A stretch of DNA of 64,000 bases, from positions 1 through 64,000 of the forward strand of contig JAQGGT010000006.1 of NCBI GenBank assembly GCA_028289245.1. The letters are read 5' to 3'. Under the pieces are notes generated by a model that saw only the letters and a list, made by a program, of their open reading frames with translations, did no database searches and had not been told where the DNA came from. The stretch is from Candidatus Saccharimonadota bacterium. Its GTDB lineage: Bacteria > Patescibacteriota > Saccharimonadia > Saccharimonadales > UBA4665. Shown in pieces: positions 1 through 64,000 of this stretch. The first letter of the stretch is position 1, and each line of letters begins with the position of its first letter. The position numbers were made by a program, and so were the translations under genes.

Positions 1-13
1 GCTGGGTGTCCGC

Positions 14-280
14 CTAGCGGCGGATGCCAAGTTTGGCAATGAGGTCTAAGTAGCCTTGGCTATCGCGGTCTGCGATGTAGCGCAACAAGCGGCGTCGACG
101 TCCAACCATCTGCAGTAGTCCACGGCGAGCCATGAAATCGTGCTTGTTAATCTTGAGGTGCTCGGTGAGTTCCTTGATGCGCTCGGTCAAAATAGCGACC
201 TGAGCACTGGCCCCACCAGTGTCTTTGCTGTGTGCTTGCGCGCTTTTAATAGCTGCTGCCTTCTTCTCCGTTGTAATCAT
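14..280 (-). CDS. rpsO: 30S ribosomal protein S15
   Basis: This 88-residue protein is full length for S15, which binds 16S rRNA early in assembly of the small-subunit platform. The family core is visible: SAQ near residue 13, the central H-DFMARRGLL region and the conserved GRRRRLLRY stretch followed by a C-terminal helix. No Shine-Dalgarno sequence precedes the ATG. Instead TAGAAT (positions 289-294, minus strand) ends 8 nt upstream, so the mRNA may be leaderless. It is transcribed separately from the membrane protein that starts at 1919. Confidence 0.96.
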   Translation of the reverse strand: MITTEKKAAAIKSAQAHSKDTGGASAQVAILTERIKELTEHLKINKHDFMARRGLLQMVGRRRRLLRYIADRDSQGYLDLIAKLGIRR

Positions 281-323
281 ATTCGACTATTCTACCAGAT
301 GAGCGCCCCTAGCGCAACACCTG

Positions 324-1919
324 CTACTTCATTGGGCCGAGGCCCTTACCGGGCTTGGCGTGGCGCATGGCATCTTGAAGGTTAGAATACTGGCTACCCA
401 AGTCGTTAACCTGGTTTTGGAGGTCTTTATACTCGGGTGAATTCGTCACCGTTGGGACATCATCGTCGCCATTAAGCAACGCGTTTATCTGCTGGCGCAA
501 ATCGTCTTGCTGATCGAGCAGAGCGTCCTCAATACGGGCGGCACGCATCAGGGTTAGGTAGTACTGGCCGGCCTCGGGATTTTGCTTCGCCAATCGGGTC
601 ATCTGCAAAGCAGTTTTCTGTTCGAGAATACTATCGCTATACGGATCCCGGAAGAGCTGCGGCATGCTGGTAACTTGGAGGATTTTTTCGCCTAGCAACG
701 TAGCCTGGTCTTCAGCTTCGTTGTTGCTTGAGTAGTCGCTAACGACTGCCGTATTAGGGGCAGCGATGCCCGGCTCAGGCTGGGCTGCGGTGTCTAGGCT
801 ACCGTAGGTGCCAGCCTTAAGCTCTGCGCTACCGGTAGGACCGTAGAAGAATCCTTGGTTTAATAGATTGTATGCCGTATCAGGCGCCTTTGGATCGGCG
901 TTTGGATCGATATATTTGCTGAACACGCCGCCACAAAGGCCGTCACTGAGCTGGTGAGACAACTCGTGAGAGACTGTGTTTTGACTGACAATGCCCTCTC
1001 CGACGATGTAGTTGCCGGCGATATCGATGTTAAGGTCATGCGTGCCGAAAATGGTATAACCGGCAGCATCTTTGCCAAAAGCAATCCCCGGGGTTAGAGA
1101 GCCAAAAACTATACGCTGAACGTGGCTTTCCTGCACCACGCTAAGGGGAATGTAGCTCAACTGCATCATGCTGCCGAGCAGTTCGGCCCGCATGCTGCGG
1201 CTGGTGGCTTGCTGGCTGAGCGGCATGGGGTGCACATCGCTATCGGGGGGTGTTACGAGGTTAGGGTCACCCACTTGCCAATCGTACAGTGTATTCAAGC
1301 CATAGGTGGCAGCATAGTTGGTAAATTCTTGCTTATAGACCGAGATGTCGATCTGGGGAACTTCTTTGCCGGCGTCGATAACTAACTCATCGTAATTATC
1401 AGGCAGCGGTATCAGATCCAGCGACTTTTGGGCTTCGCGGATATCCTGGAGCGTGTTCTGGGCTTCTGTTTTAAGCTGACTGCTGCTGAGGTGGTTATAA
1501 TCGGTGCCACCGTACAGCTCAACGAAAGTGTCGGTGACGTCTTCGGCGGTGACTTGGGTGGCACATCGGTCTCCTACTAGGGCATGGCCGAACACGCTGC
1601 GCAAGGCGTCGGTGCCGAGCTCGACGGTAGGCAACGGCGCAGGTGCCTGCTCTTCGCCGAGGTCAGCGCTAGTGGAATGTGAAGCCGTCGGCTTTTCGTA
1701 AGCGTTGCCGGCAAAGACGCCGCCCGCACCCACACCAATCAAACTGCCAGCCAGCGCCCCAACGACGGCCAGCCGCTTCCAGCGAGGGGTCGGTTCATGA
1801 GCCGTGATGGTAGGGGTCAGCGGTGTTTGGTCGGGCTGAACGTCAGCATCCACCTCGGGTAGGTCGGCGTATGGGATTGCTAATTGGTCAGGCTGGTCGG
1901 GTTGTTCTGGCTGGGTCAT
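324..1919 (-). CDS. Single-pass membrane protein with HEXXH metallopeptidase-like motif
   Basis: This 531-residue protein has an acidic, proline-rich cytoplasmic N-terminus (about 1-45), one transmembrane helix (about 48-70, after RWKR) and a long exported domain. HELSH at residues 318-322 matches the HEXXH zinc-peptidase motif. A possible third ligand is a Glu in NEAEDQ around residues 400-403. The C-terminus (about 465-520) is predicted to be helical or coiled. I do not recognise a named family. The fold and activity are inferred from the motif alone, and the domain could be an inactive relative. A good promoter (TTGACA, 17 nt, TAATGT) lies at 1960-1988. Confidence 0.7.
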   Translation of the reverse strand: MTQPEQPDQPDQLAIPYADLPEVDADVQPDQTPLTPTITAHEPTPRWKRLAVVGALAGSLIGVGAGGVFAGNAYEKPTASHSTSADLGEEQAPAPLPTVELGTDALRSVFGHALVGDRCATQVTAEDVTDTFVELYGGTDYNHLSSSQLKTEAQNTLQDIREAQKSLDLIPLPDNYDELVIDAGKEVPQIDISVYKQEFTNYAATYGLNTLYDWQVGDPNLVTPPDSDVHPMPLSQQATSRSMRAELLGSMMQLSYIPLSVVQESHVQRIVFGSLTPGIAFGKDAAGYTIFGTHDLNIDIAGNYIVGEGIVSQNTVSHELSHQLSDGLCGGVFSKYIDPNADPKAPDTAYNLLNQGFFYGPTGSAELKAGTYGSLDTAAQPEPGIAAPNTAVVSDYSSNNEAEDQATLLGEKILQVTSMPQLFRDPYSDSILEQKTALQMTRLAKQNPEAGQYYLTLMRAARIEDALLDQQDDLRQQINALLNGDDDVPTVTNSPEYKDLQNQVNDLGSQYSNLQDAMRHAKPGKGLGPMK

Positions 1920-1959
1920 GGCTTGAAGCTTTGTTTTGGTTTGGTAAATAACTACTTAA

Positions 1960-1988
1960 ACATTAGCACTAAATTGATTTTTTGTCAA
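1960..1988 (-). promoter_or_regulatory. Sigma-70-type promoter for the HEXXH membrane protein
   Basis: Reading the minus strand, TTGACA (1983-1988) is followed after 17 nt by TAATGT (1960-1965). The predicted start near 1953 leaves a leader of about 33 nt. The -35 box overlaps the truB stop region, so the two genes are packed but separately initiated. Confidence 0.7.
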
Positions 1989-2671
1989 TCAAGAGTTTTG
2001 AGATGAGACAGGAGGTCAGCGGCTTGGGGAGAAACGGCGTTGGCGACATCGTAGCCAGCGATCCGGGTACGGCGCAGCTCAGTAGTGTAGGCACCGGTAC
2101 CGAGTGCCAGCGCTAGGTCCTCGACGAGAGTGCGGATGTAGGTACCGGAAGACACATCGGCTATGAGCTGGACTACCGGATAGTCGTAGGACACGACCTC
2201 TAGGCGGTGGATGATGACAGGGCGTGCCTCGATAACGACTTCTTTGCCGGCCCGGGCCAGCTTGTAGGCCCGCTGGCCATCGACTTTGATGGCGCTGTAG
2301 GCGGGCGGTACCTGTTGAATCGGACCGGTAAAGCGTGTGACGGCCGTTTGCAGGGCTTCTGGGCTGGGCGTGAGACCGTCGATTACCGTGAGCTCCCCTT
2401 CGGGGTCGCCGGTGGTGCTGGTAACGCCAAACTGCATAGTGATCTCGTAGGTTTTATCGAGCTTGCTAAACTCACCAGCCCGGCGGGTATACTCCTTGCC
2501 GACCAGAAGAATGAGCAGACCGGTGGCAAACGGGTCAAGCGTGCCGGAGTGGCCAACTTTGCAGTTTTTGGGCTTTTTGCCTTCTTCGTGGGCGACAATT
2601 TTGCGGACATAATTGACGGCGTCAAAAGAGGTCCAACTGGCCGGTTTGTCGATAAGCAGCAATCCTTGCAT
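1985..2671 (-). CDS. truB: tRNA pseudouridine(55) synthase
   Basis: TruB isomerises U55 in the T-loop of tRNAs. The catalytic motif GHSGTLDPFATG is present with the nucleophile Asp at residue 46, along with the N-terminal LLIDKPASWTSFD motif and PPAYSAIKVDGQRAY. At 228 residues it is shorter than the roughly 300-residue enterobacterial enzyme, so the C-terminal PUA-type domain is missing. TATACT (2678-2683, minus strand) ends 6 nt before the ATG, suggesting a leaderless transcript. It lies 17 nt downstream of the DHH-like gene. Confidence 0.95.
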   Translation of the reverse strand: MQGLLLIDKPASWTSFDAVNYVRKIVAHEEGKKPKNCKVGHSGTLDPFATGLLILLVGKEYTRRAGEFSKLDKTYEITMQFGVTSTTGDPEGELTVIDGLTPSPEALQTAVTRFTGPIQQVPPAYSAIKVDGQRAYKLARAGKEVVIEARPVIIHRLEVVSYDYPVVQLIADVSSGTYIRTLVEDLALALGTGAYTTELRRTRIAGYDVANAVSPQAADLLSHLKTLD

Positions 2672-2688
2672 GCCTCAAGTATAGCGGA

Positions 2689-4500
2689 CTACTGCTGCGG
2701 TGGAGTGGCACCGAAGTTAAACGGGATGGGTGGTGGCACGGGTGGCGGGGCGGTTGGGTCGACTACCGTTGGCTGTGTGGCCGGGGCGACGGTACCGGGT
2801 GTTACAAAGGTAGGAATAGTAGTGGTGTCGAGACCAGGGTCTGGCAGTGGCGAGACGGGTAGGTTTTGGTCGATAGCCGGCGGTGGCGTCGCCGGGATGG
2901 TTTGAGCCAGGGCATCAGTAAAGCCGCCACTAGGTTGCGGAGCTGACGATGGGTCTGGCTCGTGGAGCGGTGCACCCATAGGCTGCGCGTTGAGGGCTTG
3001 GATAGGCTCGGGAGCTATGGGCGCGCTGTTGTCGAGAGCCCGGAGGACTTCATCACGAGCATCATTGACGTCGCCGGGAGCGCCGCCCAGATGCGGACTA
3101 GCTACTTGCTGCTCGATCTCGGTGAGCGTTTTATTCTCCTCGTAGGTTTCCAGCGGCTCTGAGGGTGGCACCCAAGCCGGCGGTGGCGGCGTGAAACCAG
3201 TAAGTACCGGCTCATACGGCCGTGGCTGCGGAGGGGTTGGCGGGGTAAACGCCGGCGGCTCGGGCATATCGAGTTGCGGAGGAAGTACGTCGGCGGCGTT
3301 AACCTCGGGTGGATCAATGAGGATGCCATCCTGTTGACCGCTAACCGGCGACGGCTCGGGAGGCATTAAGCCGATGCTACCAACGGCCTCCTCTTCGGCT
3401 TCTGGCTGTGAGTTAGCGGTGAGTGTACCGCCCATAGTGGGAGGGTCGAGCATAATGTGCGGGGTCCGCGGTACGACTTCATTGTCGTTGCTATCGTCTG
3501 AGACAGGCGCTTGGGGCAGCGGCGTAATCGCCGGCAGCTCTGTTGACTCGGGTAATTCGGTCTCCTCGGCCGGTTGATCAGCTGGCTCAGAGTTACTTTC
3601 GGCTGGCTGGTCGGCATCGTGAGCTATTTCTAGGGTGCCCGGCTCTTTTGGCGGCGTAGCTTCGGCTGGCTGGTCGGCAGGTGGCTCAGCAGGAGTATCA
3701 GATGCCGGTTCGTCGGATGCGGCTGCGGGAGCTGACGTGTCAGATTCAGGAATAAGCGCTGCTCCCAACTTAGCGGCAACGAGCTGTTGGTTAGCGCCAG
3801 CGGCCATCAGCGCCGCACTGACACTCATGGTGTGCGGCGTGGTCTTCTCATTACTAAAACGCTCGGTTTGGGCAACAATACCGGTGAGTAGCGCAGTAGC
3901 AATCTGGCCATCCATGAGGTTTGGATCGAGTGAATCACAGAGGTCGGTGACAACTTCAGCCAAGCTGCTGGCTTGCGTCTGTACCCAGTTGATACTACCC
4001 AGCTCGGTGGCTTGGGCTTCTATAGAAATGCCGATTACGGTGGCATCGTGTAAGATACGGCCGTGTGAAGTAATGGCTTCGTCGAAGTCTTTTTGCTCGG
4101 CAACGCCCAGCGCCACTACGGCGTCGACGTTGAAGTCGCCCTGGCTAAAAACGAGATCGTCGGCACTGAGCGAGGTGCGGTAGGGTGTAATAAAAATGCG
4201 CACCATCTGGTCTTCGACCTTGTAGCGCAGCTTGTCGGCCTTGCTTTTGTCGAGAGCGATAATAAAGTCCCGGAGACTATCGGTGTTTTTCTCAAGGGTT
4301 GATTCGGGCTCTAGGAACTCGATGGTTGAGGGCACTGCCCCGCTGAAGACGGCGGTAGCATGCTTGCCAAATTTGTTGAGGAGTAGCGTCAGACCAATAC
4401 AGGCAGCCAACTGGTCTACCGAAGGGTCGCGGCTCACCGTCACCAATATATTATTGGCTGCTTGGAGCTTCTCGACGAGCTGATCTTTTGCGCTGTCCAT
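2689..4500 (-). CDS. Degenerate DHH-like protein with long proline-rich tail
   Basis: Residues 1 to about 250 look like the N-terminal domain of DHH/DHHA1 phosphoesterases (bifunctional oligoribonuclease/pAp phosphatase NrnA type): an ILVTVSRDPSVD opening, a Gly-Lys turn and ATALLTGIVAQTERF near residue 205. The metal-binding DxD and DHH motifs are absent, so catalysis is unlikely. From about 260 to 603 the chain is proline-, alanine- and acid-rich, with DQPAE-like repeats, and is probably disordered. TAAAAT (4509-4514, minus strand) ends 8 nt before the ATG. Function unknown; a scaffold role would be a guess. Confidence 0.75.
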   Translation of the reverse strand: MDSAKDQLVEKLQAANNILVTVSRDPSVDQLAACIGLTLLLNKFGKHATAVFSGAVPSTIEFLEPESTLEKNTDSLRDFIIALDKSKADKLRYKVEDQMVRIFITPYRTSLSADDLVFSQGDFNVDAVVALGVAEQKDFDEAITSHGRILHDATVIGISIEAQATELGSINWVQTQASSLAEVVTDLCDSLDPNLMDGQIATALLTGIVAQTERFSNEKTTPHTMSVSAALMAAGANQQLVAAKLGAALIPESDTSAPAAASDEPASDTPAEPPADQPAEATPPKEPGTLEIAHDADQPAESNSEPADQPAEETELPESTELPAITPLPQAPVSDDSNDNEVVPRTPHIMLDPPTMGGTLTANSQPEAEEEAVGSIGLMPPEPSPVSGQQDGILIDPPEVNAADVLPPQLDMPEPPAFTPPTPPQPRPYEPVLTGFTPPPPAWVPPSEPLETYEENKTLTEIEQQVASPHLGGAPGDVNDARDEVLRALDNSAPIAPEPIQALNAQPMGAPLHEPDPSSAPQPSGGFTDALAQTIPATPPPAIDQNLPVSPLPDPGLDTTTIPTFVTPGTVAPATQPTVVDPTAPPPVPPPIPFNFGATPPQQ

Positions 4501-4602
4501 GACTGTTTATTTTACACTTTTTGTTGTTAGAGCTATCAACAGCATCGTAGCATAAGGGTTACGGCTTTGTCCACATTTTTCTTCCCTTGCAGTACCCTTT
4601 TC

Positions 4603-4631
4603 TTTACAATCGAGAGCAGCCTCTGTATATT
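4603..4631 (+). promoter_or_regulatory. Promoter for rpsT
   Basis: TTTACA (4603-4608), a 17-nt spacer and TATATT (4626-4631) form a close match to a sigma-70 promoter. Transcription would start near 4638, giving a leader of about 39 nt that carries the AAAGGA ribosome site at 4666-4671. Confidence 0.75.
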
Positions 4632-4676
4632 TAAGTCCGAAGTCTACAAAAGCGTTAGCATAATAAAAGGAATCAC

Positions 4677-5048
4677 ATGCCAATCATTAAATCAGCTAAG
4701 AAGCGCGTTAAAACCGCCAATAAAGCTGCCATCCGCAACAGTAAATCTAAGCGTACTCTCAAGACCGCTGTCAAAAGCTTCCACGCTGCCCTCACCGGTA
4801 AGTCTAAGGATGCCGGTACCAAGCAGTCGAAAGTTCAGAGTGAACTCGACAAAGCCGTCAAAAAAGGCATCTTGCACAAGAATAAGGCCGCTCGCCTCAA
4901 GAAGCAGGCCGCTACCAAAGCTAAGGCTGCCGGCGTAAAGCCAGCCGCTAAGGCTAAGAAGGCCGCTCCCGCTAAAAAAGCCGCTGCACCAAAGAAGGTC
5001 GCTGCGAAAAAGCCAGCCGCCAAAAAAGCTCCTGCCAAGAAAAAATAG
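4677..5048 (+). CDS. rpsT: 30S ribosomal protein S20 with lysine/alanine tail
   Basis: S20 binds 16S rRNA in the body of the small subunit. The N-terminus MPIIKSAKKRVKTANKA and the lysine-rich helical bundle are typical. The usual length is about 85-90 residues; this protein has 123 because of a C-terminal extension (about 88-123) of repeated AAKK and PAAKK units. Such tails are known on some high-GC bacterial ribosomal proteins and resemble histone H1 tails. The gene has its own promoter and an AAAGGA ribosome site, unlike the leaderless neighbours. Confidence 0.95.
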   Translation: MPIIKSAKKRVKTANKAAIRNSKSKRTLKTAVKSFHAALTGKSKDAGTKQSKVQSELDKAVKKGILHKNKAARLKKQAATKAKAAGVKPAAKAKKAAPAKKAAAPKKVAAKKPAAKKAPAKKK

Positions 5049-5068
5049 CAGCCATCCCGCTACTGCTT

Positions 5069-5092
5069 GTACCGCCAGATCACTGGCGGTAC
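5069..5092 (+). terminator. Hairpin downstream of rpsT
   Basis: A perfect 10-bp stem (GTACCGCCAG, loop ATCA, CTGGCGGTAC) is followed by the weak U-rich stretch TATCTTTAT. It probably terminates rpsT transcription just before the next gene at 5102. Confidence 0.65.
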
Positions 5093-5101
5093 TATCTTTA
5101 T

Positions 5102-5563
5102 ATGCATGAGTCACCGCCACGCTACCATGAAAAGTCGGTGCACCGACAAGACGCCTTCGACCGTCTTAAATTTGACGACCCCATATCGAAAAGTTTTCGC
5201 GAGCTGACCACTTGCGCTCGTGCCCTGGGCCGCTTCTTTGAGGGCGGGTACGAGGGCCGGATAGCACCTGGTTTTATTAATGCCCAAAGAGGGACCATCA
5301 CAAATTTAATTTCTTATTTTTTTGCCGACCAAGGTGCCGTTCTCCAGGTTACCATTGGTGACCGCCCGATCCCCCGCACCGACTACCACGCCACCCTGCT
5401 CGAGCCGGGCGATCAAATTTTGGCGAGATTCTTGCAGACCAGCCACTACGTAGACGACGATGTCATGATCGGCAATAGCACCGAGGGCTACATCAATCTG
5501 ATCGACTTTGGCCGCAACCTTTACTTTGATGGCACCGTCGAGCTGTATTTACCGCTAGATTAG
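5102..5563 (+). CDS. Hypothetical protein, 153 aa
   Basis: A soluble protein with a basic, His-rich N-terminus (HESPPRYHEKSVHRQD) followed by a compact mixed alpha/beta region and no signal peptide or membrane helix. I do not recognise the family. The stop codon overlaps the convergent holA stop in a 4-nt TTAG (5560-5563). The ATG follows the rpsT terminator hairpin directly and no clear ribosome site is visible, so the start is less certain than the frame. Confidence 0.6.
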   Translation: MHESPPRYHEKSVHRQDAFDRLKFDDPISKSFRELTTCARALGRFFEGGYEGRIAPGFINAQRGTITNLISYFFADQGAVLQVTIGDRPIPRTDYHATLLEPGDQILARFLQTSHYVDDDVMIGNSTEGYINLIDFGRNLYFDGTVELYLPLD

Positions 5564-6483
5564 CTGTAGGCAAGGCGCAACAAATAGTTTTGGAGCGCTT
5601 CGTCGACGTCGAGGGCCGTGCGCTTACTTTTGGCATCGATATCGAGCAAGCCACTGATTAAACCCTTAAGCTCGGCCATGCTGAGGTAGCGGACGATGTT
5701 GGCACTTTTTTGAATTACATAAGGGCTCAGCTTGGCATCTTTGGCGATCTCAGCCGGGCTGCGCGACCCGGCAGTCTTGATGATGGCTAAGATATGTAGC
5801 TGCCACGCCAGCATAGCTACAATCTGTTGCGGCTCAACTTTGAGGGCCCGCTGCTCGGCATATAACTGGGCGGCCCGCCGGCTATTGCCGGCAAAAGCCG
5901 ATTCGAGCAGTTGGAAGATGGTCGACTGGGGCGTTAAGTCGGTCAGCTCGTCGATAGTCTGGCGGGTGACCTGCTCACTCCGCAGCAGCAGCTTGTTGAG
6001 TTCGTTGGATAAATTTTGTTGGTTGGTGCCGACGCGCTCTATCAAATAACGGGCGTCATTACTGCTAATACTGCCCTGCTGGTCCTTAGCGGTGCGCACC
6101 AGCCAGGCCGCCAGGCCGTTGCTATCCATCTCGATGAACTCCCGAAAATCAGTGGCGCTCTTGAGGTACTTGAAGTAGCTGCCGCGCTTATCGAGCTTGG
6201 GTTCGACAATCACGAGGTCGGTAGTGTCGTAGACCTCACCCAGAATTTGTTCAGCTTGCTCTATAAACAATTTGTTTATGCTTGGTGCCCGCAAAACAAC
6301 CATCTTTTTGCTAGCTAAGAACGGCAAGCTTGTCACCGCCTCGCGCACTCGCGCCAGCTCGGCTTCCTCGCCGTCGATCCGCTCCAGCGCCAAATCGCCC
6401 TGCTCCGCCACAAAGCCATCGACCAGTTTGCGGAGCTCCCGGCTCAGCAAAAAGCTATTGGCACCTGTCAGCGTGATAATCAT
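5560..6483 (-). CDS. holA: DNA polymerase III delta subunit (clamp loader)
   Basis: HolA opens the beta clamp within the clamp-loader complex. The N-terminus MIITLTGANSFLLSREL, the VTSLPFLASKKMVVLR region around residue 50 and the C-terminal helical collar fit the family, and about 307 residues is normal. I start at the internal Met (6483), not 6504: TACACT (6490-6495, minus strand) ends exactly 6 nt before this ATG, and family alignments begin at ITLTG. The stop overlaps the convergent 5102-5563 gene by 4 nt. Confidence 0.88.
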   Translation of the reverse strand: MIITLTGANSFLLSRELRKLVDGFVAEQGDLALERIDGEEAELARVREAVTSLPFLASKKMVVLRAPSINKLFIEQAEQILGEVYDTTDLVIVEPKLDKRGSYFKYLKSATDFREFIEMDSNGLAAWLVRTAKDQQGSISSNDARYLIERVGTNQQNLSNELNKLLLRSEQVTRQTIDELTDLTPQSTIFQLLESAFAGNSRRAAQLYAEQRALKVEPQQIVAMLAWQLHILAIIKTAGSRSPAEIAKDAKLSPYVIQKSANIVRYLSMAELKGLISGLLDIDAKSKRTALDVDEALQNYLLRLAYS

Positions 6484-6599
6484 GCTTTTAGTGTAGCATT
6501 GCAAATCGATGGCTTGCCGGCTTCTGTGCGCTCCTAGGGTGTAAGAAAAATCGCTTATCTGTTAGCCGCTTTCGTGGTACAACTTAGATACACAGTTTT

Positions 6600-8783
<2,184 letters not shown>

Positions 8784-9659
8784 TTACTTTGATAACGGCT
8801 GGCAATGCGGGCAGGTGTGCGTACCTCGCCCGGCAACCCGGCTTTTGATAATTATTGTGCCACAGCGTGGGCACGGCAGCCCTTCGCGCCGAAATACACT
8901 GGCAAAATCCAGATAGCTGCCCCGCTTGCCCTCGGCATTGACATAGTTTTTATCGGTGGAGCCACCCTTGGCTATCGACAACCTCAGCACAGCCGTCAGG
9001 GCTTCGTAGAGGGCTTTAAACTGGCTTTCAGTAATGTCTCGTACGATAGTAGTAGGATGGATCTTAGCACCCCACAGGCTCTCATCAGCATAAATGTTAC
9101 CGATGCCTGCCACGACTGTTTGGTCGAGGAGCGCTGCCTTAATGTTTGTGTTTTTGCGCCGTAGTAGCCGGGCCTGCAGATCGCGCCAGCTAAAGTCGCT
9201 ACTAAGCGGTTCCGGTCCAACTTTCTGAAAGAAGTCGAGCATTGGCACTTCGGCCGTCGGTAGCAGCCGCATCCACCCAAATTTGCGCTGATCGTTGAAA
9301 TATAAATGCGAGCCGTCGGCAAACTCTAGGGTGACGCGCGTTGAGCGGTCTGGCAAATGGCCAACTAGCGAATCATTGGGATGCCCGGCTCCAAAACGCT
9401 CTTCAGTCCCCACAAAAACTAGCTGTCCGGTCATCTTTAAATGCACCACCAACGAGTACTTACTGGATAGCTCAATGAGCAAAACTTTGGCGCGCCGGGC
9501 TACCGTCACCACGCTGGCCCCGACCAAAAATACCTGGATGTCACTCAGGGCGTTCGGGAAACTCTTATCGGTGTCGCTCACCGCGCTAGTCACCACGCGG
9601 CCGGGCAGCAAACGCTGCAGACCAAGGCGGACTGTCTCTACCTCTGGTAATTCTGGCAT
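8784..9659 (-). CDS. mutM: Formamidopyrimidine-DNA glycosylase
   Basis: MutM/Fpg removes 8-oxoguanine and ring-opened purines. All hallmarks are present: N-terminal PELPEVETV (Pro2 is the catalytic amine after Met removal, Glu3), HLKMTGQL, the H2TH segment AGIGNIYADESLW and a C-terminal CxxC...CxxC zinc finger (CPRC near 260, CPHC near 285) with the conserved RGTHTC. At 291 residues it is full length. TACAAT (9666-9671, minus strand) ends 6 nt before the ATG. Its stop abuts the otsAB stop with no gap. Confidence 0.96.
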   Translation of the reverse strand: MPELPEVETVRLGLQRLLPGRVVTSAVSDTDKSFPNALSDIQVFLVGASVVTVARRAKVLLIELSSKYSLVVHLKMTGQLVFVGTEERFGAGHPNDSLVGHLPDRSTRVTLEFADGSHLYFNDQRKFGWMRLLPTAEVPMLDFFQKVGPEPLSSDFSWRDLQARLLRRKNTNIKAALLDQTVVAGIGNIYADESLWGAKIHPTTIVRDITESQFKALYEALTAVLRLSIAKGGSTDKNYVNAEGKRGSYLDFASVFRREGLPCPRCGTIIIKSRVAGRGTHTCPHCQPLSK

Positions 9660-9717
9660 TCGCCTATTGTAACAATCACCATTTACCTTTCATAGCGGAT
9701 ACTCCACAATAAGCGAA

Positions 9718-9954
9718 ATGGATTCTTTATTCGATATTCTCGGGAGCAAAAATTTTGATGAACCGCCCGAGGCAACTAGCATCAAGAAATTTGTCCAAGA
9801 CGAGTACCAAACCGCAGTAGCCGTGACAGTCCGCCCTAAGGACATCATCGTGAGCGTGCCGAGTTCGGGCATGGCCTCTACGCTGCGGTTACGAGCACCG
9901 GAGATAAAACGGCGCTGCCAAATCGACAAAAAGTTAGTGTTTCGGATTGGTTAA
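9718..9954 (+). CDS. Small protein resembling DUF721/DciA
   Basis: A 78-residue protein divergent from mutM. The C-terminal half, with VTVRPKDIIVSVPSSGMAS followed by LRLRAPEIKRR and a closing KKLVFRIG, resembles the single DUF721 domain of DciA, the helicase-loading protein of many bacteria. The N-terminus (MDSLFDILG) is short. The assignment is tentative and rests on a pattern rather than invariant residues. CACAAT (9705-9710) ends 7 nt before the ATG. The stop overlaps the convergent gene by 4 nt (TTAA, 9951-9954). Confidence 0.6.
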   Translation: MDSLFDILGSKNFDEPPEATSIKKFVQDEYQTAVAVTVRPKDIIVSVPSSGMASTLRLRAPEIKRRCQIDKKLVFRIG

Positions 9955-10523
9955 TAGACGCCATTGTCGTGGTCGACAATGTCTAAGAATTTGGGAATCT
10001 GGCGTTGGAATAAGCTACGGGTTAGGCCGAGATTACCGAGATAAGTCTTAGGCGTGCCGGAGCAGTCACTGGCCCAGAAACGCTGAATAGTCTTGCCGTC
10101 CTGGATCAGATCGAAAATGTAGCGGTTGCCCAAGGCACAGTAGCCGCGCTCATCGGCGAGCGTCTGATCGCTGTTGCCTTTAGTGTAGCCCGCTTTATCG
10201 AGGGCCCGCAAGAAGCTAGCGTAGCTTTGTTGTGTATTACCGTAGGTTTGCTGGTCGGTCACTTGGTCATTGTAGCCAGTGATGCTTTCGTAGGTAGTGC
10301 TGTCGCGGCCCACGGTGACCTGTGTCTCTTTGTGTTCTTGGTTCGCAATGATCGGACCAGACACCGTCATACGCACTGTGGCGTCGGTGTTGGCATAGTC
10401 TTTGAGGGCTTTGCTGGTGGCAGGCACCTTACCGTTGCCCTTACCATTGCCGCCGCCTACCAGTAGAATAATCAACAGGATGAGCAGACCAATAGTCACG
10501 AAAAAACCGATAATATAGCGCAT
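9951..10523 (-). CDS. Membrane-anchored hypothetical protein, 190 aa
   Basis: An N-terminal transmembrane helix (about 3-23, IIGFFVTIGLLILLIILLV) is followed by a Gly/Asn/Lys linker and an exported domain of about 155 residues with two Cys (CALG and SDCSGT) that could form a disulfide. This short-anchor, exported-domain design recurs in the window. I do not recognise the fold. A purine-rich AGAGG ribosome site precedes the ATG, so this gene belongs to the leadered class. Confidence 0.68.
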   Translation of the reverse strand: MRYIIGFFVTIGLLILLIILLVGGGNGKGNGKVPATSKALKDYANTDATVRMTVSGPIIANQEHKETQVTVGRDSTTYESITGYNDQVTDQQTYGNTQQSYASFLRALDKAGYTKGNSDQTLADERGYCALGNRYIFDLIQDGKTIQRFWASDCSGTPKTYLGNLGLTRSLFQRQIPKFLDIVDHDNGVY

Positions 10524-10606
10524 GTAACCTCTTACAATAAGTTATTATTTAGTATTGTATCACACTTTTGCTTATTTTGCAATAGATACGAGGTGAATTA
10601 CTTCGG

Positions 10607-10612
10607 TATAAT
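10607..10612 (+). promoter_or_regulatory. Consensus -10 element, leaderless start
   Basis: A perfect TATAAT lies exactly 7 nt before the ATG at 10620. Transcription would start at or within 1-2 nt of the start codon. No ribosome site is present and no good -35 box is visible. Confidence 0.65.
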
Positions 10613-10619
10613 AGACCCT

Positions 10620-11072
10620 ATGAAACTGTATTACCAGACAGCAACCGCCACTTTAATCCAGTTTGTACTGATGTCGCTGTGTAGCGTCGCTAACAATATC
10701 GTATCTGTTACGCAGGCTTGCACCAAAAATAATGGCAGCTGCCTGAGCGACGGTATTGCTTCGCTAGGCTTTTTCTTGCTGACAGCGGTGTGGTTTGCGC
10801 TGGTCTGGGCCGTCGGTTTTGTGGCCCAAGAGAAACGGACCAAGTTTTTTGCGTTTTTGCTGATCTGCTTCGAGTTGATGGTGCTGGCGATCGCCTACTT
10901 CAACTTAAAACACCGTGGCAATGCCTTACAAACGCTCACCAGCGCCCTCGATGTGGCGCTGGCAATTTGGGTGATAATTATGGCGTTTCGACTTAGCAAA
11001 GCCGGTGGCGGTAGAATTGTGAAATCAGACCGAGCTCGCCGTCGGAGTATCGAAAAACACCTTAAGAGTTAA
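10620..11072 (+). CDS. Four-helix integral membrane protein, 150 aa
   Basis: Four hydrophobic helices (roughly residues 8-30, 48-70, 76-95 and 103-122) are followed by a basic cytoplasmic tail (SDRARRRSIEKHLKS). Cys residues flank the first extracytoplasmic loop (QACTKNNGSCLSD). The topology is clear but the family is unknown to me. I use the Met at 10620 because TATAAT ends 7 nt upstream of it. The stop overlaps the convergent gene by 4 nt (TTAA, 11069-11072). Confidence 0.72.
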   Translation: MKLYYQTATATLIQFVLMSLCSVANNIVSVTQACTKNNGSCLSDGIASLGFFLLTAVWFALVWAVGFVAQEKRTKFFAFLLICFELMVLAIAYFNLKHRGNALQTLTSALDVALAIWVIIMAFRLSKAGGGRIVKSDRARRRSIEKHLKS

Positions 11073-11344
11073 CCAAGATAACGGTTAAAAGTAACCAGTC
11101 GGCCGGTATATCGTGCCATATTGTGGCCTTGCCGTTCCGGCCGGTGGACTTCTAGGGCGCGGCTAATAGCGTGGAGGGCAAGATGGCCGTCAAGCTCAAA
11201 ACCCCTGCCCGGCACCAGCTCTACTTCAGGGGCTGGCGGTAGCGTCACCGCCTCGGCAGCGACGGTTTCTTGCTGCAAGCGGTCGAACTCCGCATCAATT
11301 TCTTGTTGTGATCGCTCTAGGCGTTCCATTGTTGAAGCACTCAT
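11069..11344 (-). CDS. Small acidic coiled-coil hypothetical protein, 91 aa
   Basis: The N-terminal half (MERLERSQQEIDAEFDRLQQE) is a charged, probably coiled-coil helix. The C-terminal half has a HLALHAISRALEV segment and ends RLVTFNRYLG. The start is set by a strong AGGAGGG ribosome site 5-6 nt before the ATG at 11344; a longer frame reaches 11410 but has no such signal. It resembles the neighbouring 11541-11774 product in size, charge and the presence of GTTAAC motifs upstream. Confidence 0.62.
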   Translation of the reverse strand: MSASTMERLERSQQEIDAEFDRLQQETVAAEAVTLPPAPEVELVPGRGFELDGHLALHAISRALEVHRPERQGHNMARYTGRLVTFNRYLG

Positions 11345-11540
11345 ATGCCCTCCTCTGATACGCACCTTGTTAACCGAGCTGCGAAGCGGTGCTATACCTA
11401 ACATTCCCATGATGACACAAGCCGCCCGGGCCTTCAGTGAAATTATCCACTAAGCGTTAGCGGTCTCTAGGGCACATTGTACCTGACAAGTTGGCCATAC
11501 TCCTGGCTGTTTACTAGACTCGTCGTGGCAGTATGCCCTA

Positions 11541-11774
11541 TTACTGGCGGAAATCTGCCTCGTATTCTTCGAGGGCGGCGGCGCCAAGCGCGCGAGTTGG
11601 GAGTTCGCGGAGGACAGCGGTTTCTTGGGTAGGCACTAGGCTGCGCCGGTTGCGGAGCAGCCCGTCCATACTTAGAAGGCTGATCTCCATACTCATGAGG
11701 GTGAGGTCGTCGGTAGTGTCAAGGCTGTCCATACTCTCTTCGGCGAAGCGGCTTTCAAAATCTGGGCTAGGCAT
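11541..11774 (-). CDS. Small acidic hypothetical protein, 77 aa
   Basis: A short, acidic, Met/Ser/Leu-rich protein (FAEESMDSLDTTDDL, SLLSMDGLLRNRRSL) ending in ALEEYEADFRQ, without membrane helix. AAAGGAG lies 5 nt before the ATG at 11774. A GTG six bases upstream is possible but would sit on the ribosome site. GTTAAC and the nonamer TTATCCACT lie 25-50 bp upstream, as they do near 49178. No function can be assigned. Confidence 0.58.
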   Translation of the reverse strand: MPSPDFESRFAEESMDSLDTTDDLTLMSMEISLLSMDGLLRNRRSLVPTQETAVLRELPTRALGAAALEEYEADFRQ

Positions 11775-11883
11775 AGACACTCCTTTGACATGTTTATGTC
11801 AGTTAACCTAGCCATTATCCACTGCGCGAATGGGATTGTCTGTTAAATTGGCCACAGCGTTAGCGTGATAGATCGTGCATCTT

Positions 11884-14523
11884 CTAGAGTGCGCCCCAGT
11901 TGTCGGCTGTCGTAACATCGACATCAAGGCGGACGGGCAATTCGTAGACCTCTTCCATAGTCTCTTTGAGGATGTCGGCAACGGTTTCGGCGAGGCCCTC
12001 GGGGCACTCGACAAGAATTGAGTCATGGATCTGGAGCAACATGTCGCAGCCACCGAGTTCGATGAGCTTGGCTTGGGCTTTAATCATGGCTAATTTCATT
12101 AGATCGGCTTCGGTCCCCTGGATCGGCATGTTGATGGCGGCCCGCTCAGCCCCTTGGCGAACCATAAAGTTGCTACTTGTGATATCAGGCATCGGCCGAC
12201 GGCGGCCAAAAAGCGTTTCAACATACCCGTCCTTGCGAGCCTGCTCGAGCAGCTTGTCCATATAGTCGAACAGCGGTCGGCGGAGGTCTTTGTAGCGTTT
12301 GATGAAGGTGGTCGCCTGGTCGTAGTTCATGTTGGCGGCAATGGCCAAGCCGTGAGGACTCATGCCATACAAAATGCCGAAGTTAATCACCTTGGCGGCA
12401 CGGCGCATTTGCTTGGTAACGTCTTCTGGCTGGCGCTCGTAGACCTGGGCGGCGGTAGCGGTATGAATATCGGCTCCCCTGTTAAACATGTCGATGAGCT
12501 CGGTATCGCCGGCCAGCACGGCAGCCAGGCGCAGCTCAAACTGTGAGTAGTCGGCGCTAACCAACTTCTTGCCCTTCCCGGCCACAAATGCGGTGCGGAT
12601 GCGACGGCCGAGGTCGGTACGAGTGGGGATGTTCTGGAGGTTTGGGTCGTTGGAGCTGAGGCGGCCAGTTTGGGCGACGGTGACGTTAAAGGTGGTGTGC
12701 AACCGCGAATGTTCGTCGACTAGTTTGGGCAGCGTGTCCACGTAGGTGTTTTTGAGCTTAGCGACCTCGCGATACTGGGTTATAAGATCAATAATGGGGT
12801 GCTGGCCGCGGAGCTTGTCGAGCTGGGCGGCGTCGGTGGAGTAACCGGTTTTGCCTTTCTTGATGCCGGTAGTAGGTAATTTAAGTTTTTCGAATAAAAT
12901 TTCGGCCAGTTGGGCGGTGGAGCCAAGGTTAAACTCCTGTTCGGCGAATCCAAAAATTTGTTGCTCGTAGTCGGAAACGAAATCGTCGATTTCTTCGGAG
13001 AATTTGGCCATGTAGCTGGTATCAAGCTCGATACCGCGGTATTCCATAGCCGCGAGCACCGGAATGACCGGCCACTCGATGTCACGAGCGAGTTTGTTAA
13101 GTTTGGGGATCTTCTTGAGGGCGGCTGCTTGCTGCTCGTGGAGCGCTTTGATAACAGCTAGAATTTCGCCGGAGCGAGTCATGACTTCTTCGGCGTCGAG
13201 ATTTTCGAAGGAAGAGCCGGCGTAGTCAAGGTCGGCTTCGGCGAGGGCGGTGAGGTGTTGTTCGCGGCGGAGCGCGTTAAGTAAGAAGGCGCCAATCTGG
13301 ACGTCGTGTGCAAGTGGTGGCATAGGCGCGCCGAGTTCAAGCAATAGTTTGAGGGTAGACTTTACGTCGTAGCCAATGAGCGACTGGAGCGGCTGAAGAG
13401 CGGCTACTACTTCGGCCGGCTTAAGCTTGCTGAGATCGAGCACATATACTTCCTCGCCGGTGGTGAGCGCCAGCACTTGCGGCTGTTTACCATGCTTACC
13501 GGCAGCACGGCTATGGACATAGTATGGGGTGTCGGCTTGGAGCTTGAGGCTTGCGAGCGCGGTGGCGCTATCAACGACAACTATTTTGCCGACTTTGAGG
13601 GCTACGCCTTGGGTGTCACGGACATTGCTGTCGGGCACCTGCATGATATCGGGCAGTTGGCGAGCGAGCGTGCGAAACTCTAGCTTATGGAGTAGCTCCT
13701 GAATTTTGACGGCATCGGCCTTGCTGCCATCGAGTTCCTTGAGGTCCATGGTCAGCGGCGCATCGGTCCAGATACGAGCCAACTCCTTACTGAGATAGGC
13801 CAGATCTTTGCCGGCCGTCAATTTTTTGGCCATGGAGTCTTTTATCAGGCTAATGTTGTCGTAGACATTATCGAGGGTTTGGTACTGCTTGAGTAGGTCG
13901 AGGGCGCCTTTCTCGCCGATACCTGGTACGCCGGGAATGTTATCGGAACTGTCGCCTTTGAGGGCCTTGAGGTCTAAGAATTGGTCGACGGCTATGCCGT
14001 ATTTAGCCTCGAATGATTCCGGTGAGTACAATTCGATGTTACTTAGGCCGGTTTTGAGGGCATACACGTGAACATGCGAATTTACCAGCTGGAGCATATC
14101 GAGATCGGAGGTGATAAGCAGGGTTTCGATGTCTTTTTCTTTCGCCTGCACCGCCAGCGTGCCCATAATGTCGTCGGCTTCGTAGTCATCCATCTCGTAG
14201 AGGGGCCAGCCGAAGGCGGCAAGCAACTCGTGGAGGATGGGAATTTGTTCTTTGAAGTCAGCGGGGGCGGGTTTGCGGCCGGCTTTGTATTCAGGATAGA
14301 GTTCCAGGCGGCGGCGAATGTTGGTTTTGGGCTTATCCCAGGCCACGGCGACGTAATCCGGTTTGAAACGCTTCACCACCTCTAGAGCCATGGTAGCAAA
14401 GCCAAACACGCCTCCCGTCGGTGTACCATCGGCGGTTCGCAGGTTTGACATGGCATAGTAACCGCGGTAAAAGACGCTTTTACCATCGATGACGACTAGT
14501 CGTTTTTTAGGGGTGGCTGCCAT
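11884..14523 (-). CDS. polA: DNA polymerase I
   Basis: The 879-residue protein has the usual order: 5'-nuclease domain (1 to about 290; VIDGKSVFYRGYYA, DYEADDIMGTLA, GVPGIGEKGA), a central region replacing the 3'-5' exonuclease (about 300-480) and the polymerase (about 490-879). Motif A is DYSQFELRLAA and motif B is RRAAKVINFGILYG. The central domain has no DxE exonuclease motif and is probably inactive, as in Taq. Motif C is IHDSI, with Ser835 where HDE is expected (plain TCA codon). TATACT (14530-14535, minus strand) ends 6 nt before the ATG, implying a leaderless message. Confidence 0.97.
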   Translation of the reverse strand: MAATPKKRLVVIDGKSVFYRGYYAMSNLRTADGTPTGGVFGFATMALEVVKRFKPDYVAVAWDKPKTNIRRRLELYPEYKAGRKPAPADFKEQIPILHELLAAFGWPLYEMDDYEADDIMGTLAVQAKEKDIETLLITSDLDMLQLVNSHVHVYALKTGLSNIELYSPESFEAKYGIAVDQFLDLKALKGDSSDNIPGVPGIGEKGALDLLKQYQTLDNVYDNISLIKDSMAKKLTAGKDLAYLSKELARIWTDAPLTMDLKELDGSKADAVKIQELLHKLEFRTLARQLPDIMQVPDSNVRDTQGVALKVGKIVVVDSATALASLKLQADTPYYVHSRAAGKHGKQPQVLALTTGEEVYVLDLSKLKPAEVVAALQPLQSLIGYDVKSTLKLLLELGAPMPPLAHDVQIGAFLLNALRREQHLTALAEADLDYAGSSFENLDAEEVMTRSGEILAVIKALHEQQAAALKKIPKLNKLARDIEWPVIPVLAAMEYRGIELDTSYMAKFSEEIDDFVSDYEQQIFGFAEQEFNLGSTAQLAEILFEKLKLPTTGIKKGKTGYSTDAAQLDKLRGQHPIIDLITQYREVAKLKNTYVDTLPKLVDEHSRLHTTFNVTVAQTGRLSSNDPNLQNIPTRTDLGRRIRTAFVAGKGKKLVSADYSQFELRLAAVLAGDTELIDMFNRGADIHTATAAQVYERQPEDVTKQMRRAAKVINFGILYGMSPHGLAIAANMNYDQATTFIKRYKDLRRPLFDYMDKLLEQARKDGYVETLFGRRRPMPDITSSNFMVRQGAERAAINMPIQGTEADLMKLAMIKAQAKLIELGGCDMLLQIHDSILVECPEGLAETVADILKETMEEVYELPVRLDVDVTTADNWGAL

Positions 14524-14540
14524 AGGTCTAGTATAGCCTA

Positions 14541-15638
14541 CTAATTGATGAAGTCGCGGAGGGCTTCTGCTCGACCGCCAGAACGCAACTCGTCGAGCGA
14601 GTCACGCTCTATCTGGCGGATACGTTCTCTGGTAAGCCCCAATACGCGCCCTACGGCATCGAGCGTTTGCGGCACGCCATCGTCGAGCCCAAAACGCATT
14701 CTTATAACTTTGGCGGAGCGTGGTGGCAGGCTGCTCAAGGCATCTTTTAGTGCTCGTTGCATGCTACTAAACTCTACTGCTTTCTCTGGATCGGGACTGT
14801 CGAGGTCTTCTATAAAATCGTTTAGCTCGGCATCATCGCCAACGATAGCTTGCAGCGAGGTCGGCTCACGGCGGTAGCCCTTGATCTCTTCAACCTTGTC
14901 GGCGGTCATTTCAAGTTCCGTACCAACCTCAGCGCTGGTGGGATCGCGTCCGAGCTCGGCAGTGAGCCGTCGTTCTGTACTCGTCACCTTAGTAATTAGC
15001 TCGCTCATGTGCACCGGTACGCGGATAGTTCGCCCCTGATCGGCCAGCGAGCGTTGCAAGGCCTGGCGAATCCACCAGGTAGCGTAGGTGCTAAACTTGT
15101 ATCCCTGGGTGTAATCAAACTTCTCGACAGCGCGCACCAGGCCCAAATTGCCTTCCTGCACTAAATCGAGTAGTTCTAGGCCGCGCCCCTGGTATCGTTT
15201 GGCCAAGGAAACTACCAAGCGAAGGTTGGCTTCCAACAGGTGACTGAACGCGGCCGTTCCCTCTTGACTGACTTGTTCCAGATCGCGGCGCATGGCCTTA
15301 GGCATACGTTGCAGCTGTGCTGCAGTGCGCTCACCAATTGGTTCGCCACTCAGCAAGCGCGCAGCATAGAGACCGGCTTCTACCTTCTTCGAGAGATCCA
15401 CTTCTTCTTCGGCGGTGAGCAGCTGCACGCGACCAATTTCCTTTAGATATGCTTTGACCGGATCGATCGGGGCATCGTTCGGCACATCAATATCGAGCAC
15501 CTCTTCAGCGCGGGCTTCTTCAGCTTGGATATCCGAAGTATTTGGGCCGCGAACCACCGATAAAGCAGCCCTGCCGATTGCTTGGGGCGGGGCCGACGAT
15601 TCGGGTTCGAGATTGTGGGCGTGCTGACCGGTTTCCAT
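14541..15638 (-). CDS. RNA polymerase sigma-70 family factor (second, RpoD-like)
   Basis: A sigma factor with region 1.2 ([19 protein letters not shown]), region 2 ([27 protein letters not shown], then [12 protein letters not shown]), region 3 and region 4 ([12 protein letters not shown], then [10 protein letters not shown]). It lacks a long region 1.1, unlike the dnaG-linked RpoD at 19121, so it may be a group-2 factor. I take the Met at 15638, which has AAAGGAG just upstream. A longer frame begins at 15692. It shares a palindromic -10 region with the divergent P-type ATPase. Confidence 0.9.
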
Positions 15639-15707
15639 GAGCTCCTTTACGTAACTATCTTCTATTTTGAGGGCCACCGAAGAAACATGCAAGCAATAGC
15701 GGGATCA

Positions 15708-15719
15708 TTAGTATACTAA
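15708..15719. promoter_or_regulatory. Symmetric bidirectional -10 element
   Basis: The 12-bp palindrome TTAGTATACTAA gives TATACT on both strands. On the plus strand it ends 8 nt before the ATPase Met at 15726. On the minus strand it lies about 18 nt upstream of the first Met of the sigma factor frame. One element may drive both divergent genes. Confidence 0.6.
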
Positions 15720-15725
15720 ATGTGT

Positions 15726-18527
15726 ATGGATCCCACGCCTAAACTGCCCTATTATCGGCAGAGTGCTCAAGAAGTAACCGACGAGCTGCACTCGCAGGCC
15801 AGCGGCATTACGCACGCTGAGGCCAGTAAGCGTTTGCAAGTTAATGGCCCAAACCGTCTGTTTCGCGTCAAACACGAATCGGTAGTAACCACCTTTTTCC
15901 GGCAATTTAAGAATATCTTGGTGCTAATGCTGCTGATTAGCGCCGCCTTTTCGATCTATCTGCACGACGCTAAAACGGCCACGATTTTATTGGTGATCAC
16001 GAGTATTAACACGGTCATCGGCTTTTTGCAGGAACACAAAGCCGAAACGTTAATGAAGGAGCTTGAGCAGCTAATGGTACCGCAAGCCAAAGTGTTGCGG
16101 GCAGGTAAGCTCCATCAGATCGACTCCACGGAACTGGTCCTAGGGGATGTCGTCTATATAGAGAGCGGCGATAGCGTACCGGCCGATCTCCGCATCCTCG
16201 AAGAGGCCGAACTCAGCACGAATGACTTCGCCCTGACCGGAGAAAGTAACCCTTCCCGTAAGTTTGTCCACGCCATGCAGGGTGATGTACCGCTAGCTAA
16301 CCGCCACAACTTAGTATTTATGGGAACGACGGTAGCCAACGGCACCGGATTTGGCATAGTGGTAGCCACGGCCATGCATACCGAGTTGGGCCGGATTGCC
16401 GCTCTTAGCCAAGCCGTCCACACCGAGGCTTCACCGCTCCAAAAGGAAATGGCTAACCTGACAACGCGTATCGCCCAGATTACCGTAGTCCTAGCCGTGC
16501 TACTCGTGCTCATCGCCATTCACGCCCAACTCGGGCTACATAACGCGATTTTGCTCGGGATTGGCATCGGGGCAGCCATGATCCCTAGTGGCCTAGTGGC
16601 CGAGGTCAACATTACCTTGGCGGCAGCTGCTAACCGACTCGCTAAAGCCAAGGCCTTGGTTAAGCGCCTGTCAGCCGTCGAGACCCTAGGGGCTACCAAC
16701 TACATCCTTACCGATAAGACCGGTACTCTAACCCGTAATGAGATGATGGTCCAGGCCATGGTGATAGGACGCAACCACTACACCGTCAGTGGCAGCGGCT
16801 ACGGGAGCGAGGGCCGTATCGCCCAAGTTGGTCACAAAGCCGCGCTTGGCGCCAAGCAGCTAACGGCGCTGGAACTGTTTTTCCAAACTGCCGGCTTGGC
16901 CAGCAACGCCACCATTTCCCCGCCTGACGAGGACCATCCTAACTACTACGTGGTGGGCGATCCGACCGAGGGCGCTCTGATCAGCTTAGCCGGTAAGGCA
17001 GGCATCAACCTTGAGACCCTAGGTGCTAGTTTGCCAGAGGTCAAAGAGTTCCAATTTGACTCCGCTCGTAAGCTCATGAGCTCCGTTCGCCTGCAAGACG
17101 GCCGGTTAGTGGTATTTCTAAAGGGTGCGCCGGAGGAAGTTTTGGCGCGTAGCCAACAGCTCTGGGACCATGGCCACGTCCGCAAGCTGACTACTGCGGA
17201 CCGCAGTTATTTTAGTGCTTACGACGCTGAGCAAGCCCAAAAAAGCCTGCGTAACTTGGCTTTCGGTTATCGGGTGTTACCGGCTGATACCAAACCGGAC
17301 CAGTTGGTGATGGAAGACGTCGAGCAACAGCTCACCTTCCTAGGTATTGCTAGCATGGCCGACCCGTTGCGTGATTCGGTGCCCCAAGCCATGCGTGCCG
17401 CTCGTGGTGCCCATATTAAGGTGTCGATTATTACTGGTGACTCGGCCATAACCGCCAAGGCCATTGCCGAGCAGGCCCAACTAGCCCCGGAGATCACCGT
17501 CATCACCGGCGATGAGCTTCCTGGGCTTGCCGACAGCCAAATCGCGCAACTTATCGAGCGTGGTGGAGCGGTCTTCTCACGGGTTTCGCCCGAAGGCAAG
17601 TTGCGGATAGTAGAGATCGTCAAAAATGGTGGCCACGTCGTGGCCGTCACCGGTGATGGTATTAATGATGCACCAGCGCTCAAGCGAGCTGACATCGGCG
17701 TAGCGATGGGCAAAACTGGCTCCGATGTCTCTAAAGATGCCGCCGAAATCATTCTTCTTGATGATAGCTTTAACACCCTGATCAGTGCCGTTGAGCAGGG
17801 GCGCGTCACCTATCAAAATATCAAGAAAGCCGCTCACTGTGCCTTGACGGCCAACTTTAGTGAGTTGAGCGTTGTTTTGCTCAGTTTGGGAGCGTTGAGT
17901 ATCTATCATGTGCCCTCTGCCCTGCCGGCCATCCAGATTCTAGCCATTGATATCGTGGCTCAGATTCTGCCGATCATTGCCCTCGGTTGGGACAAACCAG
18001 CTCGAAATATGATGCACCAAAAACCGCGCGATCGCCGCGAACACATTATCAACCTCCAGGCCGTCAGCGGCTTCGCCGGATTTGGGGTATTGGCTGCTCT
18101 GCTAAGCTATGGCAACTACTTGTTTTTCTTCTTACGCGAAAGCCTCAGTCCTGTCTCGATTGATACTGCCAACCCACTCTATCATGAGGCCACGACCGTG
18201 ACGTATCTGACGTTAGCGCTCTGTTTGTACGTCTACCTACTCTTCGAGCGAGCCGATAACCACGAGAACTTTTTTAGCGAGTACCTGTGGAGTAACAAGA
18301 AATTACTCGGGGCCTTTGCGATTTCATTCGTGCTGATTGCCTGTATCATTTACACACCCTTTTCGAACACCTACTTTGCCACTCGGGCACTCGGTTTAGT
18401 CGATTGGGTAACCGCCCTGGCGGCGGCCGGCTTATTCTTCTGCCTGCGTTTTAGCCACCGCTACACACGAAAGCACAGCCGTAAGGCTGTGCTCGAGCTC
18501 CACCGCCAAGTTCACGGCCAGGCCTAA
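15726..18527 (+). CDS. P-type cation-transporting ATPase (P2-like)
   Basis: A full-length P-type pump of about 933 residues: N-terminal cation-ATPase domain, TGES actuator motif, DKTGTLT with the phosphorylated Asp near residue 330, KGAPEE in the nucleotide domain, TGDGINDAPAL hinge and six C-terminal helices. It is closest to the Ca/Na,K group. M4 has IPSGL where IPEGL is usual, and M6 has AIDIVAQ, so Ser and Gln replace acidic ligands; the transported ion is therefore unclear. I prefer the Met at 15726, 8 nt after TATACT (15712-15717), over the one at 15720. The stop overlaps the convergent kinase by 4 nt (CTAA). Confidence 0.93.
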   Translation: MDPTPKLPYYRQSAQEVTDELHSQASGITHAEASKRLQVNGPNRLFRVKHESVVTTFFRQFKNILVLMLLISAAFSIYLHDAKTATILLVITSINTVIGFLQEHKAETLMKELEQLMVPQAKVLRAGKLHQIDSTELVLGDVVYIESGDSVPADLRILEEAELSTNDFALTGESNPSRKFVHAMQGDVPLANRHNLVFMGTTVANGTGFGIVVATAMHTELGRIAALSQAVHTEASPLQKEMANLTTRIAQITVVLAVLLVLIAIHAQLGLHNAILLGIGIGAAMIPSGLVAEVNITLAAAANRLAKAKALVKRLSAVETLGATNYILTDKTGTLTRNEMMVQAMVIGRNHYTVSGSGYGSEGRIAQVGHKAALGAKQLTALELFFQTAGLASNATISPPDEDHPNYYVVGDPTEGALISLAGKAGINLETLGASLPEVKEFQFDSARKLMSSVRLQDGRLVVFLKGAPEEVLARSQQLWDHGHVRKLTTADRSYFSAYDAEQAQKSLRNLAFGYRVLPADTKPDQLVMEDVEQQLTFLGIASMADPLRDSVPQAMRAARGAHIKVSIITGDSAITAKAIAEQAQLAPEITVITGDELPGLADSQIAQLIERGGAVFSRVSPEGKLRIVEIVKNGGHVVAVTGDGINDAPALKRADIGVAMGKTGSDVSKDAAEIILLDDSFNTLISAVEQGRVTYQNIKKAAHCALTANFSELSVVLLSLGALSIYHVPSALPAIQILAIDIVAQILPIIALGWDKPARNMMHQKPRDRREHIINLQAVSGFAGFGVLAALLSYGNYLFFFLRESLSPVSIDTANPLYHEATTVTYLTLALCLYVYLLFERADNHENFFSEYLWSNKKLLGAFAISFVLIACIIYTPFSNTYFATRALGLVDWVTALAAAGLFFCLRFSHRYTRKHSRKAVLELHRQVHGQA
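18473..18492 (-). terminator. Hairpin inside the ATPase 3' end
   Basis: GCACAGCC, loop, GGCTGTGC is a perfect 8-bp stem. Read on the minus strand it lies about 30 nt after the kinase stop at 18524 and is followed by TTTCGTGT. It may end the dnaG-rpoD-kinase transcript from within the convergent coding sequence. Confidence 0.45.
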
Positions 18528-19114
18528 AGGCCGAGCGCGGTAGCGATGGCCGTTTGGAGGCTAACCAAATCTGAGCTCCCATTATCAAGGAAGATATCGG
18601 CCCGTGCTTTAACGGCAGCACCGTCGAGAGTGGCAGCACTGCCGCCTTCCGGGCGATGCATTTCAGCCTCTTCTTCGGCCAGAAATTGCTCGTAGGTCTT
18701 GTTATCTTCTTCGGCGCGGCCACGAATACTGGCGTTGGCCTGAATGCGGTCGTAACGGGTGTGGGGGTCGGCATCGATCCACATCAGCGTGCCACCCATA
18801 TCATGTACCCTGTCGGCTTCGCCAGGGTTGCGTAAGCTGGCCATGACTACGCCGGCGTACTTGTCTTTGACTACTTCGTATTCGGCAACAGCTTTGTCGA
18901 CTAGCACGCTGGGACCGAGCTCGCTACGCCATTCGTTACCGATAGCACGTAGATTTTCGCGGTCGACCGGCAAATTGCGGCGCTTGCACTCCGTACGAAG
19001 CAACTCAGTCACCGAGATAAACAGATAGTTATAGTGGTCAGCTAGGATTTGGCCAACGGTATCTTTACCGGAACCGTTTGTACCCGCCAAACCAATGATC
19101 TGTAGGTTGCTCAT
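18524..19114 (-). CDS. P-loop nucleotide kinase-like protein
   Basis: A 196-residue protein with a Walker A motif, GLAGTNGSGKDT, at about residues 8-19, and the layout of dephospho-CoA kinase and nucleoside monophosphate kinases: a LIRTE-type helix (LLRTECKRR), a SLRNPGEADR segment resembling the CoaE substrate region and WIDADPHTRYDRI as the lid approach. The exact substrate is not evident. It follows rpoD by 6 nt, so it is probably the third gene of the dnaG-rpoD operon. Confidence 0.78.
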   Translation of the reverse strand: MSNLQIIGLAGTNGSGKDTVGQILADHYNYLFISVTELLRTECKRRNLPVDRENLRAIGNEWRSELGPSVLVDKAVAEYEVVKDKYAGVVMASLRNPGEADRVHDMGGTLMWIDADPHTRYDRIQANASIRGRAEEDNKTYEQFLAEEEAEMHRPEGGSAATLDGAAVKARADIFLDNGSSDLVSLQTAIATALGL

Positions 19115-19120
19115 GCCGAT

Positions 19121-20284
19121 TTATTTAATGTAGTCGTGAAGTTTTTTGGCGTCGCGGTGCTTGCGCAGCTTGGCGAGGGCTTTGGCCTCGATCTGACGAA
19201 TGCGCTCACGGGTGACGCTAAATTCTTGACCTACCTCTTCGAGGGTGTGGCTCTTGCCATCTTCCAGGCCGAAGCGCAGCTTGAGGATCTTCTGCTCGCG
19301 TTCGGTGAGAGCGCCGAGCATGTCTTTGACCTGCTCTTTGAGGAGCTGGCCGGTGGCTGATTCCTCGGGCGAGACGGTGTCTTCGTCTTCGATGAAGTCG
19401 GACAGTACGGAATCTTCTTCGTCGTCACGGATACTGGCGTCCAAGCTAGAAATGTCCTGCTTGATCTTCATGATATGCTCGACTTTGTCGACTTCGATCT
19501 CCATGGCTTTGGCGATTTCTTCGTTGGAAGGTTCGCGGTTCAGTTCTTGCGTTAGGCGGCGTTGGGTGCGCAGCAGCTTGTTGATGGTCTCCACCATGTG
19601 GACCGGGATACGAATGGTGCGGGCCTGGTCAGCAATGGCACGGGTAATGGCCTGGCGAATCCACCAGGTGGCGTAGGTCGAGAACTTAAAGCCCTTGTCT
19701 GGGTCGAACTTCTCGACGGCGCGCAGCAGGCCGGTGTTACCTTCTTGAATCAGGTCGAGCAGGTCGAGACCACGGCCGACGTAGCGCTTAGCGATCGAGA
19801 CCACCAGGCGCATGTTGGCTTCGGCCATTTTATCCTTGGCATCTTTATCGCCTTCGACGACTTTTTGGGCTAGGGCTAACTCTTCTTCGGCATTGAGGAG
19901 TGGAATTTTACCGATTTCACGCAGGTAGAGGCGGACAGAATCGTCGGCTACGTCGTCGTCCAGATAGACGGCGGCGTTAGTAGCGGGTTCTTCCTCGCCC
20001 TCTTCTTCGGCCCATTCGTCGGTAAAGACGGCGGCGTCGGGCTCGGTGGTAGTGACTTCGATGCTGGCTTCAGCCAGTTCGGTGAATAAGGCATCGAGGA
20101 TTTCGGCGTTTTCGGCCGACTCCGGGATCAGGGCAATGATATCTTTTTGATCAATTGTGCCGGTTTTCTTGGCGGCCACGATTAGATCGGCCTTGTGTTC
20201 CTCGGGAGATTTCTCGGCGATCTTGGCAGCGGCGGCTTTAGCTTTGGCGGCGGCGGTTTTCTTGTCTGGCTTGGGGTTATTCAT
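19121..20284 (-). CDS. rpoD: Primary RNA polymerase sigma factor RpoD
   Basis: This 387-residue sigma-70 has a Lys/Ala-rich N-terminus with region 1.1-like sequence ([19 protein letters not shown]), an acidic linker, region 1.2 ([15 protein letters not shown]), region 2 ([25 protein letters not shown] and [17 protein letters not shown]), region 3 and region 4 with the helix-turn-helix [19 protein letters not shown]. Its ATG overlaps the dnaG TGA as ATGA, indicating translational coupling. The dnaG-rpoD arrangement is the classical macromolecular-synthesis operon, which marks it as the housekeeping factor. Confidence 0.96.
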
Positions 20285-22104
20285 AATGTTTCGGCGCGGG
20301 CCGTATTTCCTTTCAAAGATTTAAGTAATTCGTCGTAGGTCTTAACTTCGTTGAGCAATTCTCGGGCTTCCGCATCACTGGCGGCCGTGATTTTGCTAAC
20401 CAATATTTGTTTTTGCGTTTTTACAAATTGTTCGACCAAACGGACCTGCAGTCGAGCGGCTTCGTAATGAAGTTCATTGAGCTCGAGGCCTTGGTATAGC
20501 TCCTCATAGAGTAATGTCTCTATTTTAACATAATCCTGCAAGGATTGCACCGCTCGGTCATCGGGGTCGGCCTGGCTGGGCTTCACTGCTGTCAGTTTGG
20601 CAAGCTGCTCGGGTTTGCCATAAAAGTCGGGGTTAGCCTTGAGAAAAGCCAGCAGGGCCGTGGCGGGCGGGGTGATAAACATTTCGGGCGTCATCAAATC
20701 GAGAAATTCCCGCAAGGTGGGACGGATCAGCATCAAGCATAAGAAGGTATCTTGGGTTTTTTGGCGCTCCAGCGTTTGTTTATCGGTAGGCTTGGCCGGT
20801 GGCTTCACCTGTTTTTTGGGCGGCTCGGCGGCCACGACGGTGCCGAGCATTTTTTGCTCTAAAGCCTGCTTGCTAACGGCCACTAGGCTGGCGATTTGCG
20901 TCAAATAGTGGTCGGCCTCGACCGGATCGGTGAGCGCTTTTACGGTTGGGAGTAGCTGGTCGGTAAATTTGCGTTTACCCTCGGCCGAGGTGATGTCCAG
21001 TAAGCCCTGGTAGCGCTCGATCAGCCAGTCAATGGCGTATTGCGGCGTGTCGATGGCCTGCTGCCAGGCGGCCGCATCTTGACGAATCAGCTCATCGGGA
21101 TCTTTGCCGCTGGGGATGGTAATGATCGACAGTGAGACCTTGACTTTGGAAGCGATGGGGATCGCCCGCTCGGTGGCAGCCAGCCCGGCCCGGTCGGCGT
21201 CAAAGCTCAGGCGAATATCACCAGTGAACCGGCCCAGGGCTTTGAGGTGGGGTTCGGTCAGCGCCGTACCGGCCGTAGCCACTACCTGACGCACACCGGC
21301 TTGGTGGCTGGTGATTACATCGAGGTTGCCTTCGGCGATTACCACATAGGTGCTGCGCCGGATCGACTCTTTGGCGAGATGCAGCCCAAACACGTGTCGG
21401 CTTTTGTCATACAACGGCGTTTGCGGCGTGTTGATATATTTGGGGGCATTTTTATCATCGGTCAGCAGCCGAGCCGTAAAGCCAATTACCTTGCCTTGGG
21501 CGTCCTGAAGCGGGATCATCAGCCGGCCGCGGAACATGTCGCTGACCCCCCGATAGCGCTGCGCACTTAAACCGGCTAGCTGAATTTCTTCGTCACTATA
21601 GCCCTTACTCTTGGCGAAGTCGACCAAGGCGCTCCCATTGTTGGGGCTGTAACCCAGACGCCATTCTAGCGCCGTTTCTTTGCTAAACCCGCGCCGACCG
21701 AGGGCATACTCCAGGGCAATTTTGCTCTTACTAAACTGGACTTGATAAAATTTTGTGCTCAGATCGAGCAGCTGGTACAGCCGCTCCTTGTCCGGGCCTT
21801 TTGGGCCGCCGCGGCGCGAGCCAAACTGCTCCAGGTCGATGCCGGCCTTGCGGGCCAGTAGGTCGAGTGCCCCGCGAAAGTCGAGGCCTTCGACCTCCAT
21901 CACAAAGCTAAACATGTCACCGCCCCGTCCCGAGGAGAAGTCGTGCCAAATCTGCTTCTCCGGACTTACCACAAAACTCGGCGTTTTTTCATTGGCAAAA
22001 GGGCTCAAACCCTTGTAGTTGCGGCCAGTGCGTTTGAGCTGTACGTACTCACCGACGACATCTTCTACGCTTAACCGTGATTTTACCTCGTCGACAGCAT
22101 CCAT
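20281..22104 (-). CDS. dnaG: DNA primase DnaG lacking zinc ligands
   Basis: Primase makes RNA primers for replication. The N-terminal domain aligns with the CHC2 zinc module ([27 protein letters not shown]), but the four ligands are replaced: Ser34, Ala37, Asp55 and Ser58. The catalytic core is intact: fork-domain motifs, TOPRIM EGNLDV and DADRAG. A C-terminal helicase-interaction region follows (about 430-607). I start at the Met giving [11 protein letters not shown] (22104), not at the longer frame from 22203, because TACAAT (22111-22116) ends 6 nt before it and homologues begin here. Confidence 0.95.
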
Positions 22105-22178
22105 GTCCTTATTGTACGCTACTTTCCTTCGGTACCTTATCTGTAAGATTTCCCGCCACCGAAGGTGAGCGATCCTGC

Positions 22179-22184
22179 TATACT
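22179..22184 (+). promoter_or_regulatory. Extended -10 element, leaderless start
   Basis: TGC-TATACT ends exactly 6 nt before the ATG at 22191. The TGn extension may compensate for the lack of a recognisable -35 box. Confidence 0.6.
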
Positions 22185-22190
22185 TGCGCC

Positions 22191-22595
22191 ATGACACCAG
22201 CAACTGCCACCGATGCCTACATCCCCGGCGTCTGCAATATCAACCGCGAAGAGATCGCCAAGCGCCGGCTCATCGGCCACATTGGGCTGGCGGCCTTTAT
22301 TATCATCCTGGCACTTCTGCTCATAACGGGTGTCGATCGATATCTCCGTATCATTCTCTTCATACCTGCAATGCTGTCGATTAGCGGTTATCTGCAAGCT
22401 CGCAACCACTTCTGCGTTGGTTACGGCGGTTCAGGTAAGCAAAATGCCGGCGAAGGCAGCGCCACGGCTAGTACCGTCGAGGATGCTGATGCCCTTGCCA
22501 AAGACAAACAACGCACCCGTAAAATGAATCTCCAAACGCTGGCTAGCGCCATCGTGGTAACCCTTATTACGCTGCTGCTACCGGTGTTTAACTAA
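22191..22595 (+). CDS. Three-helix membrane protein, 134 aa
   Basis: Begins with GVCNINREEIAKRR, followed by two close hydrophobic helices (about 32-50 and 53-70), a Cys in NHFCVGYG, a polar charged linker (about 85-112) and a third helix near the C-terminus. The CNI and HFCVGYG pattern suggests two conserved Cys facing the same side. I do not recognise a characterised family. The Met at 22191 is chosen because TATACT ends 6 nt upstream. Confidence 0.68.
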   Translation: MTPATATDAYIPGVCNINREEIAKRRLIGHIGLAAFIIILALLLITGVDRYLRIILFIPAMLSISGYLQARNHFCVGYGGSGKQNAGEGSATASTVEDADALAKDKQRTRKMNLQTLASAIVVTLITLLLPVFN

Positions 22596-22641
22596 GCCGT
22601 TTTCTTGAGGAAGCAATGACTCTTATGGTTAAATAAGGGCT

Positions 22642-23355
22642 ATGCAACCTCAGCAACCGTATCAGCCCCAGCCACCGCAGCAGCCGCCGGTGCCGCCAGG
22701 ACAACCGCTGCCGCCCCAACAACCCTTGCCCCAGCCTTCGATGCATCCGCAGCTGCCGCAGGTCCAGACTGTCGAGAGCCGCTACGATTTTATTGTTAAT
22801 CCGAAGCAGCCAGCCAAGCATCTGCCCTTGCCTGTCGGCTCACTACGCAGCCGCCTCATGGTGGCCGCCGGGGGGCTCCTGGTAGTATTGATTCTGTTTG
22901 TAGTAATCAAGGGCCTCTTTGGTGGCAGCGCAGGTGGTACCGCCACCATCATTGCCGTTACGCAACGCCAGCAAGAGATTATTCGCCTTACCACTGCCGC
23001 CAGTAATAAAACCGACATCAGCAGCGACAACAAGAACTTTGCCCTGACCACCGCTCTCAGTATTTCCTCGGCCCAAAGCCAGCTTGTTAGCTATCTCGGT
23101 ACCCAGGGAATCAAAGTTGCACCAAAGACGCTAGCCCTCAAGATGAGCACCGCTACTGATCAGCAGCTAGAAGCAGCCGAAGCAGCCACCACCTATGATT
23201 CGACCTTCCAGCAAGTTATGAAGACTCAGTTTAACCTCTACGAACAAGACTTGCAGCACTCCTACCAGCAAACCACCGGCCAAAAAGGGCGAGCTATTCT
23301 CAAAACCGAGTATGATGGTGCTGCGCTACTACTCAAAAAACTGAATCAGACCTAA
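22642..23355 (+). CDS. Proline/glutamine-rich single-pass membrane protein, 237 aa
   Basis: The cytoplasmic N-terminus (1 to about 45) is almost entirely Pro and Gln. One transmembrane helix (about 72-93, LMVAAGGLLVVLILFVVIKGLF) leads to an exported helical domain (about 98-237) with many Gln, Ser and Thr. No catalytic motif is visible. The PQ-rich tail plus helix plus exported domain resembles several surface proteins of this genome. The stop overlaps the convergent MmcQ-like gene by 4 nt (CTAA, 23352-23355). Confidence 0.68.
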   Translation: MQPQQPYQPQPPQQPPVPPGQPLPPQQPLPQPSMHPQLPQVQTVESRYDFIVNPKQPAKHLPLPVGSLRSRLMVAAGGLLVVLILFVVIKGLFGGSAGGTATIIAVTQRQQEIIRLTTAASNKTDISSDNKNFALTTALSISSAQSQLVSYLGTQGIKVAPKTLALKMSTATDQQLEAAEAATTYDSTFQQVMKTQFNLYEQDLQHSYQQTTGQKGRAILKTEYDGAALLLKKLNQT

Positions 23356-23681
23356 ACAGTACTGACGCCGCTCACCAGTAAATAGCTGTGACGAATTAGA
23401 TCCTGCACTTCCGGCCACTGCATTTGTCCGGCTAGTACCAGCGTGTTCCAGTGTTTTTTATTGAGGTGGTAGCCCGGCATTACTTCGTCGTATTTCTCGC
23501 GTAATACTATCGCCAAGGCTGGATCACACTTTAAGCTGAGCTGCACCGGCTCTTTGCCTTCACTAATCAGGGCGAACATTTTATCGCCGGTTTTGTAGAC
23601 AGCGACATCCTTGCCAAACGGGTAGTCGAGCCGGGTGTTAGGCATCGATAACAGGTATTCTTCGACGGTTTTATGATCCAT
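23352..23681 (-). CDS. MmcQ/YjbR family protein
   Basis: The 109-residue product has the family pattern: MPNTRLDYPFGKDVAVYKTGDKMFALI near the start, SLKCDPALAIVLREKY, PGYHLNKKHWNTL and a C-terminal LIRHSYLLV. These small double-wing proteins are thought to bind DNA or nucleotides; the biochemical role is not settled. The Met at 23681 is 11 nt inside the end of orn, so the pair is probably co-translated. A longer upstream frame exists but falls in the orn coding region. Confidence 0.85.
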   Translation of the reverse strand: MDHKTVEEYLLSMPNTRLDYPFGKDVAVYKTGDKMFALISEGKEPVQLSLKCDPALAIVLREKYDEVMPGYHLNKKHWNTLVLAGQMQWPEVQDLIRHSYLLVSGVSTV

Positions 23682-24228
23682 TTTCTTTGAACCACTCCAG
23701 ATAGTCCTGCAGTTCAGCGATACTGGCCTGAATATCATCAAAGGCTCGATGTACTTCCTTTTTTTCAAACTCCCGGGCATATTTACCCTGCATCAGGATT
23801 TTGAAGGAGCTAACATCGAGCATGCGGTAGTGCAGCTTTAGGTCGAGTTGCGGCCACCAGTGTTTAATAAAGTTGCGATCGTTGTGGATACTATTACCCG
23901 CCAAGATGGCTGGTTCGTCACCGAAATGCTCTTTGATCAGGGCGATCAGATCCTGCTCGACTTGATCGGACGGAATCCCTTGGTCCAGTTTAAGCACAAA
24001 CTCATCACGGTTGGCGGGGTAATCCTGCCACCAGGTGTTTTTCTGCATCCGGTCGACGACGACTTCCTTCGGCTGGCGAACGCAGGCCTCGTAGCTGGCG
24101 AGCGTCGTGAAATTAAAGTCAGTAATTTCGGCGGCCACCTCAAGAATAACGTCATTTTCAGCGTCGAGGCCAGTCATCTCTAGGTCAACCCACAGTAGTT
24201 TTGTAGGGGTCACATGTTTCTTAATCAT
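23671..24228 (-). CDS. orn: Oligoribonuclease
   Basis: Orn degrades 2-5 nt RNAs and linear cyclic-dinucleotide products to mononucleotides. DEDDh exonuclease motifs are present: WVDLEMTGLD near residue 14, SIHNDRNFIKHWWPQ around 110, LDVSSFK and HRAFDDIQASI with the catalytic His/Asp. At 185 residues the length is normal. TATACT (24236-24241, minus strand) ends 7 nt before the ATG and sits inside an inverted repeat, GGTGGTA-GTA-TACCACC. Confidence 0.95.
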   Translation of the reverse strand: MIKKHVTPTKLLWVDLEMTGLDAENDVILEVAAEITDFNFTTLASYEACVRQPKEVVVDRMQKNTWWQDYPANRDEFVLKLDQGIPSDQVEQDLIALIKEHFGDEPAILAGNSIHNDRNFIKHWWPQLDLKLHYRMLDVSSFKILMQGKYAREFEKKEVHRAFDDIQASIAELQDYLEWFKENGS

Positions 24229-24229
24229 A

Positions 24230-24246
24230 GGTGGTAGTATACCACC
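24230..24246. promoter_or_regulatory. Inverted repeat over the orn -10 element
   Basis: GGTGGTA (24230-24236), 3-nt centre and TACCACC (24240-24246) form a perfect 7-bp inverted repeat whose centre contains the orn -10 hexamer. It could be an operator or a hairpin; with the -10 inside it, repression by a bound protein is plausible. Confidence 0.45.
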
Positions 24247-24249
24247 GAA

Positions 24250-24275
24250 AACCCCGACCCTTACGGGCCGGGGTT
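24250..24275 (-). terminator. Hairpin downstream of the FMN reductase gene
   Basis: On the minus strand AACCCCG and CGGGGTT pair around an inner CCC/GGG with a 4-nt loop, followed by a short T run (TTTT). It lies 36 nt after the reductase stop and immediately upstream of the orn promoter. Confidence 0.6.
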
Positions 24276-24311
24276 ACACAAGGCTCTCAAACCCTTTGTT
24301 AGTAGGACGCG

Positions 24312-24902
24312 TTAGGCGTTAGTCCGAGCGGCGCTTAAAGCTTCAGCGTACCAATTAAGATCAGCCAGTAGCTGCTGCAAAGCAGTCTGAGGACCGTAGG
24401 GGTTGGCGGCGAGCTCTGGGGCCAGGTTACCTTCATCATCGATGGCAGTGCCGGGCTGGGCCGCAAAGTACACAGCGTGCGGCGTAGAAATTGCCTGCAC
24501 GGCTGGAATTAGGGAACGGAAGTGAGCCACCGATTGAGCACCACCGGTCGAACCGTGAGCTACTAGGGCAACTGGCTTCTGCTTCATCTGGAAGTCGAGC
24601 GTGTCAAAAGCATTCTTCAAGACTGCCGGGTAGGTACGGTTATACTCAGGCGTGACCACAATGTAGGCATCGCCTTCGGCAATTTTGCTGAGGAACTTAG
24701 CGACCTCAGGAGTCGGCTGGCGGTCTGGGTTGTACTGTGGAGAAATAGCCTCATCGAAGAACGGTAATGGGTAGTCGACCATATCGACGACTTCAAACTC
24801 GGCACTTGGCAGTGTCTCTTTGGCCTGCTTAATAATCCAAGGCGCCAGGCGGTCACTGACACGACCCTGTCGAGTGGCACCAACAATAATCTGAACTTTC
24901 AT
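24312..24902 (-). CDS. NAD(P)H-dependent FMN reductase
   Basis: A 196-residue flavodoxin-fold reductase. The FMN phosphate loop is GATRQGRVSDRLA near residues 8-20, followed by VVDMVDYPLPFFDE, VVTPEYNRTYPAVLKNAFD (the PEYN flavin motif, about 83-100) and HGSTGGAQSVAHFRS. It reduces FMN or quinone-type acceptors with NAD(P)H. AAAGGAGC precedes the ATG, and TATACT on the minus strand (24932-24937) gives a leader of about 23 nt. It is divergent from an HxlR regulator, a classic redox or stress-response pairing. Confidence 0.9.
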   Translation of the reverse strand: MKVQIIVGATRQGRVSDRLAPWIIKQAKETLPSAEFEVVDMVDYPLPFFDEAISPQYNPDRQPTPEVAKFLSKIAEGDAYIVVTPEYNRTYPAVLKNAFDTLDFQMKQKPVALVAHGSTGGAQSVAHFRSLIPAVQAISTPHAVYFAAQPGTAIDDEGNLAPELAANPYGPQTALQQLLADLNWYAEALSAARTNA

Positions 24903-24919
24903 TTTTGCTCCTTTGGTGG

Positions 24920-24963
24920 TATACTTTATATAGTATAGTCAAGTATAAACCCATAACTATACT
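24920..24963. promoter_or_regulatory. Divergent promoter/operator with nested TATACT repeats
   Basis: Two inverted repeats are present: TATACT-N6-AGTATA (24920-24937) and AGTATA-N10-TATACT (24942-24963). They supply the -10 boxes for both the reductase (minus) and the HxlR gene (plus) and could also be the binding sites of the HxlR regulator, which would block both promoters. Confidence 0.55.
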
Positions 24964-24973
24964 TTGTAAAGCT

Positions 24974-25336
24974 ATGAAATCAACTACTCTTTCGGCGTCA
25001 GCCCAGACCCCCTCGTCCCCCCTCGAAAAGAAAGTGGGCTGTATTGCCAGTGCCATGCAAATTATTGGCAACAAATGGACGGCCCTTATCCTGCGTGATC
25101 TCTTCGAGGGTCCGCGCCGATTTTGCGAGCTCGAGCAATCTGTTGGCAGCATTAACCCTCGCACCCTCTCACAACGCCTCGATGACCTCGAAGCCCACGG
25201 CATTATTATTAAAGAGCGCTTCGCCGAAGTCCCACCCCGCATCGAGTACACCCTGACCGACAAAGGCCGCGACCTACTGCCCATCCTCCAGCAAATGGCC
25301 GCCTGGGGCGACAAGCACTACGACTCAAATTGCTAG
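24974..25336 (+). CDS. HxlR-family winged-helix transcriptional regulator
   Basis: The 120-residue product matches the HxlR family: Cys in KKVGCIASAMQIIGNKWTALILRDL, then GPRRFCELEQSVGSINPRTLSQRLDDLE (recognition helix) and ERFAEVPPRIEYTLTDKGRDLLPIL (wing). The N-terminal Cys of this family often senses electrophiles or oxidants. I take the Met at 24974, 10 nt after TATACT, rather than the longer frame at 24905. It probably controls itself and the divergent FMN reductase. Confidence 0.9.
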   Translation: MKSTTLSASAQTPSSPLEKKVGCIASAMQIIGNKWTALILRDLFEGPRRFCELEQSVGSINPRTLSQRLDDLEAHGIIIKERFAEVPPRIEYTLTDKGRDLLPILQQMAAWGDKHYDSNC

Positions 25337-27016
25337 CTACATCTGATCTGGCGCAGTAATACCGAGTAATCCCAAGCCATTTTTCAATGTCTCGGCATAT
25401 CTGGCAACCAGTGCCAGGCGGAGCGCTTGGCGTTCGTCTCCAACGACGCGATTATTCTCATAAAAACGGTTGAAAACCTGCGATAATTCGTACAAGTAAG
25501 TACAAAGGTGGTGCGGCAGCAGCTCGCTCGCGGCCAGAGCAACAGCATCGCCATACTCGCCGAGGGCCCGGACCAGTGTGCGTTCGCCGGTTTCTAGGCT
25601 AGCACCCTGCAACCCCTGCTGGGCCGCGTCGCCCGCTTTTCGTAAGATACTACGCGCCCGCGCGTGCGCATACTGCAAATATGGCCCACTATTGCCTTCC
25701 AGGCGTACCGATTCATTGAGATCAAAAGCAATATCACCGCCTAATCGCTGTTTAAGAAAAGAATATTTAATCGCCCCGAGCGAAATAGCTTGGCGGGTGG
25801 CGGTATCAGAAGCTTCTACGGCTTCGCCGACTACTCTCAGTACTTCAACGGCGCGAGTCACATTACCGAGGCGAGAACTCATCTTCTGGCCGCTTCCAAA
25901 CTTAACAGTGCCGTTAGGATGGTGCACTTGTTTGGCGGCCAGGTCGGGGTTAATCCCCTTCAGCGCAGCGAAAATCACTTTCATATACGCGGTTTGGTCG
26001 TTACCGGTCATCAGGACGCGCTGGTCGTAGGGGAAATCATCGACTTCTAGTTTTATAACCCCCAAGTCTTTGGCGCCGTAAGCCGGTAACCCCTGGGAAG
26101 TAATGAAGACGTTTGTAAACAGGCCAACCGCCTCGCCCTTGAATACGATCGCCCCTTCGCTCTCTTCGAAGACCCCCGGGGTATGCTCACGAACCAGCGC
26201 GATGCCAGGCGCCATGGTTTCGCTCTCTCCATAAGAACGATCAAAGGGCTTAACCTCAATCACTTCATAGAAGGCCGTAAAATAATCATAACTCCAGCTA
26301 CGGCACTGCCAATACACCTTAGCCAGGTCACTGTCATGATCACCGGAAGCGTGGAGGGCGTAAACCTGCTTGTTCCGTTCAATAATAGCCGCTTTGGCTG
26401 CTTCGTCTTCTTCATAGGCCTTCGACCCTACGACATAGGCTCCGGCAATAAACTGCGAGCGTTCGCTTAATTTGATAGTGGCTAGTTTATCAAGATGTTG
26501 GAAACCACCAAGTGCCAACTCAATGCCATAGAGCGCCTTGCCAACATGCAAACCAACATCCCCGCCGAAAGTAGCACGATAGACAGTGGCTCCTGTCGCT
26601 TCAAGCAGACGTCCGATGGCATCCCCGGCAATGGTCTGATAGAGGTGACCGGTGTGCAGCTCCTTGAAAGCATTTGGGCATGAATATTCCAGCAGGACTC
26701 GTCGCCCCGCATTCAAGCTGGTTAAATCAGTCTCGAGTAGGGCGAGAGCCTCGGCATCGTGCAGCGTCAGGTTGATAAAGCCCGGTCCGGCCATGGTGAC
26801 TTGGCTGACTGTTTCTGCCAGATCAGTCCGGAGCTGCTCAGCGAGCTGTTCGGCCACCTCGCGTGGCGGTCGGCCCAGCCGCCCGGCCAGCTGCATAGCG
26901 ATATTCGTTGCATAGTCTCCAAATTCGGCGTCGGGGCGCGTCAGCTCAATGGCCACCTCCTGGCCGAATACATTTTGGACGGTCGTGCTGATCGTTTGTT
27001 CTAACTGTTGTCTCAT
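25337..27016 (-). CDS. argS: Arginyl-tRNA synthetase
   Basis: A class I synthetase of 559 residues charging tRNA-Arg. The N-terminal additional domain (1 to about 90), PNAFKELHTGHLYQTI (HIGH motif as HTGH, allowed in ArgRS) near 115-130, a KMSSR motif near 380 and the C-terminal DALR anticodon-binding domain with FNRFYENNRV are visible. TACAAT (27025-27030, minus strand) ends 8 nt before the ATG. Its stop abuts the convergent HxlR stop with no intergenic base. Confidence 0.96.
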   Translation of the reverse strand: MRQQLEQTISTTVQNVFGQEVAIELTRPDAEFGDYATNIAMQLAGRLGRPPREVAEQLAEQLRTDLAETVSQVTMAGPGFINLTLHDAEALALLETDLTSLNAGRRVLLEYSCPNAFKELHTGHLYQTIAGDAIGRLLEATGATVYRATFGGDVGLHVGKALYGIELALGGFQHLDKLATIKLSERSQFIAGAYVVGSKAYEEDEAAKAAIIERNKQVYALHASGDHDSDLAKVYWQCRSWSYDYFTAFYEVIEVKPFDRSYGESETMAPGIALVREHTPGVFEESEGAIVFKGEAVGLFTNVFITSQGLPAYGAKDLGVIKLEVDDFPYDQRVLMTGNDQTAYMKVIFAALKGINPDLAAKQVHHPNGTVKFGSGQKMSSRLGNVTRAVEVLRVVGEAVEASDTATRQAISLGAIKYSFLKQRLGGDIAFDLNESVRLEGNSGPYLQYAHARARSILRKAGDAAQQGLQGASLETGERTLVRALGEYGDAVALAASELLPHHLCTYLYELSQVFNRFYENNRVVGDERQALRLALVARYAETLKNGLGLLGITAPDQM

Positions 27017-27035
27017 TCGACCCTATTGTAACAGA

Positions 27036-27710
27036 TCACTTCTCTGTTGTGCGTAGCAGCCGCACGGTGCTCCACGCAATATAGTAGGCCGCACTGAGCA
27101 GTACAAAAAATGAGCCCGTCACCACAAACATCTGCGGATAGGTGAGCGGCTGCAGCAACCGGTCGGACATATCAAAAATCAGTCCCGAAGGATTTAAAAA
27201 CAAATCCCAGCTATTCCAGCGCAGGTCGCGGCCAATGTAAATGGCAAAACTACAGATGAGCAGTAGCACCGTGAGGATACCCGTCGAGGCACGGCCGCTG
27301 TATCGCTTCCGAAACTCCAGATGCACCAGATAGAGGCTCGACAGTCCGAGCAGCATGGCCGTAAAAATAAACGAACTAAACATCGTCGCCACATACAGTA
27401 CCCGGTTATCCGAAACGTCTTGCAAGTGAATATAATCACTAATCATGTAGAAGCTGTTCGGCAAAAACAGCACCCAGAGTAGCGTCATTATGATTGCCTC
27501 CCACGACGACCACAATTTGTCGCGAAGCACTAGGGTTAAGCGGTAAGCCAACAGGAGCGGGATCCATGCTAATAACAGGTTCCAGATCATGAAATCATAA
27601 CCCACATCGTCATTAACTAGCGCATAGCCACAGAACAACCCGACACTAGCCAGCGACGCCAGCGAGAGTGCAGTTACAAATTGCCTTCGTGCCGAGCGGT
27701 CTTTGGCCAT
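27036..27710 (-). CDS. DUF1361 integral membrane protein
   Basis: A 224-residue protein with about six transmembrane helices. It carries the features of DUF1361: MIWNLLLAWIPLLLAYRL, LWVLFLPNSFYMISDYIHL and YIGRDLRWNSWDLFLNP. The biochemical role of DUF1361 is unknown. An extended -10 (TGG-TATAAT, 27719-27724 minus strand) ends 8 nt before the ATG. It is 20 nt upstream of argS on the same strand. Confidence 0.85.
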   Translation of the reverse strand: MAKDRSARRQFVTALSLASLASVGLFCGYALVNDDVGYDFMIWNLLLAWIPLLLAYRLTLVLRDKLWSSWEAIIMTLLWVLFLPNSFYMISDYIHLQDVSDNRVLYVATMFSSFIFTAMLLGLSSLYLVHLEFRKRYSGRASTGILTVLLLICSFAIYIGRDLRWNSWDLFLNPSGLIFDMSDRLLQPLTYPQMFVVTGSFFVLLSAAYYIAWSTVRLLRTTEK

Positions 27711-27746
27711 AATAGCCTATTATACCAAGCGGCGGCTCCGAAAGAG

Positions 27747-28808
27747 CTATCGTTTACTAAGAGATACCGAGGATGCCTCTTGGTTTACCGGTTCTACCGG
27801 TGCTACGGGCTTGACGGGTACAGGAGTAGCGGCGGGTTGGGCTGATGCAGATTCTGGCTGCTTAGGTGCAGCGAGCGGCCAACGTTTACCACTTATTTTA
27901 CGGCGACGAGATGATACATGCCGCGGCTCGTTATTAACAACTGGGCGTTCAGACATCACTACTCGGCCGTGGGCCGGTATCTTCTGTTTGTCATAAACTA
28001 CTGCTCCAGGCATTACAATTACATCTTCACCCATTTTGATCTTATCGCCTATCGAGGCTCCTTCACCAATCTGGGAGCTATTACCGACAGTTGTCTTGTT
28101 CCCGATTTGGACATGTTCTTGGATGTGGACGCCCTTAATCTGGCTCAAAGGAAGATCGCGATGGACCTTCGCGTAAGACCGGTCCTTGGCAAAGTGAGAA
28201 GCCTTAGTGTCGCCGATGTGCGACTCTTGACCTACGACAGCAAATGCATCCACCCGGCTATGCTCGCCGACGCTACTACGATCACCGATCGTAACGGCTC
28301 GGTCAATGGAGCTAGCCATGTAGAGTGAAGCCGCCCGGCCTAGGTAGGCAGCTGGTCCCACCACGGCGGCCATACCCACTCTTGCCTCGTCGTCAAGTAT
28401 GGCAGCTTCGCAAACAACAGCGTCCTTAGCGACTACCGCCGACGCGGCGACACGGGCACTAGCTTGGATGATTGCTCGCCCCTGGATGCGGGAACTTACT
28501 GCTTCTACCTCGGCATCAACAGAGATGAGTGCCCCCCAGCGCGTCAGATTATAGATACCTCGGTGTACATAGGCCTCCGGACCATTTTCGCCAGCAGCTG
28601 CCTGCTGGAAACCAGTAAAGACGGTGACCTGGCTAGGTACGTACCAAAGCTCCTCGCTATGCTGCTCAAAGTGGTCGTCAATATACCCCTCGCGGGCGTC
28701 ATGCCCCGATTTTTCATAAATCGCACCCAAGCTTTCGTGATGTGCCACCTCTTCGTCAATGGGTGGAAGATCGAAAATGCCTAGTCCTAGGTCTTCTTCA
28801 TGTGCCAT
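27747..28808 (-). CDS. Left-handed beta-helix (hexapeptide repeat) protein
   Basis: Residues about 90-275 consist of hexapeptide-like turns (for example VGNSSQIGEGASIGDKI), the signature of left-handed beta-helix acyl/nucleotidyl transferases and gamma-carbonic anhydrases. The first 85 residues are acidic and unique. The last 70 are basic then Pro/Ala/Val-rich (PVPVKPVAPVEPV), probably a disordered tether. No acyltransferase His or CoA site is obvious. A strong AAAGGAGG site precedes the ATG. It follows the cupin and SIS genes, so a sugar-related role is plausible. Confidence 0.78.
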   Translation of the reverse strand: MAHEEDLGLGIFDLPPIDEEVAHHESLGAIYEKSGHDAREGYIDDHFEQHSEELWYVPSQVTVFTGFQQAAAGENGPEAYVHRGIYNLTRWGALISVDAEVEAVSSRIQGRAIIQASARVAASAVVAKDAVVCEAAILDDEARVGMAAVVGPAAYLGRAASLYMASSIDRAVTIGDRSSVGEHSRVDAFAVVGQESHIGDTKASHFAKDRSYAKVHRDLPLSQIKGVHIQEHVQIGNKTTVGNSSQIGEGASIGDKIKMGEDVIVMPGAVVYDKQKIPAHGRVVMSERPVVNNEPRHVSSRRRKISGKRWPLAAPKQPESASAQPAATPVPVKPVAPVEPVNQEASSVSLSKR

Positions 28809-28875
28809 ATGTACCCTCCTTTAAAACCACTATTTTGCGCCTGTAATCGAGCGGATGCAAGCATGAGCGTAATAG

Positions 28876-29316
28876 TTATTCGGCGCGTTCGATGGCTCGC
28901 TGTTCAGGCGTCTCATCGGGGCGGGCATAGTCATCCTCGAGGCGCCAGGTGGTGCCCTGCTCAGGGGTGGACACCTCTACAATGTCACAGTCAGTGACGC
29001 CCATCAAGCGGTGGCGTTGGCCGAGCTTTGTGCTGTAGCCCTGCCCAGGCTTGAGCTCGGTAGTTACCAGTTCGCCCGCGGCATTCTCCCAAATAACCGC
29101 GGCCGTGCCGGCGATTACTAACCAGCTCTCCTGCTTGGCATCGTGAAGTTGCAAACTCAGGCGGGCGCCCTTATTGATATGAATGATTTTGCCCATGTAC
29201 GGTGCGGCGGCGGCCACCCAGTGAATCTCGTAGCCCCAGGGCTTATCGACTCGCTTGGCATAGGCATCAGTACTAAAATTACTCGGGTCGTAGTGTGGAA
29301 CGGGGTTATCACTCAT
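28876..29316 (-). CDS. Cupin, mannose-6-phosphate isomerase type II-like
   Basis: The 146-residue product is a single cupin domain: KPWGYEIHWV near residue 24, IIHINKGARLSLQLHDAKQESW (metal-binding His/Glu), GQGYSTKLGQRHRLMG and IVEVSTPE. These are the motifs of the C-terminal PMI domain of ManC and of stand-alone phosphomannose isomerases, which interconvert mannose-6-P and fructose-6-P. TTAGGAG precedes the ATG. It lies 10 nt downstream of the SIS-domain gene, suggesting an operon for hexose phosphates. Confidence 0.85.
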   Translation of the reverse strand: MSDNPVPHYDPSNFSTDAYAKRVDKPWGYEIHWVAAAAPYMGKIIHINKGARLSLQLHDAKQESWLVIAGTAAVIWENAAGELVTTELKPGQGYSTKLGQRHRLMGVTDCDIVEVSTPEQGTTWRLEDDYARPDETPEQRAIERAE

Positions 29317-29326
29317 AGCGTATCTC

Positions 29327-29860
29327 CTAAGTTAATCTGTTGGCGCTCGGGTCGAGACCGCTCAGCAGGGCTGTATATATGGTAACAAAGTCGCCCAAAG
29401 CCGTGCACCACTGCTGCTGGGCCTCCAAATTATCACCAGCAGCCTGGATTACTACCGGTAACGTCCAGCTGCCGGCTAGTTCCGATTCCAGAGCCGCGAA
29501 GCATGCCGCCACCTCGGTGTCCTCAAAGCCGCTGCGGAGCATGATAACGGCGTAGGCCTTACCATGTTCTGCCGGAGCTTCCATTGGTAGCTCTGCCTTT
29601 GGCAATACCACCGCCCGAGCCTGTCGGCCAGCCACAGCCCGAAAGCTCGCTTCCCACGCCCCGGCGGCGGCCGCTAATTCCGGCCCGCTGTAGATAACCA
29701 ATCTTTTACCGATGCAGTCCAGGGCGAGCTGCTTCGCGTAATTTTTCCAAGCCGGCACCGTCGGCAGCCAGTTTAAAGCCAGGGCCGGCCAGCGCTTAGC
29801 GGCCCGACCCAGCGCATCCACCGAGTCATGGTCATGGATATATTTCAAATCGTCAATCAT
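29327..29860 (-). CDS. SIS-domain protein, C-terminal PGI/PMI-like
   Basis: The product (about 177 residues) resembles the C-terminal SIS domain of bifunctional phosphoglucose/phosphomannose isomerase: ALNWLPTVPAWKNYAKQLAL, a central sugar-phosphate SIS sheet and a closing DFVTIYTALLSGLDPS, which matches the family ending with GVDPTP. The N-terminal SIS domain that carries part of the active site is missing, so this may be a half-enzyme, a regulator or a partner of the adjacent cupin. A GTG start at 29872 is also possible. Confidence 0.68.
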   Translation of the reverse strand: MIDDLKYIHDHDSVDALGRAAKRWPALALNWLPTVPAWKNYAKQLALDCIGKRLVIYSGPELAAAAGAWEASFRAVAGRQARAVVLPKAELPMEAPAEHGKAYAVIMLRSGFEDTEVAACFAALESELAGSWTLPVVIQAAGDNLEAQQQWCTALGDFVTIYTALLSGLDPSANRLT

Positions 29861-29975
29861 CTCTGTTATCACTCTAAAGTACCGGGGCGAAATCTGCTAG
29901 TCGGGTGGCGCGCCAAAATCCGCTTATGGTATATTAGATGCATAGTACGCTCTACGCGAGCATAACGGGGGTAGA

Positions 29976-30503
29976 ATGTTTGGGCACAACGATGATCAGC
30001 AACAGGATAATTCGCAGGGCACCGGCCCAGTGGACGATGGTTTTGTAGCACCACCGCCACCACCGCCAGCCAATGATTTCAACCCCGCCCTTCCCGGCCC
30101 CGACACGCACTTTGGTGGCCCCGGCCCCATGCCCTCACCAAGTGCACCTATCAGCGTGCCTAGCTTCCCCAGCTCACCGGTAAGCCACGACGATCCGCAA
30201 GTCCCCGATCCCACTGATTTGGACGACGACCATCAAGAGCCAGTCTCAGCTAGCACCAACGACTTACTAGACATAAAACAACAAGCCCTCAATCAGCTCT
30301 CACCCCTCGTCGGCCACCTGGAACAAAGCCCCGAAGAAAAATTCCGCACTACTATGATGATGATTCAGGCCAGCGACAACCAGGACCTCGTCAAAGACGC
30401 CTACGCGGCCGCTCAAGAAATCAAAGATGAAAAAGCCAAGGCCCAGGCCCTGCTCGACATCGTCAATGAGATCAACTACTTTACGCAACATCATCAGGCA
30501 TAA
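29976..30503 (+). CDS. Proline-rich hypothetical protein with conserved C-terminal helical domain
   Basis: Residues 1 to about 90 are low complexity (Gln/Asp, then PPPPPP and Pro/Ser/Asp). Residues about 95-172 form an ordered helical domain (DLLDIKQQALNQLSPLVGHL, EKFRTTMMMIQASDN, AQALLDIVNEINYFT). I believe the C-terminal block is conserved in Saccharibacteria, from memory of similar sequences, but no function is known to me. A GGGGG run just before the ATG may serve as the ribosome site. A bidirectional terminator separates it from groEL. Confidence 0.65.
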   Translation: MFGHNDDQQQDNSQGTGPVDDGFVAPPPPPPANDFNPALPGPDTHFGGPGPMPSPSAPISVPSFPSSPVSHDDPQVPDPTDLDDDHQEPVSASTNDLLDIKQQALNQLSPLVGHLEQSPEEKFRTTMMMIQASDNQDLVKDAYAAAQEIKDEKAKAQALLDIVNEINYFTQHHQA

Positions 30504-30522
30504 CATAAACAGTTTGTTTATT

Positions 30523-30550
30523 AAAAAGCCCCTCTTGCGAGGGGCTTTTT
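30523..30550. terminator. Bidirectional intrinsic terminator
   Basis: AAAAAGCCCCTC, loop TTGC, GAGGGGCTTTTT forms a perfect 12-bp stem with A and T tracts on both sides. It can end both the 29976-30503 gene and the convergent groES-groEL operon. Confidence 0.9.
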
Positions 30551-30570
30551 AATGGTGGCAAGCCGCTAGC

Positions 30571-32253
30571 CTACATCATGCCGCCCATAGCCCCGCTCAT
30601 ATCAGGAGCCGGGCTTTTGGGCTCGGGAATGTCTACCACCAGCGCGCCCATCGTCATAGCCGTGCCGGCAATACTGACGGCGTTCTGGATAGCCTCTTTT
30701 GTGACGCGAACCGGGTCAATCACGCCAATTTTCTTCATATCAGCCAGTTGGTTGGTCATGACGTTCACGCCATAGCCGGACTTCTCGAGCACCTTATCGA
30801 TATAGGCGCTCGGATTGAGGCCAGCATTCTCCAAAATGATCTTGAATGGTGCATTGAGAGCCTTCACTAAAATGTCAGTACCGGCATCACCGGTAAGGGC
30901 GCCGTTGTCGACCATGGTGTTCATGACATCTTGGGACTTACCCTCGTTGGTACGATTCACCAGATTCATGCTCAGCCCCACCAAGGTAACGCCGCCGCCG
31001 GCTACAATCCCCTCAGCCAGAGCCGCCTTAACGGCTGCCACGGCGTCGTCGACGCGGAACTTCTTCTCCTCGATCTCAGTTTCAGTAGCACCGCCAACTT
31101 TAATGACAGCCACCTTACCACTGAGCGAAGCCCGCCGCTTGTCGAGATTGTCGCGCTCGTACTTGGCCTCGGTTTGGGCGGCTTGCACATTGATCTGTTC
31201 AATGCGGGCTTTAACGTCGGCCGGGCTAGCGCCACCTTCGATAATCGTAGTCGCATCTTTAGTTACGATTACCTTGCGGGCCGTACCAACCACGTCAAGA
31301 TCAACGTTATCAAATGACATGCCACGGTCTTCAGTAATCACCTGTGCCCCGGTCAGGATGGCAATGTCCTCTAAGATATCTTTGCGGCGGTCACCAAACG
31401 ACGGCGCCTTGATGGCGATAGTATTAAATACGCCCTTTAAGCGGTTCAAGATCAGCGTCCCGAGCGCCTCACCCTCGACATCTTCGGCGATCAGCACCAA
31501 GTCTTTTTTACCGGACTGGGCGATCTTCTCGAGCAGTGGCAGGAATTCCTGGATGCTCGAGACCTTGCGGTCAGAAATAACGATGGCCGGCTTGTCATAC
31601 ACAGCCTCCATGCGAGAAGTATCGGTAACCATGTAGGGGCTGACAAAACCGCGATCGAAGGTAAAGCCTTCCACGACTTCACTTTCCATCAGTAGCCCCT
31701 GCCCCTCTTCGACGGTAACAATACCGTCCTTACCGACTTTATCAATAACTTCAGCGATCAGGGCACCGATCTCGGCATCGCCGGCGCTGATGGTAGCAAC
31801 TTCGGCGACCCGCTTCTTTTTGCCCTCGATCGTCTCCGCCAAGCCGCTCAGCTCGGCCAGTACGGTTTGGGCAGCGGCCTCTAAGCCCTTGCGGAGCAGC
31901 ATGGGGTTATGGCCGGCGGCGATCAGCTTGTTAGCCTCGTGGAGGATGTTGTAGGTCAATACGGTTACCGTAGTCGTACCATCACCAGCCACCTTGTTCA
32001 TCTTGCTGGCAGCTTGCTTAATCAACTCAGCGCCAACCTTCTGGCCCAGTGTCTCATCGTCAACATCAGCCAGTTCAACACCTTCGGCCACGGTTACACC
32101 ATCGTGGGTGACGGTCGGTGCCCCAAAGCCCTTACTAATAACCACATTGCGACCCTTGGGACCCATGGTCGTTTTAACGGCGTTGTACAAAATCTCAGCG
32201 CCCGCTAATACGCGGCGGCGAGCATCATCATCATAAAATACTTTTTTAGCCAT
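30571..32253 (-). CDS. groEL: 60 kDa chaperonin GroEL
   Basis: The 560-residue chaperonin subunit has the ATP site (VAGDGTTTVTVLTYN, near residue 87), the apical domain and the GGM-rich tail (AMGGMM). It folds proteins inside the double ring with GroES. AGGAGG precedes the ATG, 9 nt downstream of groES. Expression is likely HrcA-controlled through the CIRCE element at 32561-32587. Confidence 0.98.
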   Translation of the reverse strand: MAKKVFYDDDARRRVLAGAEILYNAVKTTMGPKGRNVVISKGFGAPTVTHDGVTVAEGVELADVDDETLGQKVGAELIKQAASKMNKVAGDGTTTVTVLTYNILHEANKLIAAGHNPMLLRKGLEAAAQTVLAELSGLAETIEGKKKRVAEVATISAGDAEIGALIAEVIDKVGKDGIVTVEEGQGLLMESEVVEGFTFDRGFVSPYMVTDTSRMEAVYDKPAIVISDRKVSSIQEFLPLLEKIAQSGKKDLVLIAEDVEGEALGTLILNRLKGVFNTIAIKAPSFGDRRKDILEDIAILTGAQVITEDRGMSFDNVDLDVVGTARKVIVTKDATTIIEGGASPADVKARIEQINVQAAQTEAKYERDNLDKRRASLSGKVAVIKVGGATETEIEEKKFRVDDAVAAVKAALAEGIVAGGGVTLVGLSMNLVNRTNEGKSQDVMNTMVDNGALTGDAGTDILVKALNAPFKIILENAGLNPSAYIDKVLEKSGYGVNVMTNQLADMKKIGVIDPVRVTKEAIQNAVSIAGTAMTMGALVVDIPEPKSPAPDMSGAMGGMM

Positions 32254-32261
32254 GATTCCTC

Positions 32262-32534
32262 CTATTTACCAGCGACTGTCGCTAGGATGTCTTCCTCTTT
32301 TACTAAAATGTAGTCGGCACCGTTCACTTTGATGTCGGTGTTAGCATAACTTTTATACACGATACGGTCGCCGACCTTAACGTGCCGGGCGGCTGGACCG
32401 ACGGCTATCACTCGGGAAGTCTGCGGTTTTTCGGCCGCTTTCTCTGGCAAGTAGAGGCCGCTAGCGGTCTTGGTTTCGGCGGCGTCGGCTTGGGCCACGA
32501 CGTAATCGCCCAATGGCTGTAATGGTGTGCTCAT
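32262..32534 (-). CDS. groES: 10 kDa co-chaperonin GroES
   Basis: GroES caps the GroEL ring. The product (90 residues) starts MSTPLQPLGDYVV, with the mobile loop around ETKTASGLYLP and the GDRIVYKSYANTDIKV core, ending in EEDILATV. I choose the Met at 32534, which has AAGGAG upstream; the frame extends 11 codons further without support. First gene of the groES-groEL operon. Confidence 0.96.
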   Translation of the reverse strand: MSTPLQPLGDYVVAQADAAETKTASGLYLPEKAAEKPQTSRVIAVGPAARHVKVGDRIVYKSYANTDIKVNGADYILVKEEDILATVAGK

Positions 32535-32560
32535 GGTTGGTCTCCTTCTTGTAAGTAAAA

Positions 32561-32587
32561 TTAGCACTAACGTGTTTAGAGTGCCAA
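32561..32587 (-). promoter_or_regulatory. CIRCE operator (HrcA binding site)
   Basis: TTAGCACTA, 9-nt spacer, GAGTGCCAA matches the CIRCE consensus (TTAGCACTC-N9-GAGTGCTAA) at 16 of 18 arm positions with exact spacing. It lies 27 nt upstream of groES, where HrcA represses groE operons until heat shock. hrcA itself is not in the window. Confidence 0.93.
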
Positions 32588-32653
32588 TTAGCCTTTTAAT
32601 ACTACCTGCCGTGGCCGGCCAGCGTCAAGACCGGGCTTTGCTATACTGAGCAG

Positions 32654-33604
32654 ATGAGTGATACAACCAATACCCCCGCAACTTTTATCGGCGCCCCGCT
32701 TGATCTTGGTGCCGAAAATCTCGGTGTCGACATTGGTCCCGACGCCTTCCGCTACCAAAAACTCGTCGCCAAGCTCCGCAGCGCTGGCCTCGACGTCACC
32801 GACGCCGGCAACATTGCCGTCAAAGACCGCGCCGAGCTCGCCGTCGGTAATCCTCGCCTGCGTTACCTCGAAGAAATCATCCGCGTCAACACCGCTCTGG
32901 CCGAGAAAACTCACCAGGCCCTCACTGCCGGCCGCAAAGCCATCATCATCGGCGGCGACCACTCAGTCAACCTCGGCGCCATGGCCGGTGCCAGCGCCGC
33001 CGTCGGTAGCGACCTTGGTTTGATCTACTTCGACGCGCACGGCGACATGAACACCACCGAAACTACTCTCAGCGGTAACATCCACGGCATGCATCTAGCC
33101 AGCGTCATGGGCTTCGGCGCCCCCGAGCTCAGCCACGTCTACGGCGACCAAGTTAAGCTTGCCAAAGAAAATCTACTCCACGTTGCCGGCAGCGACTGGG
33201 ACCAAGCCGAGCTCGACCTCATCAAGCGCGAAAACCTCAAGGCCTTCACCCTCTTCGACCTACTCACCCAGGGGCTTAAGCCGCTGATCGATCTGATAGA
33301 TGATCTCTCCAGCCGCGTTTCCAATATCTGGATCAGCCTCGACCTCGACTCCATCGATAAAATCTACGCCCCAGGCGCCGGCATGCCCAACGCCAAAGGC
33401 CTGACCTATCGTGAGATCGCCACCCTGGCCGAGTACATCGGCGGCCACTGCAATGTGATTGGCATTGATGTTGTCGAATACAATCCCCTCCAAGACGAAA
33501 ACAACAAGACCGCCGAACTCGGCATCGAGCTCATTGCCCGTTTTCTTGGCAAAGATTACAGTTGGTACAGTAACTACATGGCCCAAAACCAAGTCCACTC
33601 CTAG
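32654..33604 (+). CDS. rocF: Arginase (ureohydrolase family)
   Basis: Arginase hydrolyses arginine to ornithine and urea with two manganese ions. All ligands are visible: H103 (GGDHS), D127/H129/D131 (DAHGD), D230/D232 (SLDLDS). The substrate loop SGNIHGMHLA (140-149) matches arginase rather than agmatinase, as does GAGMPNAKGLTYRE. At 316 residues the length is normal. An extended -10 (TGC-TATACT, 32642-32647) ends 6 nt before the ATG. No other urea-cycle or arginine-deiminase gene is nearby, so a role in using or depleting host arginine is an inference. Confidence 0.93.
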   Translation: MSDTTNTPATFIGAPLDLGAENLGVDIGPDAFRYQKLVAKLRSAGLDVTDAGNIAVKDRAELAVGNPRLRYLEEIIRVNTALAEKTHQALTAGRKAIIIGGDHSVNLGAMAGASAAVGSDLGLIYFDAHGDMNTTETTLSGNIHGMHLASVMGFGAPELSHVYGDQVKLAKENLLHVAGSDWDQAELDLIKRENLKAFTLFDLLTQGLKPLIDLIDDLSSRVSNIWISLDLDSIDKIYAPGAGMPNAKGLTYREIATLAEYIGGHCNVIGIDVVEYNPLQDENNKTAELGIELIARFLGKDYSWYSNYMAQNQVHS

Positions 33605-33638
33605 ACTCACATACCATTTTGTTGTATAATTTGTAATA

Positions 33639-33854
33639 ATGACTCACGCTACCGCTCAACAATTCTGTGCCGAACAATGCGCCCTCTACGAACACCCGCA
33701 GCGCTGCCGCCTACAAGATATTCGCGATGTTCTCGATGCGCACATCAGTAGCAGTCCCGGCATGCCTCTCCATGAGCAAACCGTGATGGGTGACCTCGCC
33801 ACCGTGCTACTTAACAACTGCGTCGTTATGCAGGCAAATTTATCAGAAGCATAA
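33639..33854 (+). CDS. Small cysteine-containing hypothetical protein, 71 aa
   Basis: The N-terminus holds three Cys in FCAEQCALYEHPQRCRLQD, which might bind metal, followed by helical sequence with one more Cys. No membrane segment. TATAAT (33625-33630) ends 8 nt before the ATG, supporting a real, leaderless gene. Family unknown to me. Confidence 0.62.
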   Translation: MTHATAQQFCAEQCALYEHPQRCRLQDIRDVLDAHISSSPGMPLHEQTVMGDLATVLLNNCVVMQANLSEA

Positions 33855-33856
33855 AC

Positions 33857-33890
33857 TTGACGAAAAGTTAACATTGTGCTAATGTTAACT
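33857..33890 (+). promoter_or_regulatory. Promoter with embedded 10-bp inverted-repeat operator
   Basis: TTGACG (33857-33862), 17 nt, TAATGT (33880-33885) and 6 nt to the ATG give a strong leaderless promoter. The inverted repeat AGTTAACATT-GTGCT-AATGTTAACT (33866-33890) covers the spacer, the -10 box and the start site, as expected for a repressor operator. Confidence 0.75.
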
Positions 33891-33891
33891 C

Positions 33892-34338
33892 ATGGAAAAA
33901 CCAAACAAAAACCACCAACCAAGTTCACAAGAAGTCCTCGACATGGGCTATACCGAGACGTCTACTCACTACAAAACCGCCAAAAAAGCCGAGCGTCCCC
34001 GCCTTAACGGCGAAGAGCGCCAACTGGTACGAGAGGGTTACAACCCTGACACCTCGATCCACTTTGCCAAGAACCGCGCGCCAGAAGCCGACCAAACCCT
34101 CGGCAAGCGCGCCATCGACGCCCTGCTCACAGCCAACGCCCAGCACAAGCTCGACGTTGAGCGCACCGAAGTCCCCATCATTGAGGCCGAGGCCGAAACC
34201 CCACGCGTTATCGATGTCCACGATGAAAGCGACCCTGCCGCCGCTATCGAAATCAACTTCGCCGATGTCCGCCGCGATGTCCGTGGCGACATCATACTGC
34301 CCACCGAGGTCAACGAGCGGCTGAGCGATAGCCACTAG
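33892..34338 (+). CDS. Charged hypothetical protein, 148 aa
   Basis: A soluble, highly charged protein with an N-terminal polar stretch, a YNPDTSIHFAKNRAPEADQTLGKRAIDALL central helix-like part and an acidic beta-like C-terminus (VIDVHDESDP, AIEINFADVRRDVRGDIILP). No recognised domain. It has one of the best promoters in the window and an operator-like palindrome at its start site, so it is probably a regulated gene. A bidirectional terminator follows. Confidence 0.62.
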   Translation: MEKPNKNHQPSSQEVLDMGYTETSTHYKTAKKAERPRLNGEERQLVREGYNPDTSIHFAKNRAPEADQTLGKRAIDALLTANAQHKLDVERTEVPIIEAEAETPRVIDVHDESDPAAAIEINFADVRRDVRGDIILPTEVNERLSDSH

Positions 34339-34352
34339 TCATCCCTTGCTCC

Positions 34353-34384
34353 AAAAAATAGCACCCTCGCGGTGCTATTTTTTT
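34353..34384. terminator. Bidirectional terminator overlapping the murE stop
   Basis: AAAAAATAGCACC, loop, GGTGCTATTTTTTT. The stem is flanked by A and T tracts, so it works in both directions. The murE stop codon (34375-34377, TAG on the minus strand) lies inside the right arm. Confidence 0.85.
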
Positions 34385-35733
34385 ATGGCTCTAAGGGCGG
34401 CGTGGGCAGTGCCGATTTCATCCCAGGGGTACTCGACGACACGGTCGGGGTTGTGATCGTCTTGTTGGAGGTGGCGCAGCTCTGCTGCTTTGGGGCCGTT
34501 GCGCAGAATGTCCTTCTCGTGGCCCTTGCCGAGTAGCAATACCGTGTCATCCTTGCTGGCGCGCTTGATGGCGAAGCTAATAGCCTCGGTACGGTCATGC
34601 ACCAAAAATAGATCCGTGTCTAGGGTTTTGCCCTTGCTAGCCGCACCCTCGGCGATCTGCTCCATAATGGCTTGCCCGTCCATGTCGCGATCGTCTTCTT
34701 CAGTAATAATCACTTCGTCGGCGTACTGGCCGGCCAGGGCGCCCTGCACTGCCCGCTTGGCTTCGTCGCGGCGGCCGGCCGAGCCGAACATCACGATAAG
34801 CTTGCCCTTGACCACGGGACGCAGGTCCTTGAAGAGCTTTTCAAAGCTGTCCGGCGTGTGGGCGTAGTCCACAATCACGCTAAAGTCCTGGCCTTCGTCG
34901 ATGCGCGTCATGCGACCTTCCACGCCCTGCAACGCGGCAATCCCCTGCTCGATCTGCTTGCCGCTCAGCCCCAGCGCTTGGCCCACGCCCACCGCAGCCA
35001 GCGAATTATAGACATTGAAGCTGCCGGGTAAGTGGCAGGTAATGTGCAGCTGCTCATCATTCACCTGCACATCGTACTGCACGCCATCAGGGGTCAGCTG
35101 GACGTTTTCGGCCTTCAGGTCACCCTTTTCGATGCCATACAGCACAGGGTGTTGGATGTCGCCTGCGAAGAACTCGGCGCTGGGATCGTCAGCGTTCACG
35201 ATGCCAATACGCAGCCCCTTGCGATTGCGATTGGCCTGCTGGAACATCATCCGCTTGGCGTCGCGATAACGCTCGAAGGTCTTGTGATAATCGAGGTGCT
35301 CGTGAGTGAGGTTGGTCAGCACCACCACGCTGTAGGGTACGCCCCACATACGGTGCTGGGCCAGCGCATGGCTAGTCGTCTCGAGCACTAGCCATTCCAC
35401 GCCCTGCTGTTTCATAAACTTCATGCGCTTCATCAGCGTCGGCACGTCTACGCTCGTCATGTGCTCCACCTGCGGCCGGATGTCGTCGCCGACGCCGTAG
35501 GCCACTGTGCTCATCAGGCCCACCTTGTAACCGGCCTCGTGCAGCATGCGGTGCACCAAGAAGCTAGTGGTCGTCTTGCCATTGGTGCCGGTGATACCGA
35601 TGACTTTCAGCCCCTTCGACGGGAAACCGTTGACGGCGTTGAGCAACACAGCCTCCGTCAGGTGGCCATATGGCTCCACGGCCGCAAACAGCCCCCTAGG
35701 GATGAGCTTTTTGACGATGCTGCGGGGGTTCAT
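34375..35733 (-). CDS. murE: UDP-N-acetylmuramyl-tripeptide synthetase, N-terminally short
   Basis: MurE adds the third stem-peptide residue in peptidoglycan synthesis. The ATPase core is complete: GITGTNGKTTTSFL near residue 45, the TSVDVPTLM and ETTSHALAQHRM motifs, LTHEHLDYHKTFE and GRMTRIDEG, then the C-terminal ligase domain. The usual N-terminal UDP-MurNAc-binding domain (about 90 residues) is reduced to about 35. The DNPR motif that selects diaminopimelate is absent; the corresponding stretch reads EEDDRDMDG. TATACT (35742-35747, minus strand) ends 8 nt before the ATG. Confidence 0.9.
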   Translation of the reverse strand: MNPRSIVKKLIPRGLFAAVEPYGHLTEAVLLNAVNGFPSKGLKVIGITGTNGKTTTSFLVHRMLHEAGYKVGLMSTVAYGVGDDIRPQVEHMTSVDVPTLMKRMKFMKQQGVEWLVLETTSHALAQHRMWGVPYSVVVLTNLTHEHLDYHKTFERYRDAKRMMFQQANRNRKGLRIGIVNADDPSAEFFAGDIQHPVLYGIEKGDLKAENVQLTPDGVQYDVQVNDEQLHITCHLPGSFNVYNSLAAVGVGQALGLSGKQIEQGIAALQGVEGRMTRIDEGQDFSVIVDYAHTPDSFEKLFKDLRPVVKGKLIVMFGSAGRRDEAKRAVQGALAGQYADEVIITEEDDRDMDGQAIMEQIAEGAASKGKTLDTDLFLVHDRTEAISFAIKRASKDDTVLLLGKGHEKDILRNGPKAAELRHLQQDDHNPDRVVEYPWDEIGTAHAALRAIKK

Positions 35734-35785
35734 ATCCTACTAGTATATAGGACGAACCGACGCTTGGGTACGGGAGCGCAGCCTA

Positions 35786-37855
35786 CTATTGGCCGAGTGC
35801 TTGGCGCTCGCGCTCGTAGTCGCTAGCAGCCACTGGAGCCGGGGCGACCACTGGTGGGATGAGTTCATCTATCGAGACTAGGCCTTCATTACGGCGCGTA
35901 GCCGCGGTTTGCTTCTGCTCTTCCTTAGCCTGCTTGGCCAGGTACCTTTTGGTGGCCCGGTTAGAAGCGGCTTCGTTACGACTGCGGAGGAACTTATTAG
36001 TCTGAACCCTCAGCTTGTCGGCGATAGGCTTGGTGCCCAGCTTATTCTCACGGGCCGTTTCCACGCGCTTGTTAGCTGCTTCGAACCGAGCAATGGCACG
36101 CTCACGGCGAGTAGCCTTGGCAGGAGCCGGCTTCTTAACTTCAGGCTTCTTTTCTGCTGGCTTCGGTGCTGGTTTTTCTACCGGCTTAGCTATAGGCTCT
36201 TTGGGCTTAGCGGCTTCGGGAGTAGCGGGCGTAGTCTCTGCAGCCTTTGATTGGCCAGCAACTTCAGGGGGAGTGCCCCAGGCAGGAAACGGAAGGTCGC
36301 CACGGGTATCACGGACCTGGTTCTCCAGCGTGATAGCCGCCAAGGCGCGACGGCCAAGGCGTTGGTGCAAGCGGGGGGTCTTAGCGGTGACTGGCTTCTC
36401 GGGGCTGTTATTAGCGTTACGAGCGGCTTCGGCTTTCGCTTTATCAATCTCGATAATCATGACCGGTTGGTCTTTATTGCCAGTGTTTAGGGCGGCTAGC
36501 GCGTTTGAAAAGCCTTCTGAGGTATTCTTATTAAGCTTGCGAGCACCTTCTAAGGCGGACGTAATAGCCTTGCCTTGGTAAAGCTCGGAGACGCGACGAC
36601 CATCGTGCAGCTGTGGGCCAACCATAATTAAGCGATCGCCCTTAAGCAGCGGCCTGCTAAAGCCATCATCGGCATTGAAATCGGTTTGGTGGCTGGGGCC
36701 CATCGGGCTATAAAACTGCTCTTGGCTAATTGGGAGATATACTACACCCTGTTGGAGCACCTTTATTGACTTACGCGGATCGTTCGGATCTTTTTCGGTA
36801 GTGTAGTGGTTGTTCTGGCGAGCGATAAATATTTGGCCGGCACCGATGTTAATGTAAGCAGCGCGGGTGTTGCCAAAGTTATCTTCGAAGAGTTTAACCA
36901 TGCTGGCATTAACGCCGACACCATTAACATCTTCGACACCGCGGGCCTTGCCTGCCTCGCGCAAGGTGCTTTCAATTTCGCTAAGTACTTGCGCGTGCAG
37001 CATGCGCTTCTCGTATTGGCGGACTCGACCACCTGGGAGCTCTTGCTGGAACTGCTTAGTTTCGGTAAAGCTGACCATGTCGGTAAGGTAGTGCTCGAGG
37101 ATCTCCTCGGCGACTTCAGTGGCCCATTCGCCGGACTTGCCAGCGCCTTCACCGGTGAGCGTACCGTAGATGGCACGCTTTTCGATCTCGAGATAACGGT
37201 TGCGGGCACCGCTAATGGGGCGCCTATAGACATCGTAGTCGACGCTGGGGTTCTTCTCGTGCTTGGCAGTAGAGGTGGGAGCTGGCGCGGTGTTGGGAGT
37301 GGCTGGGGCTTTAGCTACAGCGGGAGGGGTGACCACGGGCGGTACTGTCGGGGTGTTTGGGGTAGTGGGAGGTGTGTTGGGAGTTTGTGTTGGCTTGGGG
37401 GCAGTGTTGCCGGCCGGGCGAGTAGCACGGCGGTAGGTGCGGCCAGTTGCGGGAGCGGTAGGAGCTGGGGTAGTTGGAGCTTCTGGCTGCGCTGCCTCGG
37501 CGTTAGTAGCCGGGCGAGTAGCACGGCGGGTGCCTTTGCGCTCCTGAGGGGTTAGGTTGGCTTTGGCGTTAACGACATAGCCAGAAGCGACGCTATCTGC
37601 GACTGCCTCTACCTGAGCGACCTGGCCATCGACAGTGTTGCGGCGGTCAAAGGCCGAGTCAACATGTGAGCGAGCTTCGTCGACGGTGAGTGTTTGATTA
37701 GCCATGCCCTCGTGAGCGACCGTGGTGATCTTACCGACGAGCTCGTGGACCTGATCTTGGGAGTTATAAACTTCTGCGAGTTGCTGGTGGACGTCCATGG
37801 GCGCTTCGGCCCAAAGGTCTTGTTCTGGCTGGGGTTGGGGGGCTTGTTCGCTCAT
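35786..37855 (-). CDS. Large proline-rich protein with PP2C-like central region
   Basis: The 689-residue protein has a Pro/Thr/Ala-rich stretch (about 110-215), an ordered core (about 220-490) and a Pro/Lys/Ala-rich basic tail (about 530-689). The core has AAYINIGAGQIFIARQ, LLKGDRLIMVGPQLHDG and TNEGxxNALAAL-like helices that recall PPM/PP2C phosphatases, but the metal-binding aspartates are not clearly present, so this is a tentative fold guess. Start at the Met at 37855: the longer frame begins with TTG inside the promoter. TTGACA-17-TAGAAT lies upstream. Confidence 0.65.
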   Translation of the reverse strand: MSEQAPQPQPEQDLWAEAPMDVHQQLAEVYNSQDQVHELVGKITTVAHEGMANQTLTVDEARSHVDSAFDRRNTVDGQVAQVEAVADSVASGYVVNAKANLTPQERKGTRRATRPATNAEAAQPEAPTTPAPTAPATGRTYRRATRPAGNTAPKPTQTPNTPPTTPNTPTVPPVVTPPAVAKAPATPNTAPAPTSTAKHEKNPSVDYDVYRRPISGARNRYLEIEKRAIYGTLTGEGAGKSGEWATEVAEEILEHYLTDMVSFTETKQFQQELPGGRVRQYEKRMLHAQVLSEIESTLREAGKARGVEDVNGVGVNASMVKLFEDNFGNTRAAYINIGAGQIFIARQNNHYTTEKDPNDPRKSIKVLQQGVVYLPISQEQFYSPMGPSHQTDFNADDGFSRPLLKGDRLIMVGPQLHDGRRVSELYQGKAITSALEGARKLNKNTSEGFSNALAALNTGNKDQPVMIIEIDKAKAEAARNANNSPEKPVTAKTPRLHQRLGRRALAAITLENQVRDTRGDLPFPAWGTPPEVAGQSKAAETTPATPEAAKPKEPIAKPVEKPAPKPAEKKPEVKKPAPAKATRRERAIARFEAANKRVETARENKLGTKPIADKLRVQTNKFLRSRNEAASNRATKRYLAKQAKEEQKQTAATRRNEGLVSIDELIPPVVAPAPVAASDYERERQALGQ

Positions 37856-37911
37856 GGTGAGATATGGTCCTTTGAAAGTAATAAATTTTTGGTTTTTGTT
37901 TAACTGAACAT

Positions 37912-37940
37912 ATTCTAGCAAAATACTTACGTTTTGTCAA
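37912..37940 (-). promoter_or_regulatory. Near-consensus sigma-70 promoter
   Basis: On the minus strand TTGACA (37935-37940), 17 nt, TAGAAT (37912-37917). Transcription would start near 37904 with a leader of about 50 nt carrying AAAGGA, unlike the leaderless genes. Confidence 0.8.
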
Positions 37941-38006
37941 TGTATTTCACATTGTTTGTCTCCTTTTAGCAATAGCAGGCGCTGGGCGTGGTATGCTGAA
38001 TACCAG

Positions 38007-39065
38007 ATGAAAGTGCTGGGCATTGAGACTAGTTGTGATGAAACGGCTGCCGCGGTGGTCGAAGACGGCCGACGGCTGCTGAGTAATGTCGTGGCCAGTA
38101 GTATGGATCTACAGGCCCAATATGGTGGCGTGGTGCCGGAGATTGCCGCTCGCAGCCATATTGAAGCTATTTTGCCGGTGATCCACCAGGCGCTGAGCGA
38201 TGCGGACTGTACTTGGGACGACATTGACGCCATTGCCGTAACACATGGCGCTGGGCTAGGCGGTAGTCTACTGGTGGGCGTTATGACGGCGCGATCGTTG
38301 GCCATTGCTCATGGCAAGCCACTGTATGGGGTGAATCATGTGATGGGGCACGTCTACGCTAACTTCCTTACGTCGAGTGCCCTGCCCGGCTACGCGATGC
38401 CGGCGCAGCCACCCCAATTCCCGATGCTAGCGATCATCGTATCGGGTGGTCATAGCCAACTGGCGCTGTTTGAAGACCACTTTAACTATCAACTACTAGG
38501 ACGGACGCAGGATGACGCCATCGGCGAAGCTTTTGATAAGGTAGCCAAGATTCTCGGCCTGCCCTACCCTGGTGGTCCACAGGTGGCGGCTGCAGCGGCC
38601 AAGGGTAATCCGCTGACCTTTACACTGCCAAAGGCTAAGATGGGCAAGTACGATTTTAGTTTCTCTGGGCTCAAAACAGCCGTTCTGAGGCTAGCACAAG
38701 CGCAAATTGGGGAAACCCACGAGTTTGCCTCTACAAAGCTAGCAGCGCGCCTCAGCGAGGCTCAGAAGCATGATATTGCCGCCAGCTTCCAACGCGTGGC
38801 GATCGAAACTATTGTCGATAAGGCTCGGCTGGCTTACGACGAGTTTGCGCCCGTCAGCGTGGTAGTGGCGGGTGGCGTGGCCGCCAATGCGGAATTACGG
38901 CGGCAATTAGTGGCCGCCCTTCCCCTGTCGATTGAATTCCCCGACTTGAAGCTGTGCACTGACAATGGGGCGATGATCGCCACCCTTGGATGTTTTCACG
39001 TGAAAACTGGGCAGCCGGCTGACGACCCCTACGCTTTGGGTATCGCCCCTAATTTATCGATGTGA
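38007..39065 (+). CDS. tsaD: tRNA N6-adenosine threonylcarbamoyltransferase
   Basis: TsaD transfers threonylcarbamoyl to A37 of ANN-decoding tRNAs. The protein (352 residues) starts MKVLGIETSCDETAAAVV and has the ASKHA motifs, metal-binding H..H in VPEIAARSHIEAI, VTHGAGLGGSLLVG, NHVMGHVYANF and GGVAANAELRR with DNGAMIA. The Met at 38007 is the family start; an upstream extension of the frame is not supported. An extended -10 (TGG-TATGCT) ends 9 nt upstream. The 3' end carries a parS-like palindrome. Confidence 0.97.
   Translation: MKVLGIETSCDETAAAVVEDGRRLLSNVVASSMDLQAQYGGVVPEIAARSHIEAILPVIHQALSDADCTWDDIDAIAVTHGAGLGGSLLVGVMTARSLAIAHGKPLYGVNHVMGHVYANFLTSSALPGYAMPAQPPQFPMLAIIVSGGHSQLALFEDHFNYQLLGRTQDDAIGEAFDKVAKILGLPYPGGPQVAAAAAKGNPLTFTLPKAKMGKYDFSFSGLKTAVLRLAQAQIGETHEFASTKLAARLSEAQKHDIAASFQRVAIETIVDKARLAYDEFAPVSVVVAGGVAANAELRRQLVAALPLSIEFPDLKLCTDNGAMIATLGCFHVKTGQPADDPYALGIAPNLSM
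38992..39007. other. parS-like palindrome 1 (within tsaD)
   Basis: GTTTTCACGTGAAAAC is a perfect 16-bp palindrome with the 12-bp core TTTCACGTGAAA of the Bacillus-type parS consensus. It encodes Phe-His-Val-Lys in the tsaD frame. Confidence 0.7.
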
Positions 39066-39067
39066 AT

Positions 39068-39081
39068 ATTTCACGTGAAAT
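39068..39081. other. parS-like palindrome 2 (tsaD-valS gap)
   Basis: ATTTCACGTGAAAT, a 14-bp palindrome with the same core, directly after the tsaD stop. Confidence 0.7.
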
Positions 39082-39102
39082 GTTCGACTTTTGTTCGTTG
39101 GA

Positions 39103-39116
39103 TTTTCACGTGAAAA
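39103..39116. other. parS-like palindrome 3 (tsaD-valS gap)
   Basis: TTTTCACGTGAAAA, 14-bp palindrome, 35 bp after site 2 (centre to centre), upstream of valS. Confidence 0.7.
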
Positions 39117-39162
39117 GTAGGCTATTTCATGCTGGCTTACAGAGGTGATATGATGGAGGAAT

Positions 39163-41805
39163 ATGAATTTACCAAAAGCTTATGATCCCGGGGCCTACGA
39201 AGCCGACATCTACGCGCTCTGGGAGCGCTCTGAAGCCTTTGTAGCCCACCCGGACAGTAAGAAGGAACACTTCTCGATCAGCATGCCACCGCCCAATGAA
39301 ACGGGCACATTGAGCATTGGGCACTCGCTGTTCCTAACCTTGCAGGACATTATGGCGCGGCACGCTCGTCAGCGGGGCAAAGACGTACTATGGCTTCCTG
39401 GCACCGATCATGCGGCTATGGCCGTTAATGCCATCATCGAGAAGAAGCTGACCGATGAGGGCACCAATAAGCACGAGGTGGGGCGAGAAGTCTTCTTGGA
39501 GCGGACGCGGGAATTCGTGGCGGCAAGCAGGGGAACGATGTTGGGCCAGATGCGCGCTATGGGCGCCAGCGCCGACTGGTCCCGACTGCGCTATACACTG
39601 GATGAGTCGCTGTCTTGGGCCGTACAAGAAGTATTTATTAAGATGTACAACGATGGGCTGATCTACCGCGGTAACCGCATCGTGAACTGGGACCCCAACC
39701 TCGAGACTAATGTGTCTGACGAAGAAGTAGAGTACAAGGAAGAGCAGGCGACATTTTACACCTTCCAGTACGGGCCGTTTCAGATCGGAACGGCGCGGCC
39801 GGAGACAAAGTTTGGCGATAAATACGTCGTGATGCACCCCGACGACGAGCGCTACGCCCAGTACAAGCATGGCGACACTTTCGAGGCCGAATGGCTAAAC
39901 GGCAAAGTCACGGCCACGGTGATCAAGGATGAGGCCGTCGATCCGGCCTTCGGAACAGGGGTGATGACGATTACGCCCTGGCATGACCACACCGATTTCG
40001 AGATTGCTGAACGCCATGGGCTGGAGAAGCAGCAGATTATTGACTTCCATGGCAAGCTACTACCGATTGCCGGTGACTTTGCGGGTATGTCGATAGCTGA
40101 AGCGCGACCGAAAATTGCAGCTTTATTAGAAGAGAAGGGGTTGTTAATCTCTCGCGACGAGAAGTATGTGCACAGCATTGCCGTTAATGAGCGCGGCAAG
40201 GGCGTAATTGAGCCGCAGATTCGCCTGCAATGGTTTGTTGACGTCAACAAACAAGCCGTAGAGTGGAAAGGGAAGACGCTAAGCTTTAAGGAAGTGTTAC
40301 AGAGCGTGGTCCGCGAGGGCGACATTAAGATTATTCCGGAGCGCTTTGAGAAGATTTACTTTAGTTGGATCGATAATCTGCGTGACTGGTGTGTGAGCCG
40401 GCAGATCTGGTGGGGACACCGGATTCCGGCGTGGTATCGCACGGACGCTGACGGGCAAGTTGAGACGTTCGTTGGTGCGGTGCCGCCGGCTGACGAGGCT
40501 GAAGGTTGGCGTGAATGGGAGCAAGACCCGGACACACTTGATACGTGGTTCAGCTCGGCCTTGTGGACATGGAGCACGCTGATCGATCCCGAACTAGCCC
40601 GCGATGCGTCACTTAGCCTCGCGGAAGTTCTTGCTGGCAGCCCCGATTACCAGGCCTACCACCCGACTACCGTGCTTGAAACCGGTTGGGACATTATCTT
40701 TTTCTGGGTCGCCCGGATGATTCTGTCGACGACCTACGCTACCGGCACAGTACCCTTTAAAGACGTCTACCTGCACGGCATGGTTCGGGCCGAGGATGGT
40801 AAAAAGATGAGTAAGAGCCGCCCGGAGTCGATTATCGATCCACTGACGGTAATTCCGCAGTACGGCACCGACGCACTGCGTATGGCCTTGGTCATGGGCG
40901 TTTCGCCAGGCAACGACCAGAACTGGTCGACTGGTAAGATCGAGGCTAACCGTAACTTCTGCAATAAGCTGTGGAATGTGGCCCGCTATATCGAAGGTAT
41001 CGTTGGTGACGACTTTTCACGTGAAAAGTCGGAAGCTGTCTCTGTAGCTGATCACTGGGTATTGAGTAAGTTACAACAGATTCAACAGGGAATGGTGAAT
41101 GATCTGGATGCCTACCGCTTTGGCGAAGCCTATGATAAGCTGTACCACTTTATCTGGGACGATGTGGCCGACTGGTACATTGAGGCCAGTAAGGCCGCCC
41201 CGAATAAGCCGCTGCTCGCGCACGTGCTTGAGTCGGTACTGCTACTGGCGCATCCGTTTGCACCGTTTGTCACCGAGACCATCTGGCAGACGCTGAAGTG
41301 GGAAGGGGATAGCCTGCTGGCTACCAAGCAGCTGACTAAACCGCTCGGCTTTGATGCCAAACAGGCAGCCACCTTTGGCGAGATCCAGAATATCGTCAGC
41401 GAGAGCCGGTTTGTACTGACGGCGCTGAAAGTTTCTGGGATTACGCTCTACTACACCGCCGTACCATTTATCACCGAGAACGCCGAGACCATCAAACGGA
41501 TGGCGCGCTTGCAAGCTGTAACAGAGGTAGAAGATGGTACCGGGCTGTTCCTGACCAGCACGAACGCCCGCTGCTGGCTAGATATCGACCAGGGTACTGC
41601 CCAGGCCTATCTCAAAGAGCTCAACGCCAAGAGAGAACGCCAGGCAGCGGTGATCGCACAGCTCGAAGGCCGACTCAGCAATGACAGCTACGTTAAGAAT
41701 GCGCCTAAAGACATCGTCGCCCAGACCCGTCAGCAGCTTGGCGAGGCTCAGGAGCTGCTGGCAAGCCTCGAGCGAGAGTACGACCGTTTTAATACCACCG
41801 CGTAA
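39163..41805 (+). CDS. valS: Valyl-tRNA synthetase
   Basis: The 880-residue class I synthetase has PPPNETGTLSIGHSL near residues 42-56 (HIGH-type motif with Ser at the first His position), the editing domain (TARPETKFGDKYVVMHPDD, GTGVMTITPWHDHTDFEI), KKMSKSRPESIIDP near 550 and a C-terminal coiled coil (KRERQAAVIAQLEGRL, about 825-880) typical of ValRS. GGAGG precedes the ATG. A fourth parS-like palindrome lies inside the gene. Its stop abuts the stop of the convergent XRE-HAD gene. Confidence 0.96.
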   Translation: MNLPKAYDPGAYEADIYALWERSEAFVAHPDSKKEHFSISMPPPNETGTLSIGHSLFLTLQDIMARHARQRGKDVLWLPGTDHAAMAVNAIIEKKLTDEGTNKHEVGREVFLERTREFVAASRGTMLGQMRAMGASADWSRLRYTLDESLSWAVQEVFIKMYNDGLIYRGNRIVNWDPNLETNVSDEEVEYKEEQATFYTFQYGPFQIGTARPETKFGDKYVVMHPDDERYAQYKHGDTFEAEWLNGKVTATVIKDEAVDPAFGTGVMTITPWHDHTDFEIAERHGLEKQQIIDFHGKLLPIAGDFAGMSIAEARPKIAALLEEKGLLISRDEKYVHSIAVNERGKGVIEPQIRLQWFVDVNKQAVEWKGKTLSFKEVLQSVVREGDIKIIPERFEKIYFSWIDNLRDWCVSRQIWWGHRIPAWYRTDADGQVETFVGAVPPADEAEGWREWEQDPDTLDTWFSSALWTWSTLIDPELARDASLSLAEVLAGSPDYQAYHPTTVLETGWDIIFFWVARMILSTTYATGTVPFKDVYLHGMVRAEDGKKMSKSRPESIIDPLTVIPQYGTDALRMALVMGVSPGNDQNWSTGKIEANRNFCNKLWNVARYIEGIVGDDFSREKSEAVSVADHWVLSKLQQIQQGMVNDLDAYRFGEAYDKLYHFIWDDVADWYIEASKAAPNKPLLAHVLESVLLLAHPFAPFVTETIWQTLKWEGDSLLATKQLTKPLGFDAKQAATFGEIQNIVSESRFVLTALKVSGITLYYTAVPFITENAETIKRMARLQAVTEVEDGTGLFLTSTNARCWLDIDQGTAQAYLKELNAKRERQAAVIAQLEGRLSNDSYVKNAPKDIVAQTRQQLGEAQELLASLEREYDRFNTTA
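41011..41030. other. parS-like palindrome 4 (within valS)
   Basis: GACTTTTCACGTGAAAAGTC is a perfect 20-bp palindrome. In the valS frame it encodes Phe-Ser-Arg-Glu-Lys, a different frame from site 1, so the shared DNA core is not explained by a shared protein motif. Confidence 0.7.
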
Positions 41806-42660
41806 TTAGGCGGCTGGCTCGAGCATCGAGCGGATTTTCTCGACCGACTCGACAGGATTGGCGTAATCAAATTGGACAACGTGCCAGCCGAGCGTTTCGG
41901 CGGCCGTAAGGTTGGACTTGGTGTCGTCAATAAATAGGATTTCCTCGGGTGGAACGCCGGCCTCGACCTGCGCGTGCTGGAAAATGGCCAGCTCGGGCTT
42001 AATCATGCCAATCTCTGATGAGTCGATAATGGCGTCATAAGCCACATTAGGGACTTTGCCTAACTGGCGAAGCTGGCCCAGGATGCCTGGCATAACGTTG
42101 GTGAGCAGGCCAACGCGGTAGCGCTCAGCGGCCCAACGCACTAGCTGATGCATGTCTTCGTTGCCTTCGGCTGCTTCGAGGTAGTAGGATGCCCAGTCGA
42201 CACTGCCTTCGACGCCCATGCGCTGGGCCATAGCTTTGTTGAAATCTTCCAGGCTGATGCGGCCGCGGCAGGTGTCGTCGGTGTAGTGCCAGTGGGCTGT
42301 TTCGACAACATCGGCCGGCACATCATAGTCTTGGGCGATGTGGGCAAAGGCTCGTTGATAAAAGCGCACCAGGCAGTCGTTCACGTCGAAGTAGACGAAG
42401 CTGATGCCACTCTTGGTTTTGTGGAGCACCCGGCTAGCGGCGCGGGAGGCGCCCGCATTACCGAGCAGGGCATCAAGGCTGAGTTCTAAGGCCTGGGCAA
42501 CAGATTGAATCGTGAAAATTGAGGGGGCTTTGATGGCCCCACGCTCGATTTTAGTTAGAGTCGAGAAGCTAATGTTGGCCTTTTGGCATAAAGCTTGCTG
42601 CGTTAAGCCAGCAGCTTTGCGCATACTTTGAATTTGTTGGCCCAACCCCCGCTCGTCCAT
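41806..42660 (-). CDS. XRE helix-turn-helix fused to HAD-like hydrolase domain
   Basis: Residues 5-62 are an XRE/Cro helix-turn-helix (GLTQQALCQKANISFSTLTKIERG). Residues about 86-280 are a HAD-like domain: FDVNDCL (D92 and N94; the second Asp of DxD is Asn), LLTNVMPG (motif II), KPELAIFQ (motif III Lys) and LFIDDTKSN (motif IV). The nucleophile is present but the general acid is changed, so activity may be reduced and the domain may sense a phosphorylated ligand. TGG-TACTAT (42667-42672, minus strand) ends 6 nt before the ATG. Confidence 0.88.
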   Translation of the reverse strand: MDERGLGQQIQSMRKAAGLTQQALCQKANISFSTLTKIERGAIKAPSIFTIQSVAQALELSLDALLGNAGASRAASRVLHKTKSGISFVYFDVNDCLVRFYQRAFAHIAQDYDVPADVVETAHWHYTDDTCRGRISLEDFNKAMAQRMGVEGSVDWASYYLEAAEGNEDMHQLVRWAAERYRVGLLTNVMPGILGQLRQLGKVPNVAYDAIIDSSEIGMIKPELAIFQHAQVEAGVPPEEILFIDDTKSNLTAAETLGWHVVQFDYANPVESVEKIRSMLEPAA

Positions 42661-42719
42661 AGCCTTATAGTACCAGTTTGGAGGCGGTTTTGGAACTAAA
42701 TTGGTATTAGATGGCTAGT

Positions 42720-42902
42720 TTAGTTGAGTTTAATGAGCGTGCCGAGCAGGACCTCAACGACGATAAACACCATAACGAAGGTGACGCCCACGACGGTCCA
42801 GACGTTTTTCTGGTTGCCGTAACCGAGACGGGGACCCATTTTGGAGTAGACGAAGGCGGCGATGCCAGCGGCGAGAAAGATGGAGATAAGAGTATTAGAC
42901 AT
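42720..42902 (-). CDS. Small two-helix membrane protein, 60 aa
   Basis: Two transmembrane helices (about 3-19 and 36-57) joined by a basic GPRLGYGNQKN loop. The Met at 42902 is used because TAGAAT (42910-42915, minus strand) ends 7 nt upstream; that -10 lies over the end of the HIT gene. Function unknown. Confidence 0.6.
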   Translation of the reverse strand: MSNTLISIFLAAGIAAFVYSKMGPRLGYGNQKNVWTVVGVTFVMVFIVVEVLLGTLIKLN

Positions 42903-42912
42903 TAGCCTTATT

Positions 42913-43308
42913 CTACTGGAACGCGAGACGCTGCGCCAGAGCAGCGAGGGCGGCATCATCCGGCTGAGCGTCTGTATCACCGTGAGCCCGGTACTGCTCC
43001 TTGGTATAGAAGGGGATTAGGTGCACATGGGCGTGCGGCACATCGACACCGACGACTTTAGCGCCAACATAGGTAGTACCGAGTACTTCCCGAAGGCGCA
43101 GGGCTACTTTTTTGGCGGTGGTCATCAGGGCCTGGTAATCCTCTACTGGTAAATCCCAGACGAACTCAACCTGGTGCTTGGGCACGACTAAGGTGTGGCC
43201 GGGCTGACTGGGATGGATGTCGAGGAACACGAAGGTTTTGTCGTCTTCGTACAGTTTGTGGACGGGGATCTGACCGTTGATGATTTGGGTGAAAATTGAG
43301 TCGCTCAT
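42913..43308 (-). CDS. HIT family nucleotide hydrolase/transferase
   Basis: The 131-residue protein has the histidine triad HAHVHLIPF (H92, H94, H96) and the upstream TFVFLDIHPSQPGHTLVVPK motif typical of HINT-type purine nucleoside phosphoramidases. TATACT (43315-43320, minus strand) ends 6 nt before the ATG, implying a leaderless mRNA. Confidence 0.93.
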   Translation of the reverse strand: MSDSIFTQIINGQIPVHKLYEDDKTFVFLDIHPSQPGHTLVVPKHQVEFVWDLPVEDYQALMTTAKKVALRLREVLGTTYVGAKVVGVDVPHAHVHLIPFYTKEQYRAHGDTDAQPDDAALAALAQRLAFQ

Positions 43309-43447
43309 ATTTTTAGTATACGCGAGTGGGGCAGGGGGAGCGGTGAATCAATAATTATGGGGCAGTTCTTAATTTATTCTTAAATTGGGTACTTTTGTGG
43401 ACGCTTATGCTTGCCCCGGGGTGGGGCAGCGAAGATAGTAAACCGCC

Positions 43448-46285
43448 ATGGATAACGGCGCCCTCTACACACCACGACTGGCCGGACTGCTTTTTGTGGC
43501 TTGTCTTCTTGGCTTTATGAGCATTGCCCTTGGTATACCTCGAGGCAGCGGCGCTAGCCAAGCTACCACGGATTGGGTCACGCCTACGGCAACTAGCGTA
43601 CGGCGCGTGGGGCCGTATGTCACTGACGGCCGCGGGCGGCTGGACCGCATCGACAATTTAAACTGTTACGACAGTACTTATCTAGCAAAAGGTGTAACTG
43701 GTGAGCTTGAGGAGCAGCCGACCTGCTTAGTGCCGACCGCGCTAGGGAACTTTGATGCCATGCATGATAGTATTGGCTTTAATGGCGAGGAAGAGAAACT
43801 CATACCACTCATCTCGCATTCCTCGCAACTGGCTTTGACACCTTGGCCGGGGTCGGATAGCGTACTGGCCACCGAAGCCTCCTCTTTGGGAGGAGCATAC
43901 CTGAGCTTATATCGAGATATTTCGTCGCATGTGCATGATGATTACGGGCTCAACCTTAAACTTGTCTCGAAGACCGTGGTCGACCCACCGGACTATGCCT
44001 TCCGAACGCCGGACGGCGACCTACTACGTACCGACAATATCGCCTTTTCGGATAACGGCTCATGGCTAGTGGTCCGGACCGAGAACGCCGGCTTTGTACG
44101 CATCAACGCCGCTTCGCTACACATCATGTCGTTTGCCAAAGATTTTTATAGCCAGCGCGCCGATAAGCGAACCCAGCTGGCAATCAGCGACGATGGACGC
44201 TATGCGGTGGTGGCCGACACGGAGGCGGAGCGCCTCGTGGTGTATGACTTGAGCCAGTGCGGCAGCGGGTCAGCCTTGCAAGACTGCCCTAACCATAATT
44301 ATTGGAGTGACGTGAAGGGCACTGTTGCTGGATTAACCTTGGTGACCAAGGTTCGATTTATCAATGATTCATTGCTCAGTTTTGTGACTCATGATTCCAG
44401 CGGTGAAAGTGTTTATAATTTGGCACCGACGGCGAAAATAGGCTCGCTCATCGACTACCTGGCGCTCGGCGACTCGTTCGCAGCTGGCGAAGGCGCTTAC
44501 AATTACCAGCCCGGCACTGACAGCGACATCAATCATTGCCACCTATCGCTCGATTCGTACCCCTATTTGATCACCCGGCAGCTCTACACCTCAGCCGGGG
44601 GCCATTCGGTGGCTTGCTCGGGAGCTCGCATTAACGATATTGTGCCGGCGCAAGCCGCCGAGTATCGCGGGCAAACTAGTAACGGCGTAGCCGTCAAACT
44701 ACGTTCTTCTGAAGAGCAGAGCAGTATGCTGTCCAGCTATACCCCGGGTAGTTTGCCACAGATTTCGTTTGCCAGTACCTATCAGCCGGGCGTGATTACT
44801 GTCTCGGCCGGAGGCAACGATATTGGCTTCGCCAAAATACTCACCGCTTGTGTGGCACCGCATATCAGCCAGCACCTCAACTACGTCAATAATTGTTACG
44901 ACACCTACGAGCAGCGTTATGAGCTAGCTACACTGATTGACAACCAACGACCAAGGATAAAAACCATGCTGCAGCAACTCCACTCTAAAGCCCCTTCGGC
45001 TAAAATGTATCTTATTGGTTATCCCCAGATCGCCGTCGACAACGGAAGCTGCGCACTGAACGTGCTACTCAACACGAACGAACTGGCCTTTTCGATTGAA
45101 CTCATCACCCATCTCAACGCCGTTATGCGCCAGGCGGCCAAGGAAGCGAGCGTGAATTATGTTGACGTCAGCCAGGCGCTGGCAGGGCATCGCCTCTGTG
45201 AGGGGCCGTCCGTAGCCGTAAACGGGGTTACTGCCGGCCGTGCGGGCGGCCCGGAGCTGACCGTGGGACCGATTGATTTCCATGCCGATTATCTGGGGAG
45301 CGAGAGTTTTCACCCCAATCGATATGGCCAAGAGCTTTTGGCCCAGGCTATTCTGTCGAAAACTCATAATTTTAACATCGACATTTCTGATACCAGCTCA
45401 TTTATGCCGACGACCTCGGACACTGCTGGTTTTCTCAATAAGCCGAAGTCTGGGGCACCGATTGTACGATTGCTACCGGCAGACATTACATCGCAGCGGA
45501 TCATTACCGTCGGCCAAACTATTACCATAGATGTAGACGGGGAAGCTGAAGGGTTAAAACCGAACACCGTGTACACCGTTTCCATTGGCGCTGTATCGAG
45601 CACGGCTACTGTCAGCGATGGTAGTGGCAACATCGACGTCACTATATCGGTCCCGCCCGCTACGCCAGGTGGCCCGCAACCGATCACCGTTGATGGCCAA
45701 AACCAAGCTGGTGAGCCAACCCAAATCGTCGATACCATAGGTGTCGTGACCGATCCGAGCGATTACGATAACGATGGTGCACCCAATGGTTCCGATAGCT
45801 GTCCAACGATCAAAAACAGTGGTATTGATGCCGACCATGATGGCATCGATGACGCCTGCGACGGCACAGTTACTCCTGTCAACACCGGCTCTGCCACCCC
45901 GGGCGGACCGACTGCGGCTGAGGAGCCTGGTCCGGTCCCAGACCAAGGCGCAGCAACCTCACAAGAGCTAGGAGTCGGAACGGTCCTAAGTGTGGGAGCA
46001 GTTACCGCAACCTTGGCCAGCGAAATGGCAGTACAGGTTACGGCCACCAGTAATCGGCTGCAGCCCGTACAGCTGGCAAAAGTCAGCATCAATCCGCAGT
46101 CCGGCGCACCGGTTGGACACCTTACAGACAAAGTTGCTCAATCATTGACTATTCCAAGTTGGGTCAACCCCAGACGGCTCCACGGGGTGCGATGGGTAGT
46201 GAGCTATGTGATTTGGCTCCTGGTGCTGGCAGTTTTGGCACTTACAACAAAGGGTAGGGTAGAGACAGTGCGGCCAAATAAATAA
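43448..46285 (+). CDS. Surface SGNH-hydrolase with beta-propeller-like and thrombospondin-type repeats
   Basis: The 945-residue exported protein has an N-terminal hydrophobic signal/anchor (about 9-28), a beta-propeller-like part (to about 330; ISDDGRYAVVADTEAERLVVYDL), an SGNH/GDSL esterase domain (LGDSFAAGEGA with Ser343, GGND with Asn457, FHPNRYG with His622), a beta-sandwich region (about 690-765), thrombospondin type-3 calcium repeats (DYDNDGAPNGSDSCP and DADHDGIDDACDG, about 775-805) and a C-terminal helix (about 918-937). The esterase probably acts on surface or host acyl/acetyl groups; the substrate is unknown. Its TAA lies inside the terminator stem. Confidence 0.85.
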   Translation: MDNGALYTPRLAGLLFVACLLGFMSIALGIPRGSGASQATTDWVTPTATSVRRVGPYVTDGRGRLDRIDNLNCYDSTYLAKGVTGELEEQPTCLVPTALGNFDAMHDSIGFNGEEEKLIPLISHSSQLALTPWPGSDSVLATEASSLGGAYLSLYRDISSHVHDDYGLNLKLVSKTVVDPPDYAFRTPDGDLLRTDNIAFSDNGSWLVVRTENAGFVRINAASLHIMSFAKDFYSQRADKRTQLAISDDGRYAVVADTEAERLVVYDLSQCGSGSALQDCPNHNYWSDVKGTVAGLTLVTKVRFINDSLLSFVTHDSSGESVYNLAPTAKIGSLIDYLALGDSFAAGEGAYNYQPGTDSDINHCHLSLDSYPYLITRQLYTSAGGHSVACSGARINDIVPAQAAEYRGQTSNGVAVKLRSSEEQSSMLSSYTPGSLPQISFASTYQPGVITVSAGGNDIGFAKILTACVAPHISQHLNYVNNCYDTYEQRYELATLIDNQRPRIKTMLQQLHSKAPSAKMYLIGYPQIAVDNGSCALNVLLNTNELAFSIELITHLNAVMRQAAKEASVNYVDVSQALAGHRLCEGPSVAVNGVTAGRAGGPELTVGPIDFHADYLGSESFHPNRYGQELLAQAILSKTHNFNIDISDTSSFMPTTSDTAGFLNKPKSGAPIVRLLPADITSQRIITVGQTITIDVDGEAEGLKPNTVYTVSIGAVSSTATVSDGSGNIDVTISVPPATPGGPQPITVDGQNQAGEPTQIVDTIGVVTDPSDYDNDGAPNGSDSCPTIKNSGIDADHDGIDDACDGTVTPVNTGSATPGGPTAAEEPGPVPDQGAATSQELGVGTVLSVGAVTATLASEMAVQVTATSNRLQPVQLAKVSINPQSGAPVGHLTDKVAQSLTIPSWVNPRRLHGVRWVVSYVIWLLVLAVLALTTKGRVETVRPNK

Positions 46286-46312
46286 GCCCAGGCGCGCCGG
46301 GCTTATTTATTT
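46276..46312. terminator. Bidirectional terminator between the SGNH gene and tRNA-Ser
   Basis: AAATAAATAAGCCC, 9-nt loop, GGGCTTATTTATTT, a 14-bp perfect stem. It contains the stop codon of the upstream gene (46283-46285) and reaches the CCA end of the opposite-strand tRNA-Ser. Confidence 0.85.
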
Positions 46313-46401
46313 GGCGGAGAGGAAGGGATTCGAACCCTTGGTACCGTTGCCGGCACACTTGTTTTCGAGACAAGCCAATTCAACCACTCTTGCACCTCTC
46401 C
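46312..46401 (-). tRNA. tRNA-Ser (anticodon CGA)
   Basis: A complete type II tRNA of 90 nt with encoded CCA. The acceptor GGAGAGG pairs with CCTCTCC, the anticodon stem CTTGT/ACAAG closes the loop CTCGAAA (anticodon CGA, reads UCG), the long variable arm is present, and the T-arm has GGGTTCGAATCCC. Discriminator G is normal for Ser. Confidence 0.95.
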
Positions 46402-46510
46402 GTTCGCACTATTTTAACAGATTCGGCCCCATTCGTAAGCGGCTGGTAATCGGCCGGTAGATATGATAGAATTACCCCTGTTGCTTTTTCTGTTGTTAAG
46501 AGAAAGACGA

Positions 46511-46587
46511 GTACCTGTAGCTCAGCTGGATAGAGCGTCGGCTTGCGGAGCCGAAGGTCGTAGGTTCGAATCCTGTCAGGTACACCA
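46511..46587 (+). tRNA. tRNA-Arg (anticodon GCG)
   Basis: A 77-nt tRNA with encoded CCA. Acceptor GTACCTG/CAGGTAC, D-arm GCTC/GAGC, anticodon stem TCGGC/GCCGA with loop TTGCGGA, giving anticodon GCG (reads CGC and, by wobble, CGU). Most bacteria use ACG modified to inosine for this box, so GCG is unusual. Confidence 0.93.
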
Positions 46588-46595
46588 AAGCAAGC

Positions 46596-46622
46596 ACCCC
46601 TCGTAAGAGGGGTTTTTGTTTT
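46596..46622 (+). terminator. Intrinsic terminator after tRNA-Arg
   Basis: ACCCCTC, loop GTAA, GAGGGGT followed by TTTTGTTTT, nine bases downstream of the tRNA CCA end. Confidence 0.9.
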
Positions 46623-46639
46623 GCTGATGGTGGTGATTA

Positions 46640-46744
46640 TTACTTAGGCGCCGGGCCTTTGGGCGGCGGGCGGCGCTTAGGGGCGTTTTGGCGCTCGATT
46701 TCGGCGAGGCGGTGAAGTCTTTCAAAGTAGTCTTCCAAATTCAT
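46640..46744 (-). CDS. Small basic protein, 34 aa
   Basis: A short frame starting MNLEDYFERLHRLAEIE and ending in a Pro/Lys/Arg-rich tail (KRRPPPKGPAPK). AAGGGA lies about 5 nt before the ATG. The amphipathic helix plus basic tail is protein-like, but with only 34 residues and no homologue known to me it could be spurious. Confidence 0.42.
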   Translation of the reverse strand: MNLEDYFERLHRLAEIERQNAPKRRPPPKGPAPK

Positions 46745-46865
46745 GCTATCCCTTGTTTAAAGGTCATCCTGTTTGGGGGTGAGGTTATTACTTAATGTAG
46801 AGTAACGGTCTCGGCGGAAATCAACAGTCAGATTTTTCACTTGTTGGCAGGCTATACTAAAAGGC

Positions 46866-47492
46866 ATGCAGGTAACAGTTTATGGAGCTTCGGGGAGGGT
46901 GGGCCGGCTGGTCGTGAGCGAGCTAATCGCTGGCGGGTATAGCGTGGTGGCGTTTGTGCATAGCTCAAATCCGTTTGAGGGCCTAGCCGGCGTGCGCGTG
47001 GTGCGGGGCGACATAACTGACGCGACACAAGTGAGCGAAGCACTGCGGGGCAGTGAAGCAGTGATCAGTACGTTGGGCAGCTGGGGCACGAAATCTAAAG
47101 ATATTGTGGCGACGGGTGCCAAAAGCATCACTGAAGCTATGCAAGCTAGTGGCGCGAAGCGGATCATCACCCTCACCGGTGGCAGCGCCCTGGTACCTGG
47201 AGAGAAGGTCGGTTTTATGGCTAGTGCCCAGCGGCGCCTTTTGAGTCTGGTAGCAGGTAAGATTTTGAGCGACGGCGAGAAGCATCTGGCCATCCTGGCT
47301 ATGAGCGGGCTCGACTGGACCTGTATACGGGCACCGGCTATGTCCGGTAGCGGTAGCGTGGTGTATCAGCTGAGTATGCGATTGCCGTCGCTGCTGGCAT
47401 CGATTCCGCGCGTGGCAGTTGCCCGCAGCTTGGTTGATCAGCTAAGCAGCAGGGAGTTTATCGGCCAGGCGCCGGTGATTACCAAACTTTAA
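46866..47492 (+). CDS. NAD(P)-binding Rossmann-fold oxidoreductase (atypical SDR)
   Basis: A 208-residue atypical short-chain dehydrogenase. It has the dinucleotide motif VYGASGRVGRLVV (5-17), RGDITD, SEAVISTLGS, AKRIITLTGGSAL and SGLDWTCIRAPAM, as in NmrA/BLVRB-like NAD(P)H-binding proteins. No classical YxxxK pair is evident, so it may be a flavin/biliverdin reductase-like enzyme or a redox sensor. TATACT (46853-46858) ends 7 nt before the ATG. Confidence 0.88.
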   Translation: MQVTVYGASGRVGRLVVSELIAGGYSVVAFVHSSNPFEGLAGVRVVRGDITDATQVSEALRGSEAVISTLGSWGTKSKDIVATGAKSITEAMQASGAKRIITLTGGSALVPGEKVGFMASAQRRLLSLVAGKILSDGEKHLAILAMSGLDWTCIRAPAMSGSGSVVYQLSMRLPSLLASIPRVAVARSLVDQLSSREFIGQAPVITKL

Positions 47493-47561
47493 ACTGTAAG
47501 ATAACTAATAGCCTAGGCCGGTCGGCTCGCGTATGCTCAAGTCATAAGGGTAGGAGAGCAT

Positions 47562-47636
47562 ATGCGCCGCAAAGACACGACTGCACAGCAAGAAGATCAC
47601 GCCGACAAGTGGTGGCGTGATTACTTAGAGTACTAA
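47562..47636 (+). CDS. Very small charged protein, 24 aa
   Basis: MRRKDTTAQQEDHADKWWRDYLEY, split here as an N-terminal polar part and a WWRDYLEY end. AGGAGA lies 6 nt before the ATG, and the frame ends 12 nt before the next gene. It could be a leader peptide for the membrane protein at 47649 or a small protein in its own right. Confidence 0.4.
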   Translation: MRRKDTTAQQEDHADKWWRDYLEY

Positions 47637-47648
47637 CGGCGAGATTGC

Positions 47649-47960
47649 ATGAGTTTACTAGTCGCCATCATTCTGGGATTACTGATCGGTGGTATGATGG
47701 GCTATTTTGTCCGCGAGAACATCGACTCGTTAATAATTAATTGTTTCGTGGGCTTAGTGGGATCATTGATTGGGTTAGGGCTCTACACCTTGATGGGTTC
47801 CAGTGACACCGCCGACCAGCTTATCAGCGTGAAAGGGGTGGTGGTCTCGGCAATTTGCGCCGTAATAGCGCTCCTTATGTTTAATGGGCTGCAACGAATA
47901 CTGCCGCGGCGGACAGCCAGTCAATCACATGTCGAAGCCAGCGAGATCGATGAAGATTAG
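47649..47960 (+). CDS. GlsB/YeaQ/YmgE-like (transglycosylase-associated) membrane protein
   Basis: Three short helices (about 2-20, 28-48 and 62-84) with Gly-rich faces (LGLLIGGMMGYFVREN, VGLVGSLIGLGLYTL) match the small GlsB/YeaQ family found in stress responses. A polar tail (about 85-103) follows. The exact role is unknown even in model bacteria. It abuts the convergent YihY-type gene. Confidence 0.7.
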   Translation: MSLLVAIILGLLIGGMMGYFVRENIDSLIINCFVGLVGSLIGLGLYTLMGSSDTADQLISVKGVVVSAICAVIALLMFNGLQRILPRRTASQSHVEASEIDED

Positions 47961-47961
47961 C

Positions 47962-48915
47962 TTACTTATGGAATTTACTAGTGATCTTCTGTGAGGTAAG
48001 GTATTGCTCGCTGGCAGAGATGCGGGTGTACGCCCGCTTGTCGGCCTTGGTGGGATTGTTATTGTCCAGACCACGAGGCCACAGGCGCTGCGAACGTACG
48101 GCAGCAATTTCTATCGAGTAAAAGACGATTTGGGCCTGCAGATAGAGCCAGAAGAGCAGGCCGAGCGGAATCGCGAAGACGCTGTAGAGGTCGTTCAAGT
48201 TGCGGAGCTCCTTTTTGAGGAGGAGCTGGCCGAAGATCTGAATCAGAACAAGGCCGATGGCTGCCGTCGCCGCTCCAGCTCGCGTGGCGTGAAAGGTTAC
48301 ACGGCCGGGTAGGCTAAAGGTCAGCAAAAAGCCGAATAAGAAGAACAGCACGATGAGATTGACGACAATCGACAGCGCAGTAAAGAACCAGCCGTGACCA
48401 GCCGCAGCGGTGAGGGTAGTACTCAGCGAAGCTACTAAGAAGCCCAGTCCACCGAAGATAACGATGCTTAAACTCTTGATAATGGACTTGGGGAAGCCAT
48501 CGCGTTTGACCCGGGGGATATGCCAGATCTTATTGACGCCGTTACGGAAGGCGTCGGCTACTCCGCGAGCGCCGTAAAGCGTAAAGAGCACACCGATTAC
48601 CAGCGCTAGGCCGGTCTTGCCGATGGTGCCGATGGCTTTCTCGAGAGTGGGGCGGAAAGTGGGGAAGTAACTTGTGAGGCCGTCGAGAACCGTCTTTTGC
48701 AGGTGGGGATTGTCAGCCGCTACCACACTAACGACAGTGGCAGCCACCAGCAACAAGGGAAATAGTGCTAAAAAGCCATAATAGGTGAGCAGGGCCGACT
48801 GGTAGCCGGCTTCATCCTCACCGTATTTTTTGATAACAGCATAGGGAAAGCCCACAAACGAATGTTTCTGTTGGTAGGCGTCAATTTTGTTGCGGTATTT
48901 TTCGATTATATTCAT
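47962..48915 (-). CDS. YihY/BrkB family inner-membrane protein
   Basis: The 317-residue protein has about six helices and family motifs: GYQSALLTYYGFLALFPLLLV near residue 37, LFTLYGARGVADAFRNGVNKIW near 110 and NLNDLYSVFAIPLGLLFWLYL near 240. YihY/BrkB proteins were once called ribonuclease BN by mistake; they are transporters or envelope proteins of uncertain substrate. No clear ribosome site. Confidence 0.92.
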   Translation of the reverse strand: MNIIEKYRNKIDAYQQKHSFVGFPYAVIKKYGEDEAGYQSALLTYYGFLALFPLLLVAATVVSVVAADNPHLQKTVLDGLTSYFPTFRPTLEKAIGTIGKTGLALVIGVLFTLYGARGVADAFRNGVNKIWHIPRVKRDGFPKSIIKSLSIVIFGGLGFLVASLSTTLTAAAGHGWFFTALSIVVNLIVLFFLFGFLLTFSLPGRVTFHATRAGAATAAIGLVLIQIFGQLLLKKELRNLNDLYSVFAIPLGLLFWLYLQAQIVFYSIEIAAVRSQRLWPRGLDNNNPTKADKRAYTRISASEQYLTSQKITSKFHK

Positions 48916-48953
48916 GTGGGTGGTCTGTTGCTTGTGAGGAGCGACCCCAGCTG

Positions 48954-49178
48954 TTAGCTGTTGGACTTGCCGGTGACTTTTTTTATTGCCCCCACTACAG
49001 CCTGGCCTTTTTCGACAAAGTTAGTGATATGACTAATCTTTTCGTCGATCTGGTGGTGCAGGGCGCTAATCTTAGAGCTTATAATTGCGATGCCGATAGC
49101 AATCCCGATAGTGATAAGGAGGAATAGGCCCATGAATACTATAGCAATAATGTAGTAAGCTGTCTCTAATCCGGTCAT
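48954..49178 (-). CDS. Single-helix membrane protein, 74 aa
   Basis: One long hydrophobic helix (about 7-34) followed by an amphipathic helix (ISALHHQIDEKISHITNFVEK) and a basic end, similar in layout to DUF948-type proteins. AAGGAG precedes the ATG. It lies upstream of the YihY-type gene on the same strand and may be co-transcribed with it. Confidence 0.65.
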   Translation of the reverse strand: MTGLETAYYIIAIVFMGLFLLITIGIAIGIAIISSKISALHHQIDEKISHITNFVEKGQAVVGAIKKVTGKSNS

Positions 49179-49310
49179 GATTTACTCCTTGGGTTATGTT
49201 AGTTATACCCTACCTGGTTTGAGTTATCCACTATGTAAGAATATTTACAGTTAACCTAAAGCCATAAGCTTAATAATGTACATACTGTAAACCGTAAAAA
49301 GGAGAGCGAT

Positions 49311-49439
49311 ATGTCTAGCGAAGAAGCTGAAAAATTAATGGACGATTTTGAGCGATGGGACGCTAAGCACGCCAAGCACGACTTTATCGCCCGGATGGAG
49401 CGCAAACTTCGCCGCAAGGAGATCAGCCCACGATCTTAA
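49311..49439 (+). CDS. Small charged helical protein, 42 aa
   Basis: A frame too short for routine calling: MSSEEAEKLMDDFERWDAKH, then a basic helix with ARMERKLRRKE. AAAAGGAGAG lies 6 nt before the ATG and a terminator follows, so transcription and translation signals bracket it. It is divergent from the 48954-49178 gene. Family unknown. Confidence 0.55.
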   Translation: MSSEEAEKLMDDFERWDAKHAKHDFIARMERKLRRKEISPRS

Positions 49440-49463
49440 TATCCTCACGAGTACCTTTTTAGA

Positions 49464-49495
49464 GAACCGTTCTTCGCAGGCGGTTCTTTTCTTTT
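49464..49495 (+). terminator. Intrinsic terminator after the 42-aa gene
   Basis: GAACCG (49464-49469) and CGGTTC (49481-49486) pair around an 11-nt loop, followed by TTTTCTTTT. The T tract overlaps the stop codon of the convergent gene at 49494. Confidence 0.75.
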
Positions 49496-50006
49496 AGAAG
49501 CGGATCCGGCGCATCAATTTATCAATGGGGTCTTGGTGATGTGGCTCGTAGGGTAGTACTGCCGACAACAAATCGGCAATCTCTTCTTCGTCCTGGGGGG
49601 CGAAATAAATGCTGATACTTGGCGCAAAGCGACGAAGTGGCATTAGAATAATACTCGCGAAAGCGACATCTTCATCAACGGTGAAAGACTTAAAATTGGT
49701 GTACGGGAAGAACTTTTTGTCGATGGTAAGGCCATGTTCATCAAGCCGGTACTCGAGCTCCCGGGGTGGTCGGGCGGCATAGCCACCGAGCGCAATGGCC
49801 GCGATAATTATAACTGCCGTAGTTGTCGGATCACGAGTGAAGACATATACGATTGCCGCGATAATCACGGCAGCGACACCAAGGTTAATATACCAGCGCG
49901 CGTTTTTTTGATGGGCGATGTATTCGGATGCTGTCCAGGTAACACGACCAAAGTCCTCGACCGGCGTAACGCCGGCTTCAAACTCACTAGTTGTCTGTTC
50001 TGCCAT
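49494..50006 (-). CDS. Two-helix membrane protein with PH-like C-terminal domain
   Basis: The 170-residue protein has a polar N-terminus, two adjacent helices (about 39-56 and 61-78), and a C-terminal beta-rich part (LEYRLDEHGLTIDKKFFPYTNFKSF...) resembling bacterial PH-like domains of small membrane proteins. Function unknown. TACAAT (50014-50019, minus strand) ends 7 nt before the ATG. Confidence 0.7.
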   Translation of the reverse strand: MAEQTTSEFEAGVTPVEDFGRVTWTASEYIAHQKNARWYINLGVAAVIIAAIVYVFTRDPTTTAVIIIAAIALGGYAARPPRELEYRLDEHGLTIDKKFFPYTNFKSFTVDEDVAFASIILMPLRRFAPSISIYFAPQDEEEIADLLSAVLPYEPHHQDPIDKLMRRIRF

Positions 50007-50137
50007 AAGCAGTATTGTACAACAGGTTGGTCCTAGAATATAGCGTGGCCAGGCTTAACACAGAAAAGACGCTGGCCAAGGTAGTTCGTATCTGTTAAAC
50101 TAGTCCAAGTTCAGTCTCGCGCTTCGCGCTCAATCCT

Positions 50138-50230
50138 GGAGAGGTACCCAAGTGGCTGAAGGGGACGGTTTGCTAAATCGTTAGAGGGGAGCAATCTCCT
50201 GCGAGGGTTCGAATCCCTCTCTCTCCGCCA
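50138..50230 (+). tRNA. tRNA-Ser (anticodon GCT)
   Basis: A 93-nt type II tRNA with encoded CCA. Acceptor GGAGAGG, anticodon stem ACGGT/ATCGT with loop TTGCTAA (anticodon GCT, reads AGC/AGU), a long variable arm and T-arm GAGGGTTCGAATCCCTC. Confidence 0.94.
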
Positions 50231-50267
50231 AAATAAAATAACCTAGCTTGCCTGGGTTATTTTATTT
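50230..50267 (+). terminator. Terminator directly after tRNA-Ser(GCT)
   Basis: AAAATAAAATAACC and GGTTATTTTATTTT form a 14-bp A/T-rich stem around TAGCTTGCCTG, starting at the CCA end of the tRNA. Confidence 0.7.
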
Positions 50268-50280
50268 TGTCAGCAAGTAG

Positions 50281-50407
50281 GGGATGCGAACCCTGGGAGC
50301 AAGCAAAGCTTGCGGAAGGGTTCGGCAGAGCGAGGACGCGCGCAGGAGTTTACTCCGAGCACGCCGCAGTGGCGGAGCGCAACGAAGTGGAGCGATATCC
50401 CTCTCTC
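50281..50407. repeat. Hairpin-rich element with split T-arm-like flanks
   Basis: The stretch holds an inverted pair GAACCC/GGGTTC enclosing the hairpin GCAAGC-AAA-GCTTGC (50299-50313), then GGAGT-TT-ACTCC (50345-50356) and CGCC-GCAGT-GGCG (50362-50374). GGGTTCG (50318-50324) and ATCCCTCTCTC (50397-50407) look like the two halves of the T-arm and acceptor of the tRNA-Ser just upstream, separated by 72 nt. No convincing coding frame is present. It may be a mobile or structural repeat derived from a tRNA 3' end. Confidence 0.5.
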
Positions 50408-50425
50408 GGGAAGAAAGCGCTTTAA

Positions 50426-50890
50426 CTATTTCCTTGAAGTATTAACTTGCGATGCGTTGCCTGGACTTCCGCCGCCGAGGCTACCTTCGTAGTCTCTACG
50501 CGCAGTTGCTAAGCCACTACGGTTTGCGCTTCTTGCCGGAATGTCGTGGGATGTAAATGGACGGACCCCAGATAAACCATCACGTTCGTCCTGAGGACAT
50601 AGTGCCCCTGATCTCAAAGGGTTTTTGTAAGATCGGTTTATAAGCATTCGCATCTTAAGTTCGCGACCTGCTTCCTCGGCGGTTTGCGGGCCTACGTCAT
50701 ATGGCCTTGGGGCCGTAAGGAGATCGCGCATCACCGCTTGGCGTGCGTTGGGAGAAGTTGTTGCTAATGACAATGCGACTTCAGCATCTAGGGGTAAGTT
50801 TTCGTAAACATACTGCGCAAGCTGCTCGCTGCGAGCAGTGTGTACGAGCTGTTGGGCTGGGTAAAAATCAGGGTCAATCTCAGACGACAT
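50426..50890 (-). CDS. Hypothetical protein, 154 aa
   Basis: The N-terminal two thirds look ordered (YPAQQLVHTARSEQLAQYVYENLP, EVALSLATTSPNARQAVMRDLL), the rest is polar, Ser/Gly/Arg-rich and probably disordered. I do not recognise it. A near-perfect promoter (TTGACT-17-TATAAT) ends 7 nt before the ATG, so the gene is clearly expressed from its own leaderless start. Its 3' end borders the hairpin-rich element. Confidence 0.6.
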   Translation of the reverse strand: MSSEIDPDFYPAQQLVHTARSEQLAQYVYENLPLDAEVALSLATTSPNARQAVMRDLLTAPRPYDVGPQTAEEAGRELKMRMLINRSYKNPLRSGALCPQDERDGLSGVRPFTSHDIPARSANRSGLATARRDYEGSLGGGSPGNASQVNTSRK

Positions 50891-50897
50891 AGTTATT

Positions 50898-50926
50898 ATT
50901 ATATACGATAAGCTTTGTTAAGTCAA
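50898..50926 (-). promoter_or_regulatory. Near-perfect promoter with leaderless start
   Basis: On the minus strand TTGACT (50921-50926), exactly 17 nt, TATAAT (50898-50903), then 7 nt to the ATG at 50890. This is the clearest example in the window of a full sigma-70 promoter placed to start transcription at the start codon. Confidence 0.85.
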
Positions 50927-50984
50927 TATATGCATAAGCTGGATGGCGCGAATATTCTGGGGGGTTCAGATCCCAGCCCCAGCC

Positions 50985-51020
50985 AAATAGAAAGCCCCGC
51001 TTTCGCGGGGCTTTCTATTT
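50985..51020. terminator. Bidirectional terminator after tRNA-Ser(TGA)
   Basis: AAATAGAAAGCCCCGC and GCGGGGCTTTCTATTT form a 16-bp perfect stem. It lies just beyond the 3' end of the minus-strand tRNA-Ser(TGA). Confidence 0.9.
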
Positions 51021-51109
51021 GGCGGAGGGGGTGGGATTCGAACCCACGGTACCATTGCTGGCACGACGGTTTTCAAGACCGTTTCCATCGACCACTCGGA
51101 CACCCCTCC
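51020..51109 (-). tRNA. tRNA-Ser (anticodon TGA)
   Basis: A 90-nt type II tRNA with encoded CCA. Acceptor GGAGGGG/CCCCTCC, anticodon stem ACGGT/ACCGT with loop CTTGAAA (anticodon TGA, reads UCA and other UCN), long variable arm, T-arm GTGGGTTCGAATCCCAC. Confidence 0.95.
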
Positions 51110-51146
51110 GGGCTATTGGTACAACAGGGGTGATTATAGCAAACAA

Positions 51147-51761
51147 CTATGCCTGCGCAAAGACCATGGCTTCGACGCGGCTGGCACCGGCTTGTTTGAG
51201 CACGGCGGCAGCAGCCTGGAGGGTGGCGCCAGTGGTCATGACGTCGTCGACGATAACGACGGTGGTACCGACGAGGCGTTCGGCGTGGACTACTCGGTAG
51301 GCCCTGGCCAGTTGGGCTAGTCGTTGCTGACGCGAAGCACCGACCTGGTGTTGCTGACCACGGCGACGTAGGCACGACCGGTAGGGCATGCCGCCGGCAC
51401 GGGCCAGGTGGCGGGCTAGGAGAGCGGCTTGGTCGTAGCCGCGTTGGCGAATACGAGATGTGGCCGTGGGGACGGGCATAACTAGGGCACCCGGAGGCAG
51501 GAGATGGATAGGGAAGAGGCCGGCCATCTCGCGGGCAGCCGCTTGGCTGCCGCTAAATTTCAGGCGATGCACTAATTCCTTGGCAAGGCCGTTGTAACGA
51601 GTGGTGGCAATGACCGCATCAAGTGGCCCGGGCGGTATAGCAATAGCAGGGGCGGGGACAATCTGACGGCGACAGTTTTGGCACAGTAAAACACCTTCGG
51701 TAGCGCAGCCGAGGCAGTCGTGTGGGGCAATTATTGCTAGTAGGGAATCTAAAATGCTCAT
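51147..51761 (-). CDS. ComF family phosphoribosyltransferase-like protein
   Basis: The 204-residue protein has an N-terminal zinc ribbon (CLGCATEGVLLCQNC, two CxxC pairs), YNGLAKELVHRLKFSG, PVPTATSRIRQRGYDQAALLA and the PRPP-binding motif VVIVDDVMTTGATL. ComF is needed for DNA uptake in naturally competent bacteria. Saccharibacteria are thought to rely on imported nucleotides or DNA, so a role in uptake is plausible but inferred. It sits just upstream of the secretion/pilin region. Confidence 0.92.
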   Translation of the reverse strand: MSILDSLLAIIAPHDCLGCATEGVLLCQNCRRQIVPAPAIAIPPGPLDAVIATTRYNGLAKELVHRLKFSGSQAAAREMAGLFPIHLLPPGALVMPVPTATSRIRQRGYDQAALLARHLARAGGMPYRSCLRRRGQQHQVGASRQQRLAQLARAYRVVHAERLVGTTVVIVDDVMTTGATLQAAAAVLKQAGASRVEAMVFAQA

Positions 51762-51801
51762 GCTGTTGTGTTTATTGTGTTGTAAATCTGTGCAAATTAC
51801 G

Positions 51802-51831
51802 TTGCGAACCGTTTGCAGACTAAGCTATACT
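51802..51831 (+). promoter_or_regulatory. Promoter for the small heat-shock gene
   Basis: TTGCGA (51802-51807), 18 nt, TATACT (51826-51831). The leader would be about 65 nt and carries GGAGGG before the ATG at 51906. No CIRCE element is present here. Confidence 0.6.
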
Positions 51832-51905
51832 GCTAGCAAGACAAAAATGCAAGATTCTGAATCAGAAGTTAATCTAGATTTAATCAATTTTGGAGGGTAA
51901 CAACT

Positions 51906-52385
51906 ATGGCGCGACGAAACCGCGACGACGATCTTTTGCTGGAAGAAGATGAATTAACTGCCGCATTTCTGGGTGACGACGACTTAGCAGGACCGATCGA
52001 TCAAGGTCAGCCACAGGCAGCACAGCCGGTTGCCGATGAATGGGAAGAAGACGAGACCGTACCGGGTCAGCTCGCCGTCGACGTCTACGAGACGCGTGAG
52101 AAGCTGGTCGTAAAGGCTCGTACTGCTGGTGTAAACAAGCACGACTTGGACGTGAGCATTTCTGACAACCAACTGACTATTCGTGGCACGCTTAGCGCCG
52201 GGAACGACGAAGGGGTAGAGAACTACTTTTTACAGGAATGTTACTGGGGCGAGTTCTCACGCACCATTGCACTGCCGGTACCGGTCAAGGAAGAAGAGAT
52301 CGAAGCCGTACTCAAAGACGGCGTATTGACCATTAGCTTTGGCAAGGTCAAGCAAGACACGATCAAAAAGATCCAAGTCCTTTAG
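51906..52385 (+). CDS. Hsp20/alpha-crystallin family small heat-shock protein
   Basis: The first 55 residues are acidic and unique; residues about 58-155 form an alpha-crystallin domain (VDVYETREKLVVKARTAGV, LTIRGTL, YWGEFSRTIALP, then KDGVLTISFGK) ending in the IKKIQVL C-terminal anchor. It holds unfolding proteins for refolding by other chaperones. GGAGGG is a strong ribosome site, and a terminator follows. Confidence 0.94.
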   Translation: MARRNRDDDLLLEEDELTAAFLGDDDLAGPIDQGQPQAAQPVADEWEEDETVPGQLAVDVYETREKLVVKARTAGVNKHDLDVSISDNQLTIRGTLSAGNDEGVENYFLQECYWGEFSRTIALPVPVKEEEIEAVLKDGVLTISFGKVKQDTIKKIQVL

Positions 52386-52396
52386 TAGTTCAGGAC

Positions 52397-52434
52397 AAAT
52401 TAAAAAACCTCCCGAATGGGAGGTTTTTTAATTT
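52397..52434. terminator. Bidirectional terminator, hsp20 / pilin operon
   Basis: AAATTAAAAAACCTCCC, loop GAAT, GGGAGGTTTTTTAATTT, a 17-bp stem ending both the hsp20 gene and the convergent six-gene pilin operon. Confidence 0.9.
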
Positions 52435-52446
52435 GGGCTGGGCCGA

Positions 52447-52875
52447 TTACGAGCCGTTGCCGCCGGCACTGACTGCCGTTGAGAAGACGTACTTCACGAT
52501 GAACTGAGCTAGGGCTACGATGATTAGGCCAACGATGGCGTAAATCAAAGTGTTTTTAGCTCCGGAGACGTTGTTACTGTCACCACCCGAGGTGATGTAC
52601 TTAAACCCACCAAAGATGATGAAGATGACAGCAATGATACCGACGATTACGGAGAAGATGTTGACTACGCGAGCAGCCAAGGTCTTCAGTGAATCGCTAC
52701 TGCCGTTAGGATCACAGTCACCGCCAGTAGAACCGGTGGTAGCTTGTCCGATGCCGTCACAGACGCCATTAGTTACTTGATCTGCCGAAGCAAGGCCCGC
52801 AGGGGCAAGGAGCAAGACGCCGAACCCGAATAGGGTGGCTGCGACGAGCAGGGTGTTTTTAATTTTTTGGAACAT
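52447..52875 (-). CDS. TrbC/VirB2-like two-helix pilin-family protein (6 of 6)
   Basis: The 142-residue protein has a signal peptide (1 to about 31, ending LASA), a short extracytoplasmic part with two Cys and two transmembrane helices (about 70-93 and 109-131) joined by the loop TSGGDSNNVSGAKNT. This is the layout of VirB2/TrbC conjugative pilins. The pair of helices is about 70 percent similar by eye to the next gene upstream. AAAGG precedes the ATG. Confidence 0.8.
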   Translation of the reverse strand: MFQKIKNTLLVAATLFGFGVLLLAPAGLASADQVTNGVCDGIGQATTGSTGGDCDPNGSSDSLKTLAARVVNIFSVIVGIIAVIFIIFGGFKYITSGGDSNNVSGAKNTLIYAIVGLIIVALAQFIVKYVFSTAVSAGGNGS

Positions 52876-52931
52876 GATTACCTTTCTTTACTTTCATATT
52901 ACTTATACTATTCCCGGGCCGCTAAAGCAAG

Positions 52932-53420
52932 CTAGGTCTTCTTCGGTGCTACACAACTCGCACTCGTTGCCGAGAGCTTAGAGTTATATTGACATTTGGT
53001 AGCCGTATTGAAGACGAAGTTTACCAAGAACTGGGATATTGCGACGATGACGAGGCCAACGAGGGCGTAGATGATGGTGTTCTTGGCACTGGAAACACGA
53101 TTGCTGTCGCCACCCGAGGTGACGTATTTGAAGCCACCGACAATGATGAAGATGACAGCCAGGATACCAACGATGGTAGACAGCAGCTTGACGATGGAGG
53201 TGACGAGGTTGTGGATGCCATTGTCAGCGGTAGCATTACAACCGGTGCTGCTATCAAGATCGGTTAGACCCTGACAGGCTTGATCTTTGAAGGCCGAAGC
53301 GAATGTCGACGCCGGTGTAGGCGCTGACAGGGCAGCAGCGGCGGCAGGCACGCTCAGCGCCGGCAACAAAATCAGCGCGAGAGCCGCAACCATTTTTTTT
53401 AGACTCAATTTTCTATGCAT
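52932..53420 (-). CDS. TrbC/VirB2-like two-helix pilin-family protein (5 of 6)
   Basis: A 162-residue paralogue of the preceding entry. Signal peptide (1 to about 30), Cys pair (CQGLTDLDSSTGC), helices about 76-100 and 114-138 around TSGGDSNRVSSAKNT, and an extra Cys-containing C-terminal tail (KCQYNSKLS, SCVAPKKT). The near identity of its GGFKYVTSGGDSN core to the 52447 gene suggests a recent duplication. Confidence 0.8.
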   Translation of the reverse strand: MHRKLSLKKMVAALALILLPALSVPAAAAALSAPTPASTFASAFKDQACQGLTDLDSSTGCNATADNGIHNLVTSIVKLLSTIVGILAVIFIIVGGFKYVTSGGDSNRVSSAKNTIIYALVGLVIVAISQFLVNFVFNTATKCQYNSKLSATSASCVAPKKT

Positions 53421-53425
53421 ATATT

Positions 53426-53827
53426 CTATCCAATCCTATTTAGTACGAAACCGATGATCGACTGCGAAACTACAATTACTATAATACCGACTAAACTATA
53501 CACAACGGTTTCACGGGCTGATTTGGCGCCACTAGGGTCACCATTGGCAGTCACGAACCGCAGCCCGGCAACAATCAGGCCAATAACAGCCATAATGCCG
53601 GCAATAATGGAGATGACATTGAGGGCAATGCTAATGATGTGAATAATCGGGTTTTCGCCGTTCACGTCCTGGGACTGGGTATCGGTACAGACATCCGGGC
53701 GGTTGTCGGCCGGAGCGTTTTTACAGACATCGCCGAACAGGCCGACAGCCGAGGCGCTACCAGCAACGGCCAGCGATGGCGTGAGCAGGGTAACTAAAGC
53801 GGTAAAGATGAGTAAGAGGCGTTTCAT
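53426..53827 (-). CDS. TrbC/VirB2-like two-helix pilin-family protein (4 of 6)
   Basis: The 133-residue product has a signal peptide (to about 26), two Cys in a short exported part and helices about 66-93 and 107-129 with the loop TANGDPSGAKSARET. More diverged than copies 5 and 6 but with the same GLRFVTANGDP turn. Its ATG overlaps the stop of the upstream gene as TAATG. Confidence 0.76.
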   Translation of the reverse strand: MKRLLLIFTALVTLLTPSLAVAGSASAVGLFGDVCKNAPADNRPDVCTDTQSQDVNGENPIIHIISIALNVISIIAGIMAVIGLIVAGLRFVTANGDPSGAKSARETVVYSLVGIIVIVVSQSIIGFVLNRIG

Positions 53828-54174
53828 TACAGGCGGCTCGCTACAAAGGTTACGATTAGCTCGGCGCTGATGGCAATTACCAGGCCGACAGCCGAGTAGA
53901 TGATTGTGTTACGGGCCTTGGCGATTTGCTGGGGGTTGTTGGCATCGGCGATCATGCGCAGGCCGGCTACAGCGATCATCAGCACGGCCACAGCCGCTAA
54001 GATGCCGAAGATTATCTGGAGAATCTCGTGGAGCTGGACTGAAGTGGCATTGACATTGGGCAGGTTGGTGTTGCAAAGGGCAGGATCTGAGGTGCCATCA
54101 TTGCAGTTTTTGACTATGGCCGTATCGCCGATGAAGTAAAGCAGGTGCAGCTTGATGATAGTCAGGGCAAACAT
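53827..54174 (-). CDS. TrbC/VirB2-like two-helix pilin-family protein (3 of 6)
   Basis: The 115-residue product has an N-terminal hydrophobic segment (3-17), a Cys pair (NCNDGTSDPALCN) and helices about 53-76 and 92-113 with the loop IADANNPQQIAKARNT. It keeps the GLRMI...ARNTIIYSAVGL signature. Both ends overlap neighbours through TAATG, so translation is coupled. Confidence 0.74.
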   Translation of the reverse strand: MFALTIIKLHLLYFIGDTAIVKNCNDGTSDPALCNTNLPNVNATSVQLHEILQIIFGILAAVAVLMIAVAGLRMIADANNPQQIAKARNTIIYSAVGLVIAISAELIVTFVASRL

Positions 54175-54542
54175 TAGTTAATTCTCCCGGCGATAAAGTT
54201 GACGATAGCAGCCGACATTATGGCAATTGCCAGACCAATCAGGGCATTGGTAATGGTACTGCGGGCTTGGCCGGTTTTGTCGGGCTCACCTTGGCTGGTC
54301 ATGTAGCTAATGCCGCCGTAGACGACAAAGCCGATGGCCACTAGCATCGAGACGCGCAACATAATTTCGATAACGGCAGCTAAGATAAGCCAAACGTCGG
54401 ACAGATTGGTGATGTGTGGCGTGCAAACGCCAGTGCCGTCGGCTTGCATATCGAGGTATTTGTACCAGTAGGGAAAGCCGAGGAAGCTGCCGTCGGCCGT
54501 GCCGCCACAACCAGCTGCAAAATTAGTGAGGGCGCTGATCAT
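54174..54542 (-). CDS. TrbC/VirB2-like two-helix pilin-family protein (2 of 6)
   Basis: The 122-residue product lacks an obvious signal peptide but has a Cys-containing exported part and helices about 52-80 and 97-119 around MTSQGEPDKTGQARSTI. The spacing of helices and of the Gly-Glu-Pro loop matches the other copies. It overlaps both neighbours (ATGA and TAATG). Confidence 0.72.
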   Translation of the reverse strand: MISALTNFAAGCGGTADGSFLGFPYWYKYLDMQADGTGVCTPHITNLSDVWLILAAVIEIMLRVSMLVAIGFVVYGGISYMTSQGEPDKTGQARSTITNALIGLAIAIMSAAIVNFIAGRIN

Positions 54543-55006
54543 TTCAGGATACCTGCCGGAACTACGTAGTTAACAATTGTAAAACCAAATATGAATAAGA
54601 CTAGCGCGCCCACGGTAGCGCGGATCCGGCTCACCGCCTTGGCAGTAGCTTGGGGGTCGCCGCGGGAGGCCGAATACTGGATACCGGCGTAGATTAATGA
54701 GGCCACAATTACCAGCCCGACCCCATATGAGAAGAAACGAATCAGCGCAAAGAGAGCATCCATAATGGCGTTGCCTCGGCCGACACAGCCGATGTTGATC
54801 GACGGCGTATAGGCGGCTTTGCCGGAGCCACAGGTGCCCGGACCATGCGACTGGGTGGGGTCAGTAGAAATGGTGCTGGAACTGTCGCCACCACTGTCAA
54901 TGGGCTTCATGGCCGAGGTGTGCGGCATCGGCATGACACACAATAAAAGCAGTAGTAGGGCAAGGACCGTAGCTACTCGATGTCTGAACTTGTGTGTTTT
55001 TGTCAT
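54539..55006 (-). CDS. TrbC/VirB2-like two-helix pilin-family protein (1 of 6)
   Basis: The first gene of the array, 155 residues. A signal sequence (about 8-32), a Ser/Thr/Gly-rich exported part with CGSGKAAYTPSINIGC and two helices (about 84-107 and 127-150) around SASRGDPQATAKAVSR. It overlaps the next gene as ATGA. TATAGT (55015-55020) ends 8 nt before the ATG, so the operon message is probably leaderless. Confidence 0.76.
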   Translation of the reverse strand: MTKTHKFRHRVATVLALLLLLLCVMPMPHTSAMKPIDSGGDSSSTISTDPTQSHGPGTCGSGKAAYTPSINIGCVGRGNAIMDALFALIRFFSYGVGLVIVASLIYAGIQYSASRGDPQATAKAVSRIRATVGALVLFIFGFTIVNYVVPAGILK

Positions 55007-55014
55007 TTTCTTGA

Positions 55015-55043
55015 ACTATACTGAATTTTTGCCGATTAGGCAA
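55015..55043 (-). promoter_or_regulatory. Promoter of the six-gene pilin operon
   Basis: On the minus strand TTGCCT (55038-55043), 17 nt, TATAGT (55015-55020), then 8 nt to the ATG at 55006. Confidence 0.65.
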
Positions 55044-55063
55044 GGTTGTATATCGTATTCGTA

Positions 55064-55092
55064 TTTACAACTTTTTCTTGCCCCGCTATGAT
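55064..55092 (+). promoter_or_regulatory. Promoter of the VirB6-PrgI-VirB4 operon
   Basis: TTTACA (55064-55069), 17 nt, TATGAT (55087-55092). The start near 55099 gives a leader of about 38 nt without an evident ribosome site. Pilin and secretion-core operons are thus divergent from a 130-bp control region. Confidence 0.7.
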
Positions 55093-55136
55093 ATAGTAAG
55101 TAAAAGGGTGTGTGAACCACTTAAGCAAATAAAAAT

Positions 55137-58100
55137 ATGTCTCATAACAGATTTATAAAAAACAAGCCTGGGCGCAGAGTTATTTTTGCACTGCTACCAC
55201 TGTTAGTATTGGCGCCGGTTTTGGCGGCTCTTTTCTCTGTTGGGCACGCCAGCGCTAAAACGTATGGCATCGGCGGCGCCTCCACGTCGTACACCATGCA
55301 GATCAACCTGACGGGAAGTGCCGATCGGGTGGCTTCGGTTCGGGCTACCCGGACTGTAGCAACATCACTAAAGGTCGACAACGTCTACACGCTTTCCAAA
55401 GACAAGAAAATTGCCACCCGCTATACCCAGCAGGGCTTTGACTTCGGCCAGTACGGCCAGACCTGTGAAGATGTTAAGAATGATGCCCAAAACGGCAACG
55501 CCTTTCCGCAAGATGCCGGCTGGTTTAGCTTCAAAGTAGAGGCACTCGACAGCAGCGGCACCGTCATCGCTTCAACGCCATTCCAGTTTGATAAATACAA
55601 GGACTGCGCCCACACCGTCTCCAAAAATCTCGATATCGGGGCTGCCGGCTCCGTCCAAGCCCCTACGGGTACACTTAACGGCACAATTACCATGTATTAC
55701 GTCGGCAAAGAAGTCGGCGTCTCCGACTTGCAGGTCCAAATCAAAGGGCCAAAAGAAGGCGACAACAAATCCTACTTTGCGACTACGACCTCTGCCGACA
55801 AGAAGAGCTTTACCTTTAGTGATTTGACGCCTGGTACCTACACGCTTACCGGCACCGTTCGATGTGGCGGCGATGGTTGTGACACCTCTGCACCCGTCGG
55901 CACCATTAATACGACCGGTGCGATTAAAGCCGGCGCTAATAAGAATGACATTATTATCAACAACGGCTTGGTCGGCTATTGTGGCGATGGCTGTGATAAG
56001 GCTACCGCCATAAATAATTTACTGACTACTGACTCGGTAGATGGCGGCGACGCTGGTGTTGACACCGACAACTCACCGGAAGCCAATTGTGAGAACGGTG
56101 CCGGCGCTTTCGGCTGGGCACTGTGCCCGATTTTCGATGGCATGAGCAACACCACCAAGTATGTCTTGCACAATGTTATTGAGCCAATGTTGGAAACCCG
56201 ACCAGTGACAACCAGTACTTCAAGTGCAGTTTACTCAATTTGGTCGGGCTTCCGGCTCTACGGCAATATTTTCTTGGTCATTGCTTTGTTGGTCATTGTT
56301 TTTGGCCAGAGCATCGGTGGTGGCATGGTCGACGCTTATACCGCCAAGAAGGTGCTGCCACGCTTGCTGGCAGCGGCGATTCTCATTAACTTGTCGATCT
56401 ATTTGGTTAACTTTGCTATCGATATAACCAATATTATGGGCGTGGGTATTACCGACGTCATTACCAAGCCGGTCTCGAATTGTACGCCGGCAACGGCCGG
56501 CACGACCTGCTGGGACTTCCGCATCAAACCTGACGCTGGACTTGGCGTGCTCGGGCTGGGGCTTATTGGCTTGGTCGGGACCGTAGGTGGCATTCTGGGC
56601 GCACTGGTAGCTCTTTTTACTGGTGGTGCGGGCGCTATCGCGGGCATGATCTTCTTTACCATGTTGCCCATCATCTTAGCCGTGGTGGCCGTTTTCTTTA
56701 CGCTTATTCTGCGGCAGGGCATCATTGTGCTACTGATCATCGTCAGCCCGGTGGCCTTCGCACTGTATTGTCTGCCGAATACCGAGCAATACTTTAGGAA
56801 GTGGTGGGACGCGCTATTTAAGACGCTGCTGGTTTACCCGATTGTTATGACAGTATTTGCCGTTTGTGGCGTGCTCAGTATTACGACATTGCAGGCTGGG
56901 GGCGTCACGCCCAATAGTTTTGATCCGAGTGTCAGCCCTAACTTCTTCACTACCCACACCTCCTCAATCCTAGCCACGATTACCGCTTTCGCACTGCAGT
57001 TCTTGCCGCTGTTCTTAATTCCGTTTGCCTTCCGGATCGCCGGCGGCCTGCTCGGCCGCTTGCACGGTGCAATTACTGGTGCCGGTGAGAAGCTCAATCA
57101 ATCCGGACTTATCAAACGCAAGCGCGAGCAGTCTAAGGCAAACTTCGAAGACATTGCCAGCCAGGGCCAGGAACGCGGCTACCGGGCATTGGCAGGACGG
57201 GCTGACAAGGGCGGTATTGGCGGTTTTGCCGCCAAGCGCATGGCCAACCGCGTCCGCACCCGCAACGGCTTGGATATTACTGAGGCACGCGCCCACTCGG
57301 TAGCTAACATGGCCAAGCGCATGGATGCTATTACCTCCAGTGGCGATGACCGTATGGTTCGTGCACTAACGGTCAACAAATCCCGTATCGACAGAGATAA
57401 GCGTAATGGAGTTGGTAAATACGACGCCGAGACTAATAAGGGTGACTGGAGAACCGATTCGGAAGGAAAGACAGAATACCGCACGCTTGGTGGTGCTTGG
57501 GTGAAAGAGTCAGACGTCAATGCAGCCAACAAGGAATTCGGCAGTAACCAGGCAGCACTGCAAGCAGCCACGACCTACGAAATGCGCAAGGCGACCGAGG
57601 AAGGCAATGTCGATCACTTCCGCGAGAACTACCAAAAAGATATTACCGATCGCTCGACCCGCCTTGGCACCAGAGTTATGTCCGATGGCCAGTCAACCGG
57701 CATCCTCAAGGGAGCGGCTTTTGCCAACCAAGGTACGCATCGGTTTGCCAAATACTGGTCTGCTGACAGTAAGGGCAACCTCGCTTTAAGCACTAAGGGA
57801 GCCGCCGATTTGAGCCAAGAAGTGGCTGATACCCAAGGTGGGTATGACCTCCTACGCTCCAACCCTGAGATGGCTCGCGAAATGACCACCAAGGTTCGGG
57901 ACGCTGGCGCCATCAAACGCGACTACGAGGCAGCGCAGGCCACGGGTGGCACTTCTGCGCATAGCGAAGCCGACTACAGAGAAGCTCAGCGCACACTGCT
58001 TAACTCGTCCAAGATCGCCGCTTCGCTCCGTTCGCAGGCCATGTCTCCTGGACCTGGCGGCGACCCGAGTTCCGACGATGCCAGCGCCGCAGGCGCAGCC

Positions 58101-58298
58101 GCCCTACGCAGTGGTGGCGGTGGACGCTCGGTTGGTTCCGGCGCCTCAGCTCACGGTCAAGAGGAATGGAACAAGTTTGTGGCCGCTTCTGATCAGAACG
58201 GTGGCGTGTACCAATTCCCATCGATTAGCGGGCCTAGCCGGACGCCGCCGCCTAACAGCGGTAGTGACCCAGGCGGTCACCCGGGGAACTACATGTAG
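55137..58298 (+). CDS. VirB6/TrbL-like secretion membrane protein with exported N-terminal domain
   Basis: The 1053-residue protein has a signal/first helix (about 14-40), an exported beta-rich part with four or more Cys (about 45-330), a membrane core of about seven helices (about 375-655; IFLVIALLVIVFGQS, GLGLIGLVGTVGGILGALVALF, LILRQGIIVLLIIVSPVAFALYCLP) and a long cytoplasmic, charged C-terminus (about 665-1053) ending in Gly/Ser/Pro-rich sequence. The core recalls VirB6/TrbL channel components. The fused exported domain and large cytoplasmic tail are unusual. Start of the plus-strand secretion operon. Confidence 0.82.
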   Translation: MSHNRFIKNKPGRRVIFALLPLLVLAPVLAALFSVGHASAKTYGIGGASTSYTMQINLTGSADRVASVRATRTVATSLKVDNVYTLSKDKKIATRYTQQGFDFGQYGQTCEDVKNDAQNGNAFPQDAGWFSFKVEALDSSGTVIASTPFQFDKYKDCAHTVSKNLDIGAAGSVQAPTGTLNGTITMYYVGKEVGVSDLQVQIKGPKEGDNKSYFATTTSADKKSFTFSDLTPGTYTLTGTVRCGGDGCDTSAPVGTINTTGAIKAGANKNDIIINNGLVGYCGDGCDKATAINNLLTTDSVDGGDAGVDTDNSPEANCENGAGAFGWALCPIFDGMSNTTKYVLHNVIEPMLETRPVTTSTSSAVYSIWSGFRLYGNIFLVIALLVIVFGQSIGGGMVDAYTAKKVLPRLLAAAILINLSIYLVNFAIDITNIMGVGITDVITKPVSNCTPATAGTTCWDFRIKPDAGLGVLGLGLIGLVGTVGGILGALVALFTGGAGAIAGMIFFTMLPIILAVVAVFFTLILRQGIIVLLIIVSPVAFALYCLPNTEQYFRKWWDALFKTLLVYPIVMTVFAVCGVLSITTLQAGGVTPNSFDPSVSPNFFTTHTSSILATITAFALQFLPLFLIPFAFRIAGGLLGRLHGAITGAGEKLNQSGLIKRKREQSKANFEDIASQGQERGYRALAGRADKGGIGGFAAKRMANRVRTRNGLDITEARAHSVANMAKRMDAITSSGDDRMVRALTVNKSRIDRDKRNGVGKYDAETNKGDWRTDSEGKTEYRTLGGAWVKESDVNAANKEFGSNQAALQAATTYEMRKATEEGNVDHFRENYQKDITDRSTRLGTRVMSDGQSTGILKGAAFANQGTHRFAKYWSADSKGNLALSTKGAADLSQEVADTQGGYDLLRSNPEMAREMTTKVRDAGAIKRDYEAAQATGGTSAHSEADYREAQRTLLNSSKIAASLRSQAMSPGPGGDPSSDDASAAGAAALRSGGGGRSVGSGASAHGQEEWNKFVAASDQNGGVYQFPSISGPSRTPPPNSGSDPGGHPGNYM

Positions 58299-58306
58299 GA
58301 TGAGCT

Positions 58307-59515
58307 ATGTCGACCTATAAAGTAATCCAAGATATCGAGGCCGAGGACAAGATCCTCGGCCCGTTGACCCTCCGGCAGTTCTTGTTTGCGCTCGGTGCCG
58401 CCTTCTTCCTGTATTTGTGCTTCATCGTCATTACCAAGCACGCGACATTCTTGCTGGCCGTCTTTTTACCGCCAGCCCTACTGCTGAGCTTTTTGGCCTT
58501 TCCGTTTGGCAAAGACCAGCCGACGGAAGTCTGGGCTGCCGCCAAGTTTCAGTTTTTATTCCGGCCGCGCCGGCGCATCTGGGATCAAAGTGGCGCTAAA
58601 GAATTGGTGACGATTACCGTACCCAAGAAAATTGAGCGCGTCTACACTGATGGCTTGAGCCAGACCGAAGTCCGTAGCCGACTGCATGCGCTGGCCGATA
58701 CCATCGACACTCGTGGTTGGGCAGTAAAGAATGTTGGCGTGGGCACCTACAGCCAGACTCTGGGCCAAAGTTCCGACCGCCTAGTAGCCGTCAGCGCTAT
58801 ACCGCAGGCCGTGCCTGATATTAGCGATTCGGAAGATCCGCTCGACGACACCAATAGTTCAGTGGCGCAGCACTTTTCGCAGATGATCACAGCCAGCGAG
58901 CAGGCCCACCGCCAGCAGCTCATGCAACAAATGAATCAGCCGAGCCAAGACATTGCGCTACCAGCCCCGCAGGTGATGGCCACAGCGCCGACTGCCGCTG
59001 CCGGCGCCAACGGTATGATCCAGCCGGTATTTACCGCCGCTCCAGCTTCAATGACGCCGCCCGCTGCGCCGATAGCCGCTCAGCCGGCACCAGCCGACCC
59101 GTCGACCGCCATGTGGTTTACGCAGCAACAACCGGCCGCTACTGCGCCGGCATCCTACATTGAGCAAGCCGAAGTAGCGCTGCCGCCCGTAGCCATTGAT
59201 ACCACGCCGACGCCCGAAGAGGAGGCCCTCCTCGAACATCTCAAGGCCGTGAACGCTTCACAGCAGGTTTCTAACGCTCACATGCGCACTTTGCAGCCGA
59301 TTTCGGCTGACTTGGGAGCTCAGCCGGCACCAGTCATTACCGCACCTCCGGCCGCCGCACCCGTCGCGCCGGCGCCGGTGACACCCCAACCTAATGCTGC
59401 TATACTTAACCTGGCAAATAACAACGACCTAAACATCGCTACACTGGCTCGTGAGGCAAATAAATCTATGAGCACATCTGGGTCGGATGGCGAGGTCGTA
59501 ATTTCACTGCATTAG
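58307..59515 (+). CDS. PrgI family (VirB3-like) protein with long Ala/Pro tail
   Basis: Residues 1 to about 110 form a PrgI domain: ILGPLTLRQFLFALGAAFFLYL, a second helix (LLAVFLPPALLLSFLAFPFG) and FLFRPRRRIWDQSG. PrgI stands for VirB3 in Gram-positive conjugation systems. The remaining 290 residues are Gln/Ala/Pro-rich and probably disordered, with a charged helix near 300-320. The position before the VirB4 genes matches the conserved VirB3-VirB4 order. Confidence 0.86.
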   Translation: MSTYKVIQDIEAEDKILGPLTLRQFLFALGAAFFLYLCFIVITKHATFLLAVFLPPALLLSFLAFPFGKDQPTEVWAAAKFQFLFRPRRRIWDQSGAKELVTITVPKKIERVYTDGLSQTEVRSRLHALADTIDTRGWAVKNVGVGTYSQTLGQSSDRLVAVSAIPQAVPDISDSEDPLDDTNSSVAQHFSQMITASEQAHRQQLMQQMNQPSQDIALPAPQVMATAPTAAAGANGMIQPVFTAAPASMTPPAAPIAAQPAPADPSTAMWFTQQQPAATAPASYIEQAEVALPPVAIDTTPTPEEEALLEHLKAVNASQQVSNAHMRTLQPISADLGAQPAPVITAPPAAAPVAPAPVTPQPNAAILNLANNNDLNIATLAREANKSMSTSGSDGEVVISLH

Positions 59516-59549
59516 CAGTTCAAAGTTCTAAGGGTGGAAAATACATACT

Positions 59550-60593
59550 ATGAATCCTGATTCTCAAAATCCCCAAAATCTGCAAGTTCAAGGCGCTGGC
59601 GAGACCTATTCGCAGCTCACCGGACAGCCGATTGGGGCACCGCAGGCCATTAACCCCGCAGTGCAATCCTTGCCGCAGCAGCCGATGGCTATGCCGCAAC
59701 CACCGGCACCTATCGCGCCACCTGCGCCGGTGATGCTGCCGCCCGCTCCCCAAGCTGCCATCCCCACCCAACCGATCGTTACGCCCAACTACGGCCAGCC
59801 GCAACCGGTGGTCTACGCCCCGCAAGGTGGCGGCCCAGCCACTGGCGCACCGATCCCTCCCAAGACCAACCCCAACAGTACCCAAAACACGCTGCAGATC
59901 GCCGAGATCCGCGATGGCATCGTGATCATGAACGACGGATCCTACCGTTCGGTCGTGATGGTAAAGAGCATCAACTTCGACCTGATGAGTCTGCAAGAGC
60001 AGGAAGCTGTTGAATACAGCTACCAGGGCTTCTTGAACTCGCTGTACTTCCCAGTCCAGATTTTTGTGCGCTCTCAAAAAGTCGACCTCCAACCCTACAT
60101 CGAGAAGCTCGATAAGATCCGCACCGAGCACGACAACATGCTACTGGCGTTGCTGATGGAGGATTATATTGATTACATTGACGACATTAGCCAACGCACC
60201 AACATTATGGACAAGAAGTTTTACGTAGTAATCCCGTTCTTTCCCGGCGAAGACGTCAAACAGACACTCGCCCAAAGCAAAAACTTGCTAACCAGTATCA
60301 CCGGCGTCTTTAATAAAAAAGAGCAACACGTAGTTATCAACGAAGGCGAGCTCGAAGCCGCCAAGAGCGAACTACGCAACCGCGTCCAGGCGGTGCTTTC
60401 CGGCTTGCTCCAGTGCTCAATTAAGGGCCTACCGCTCGACACCCAAGAGCTGATCGAACTCTACTACGATACCTACAACCCCGACACTGCCACCCGCCAG
60501 CAGCTCAAAAACTTTGAGGACCTGACGGCGGACGTAATCATGAAGGGTGAAGGCGTCGCCAAACAAGCTCACTTACAGCGGGAGTTGCAGTAA
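59550..60593 (+). CDS. VirB4/TraC N-terminal domain as a separate protein
   Basis: The first 105 residues are Pro/Gln/Ala-rich. From about 112 to 345 the sequence (IAEIRDGIVIMNDGSYRSVVMV, EQEAVEYSYQGFLNSLYFPVQIFVRSQKVDL, KKFYVVIPFF) matches the N-terminal domain of VirB4/TraC ATPases. The ATPase itself is in the next gene, whose ATG overlaps this stop (TAATG), so the VirB4 function is split over two coupled genes. Confidence 0.85.
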   Translation: MNPDSQNPQNLQVQGAGETYSQLTGQPIGAPQAINPAVQSLPQQPMAMPQPPAPIAPPAPVMLPPAPQAAIPTQPIVTPNYGQPQPVVYAPQGGGPATGAPIPPKTNPNSTQNTLQIAEIRDGIVIMNDGSYRSVVMVKSINFDLMSLQEQEAVEYSYQGFLNSLYFPVQIFVRSQKVDLQPYIEKLDKIRTEHDNMLLALLMEDYIDYIDDISQRTNIMDKKFYVVIPFFPGEDVKQTLAQSKNLLTSITGVFNKKEQHVVINEGELEAAKSELRNRVQAVLSGLLQCSIKGLPLDTQELIELYYDTYNPDTATRQQLKNFEDLTADVIMKGEGVAKQAHLQRELQ

Positions 60594-62512
60594 TGGCACT
60601 CGGTAGAAAACAACCGCTTGATCCGGTCGCCATCGCCCAGGCGCAACGGGCCCGCGAAGACCAAGAAGTCCAGGCAGCTTTCCAAAAGGGCATTACGGCA
60701 CTGCGCGACTTTATTGCGCCTAGCTCGATTGAGTTTTCTAGTACCCACTTCCAGCTGGGCACCCGCTTTGCCCGCACCTACTACGTTTACGGCTACCCGC
60801 GCCAGCTCTACACTGGCTGGTTGAGCGGTATGGTCAACCTCGATGAAGTGATCGACATGAGCATGTACATCTATCCGGTCGAGAGCCAGGTAGTGCTCGA
60901 AAACCTTCGTAAGAAAGTGACACAGCTCGAGGCCGGTATCCAGATCGATGGCGAGAAAGGCCGTGTCCGCGATCCAGGCAAACAGGCCGCCATCCTCGAT
61001 GCCGAAGAAATGCGCGACAAGCTGCAGGTCGGCGAAGAGCGCTTCTTCCGATTTGGTCTGTACTTTACAATTTATGGTGGCTCGATGGACGAGCTGGAAT
61101 ATATCTCGCACAAAGTCGAATCGATGCTCGGCCAGCAGCTGGTTTACAGCAAGCCGGCCACCAGCCAGCAAGAGCAGGGGCTGATGAGCACCGTGCCGCA
61201 GCTGATGGACAAACTCCAGATCCGCCGCAACATGAGCACCGGCGCCCTCAGCACTAGCTTCCCATTCACCAGCGCCGATCTGACCCAAGAAAACGGCATT
61301 TTATACGGCATCAACATGCACAACTCTGGCTTGGTTATTTTTGACCGTTTCTCGCTGGAGAATGGCAACTCGGTGGTGTTTGCTAAATCCGGTGCCGGTA
61401 AATCATTCACCGTCAAACTTGAGGCGCTCCGCAGCATGATGTTTGGTACCGAAATCTTTATTATTGACCCGGAAAACGAGTACCAACGCATGTGCGAAGC
61501 CGTTGGCGGTGCCTATGTCCGGCTGAGCCTCAACTCCACCACCCGCATTAACCCGTTTGATCTGCCGCAAGTTGTCGATAACGACGAGGCCGACAACGCG
61601 CTACGCTCTAACCTGATCACGCTGCACGGCTTGCTCCGTCTGATGATGGGTGGGGCCCAGGCCCAGATGCTCGGCGGCAATAGCGCGATTATGCCCGCCT
61701 TGGCGCCGAGCGAAGAAGCTGACCTCGATGCTGCCCTGATCGAAACCTACGCTAAAGCCGGCATCACTAACGATCCGCTGACCCACACGGCTATACCGCC
61801 AACCATTGCCGACCTGTACGACACCTTGCTGCACATGGGCGGCAACGGCCCGCAGCTGGCCCAGCGCCTGCGCAAATACACTACCGGTACTTTTGCCGGC
61901 ATCTTTAGCCAGCCCTCAAACATCAACATCAACAACCCGTTAGTGGTATTTAACATTCGCGATCTGGAGGATGAACTGCGCCCGGTCGCCATGTACATTG
62001 TGCTCAATTACATCTGGAACAAGACCAAGAGTGACATGAAAAAGCGTATCTTGATCGTTGACGAGGCCTGGCAGTTGATGAAGTACGAAGACTCGGCCAA
62101 CTTCCTATTTAGCTTGGCGAAACGCGCTCGCAAATACAACCTTGGCATCACGACCATTACGCAGGACGTCGAGGACTTTATGGGGTCGCGGATGGGTCGA
62201 GCGATCGTGGCAAACGCCAGTATGCAAATTCTGCTCAAGCAATCAACTTCGGCCGTGGATGTGCTGGCCGATACCTTTAAGCTGACCAGTGAGGAGCGCA
62301 AGCGCCTCAGCCAATTCCCGGTTGGGCAGGGGCTGTTCTTTGCCGGCCAAAACCACGTCCACATCCAAGTGACGGCCAGCCCGACCGAGACGTCGCTGAT
62401 CACGACCAATCCGGAACAAGTCCAGGCTATGGCCGATGCACCCCAGCAGGGTGACTTCGATACCCAGGGCACAATTGATCTGAGTAACCGCCTCTTCCCA
62501 GGTAGCGTATAA
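60593..62512 (+). CDS. VirB4/TraC-type secretion ATPase
   Basis: The 639-residue motor ATPase has a middle domain (about 40-240), Walker A FAKSGAGKSFTVK near residue 263, FIIDPENEYQRM, TRINPFDLP, Walker B RILIVDEAWQLMKYED near 485 and the ITQDVEDFMGS segment after it. VirB4 powers substrate or pilin movement through the type IV channel. It begins inside the stop of the 59550 gene, confirming a functional pair. Confidence 0.94.
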   Translation: MALGRKQPLDPVAIAQAQRAREDQEVQAAFQKGITALRDFIAPSSIEFSSTHFQLGTRFARTYYVYGYPRQLYTGWLSGMVNLDEVIDMSMYIYPVESQVVLENLRKKVTQLEAGIQIDGEKGRVRDPGKQAAILDAEEMRDKLQVGEERFFRFGLYFTIYGGSMDELEYISHKVESMLGQQLVYSKPATSQQEQGLMSTVPQLMDKLQIRRNMSTGALSTSFPFTSADLTQENGILYGINMHNSGLVIFDRFSLENGNSVVFAKSGAGKSFTVKLEALRSMMFGTEIFIIDPENEYQRMCEAVGGAYVRLSLNSTTRINPFDLPQVVDNDEADNALRSNLITLHGLLRLMMGGAQAQMLGGNSAIMPALAPSEEADLDAALIETYAKAGITNDPLTHTAIPPTIADLYDTLLHMGGNGPQLAQRLRKYTTGTFAGIFSQPSNININNPLVVFNIRDLEDELRPVAMYIVLNYIWNKTKSDMKKRILIVDEAWQLMKYEDSANFLFSLAKRARKYNLGITTITQDVEDFMGSRMGRAIVANASMQILLKQSTSAVDVLADTFKLTSEERKRLSQFPVGQGLFFAGQNHVHIQVTASPTETSLITTNPEQVQAMADAPQQGDFDTQGTIDLSNRLFPGSV

Positions 62513-62556
62513 TAGTACCTGTACCAAACTTACGTGTGTAACTGAGTAAAATCAAC

Positions 62557-64000
62557 ATGGCAAAACAATCATTTAATGAGCTGCCAAAAAGCAGTCGTGA
62601 CGTCCAGAATTCTGGTGGCGGCGTCTATGACAATAACGGCCTGCCGAAGATGAGCGACGAGGCCGAAAAAAAGCTCGACGAAAAATTCGACAAGATTGAC
62701 AGCGTGCTGGCGCCCGTCAAAAAAGGCGAGGAATCCGGCGGCTTGTTTAATGGCAAGGGCGATGACAGCAAAGCGCTCGGTGCTGGCGCACTTGGTGGTG
62801 CCGAGAAAGCCATAGGGGGCGCCGCTGTGGCCGGCGGAGCGGTCGGTGCCATCAGCAAGCTGGCTGGGGCGTTTGGCAATAACAAAAAAAAGACCGCCGC
62901 CGGTGGCTTAAGCGTCGGTCTAGTCGCCATCGCCGTCTTTGGCGCTAGCGTAGTGGCTGGCCCACTCGAATTTATTCACCTTGCCAAAACCTTATCCGAA
63001 GCCCGCTTGAGCAGCCAGCAAGATGAGTCGAACTTCCGGCTCACTAAGGTCTTCAAGTCACTGTACTACGCCAAAAAGGACGAGGCCTACAAGACTCGCA
63101 TGGGCATCATCGGCAACGCCTACGCCGACCGAATTGAAGCCCGCTTTAACTCGGTCGGGCTAGAGTCTAAATACTCTGGGCGCCTGGGCGCCTTTAATGG
63201 CTTCGCCATTGATCGTAACGCCCCTGAATATAAGGGCAAGAATGACCCCCAGTTGACCGAATACGTCAAAGAGAAATACGGTATCGATATTAAGATTACT
63301 AACGGCAGCGCCCTCATACCCAACGACAGCGGCATTTTTGATTTTAAAGGCTATTTTAAGACCAAAAATCTGATCCGCACCAATCTAGAGGAATCCGGCT
63401 ATAGCAAGATCGGGGCCCGCATGGCGACCAGGGTGATCGGACAAAGATACGACTTAACGCTCAATCCAATCAAGAAGTTGGATGCCAAAATAACCAAAAC
63501 CGCTGACCAGAAGCTCAAAGCCTATACCGACCGGCGGTCCCGGCAGATAGACGGCGACAACAAACCCATTGGCGGTACTGCCTCAACACCGGAGACCGAC
63601 AAGGACGGGAAGCCAATACCTGGGGCAACCGAAAACGCCAGCACCGCTGAAGGCCAGGCCAAAGGAGCACTTAGCGTCGATCCCGATTCGCCCGGGAAAT
63701 TAGCGGCTTTCTCGGATAGTACTTCGCTCAAAGCTGCCGGTGGTGTGGCCGCCATAGCCGGCGTTGCCTGTATGGCCAAGGGGATCGATGATAACTACGA
63801 CCAGGTAAAAGAGGCGCAGGTGGTGGTGCCACTTATGCGTGAAGCGGGCCGCTTACTAGCTATCGGCGGCGAGATAATGAACGGTAAACCGAATGTCGAT
63901 CTGCTGCAACAGATCGGCTACGAGTCGAAGACGCTTTACAACAAAAAGACTGGGCAAACCTGGGTTAATTCATCTGGGATCAGAAAAATTACTGATGGCA
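62557..64000 (+). CDS. Secretion-locus membrane protein, incomplete at window end
   Basis: An open frame of at least 481 codons runs off the window. It starts MAKQSFNELPKSSRD, has a polar acidic N-terminus, a Gly/Ala-rich hydrophobic stretch (about 75-110), a clear transmembrane helix (about 125-147, GLSVGLVAIAVFGASVVAG), then a long exported region with FRLTKVFKSLYYAKKDE and a second hydrophobic patch near residue 390. I do not recognise a VirB component. Its place directly after virB4 suggests a structural or effector role in the system. Confidence 0.72.
   Translation, partial: MAKQSFNELPKSSRDVQNSGGGVYDNNGLPKMSDEAEKKLDEKFDKIDSVLAPVKKGEESGGLFNGKGDDSKALGAGALGGAEKAIGGAAVAGGAVGAISKLAGAFGNNKKKTAAGGLSVGLVAIAVFGASVVAGPLEFIHLAKTLSEARLSSQQDESNFRLTKVFKSLYYAKKDEAYKTRMGIIGNAYADRIEARFNSVGLESKYSGRLGAFNGFAIDRNAPEYKGKNDPQLTEYVKEKYGIDIKITNGSALIPNDSGIFDFKGYFKTKNLIRTNLEESGYSKIGARMATRVIGQRYDLTLNPIKKLDAKITKTADQKLKAYTDRRSRQIDGDNKPIGGTASTPETDKDGKPIPGATENASTAEGQAKGALSVDPDSPGKLAAFSDSTSLKAAGGVAAIAGVACMAKGIDDNYDQVKEAQVVVPLMREAGRLLAIGGEIMNGKPNVDLLQQIGYESKTLYNKKTGQTWVNSSGIRKITDG

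Follow-up and report, generated by a model that had tools for sequence, protein, structure and literature searches.

Six position-specific VirB2-like pilin paralogues, one with a putative promoter of its own, at a type IV secretion locus of an uncultured Saccharibacterium

Saccharibacteria are tiny bacteria that live on other bacteria. Their type IV secretion system (T4SS) is needed for growth and is essential in at least one cultured member (PMC10633639); its role has been described as completely unknown (PMC11665869). The closest described locus is that of Ca. Southlakia epibionticum ML1, which carries six sequence-divergent VirB2-like pilins, essential in Tn-seq, at a Gram-positive-type T4SS locus (PMC12857230, PMC10633639). 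In Patescibacteria at large, Quinonero-Coronel et al. (2025; PMC12102498) described 441 pilin arrays, of 2-11 genes each, from 383 assemblies, with a mean identity of 25%, and suggested immune evasion or host versatility through an analogy with Bartonella and Anaplasma. In Anaplasma/Ehrlichia and Bartonella, too, the VirB2 pilins of the T4SS occur as tandem paralogues (cited in PMC12102498), and the copies are discussed as variable surface antigens. In the classical VirB2/TrbC conjugative systems one gene provides a single major pilin, a small exported protein whose two helices form a hairpin around a basic turn. Division of labour among pilins is known for type IV pili; to our knowledge it has not been described for conjugation-type pili.

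The DNA examined here, hereafter "the window", is the first 64 kb of one contig of a 1.22-Mb genome in seven contigs. It represents a lineage that is uncultured and different from S. epibionticum ML1, to which it is likened by description, not by sequence. As an earlier note on this stretch had claimed, six consecutive paralogous pilin-like genes occupy positions 52447-55006; all six ORFs are on the minus strand, and in a Pfam search all six products match PF18895 (T4SS_pilin) over their two-helix part (Table 1; slots are numbered in transcription order). These six are the only PF18895 matches in the whole 1.22-Mb genome, a concentration far beyond chance. Slots 2-6 score over the curated gathering cut-off of 26.6 bits (32.7-61.1 bits) and slot 1 below it; slot 1 is counted as a probable relative of the pilins from its position within the array and from its orthologues. 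For PF04956 (TrbC/VirB2; cut-off 27.9 bits), slots 5 and 6 pass, slots 3 (21.3 bits) and 4 (17.8 bits) fall under the cut-off, and slots 1 and 2 are unlisted. The best NCBIfam match of all six is NF045849, the Mbov_0395 family of pilin-like conjugal transfer proteins of a mycoplasma ICE (E = 4e-5 to 4e-10), yet at 23.1-39.4 bits all six stay below its curated cut-off of 40 bits and outside the family. About six divergent PF18895 genes in tandem at a T4SS locus, the layout that marks a Saccharibacteria six-pilin array, are thus present here, and the gene family (PF18895/PF04956) and the low within-array identity are those of the Patescibacteria arrays (PMC12102498).

The array is divergent from a VirB6/PrgI/VirB4 operon (55137-62512) and lies near dnaA; the low locus-tag numbers of the S. 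epibionticum ML1 locus (SEML1_0006-0019) are a parallel to this position. PrgI and VirB4 in the divergent operon give the six genes the T4SS context by which a VirB2 protein is recognized. The first operon product, which had no match over cut-off in a Pfam search, may be a VirB6, a reading made by position and topology only. Past the end of the window the operon goes on (contig 62557-66739, or 558-4740 of the sequence L070) with a 986-aa protein bearing a terminal VanY carboxypeptidase domain, followed by a phage-tail-lysozyme and C39-peptidase protein. The two are probably cell-wall cutters of the T4SS, and beyond their genes lie recF, a dnaN-like gene (named by position) and dnaA. It was also observed that VirB4 in the window is split in two genes (59550-62512), one for a TrsD-like N-terminal half and the other for the ATPase half, of the CD1110 family, as it is in many relatives, and that positions 43448-46285 encode a large exported protein with a GDSL lipase/acylhydrolase domain.

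Table 1. Pilin-like genes, putative promoter and T4SS genes of the window
Feature	Positions	Strand	Evidence and remarks
Slot 1, pilin-like, 155 aa	54539..55006	-	Signal peptide; Cys pair 59/74; C-terminal P-A-G-I (family motif P[GA]G); PF18895 22.1 bits; NF045849 E=2e-6
Slot 2, pilin, 122 aa	54174..54542	-	Cys pair 12/40; WYKYL before helix 1; PF18895 32.7 bits
Slot 3, pilin, 115 aa	53827..54174	-	Cys pair 24/34; PF18895 52.3 bits
Slot 4, pilin, 133 aa	53426..53827	-	Signal peptide; Cys pair 35/47; PF18895 34.0 bits
Slot 5, pilin, 162 aa	52932..53420	-	Signal peptide; Cys pair 49/61, second Cys pair 143/156 within the C-terminal tail; PF18895 47.0 bits; PF04956 31.4 bits
Slot 6, pilin, 142 aa, probable major pilin	52447..52875	-	Signal peptide; Cys pair 39/54; RBS AAAGG; PF18895 61.1 bits; PF04956 32.2 bits
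Putative internal promoter of slot 6	52902..52930	-	TTGCTT (52930-52925), 17-nt spacer, TATAAG (52907-52902)
Large polytopic membrane protein, VirB6-like	55137..58298	+	Named by position and topology; opens the divergent T4SS operon
PrgI/VirB3-like protein	58307..59515	+	PF12666 40.9 bits, cut-off 27
Protein like TrsD/N-terminal half of VirB4	59550..60593	+	NF041427 TrsD E=6e-7, NF045975 E=2e-6, both under cut-off
VirB4-like ATPase, CD1110 family	60593..62512	+	NF045971 355.1 bits, cut-off 325

The best reading of the six genes would be as six distinct VirB2/T4SS-type pilins of a chromosomal, MPF-FATA-like T4SS of a Saccharibacterium. The view of the earlier note, that they are paralogous VirB2-like T4SS pilins with specialised copies, agrees with the PF18895 matches and with the slot tree described below. 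Its remark that a set of six is unusual among T4SSs is sound, but for Saccharibacteria and Patescibacteria such sets had already been published (PMC12857230, PMC10633639, PMC12102498). Individually the products differ in their ends. A Cys pair in the exported part, which the earlier note called frequent, is present in all six. An exported N-terminal part, ascribed to all in that note, is marked by a signal-like N-terminus in slots 1, 4, 5 and 6, is doubtful in slot 3 (a short, atypical signal peptide at best) and is absent from slot 2, which begins MISALTNFAAGCGG. Slot-2 orthologues mostly start alike, without a signal peptide, and a minority of about 8 have a signal-peptide-like N-terminus. 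The proposed G-[DE]-[PS] turn holds for five of the six (gene 3 has N-N-P), and the A[RK]-x-T that should follow it for genes 2-6 but not gene 1. The six resemble VirB2/TrbC pilins as small, putatively exported hairpins of two helices around a basic turn and, for slots 5 and 6, in profile score, and differ from these in being six fixed paralogues with longer, Cys-paired exported tails.

That every gene overlaps the next, so that all are made in fixed order, was correct for genes 1-4 (overlaps of 4, 1 and 1 nt at junctions 1/2, 2/3 and 3/4) but not for the last two, which follow gaps of 5 nt (4 to 5) and 56 nt (5 to 6); slots 1-5 are packed closely into a single block, with overlaps in part of it. 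Nor are copies 5 and 6 nearly the same in their membrane parts: 45 of 68 core residues (66%) and 13 of 60 in the exported part (22%) are identical.

Relatives were taken from public genomes, where their contigs are mostly environmental MAGs. Pilins (PF18895 matches) occur in 72 of 79 sampled genomes of the same family, six being the commonest count, and VirB4 likewise in 72 of the 79, not always the same genomes; at class level pilins were found in 71 of 76 genera. A maximum-likelihood tree of a 70-column core was built from 37 stretches with exactly six hairpins in transcription order (222 core sequences). In it, sequences cluster according to their place in the array and not according to the genome they come from. 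Slots 1, 2 and 3 each form a single clade (SH-aLRT 99, 96 and 91, the slot-1 clade comprising 37 rows), and the slot labels require 15 changes on the tree, against a mean of 143.2 for shuffled labels and with none of 200 shuffles as low. Slots 4, 5 and 6 do not separate cleanly (8, 13 and 4 changes, slot 5 being the most mixed), partly because 70 columns cannot resolve the inner branches and partly because 5 and 6 have been reduplicated or converted. Slot-specific motifs are found in the same arrays: W[YFD]x[YF]L before helix 1 is present in 36 of 37 slot-2 genes and in none of 185 others, and a PGG-like C-terminal end in 30 of 37 slot-1 genes and 1 of 185 others. Outside the family of the window the slot-2 motif is rare (5/44). 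Slot profiles applied to sister families recovered the order 1-2-3-4-(5/6)-6 in six families and a near match in a seventh; in f2, a large family, most loci start with slots 1 and 2 and continue with a mixture of slots. The order string 123456 is the commonest by far, with 73 loci against 11 for the next, some contigs being counted under two names.

Each of the six genes, then, has its orthologues at the corresponding place in the arrays of dozens of other genera. It follows from this position-specific orthology that the duplications are ancient; the repeated duplication postulated earlier is upheld as an old event and not as a recent one, since the slots split before the genera, and slots 1 and 2 before the sister families. 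Ancient duplications would argue against recent amplification or antigenic variation, and the identity and place kept across genera suggest fixed, non-interchangeable parts of one structure. Redundancy, in which the genes are relaxed tandem duplicates with no division of labour, was already disfavoured and is highly improbable: all share one fold family, and slots 5 and 6 are alike in core, but every slot has been retained over dozens of genera in genomes of about 1 Mb, slots have their own motifs, and the array is essential in S. epibionticum (PMC12857230).

An interchangeable pilin cassette, with one pilin used at a time or the set shuffled for different hosts, is also quite unlikely. Alternative or antigenically varying pili of this kind have been suggested for Patescibacteria in PMC12102498, the exported tails are strongly variable (23-43% identity), and in f2 the later pilins vary in number and type, some lying on the opposite strand. 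Against these points stand the position-wise orthology across genera with all six genes kept in order, the fixed fusions of neighbours described below, and the window itself, where no recent tandem duplicates are seen and the closest pair shares 66% of its core. Where host versatility or antigenic variation was proposed for the arrays of PMC12102498, the position-specific orthology found here argues for fixed roles, and where the Anaplasma/Ehrlichia and Bartonella copies are treated as variable surface antigens, each slot here is conserved between genera.

Other pilin genes were noted outside the main arrays. Twelve f2 loci have an extra pilin on the opposite strand, mostly slot-6-like and usually about 2 kb from the array. 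In five other loci two PF18895 pilins form a pair separate from the main array (locus coordinates about 6.4-7.6 kb), and in four of these five one hairpin of the pair sits inside a protein of about 500 aa. Several genomes of the family have a second, shorter VirB4 (about 580 aa) and a separate N-half (about 215 aa). The separate pilin pairs and the second VirB4 possibly represent a second T4SS.

Fusions of neighbouring slots were found in 15 distinct ORFs that hold two or three hairpins in one frame. One genus has slots 1 and 2 joined in every one of its seven sampled species, which makes an assembly error unlikely. Two other genera of the family have a 2+3 fusion, and in several f2 genomes slot 2 is joined to the pilin that comes next. 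Once fused, two partners have to act in the same complex at a 1:1 ratio. The partners are always adjacent genes, as gene order and chance fusion would lead one to expect, and this is no extra evidence. Mirror-tree correlations between slots (r 0.17-0.50) lie above nearly all permutations; they reflect shared ancestry and were rejected as evidence of contact. When the fused proteins were aligned together with those of slots 1 and 2, slot 1 was misaligned onto slot 2, and another alignment was used instead. A single 281-aa ORF (L107, 5292-6137) carries three successive pilin hairpins.

The AlphaFold model of slot 6 consists of a signal helix, a short helix and a hairpin (H59-95/H100-138; mean pLDDT 72.8), and that of a natural slot 1+2 fusion from a relative (L062) has a hairpin in both halves (75.4, pTM 0.53); at this pTM the packing of the two hairpins is not established by the model. 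With the slot-6 model, Foldseek against the PDB gave no match under E=1.4, and VIA-align gave only unrelated helical hairpins (Z up to 9.2). Foldseek with the fusion model gave nothing better than E=0.16, and a profile search of solved structures gave no pilin match. Fold searches on hairpins of this kind are uninformative, speaking neither for nor against a pilin fold.

The fixed set of six with its 1+2 and 2+3 fusions would also suit something other than a pilus, namely a hetero-oligomeric membrane ring or channel (a VirB2-like translocation collar) with fixed neighbours that lies beneath a filament or replaces it. Gram-positive T4SSs known so far are generally without pili (PMC10633639), and slots 2 and 3, which lack a standard signal peptide, may stay in the membrane. 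Such a collar nevertheless appears unlikely: slots 5 and 6 score over the cut-off for VirB2 pilins, and slot 6 combines a promoter-like region with the strongest constraint, as a major polymer subunit would, although neither point is decisive.

The features that set slot 6 apart begin with the gap that precedes it, the median of which is 77 nt in the 37 arrays (56 nt in the window), against -1 to 8 nt for slots 2-5. TATAA occurs in this gap in 33 of the 37 arrays, where dinucleotide shuffles predict 14.4. The extended -10 motif TGNTATAA is present in 23 of the 37 gaps and in 0-2 of the 80-nt stretches before the other slots; these control stretches are mostly coding, and the shuffles are the fairer control. 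In a hold-out of 34 loci, mostly outside the family (other families or orders), TGNTATAA was found in a 60-140-nt gap before one of the last pilins in 18. In the window the putative promoter (TTGCTT-N17-TATAAG) is followed by AAAGG and then by the ATG of slot 6. The window's own site is unremarkable alone, its score being reached by 13% of shuffles, and its -10 is not of the TG type; a generic promoter scan, which demands T at the last -10 position, did not return the slot-6 site. In slot 6 the core is also better conserved than in any other slot, with 90% identity within the genus (others 47-65%) and 70% family-wide (others 41-54%), while the exported tail of slot 6 is as variable as those of the other slots (36% within the genus, 25% family-wide). 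A conserved core with a variable tail is the pattern expected of a major pilin that packs against itself and exposes its tail. A promoter of its own does not prove that a gene product is abundant, but as judged from these comparisons slot 6 is probably a separately transcribed major pilin.

Of the two possibilities raised in the earlier note, a multi-component filament or several alternative pili, the filament is the better fit to six slots kept in order in 37 arrays, to the fusions and to the lone promoter-like region. Because six old, retained, ordered and partly fused paralogues are present, one of them separately promoted, a composite pilus is preferred to alternative pili or redundant copies. 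We consider it reasonably probable that the six genes specify one composite T4SS pilus, or pilus base, in which slot 6 would be the major pilin and slots 1-5 fixed accessory pilins. That this would be an ordered hetero-polymeric pilus of six obligately different VirB2-type pilins, one major with its own promoter and five accessory in set positions, is a tentative proposal. For the composite pilus, each hairpin would sit in the membrane with its two ends outside and its basic turn inside, and disulphides would join the exported tails. The VirB4 machinery would polymerise slot 6, perhaps together with slot 5, its nearest paralogue, into a thin pilus or a pilus stub in which slot 6 would be the major subunit. 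Slots 1-4 might be low-copy, position-fixed subunits, e.g., an initiator, base, adaptor or tip, and the exported tails of the polymer, which are variable, would be the part presented to the host bacterium.

The array itself was already known, and what is new here is the position-specific orthology, the fusions of neighbours and the promoter-like gap of slot 6. The available portions of the S. epibionticum papers (PMC12857230, PMC10633639) make no mention of slot identity, an internal promoter or fusions; in the text of PMC12102498 the words promoter and ortholog are absent, and fusion is mentioned only for VirB3-VirB4. For the biology of these bacteria, slot orthology argues against the analogy with antigenic variation drawn in the literature, and with six orthologous slots and one separately promoted pilin the question "why six pilins?" becomes directly testable.
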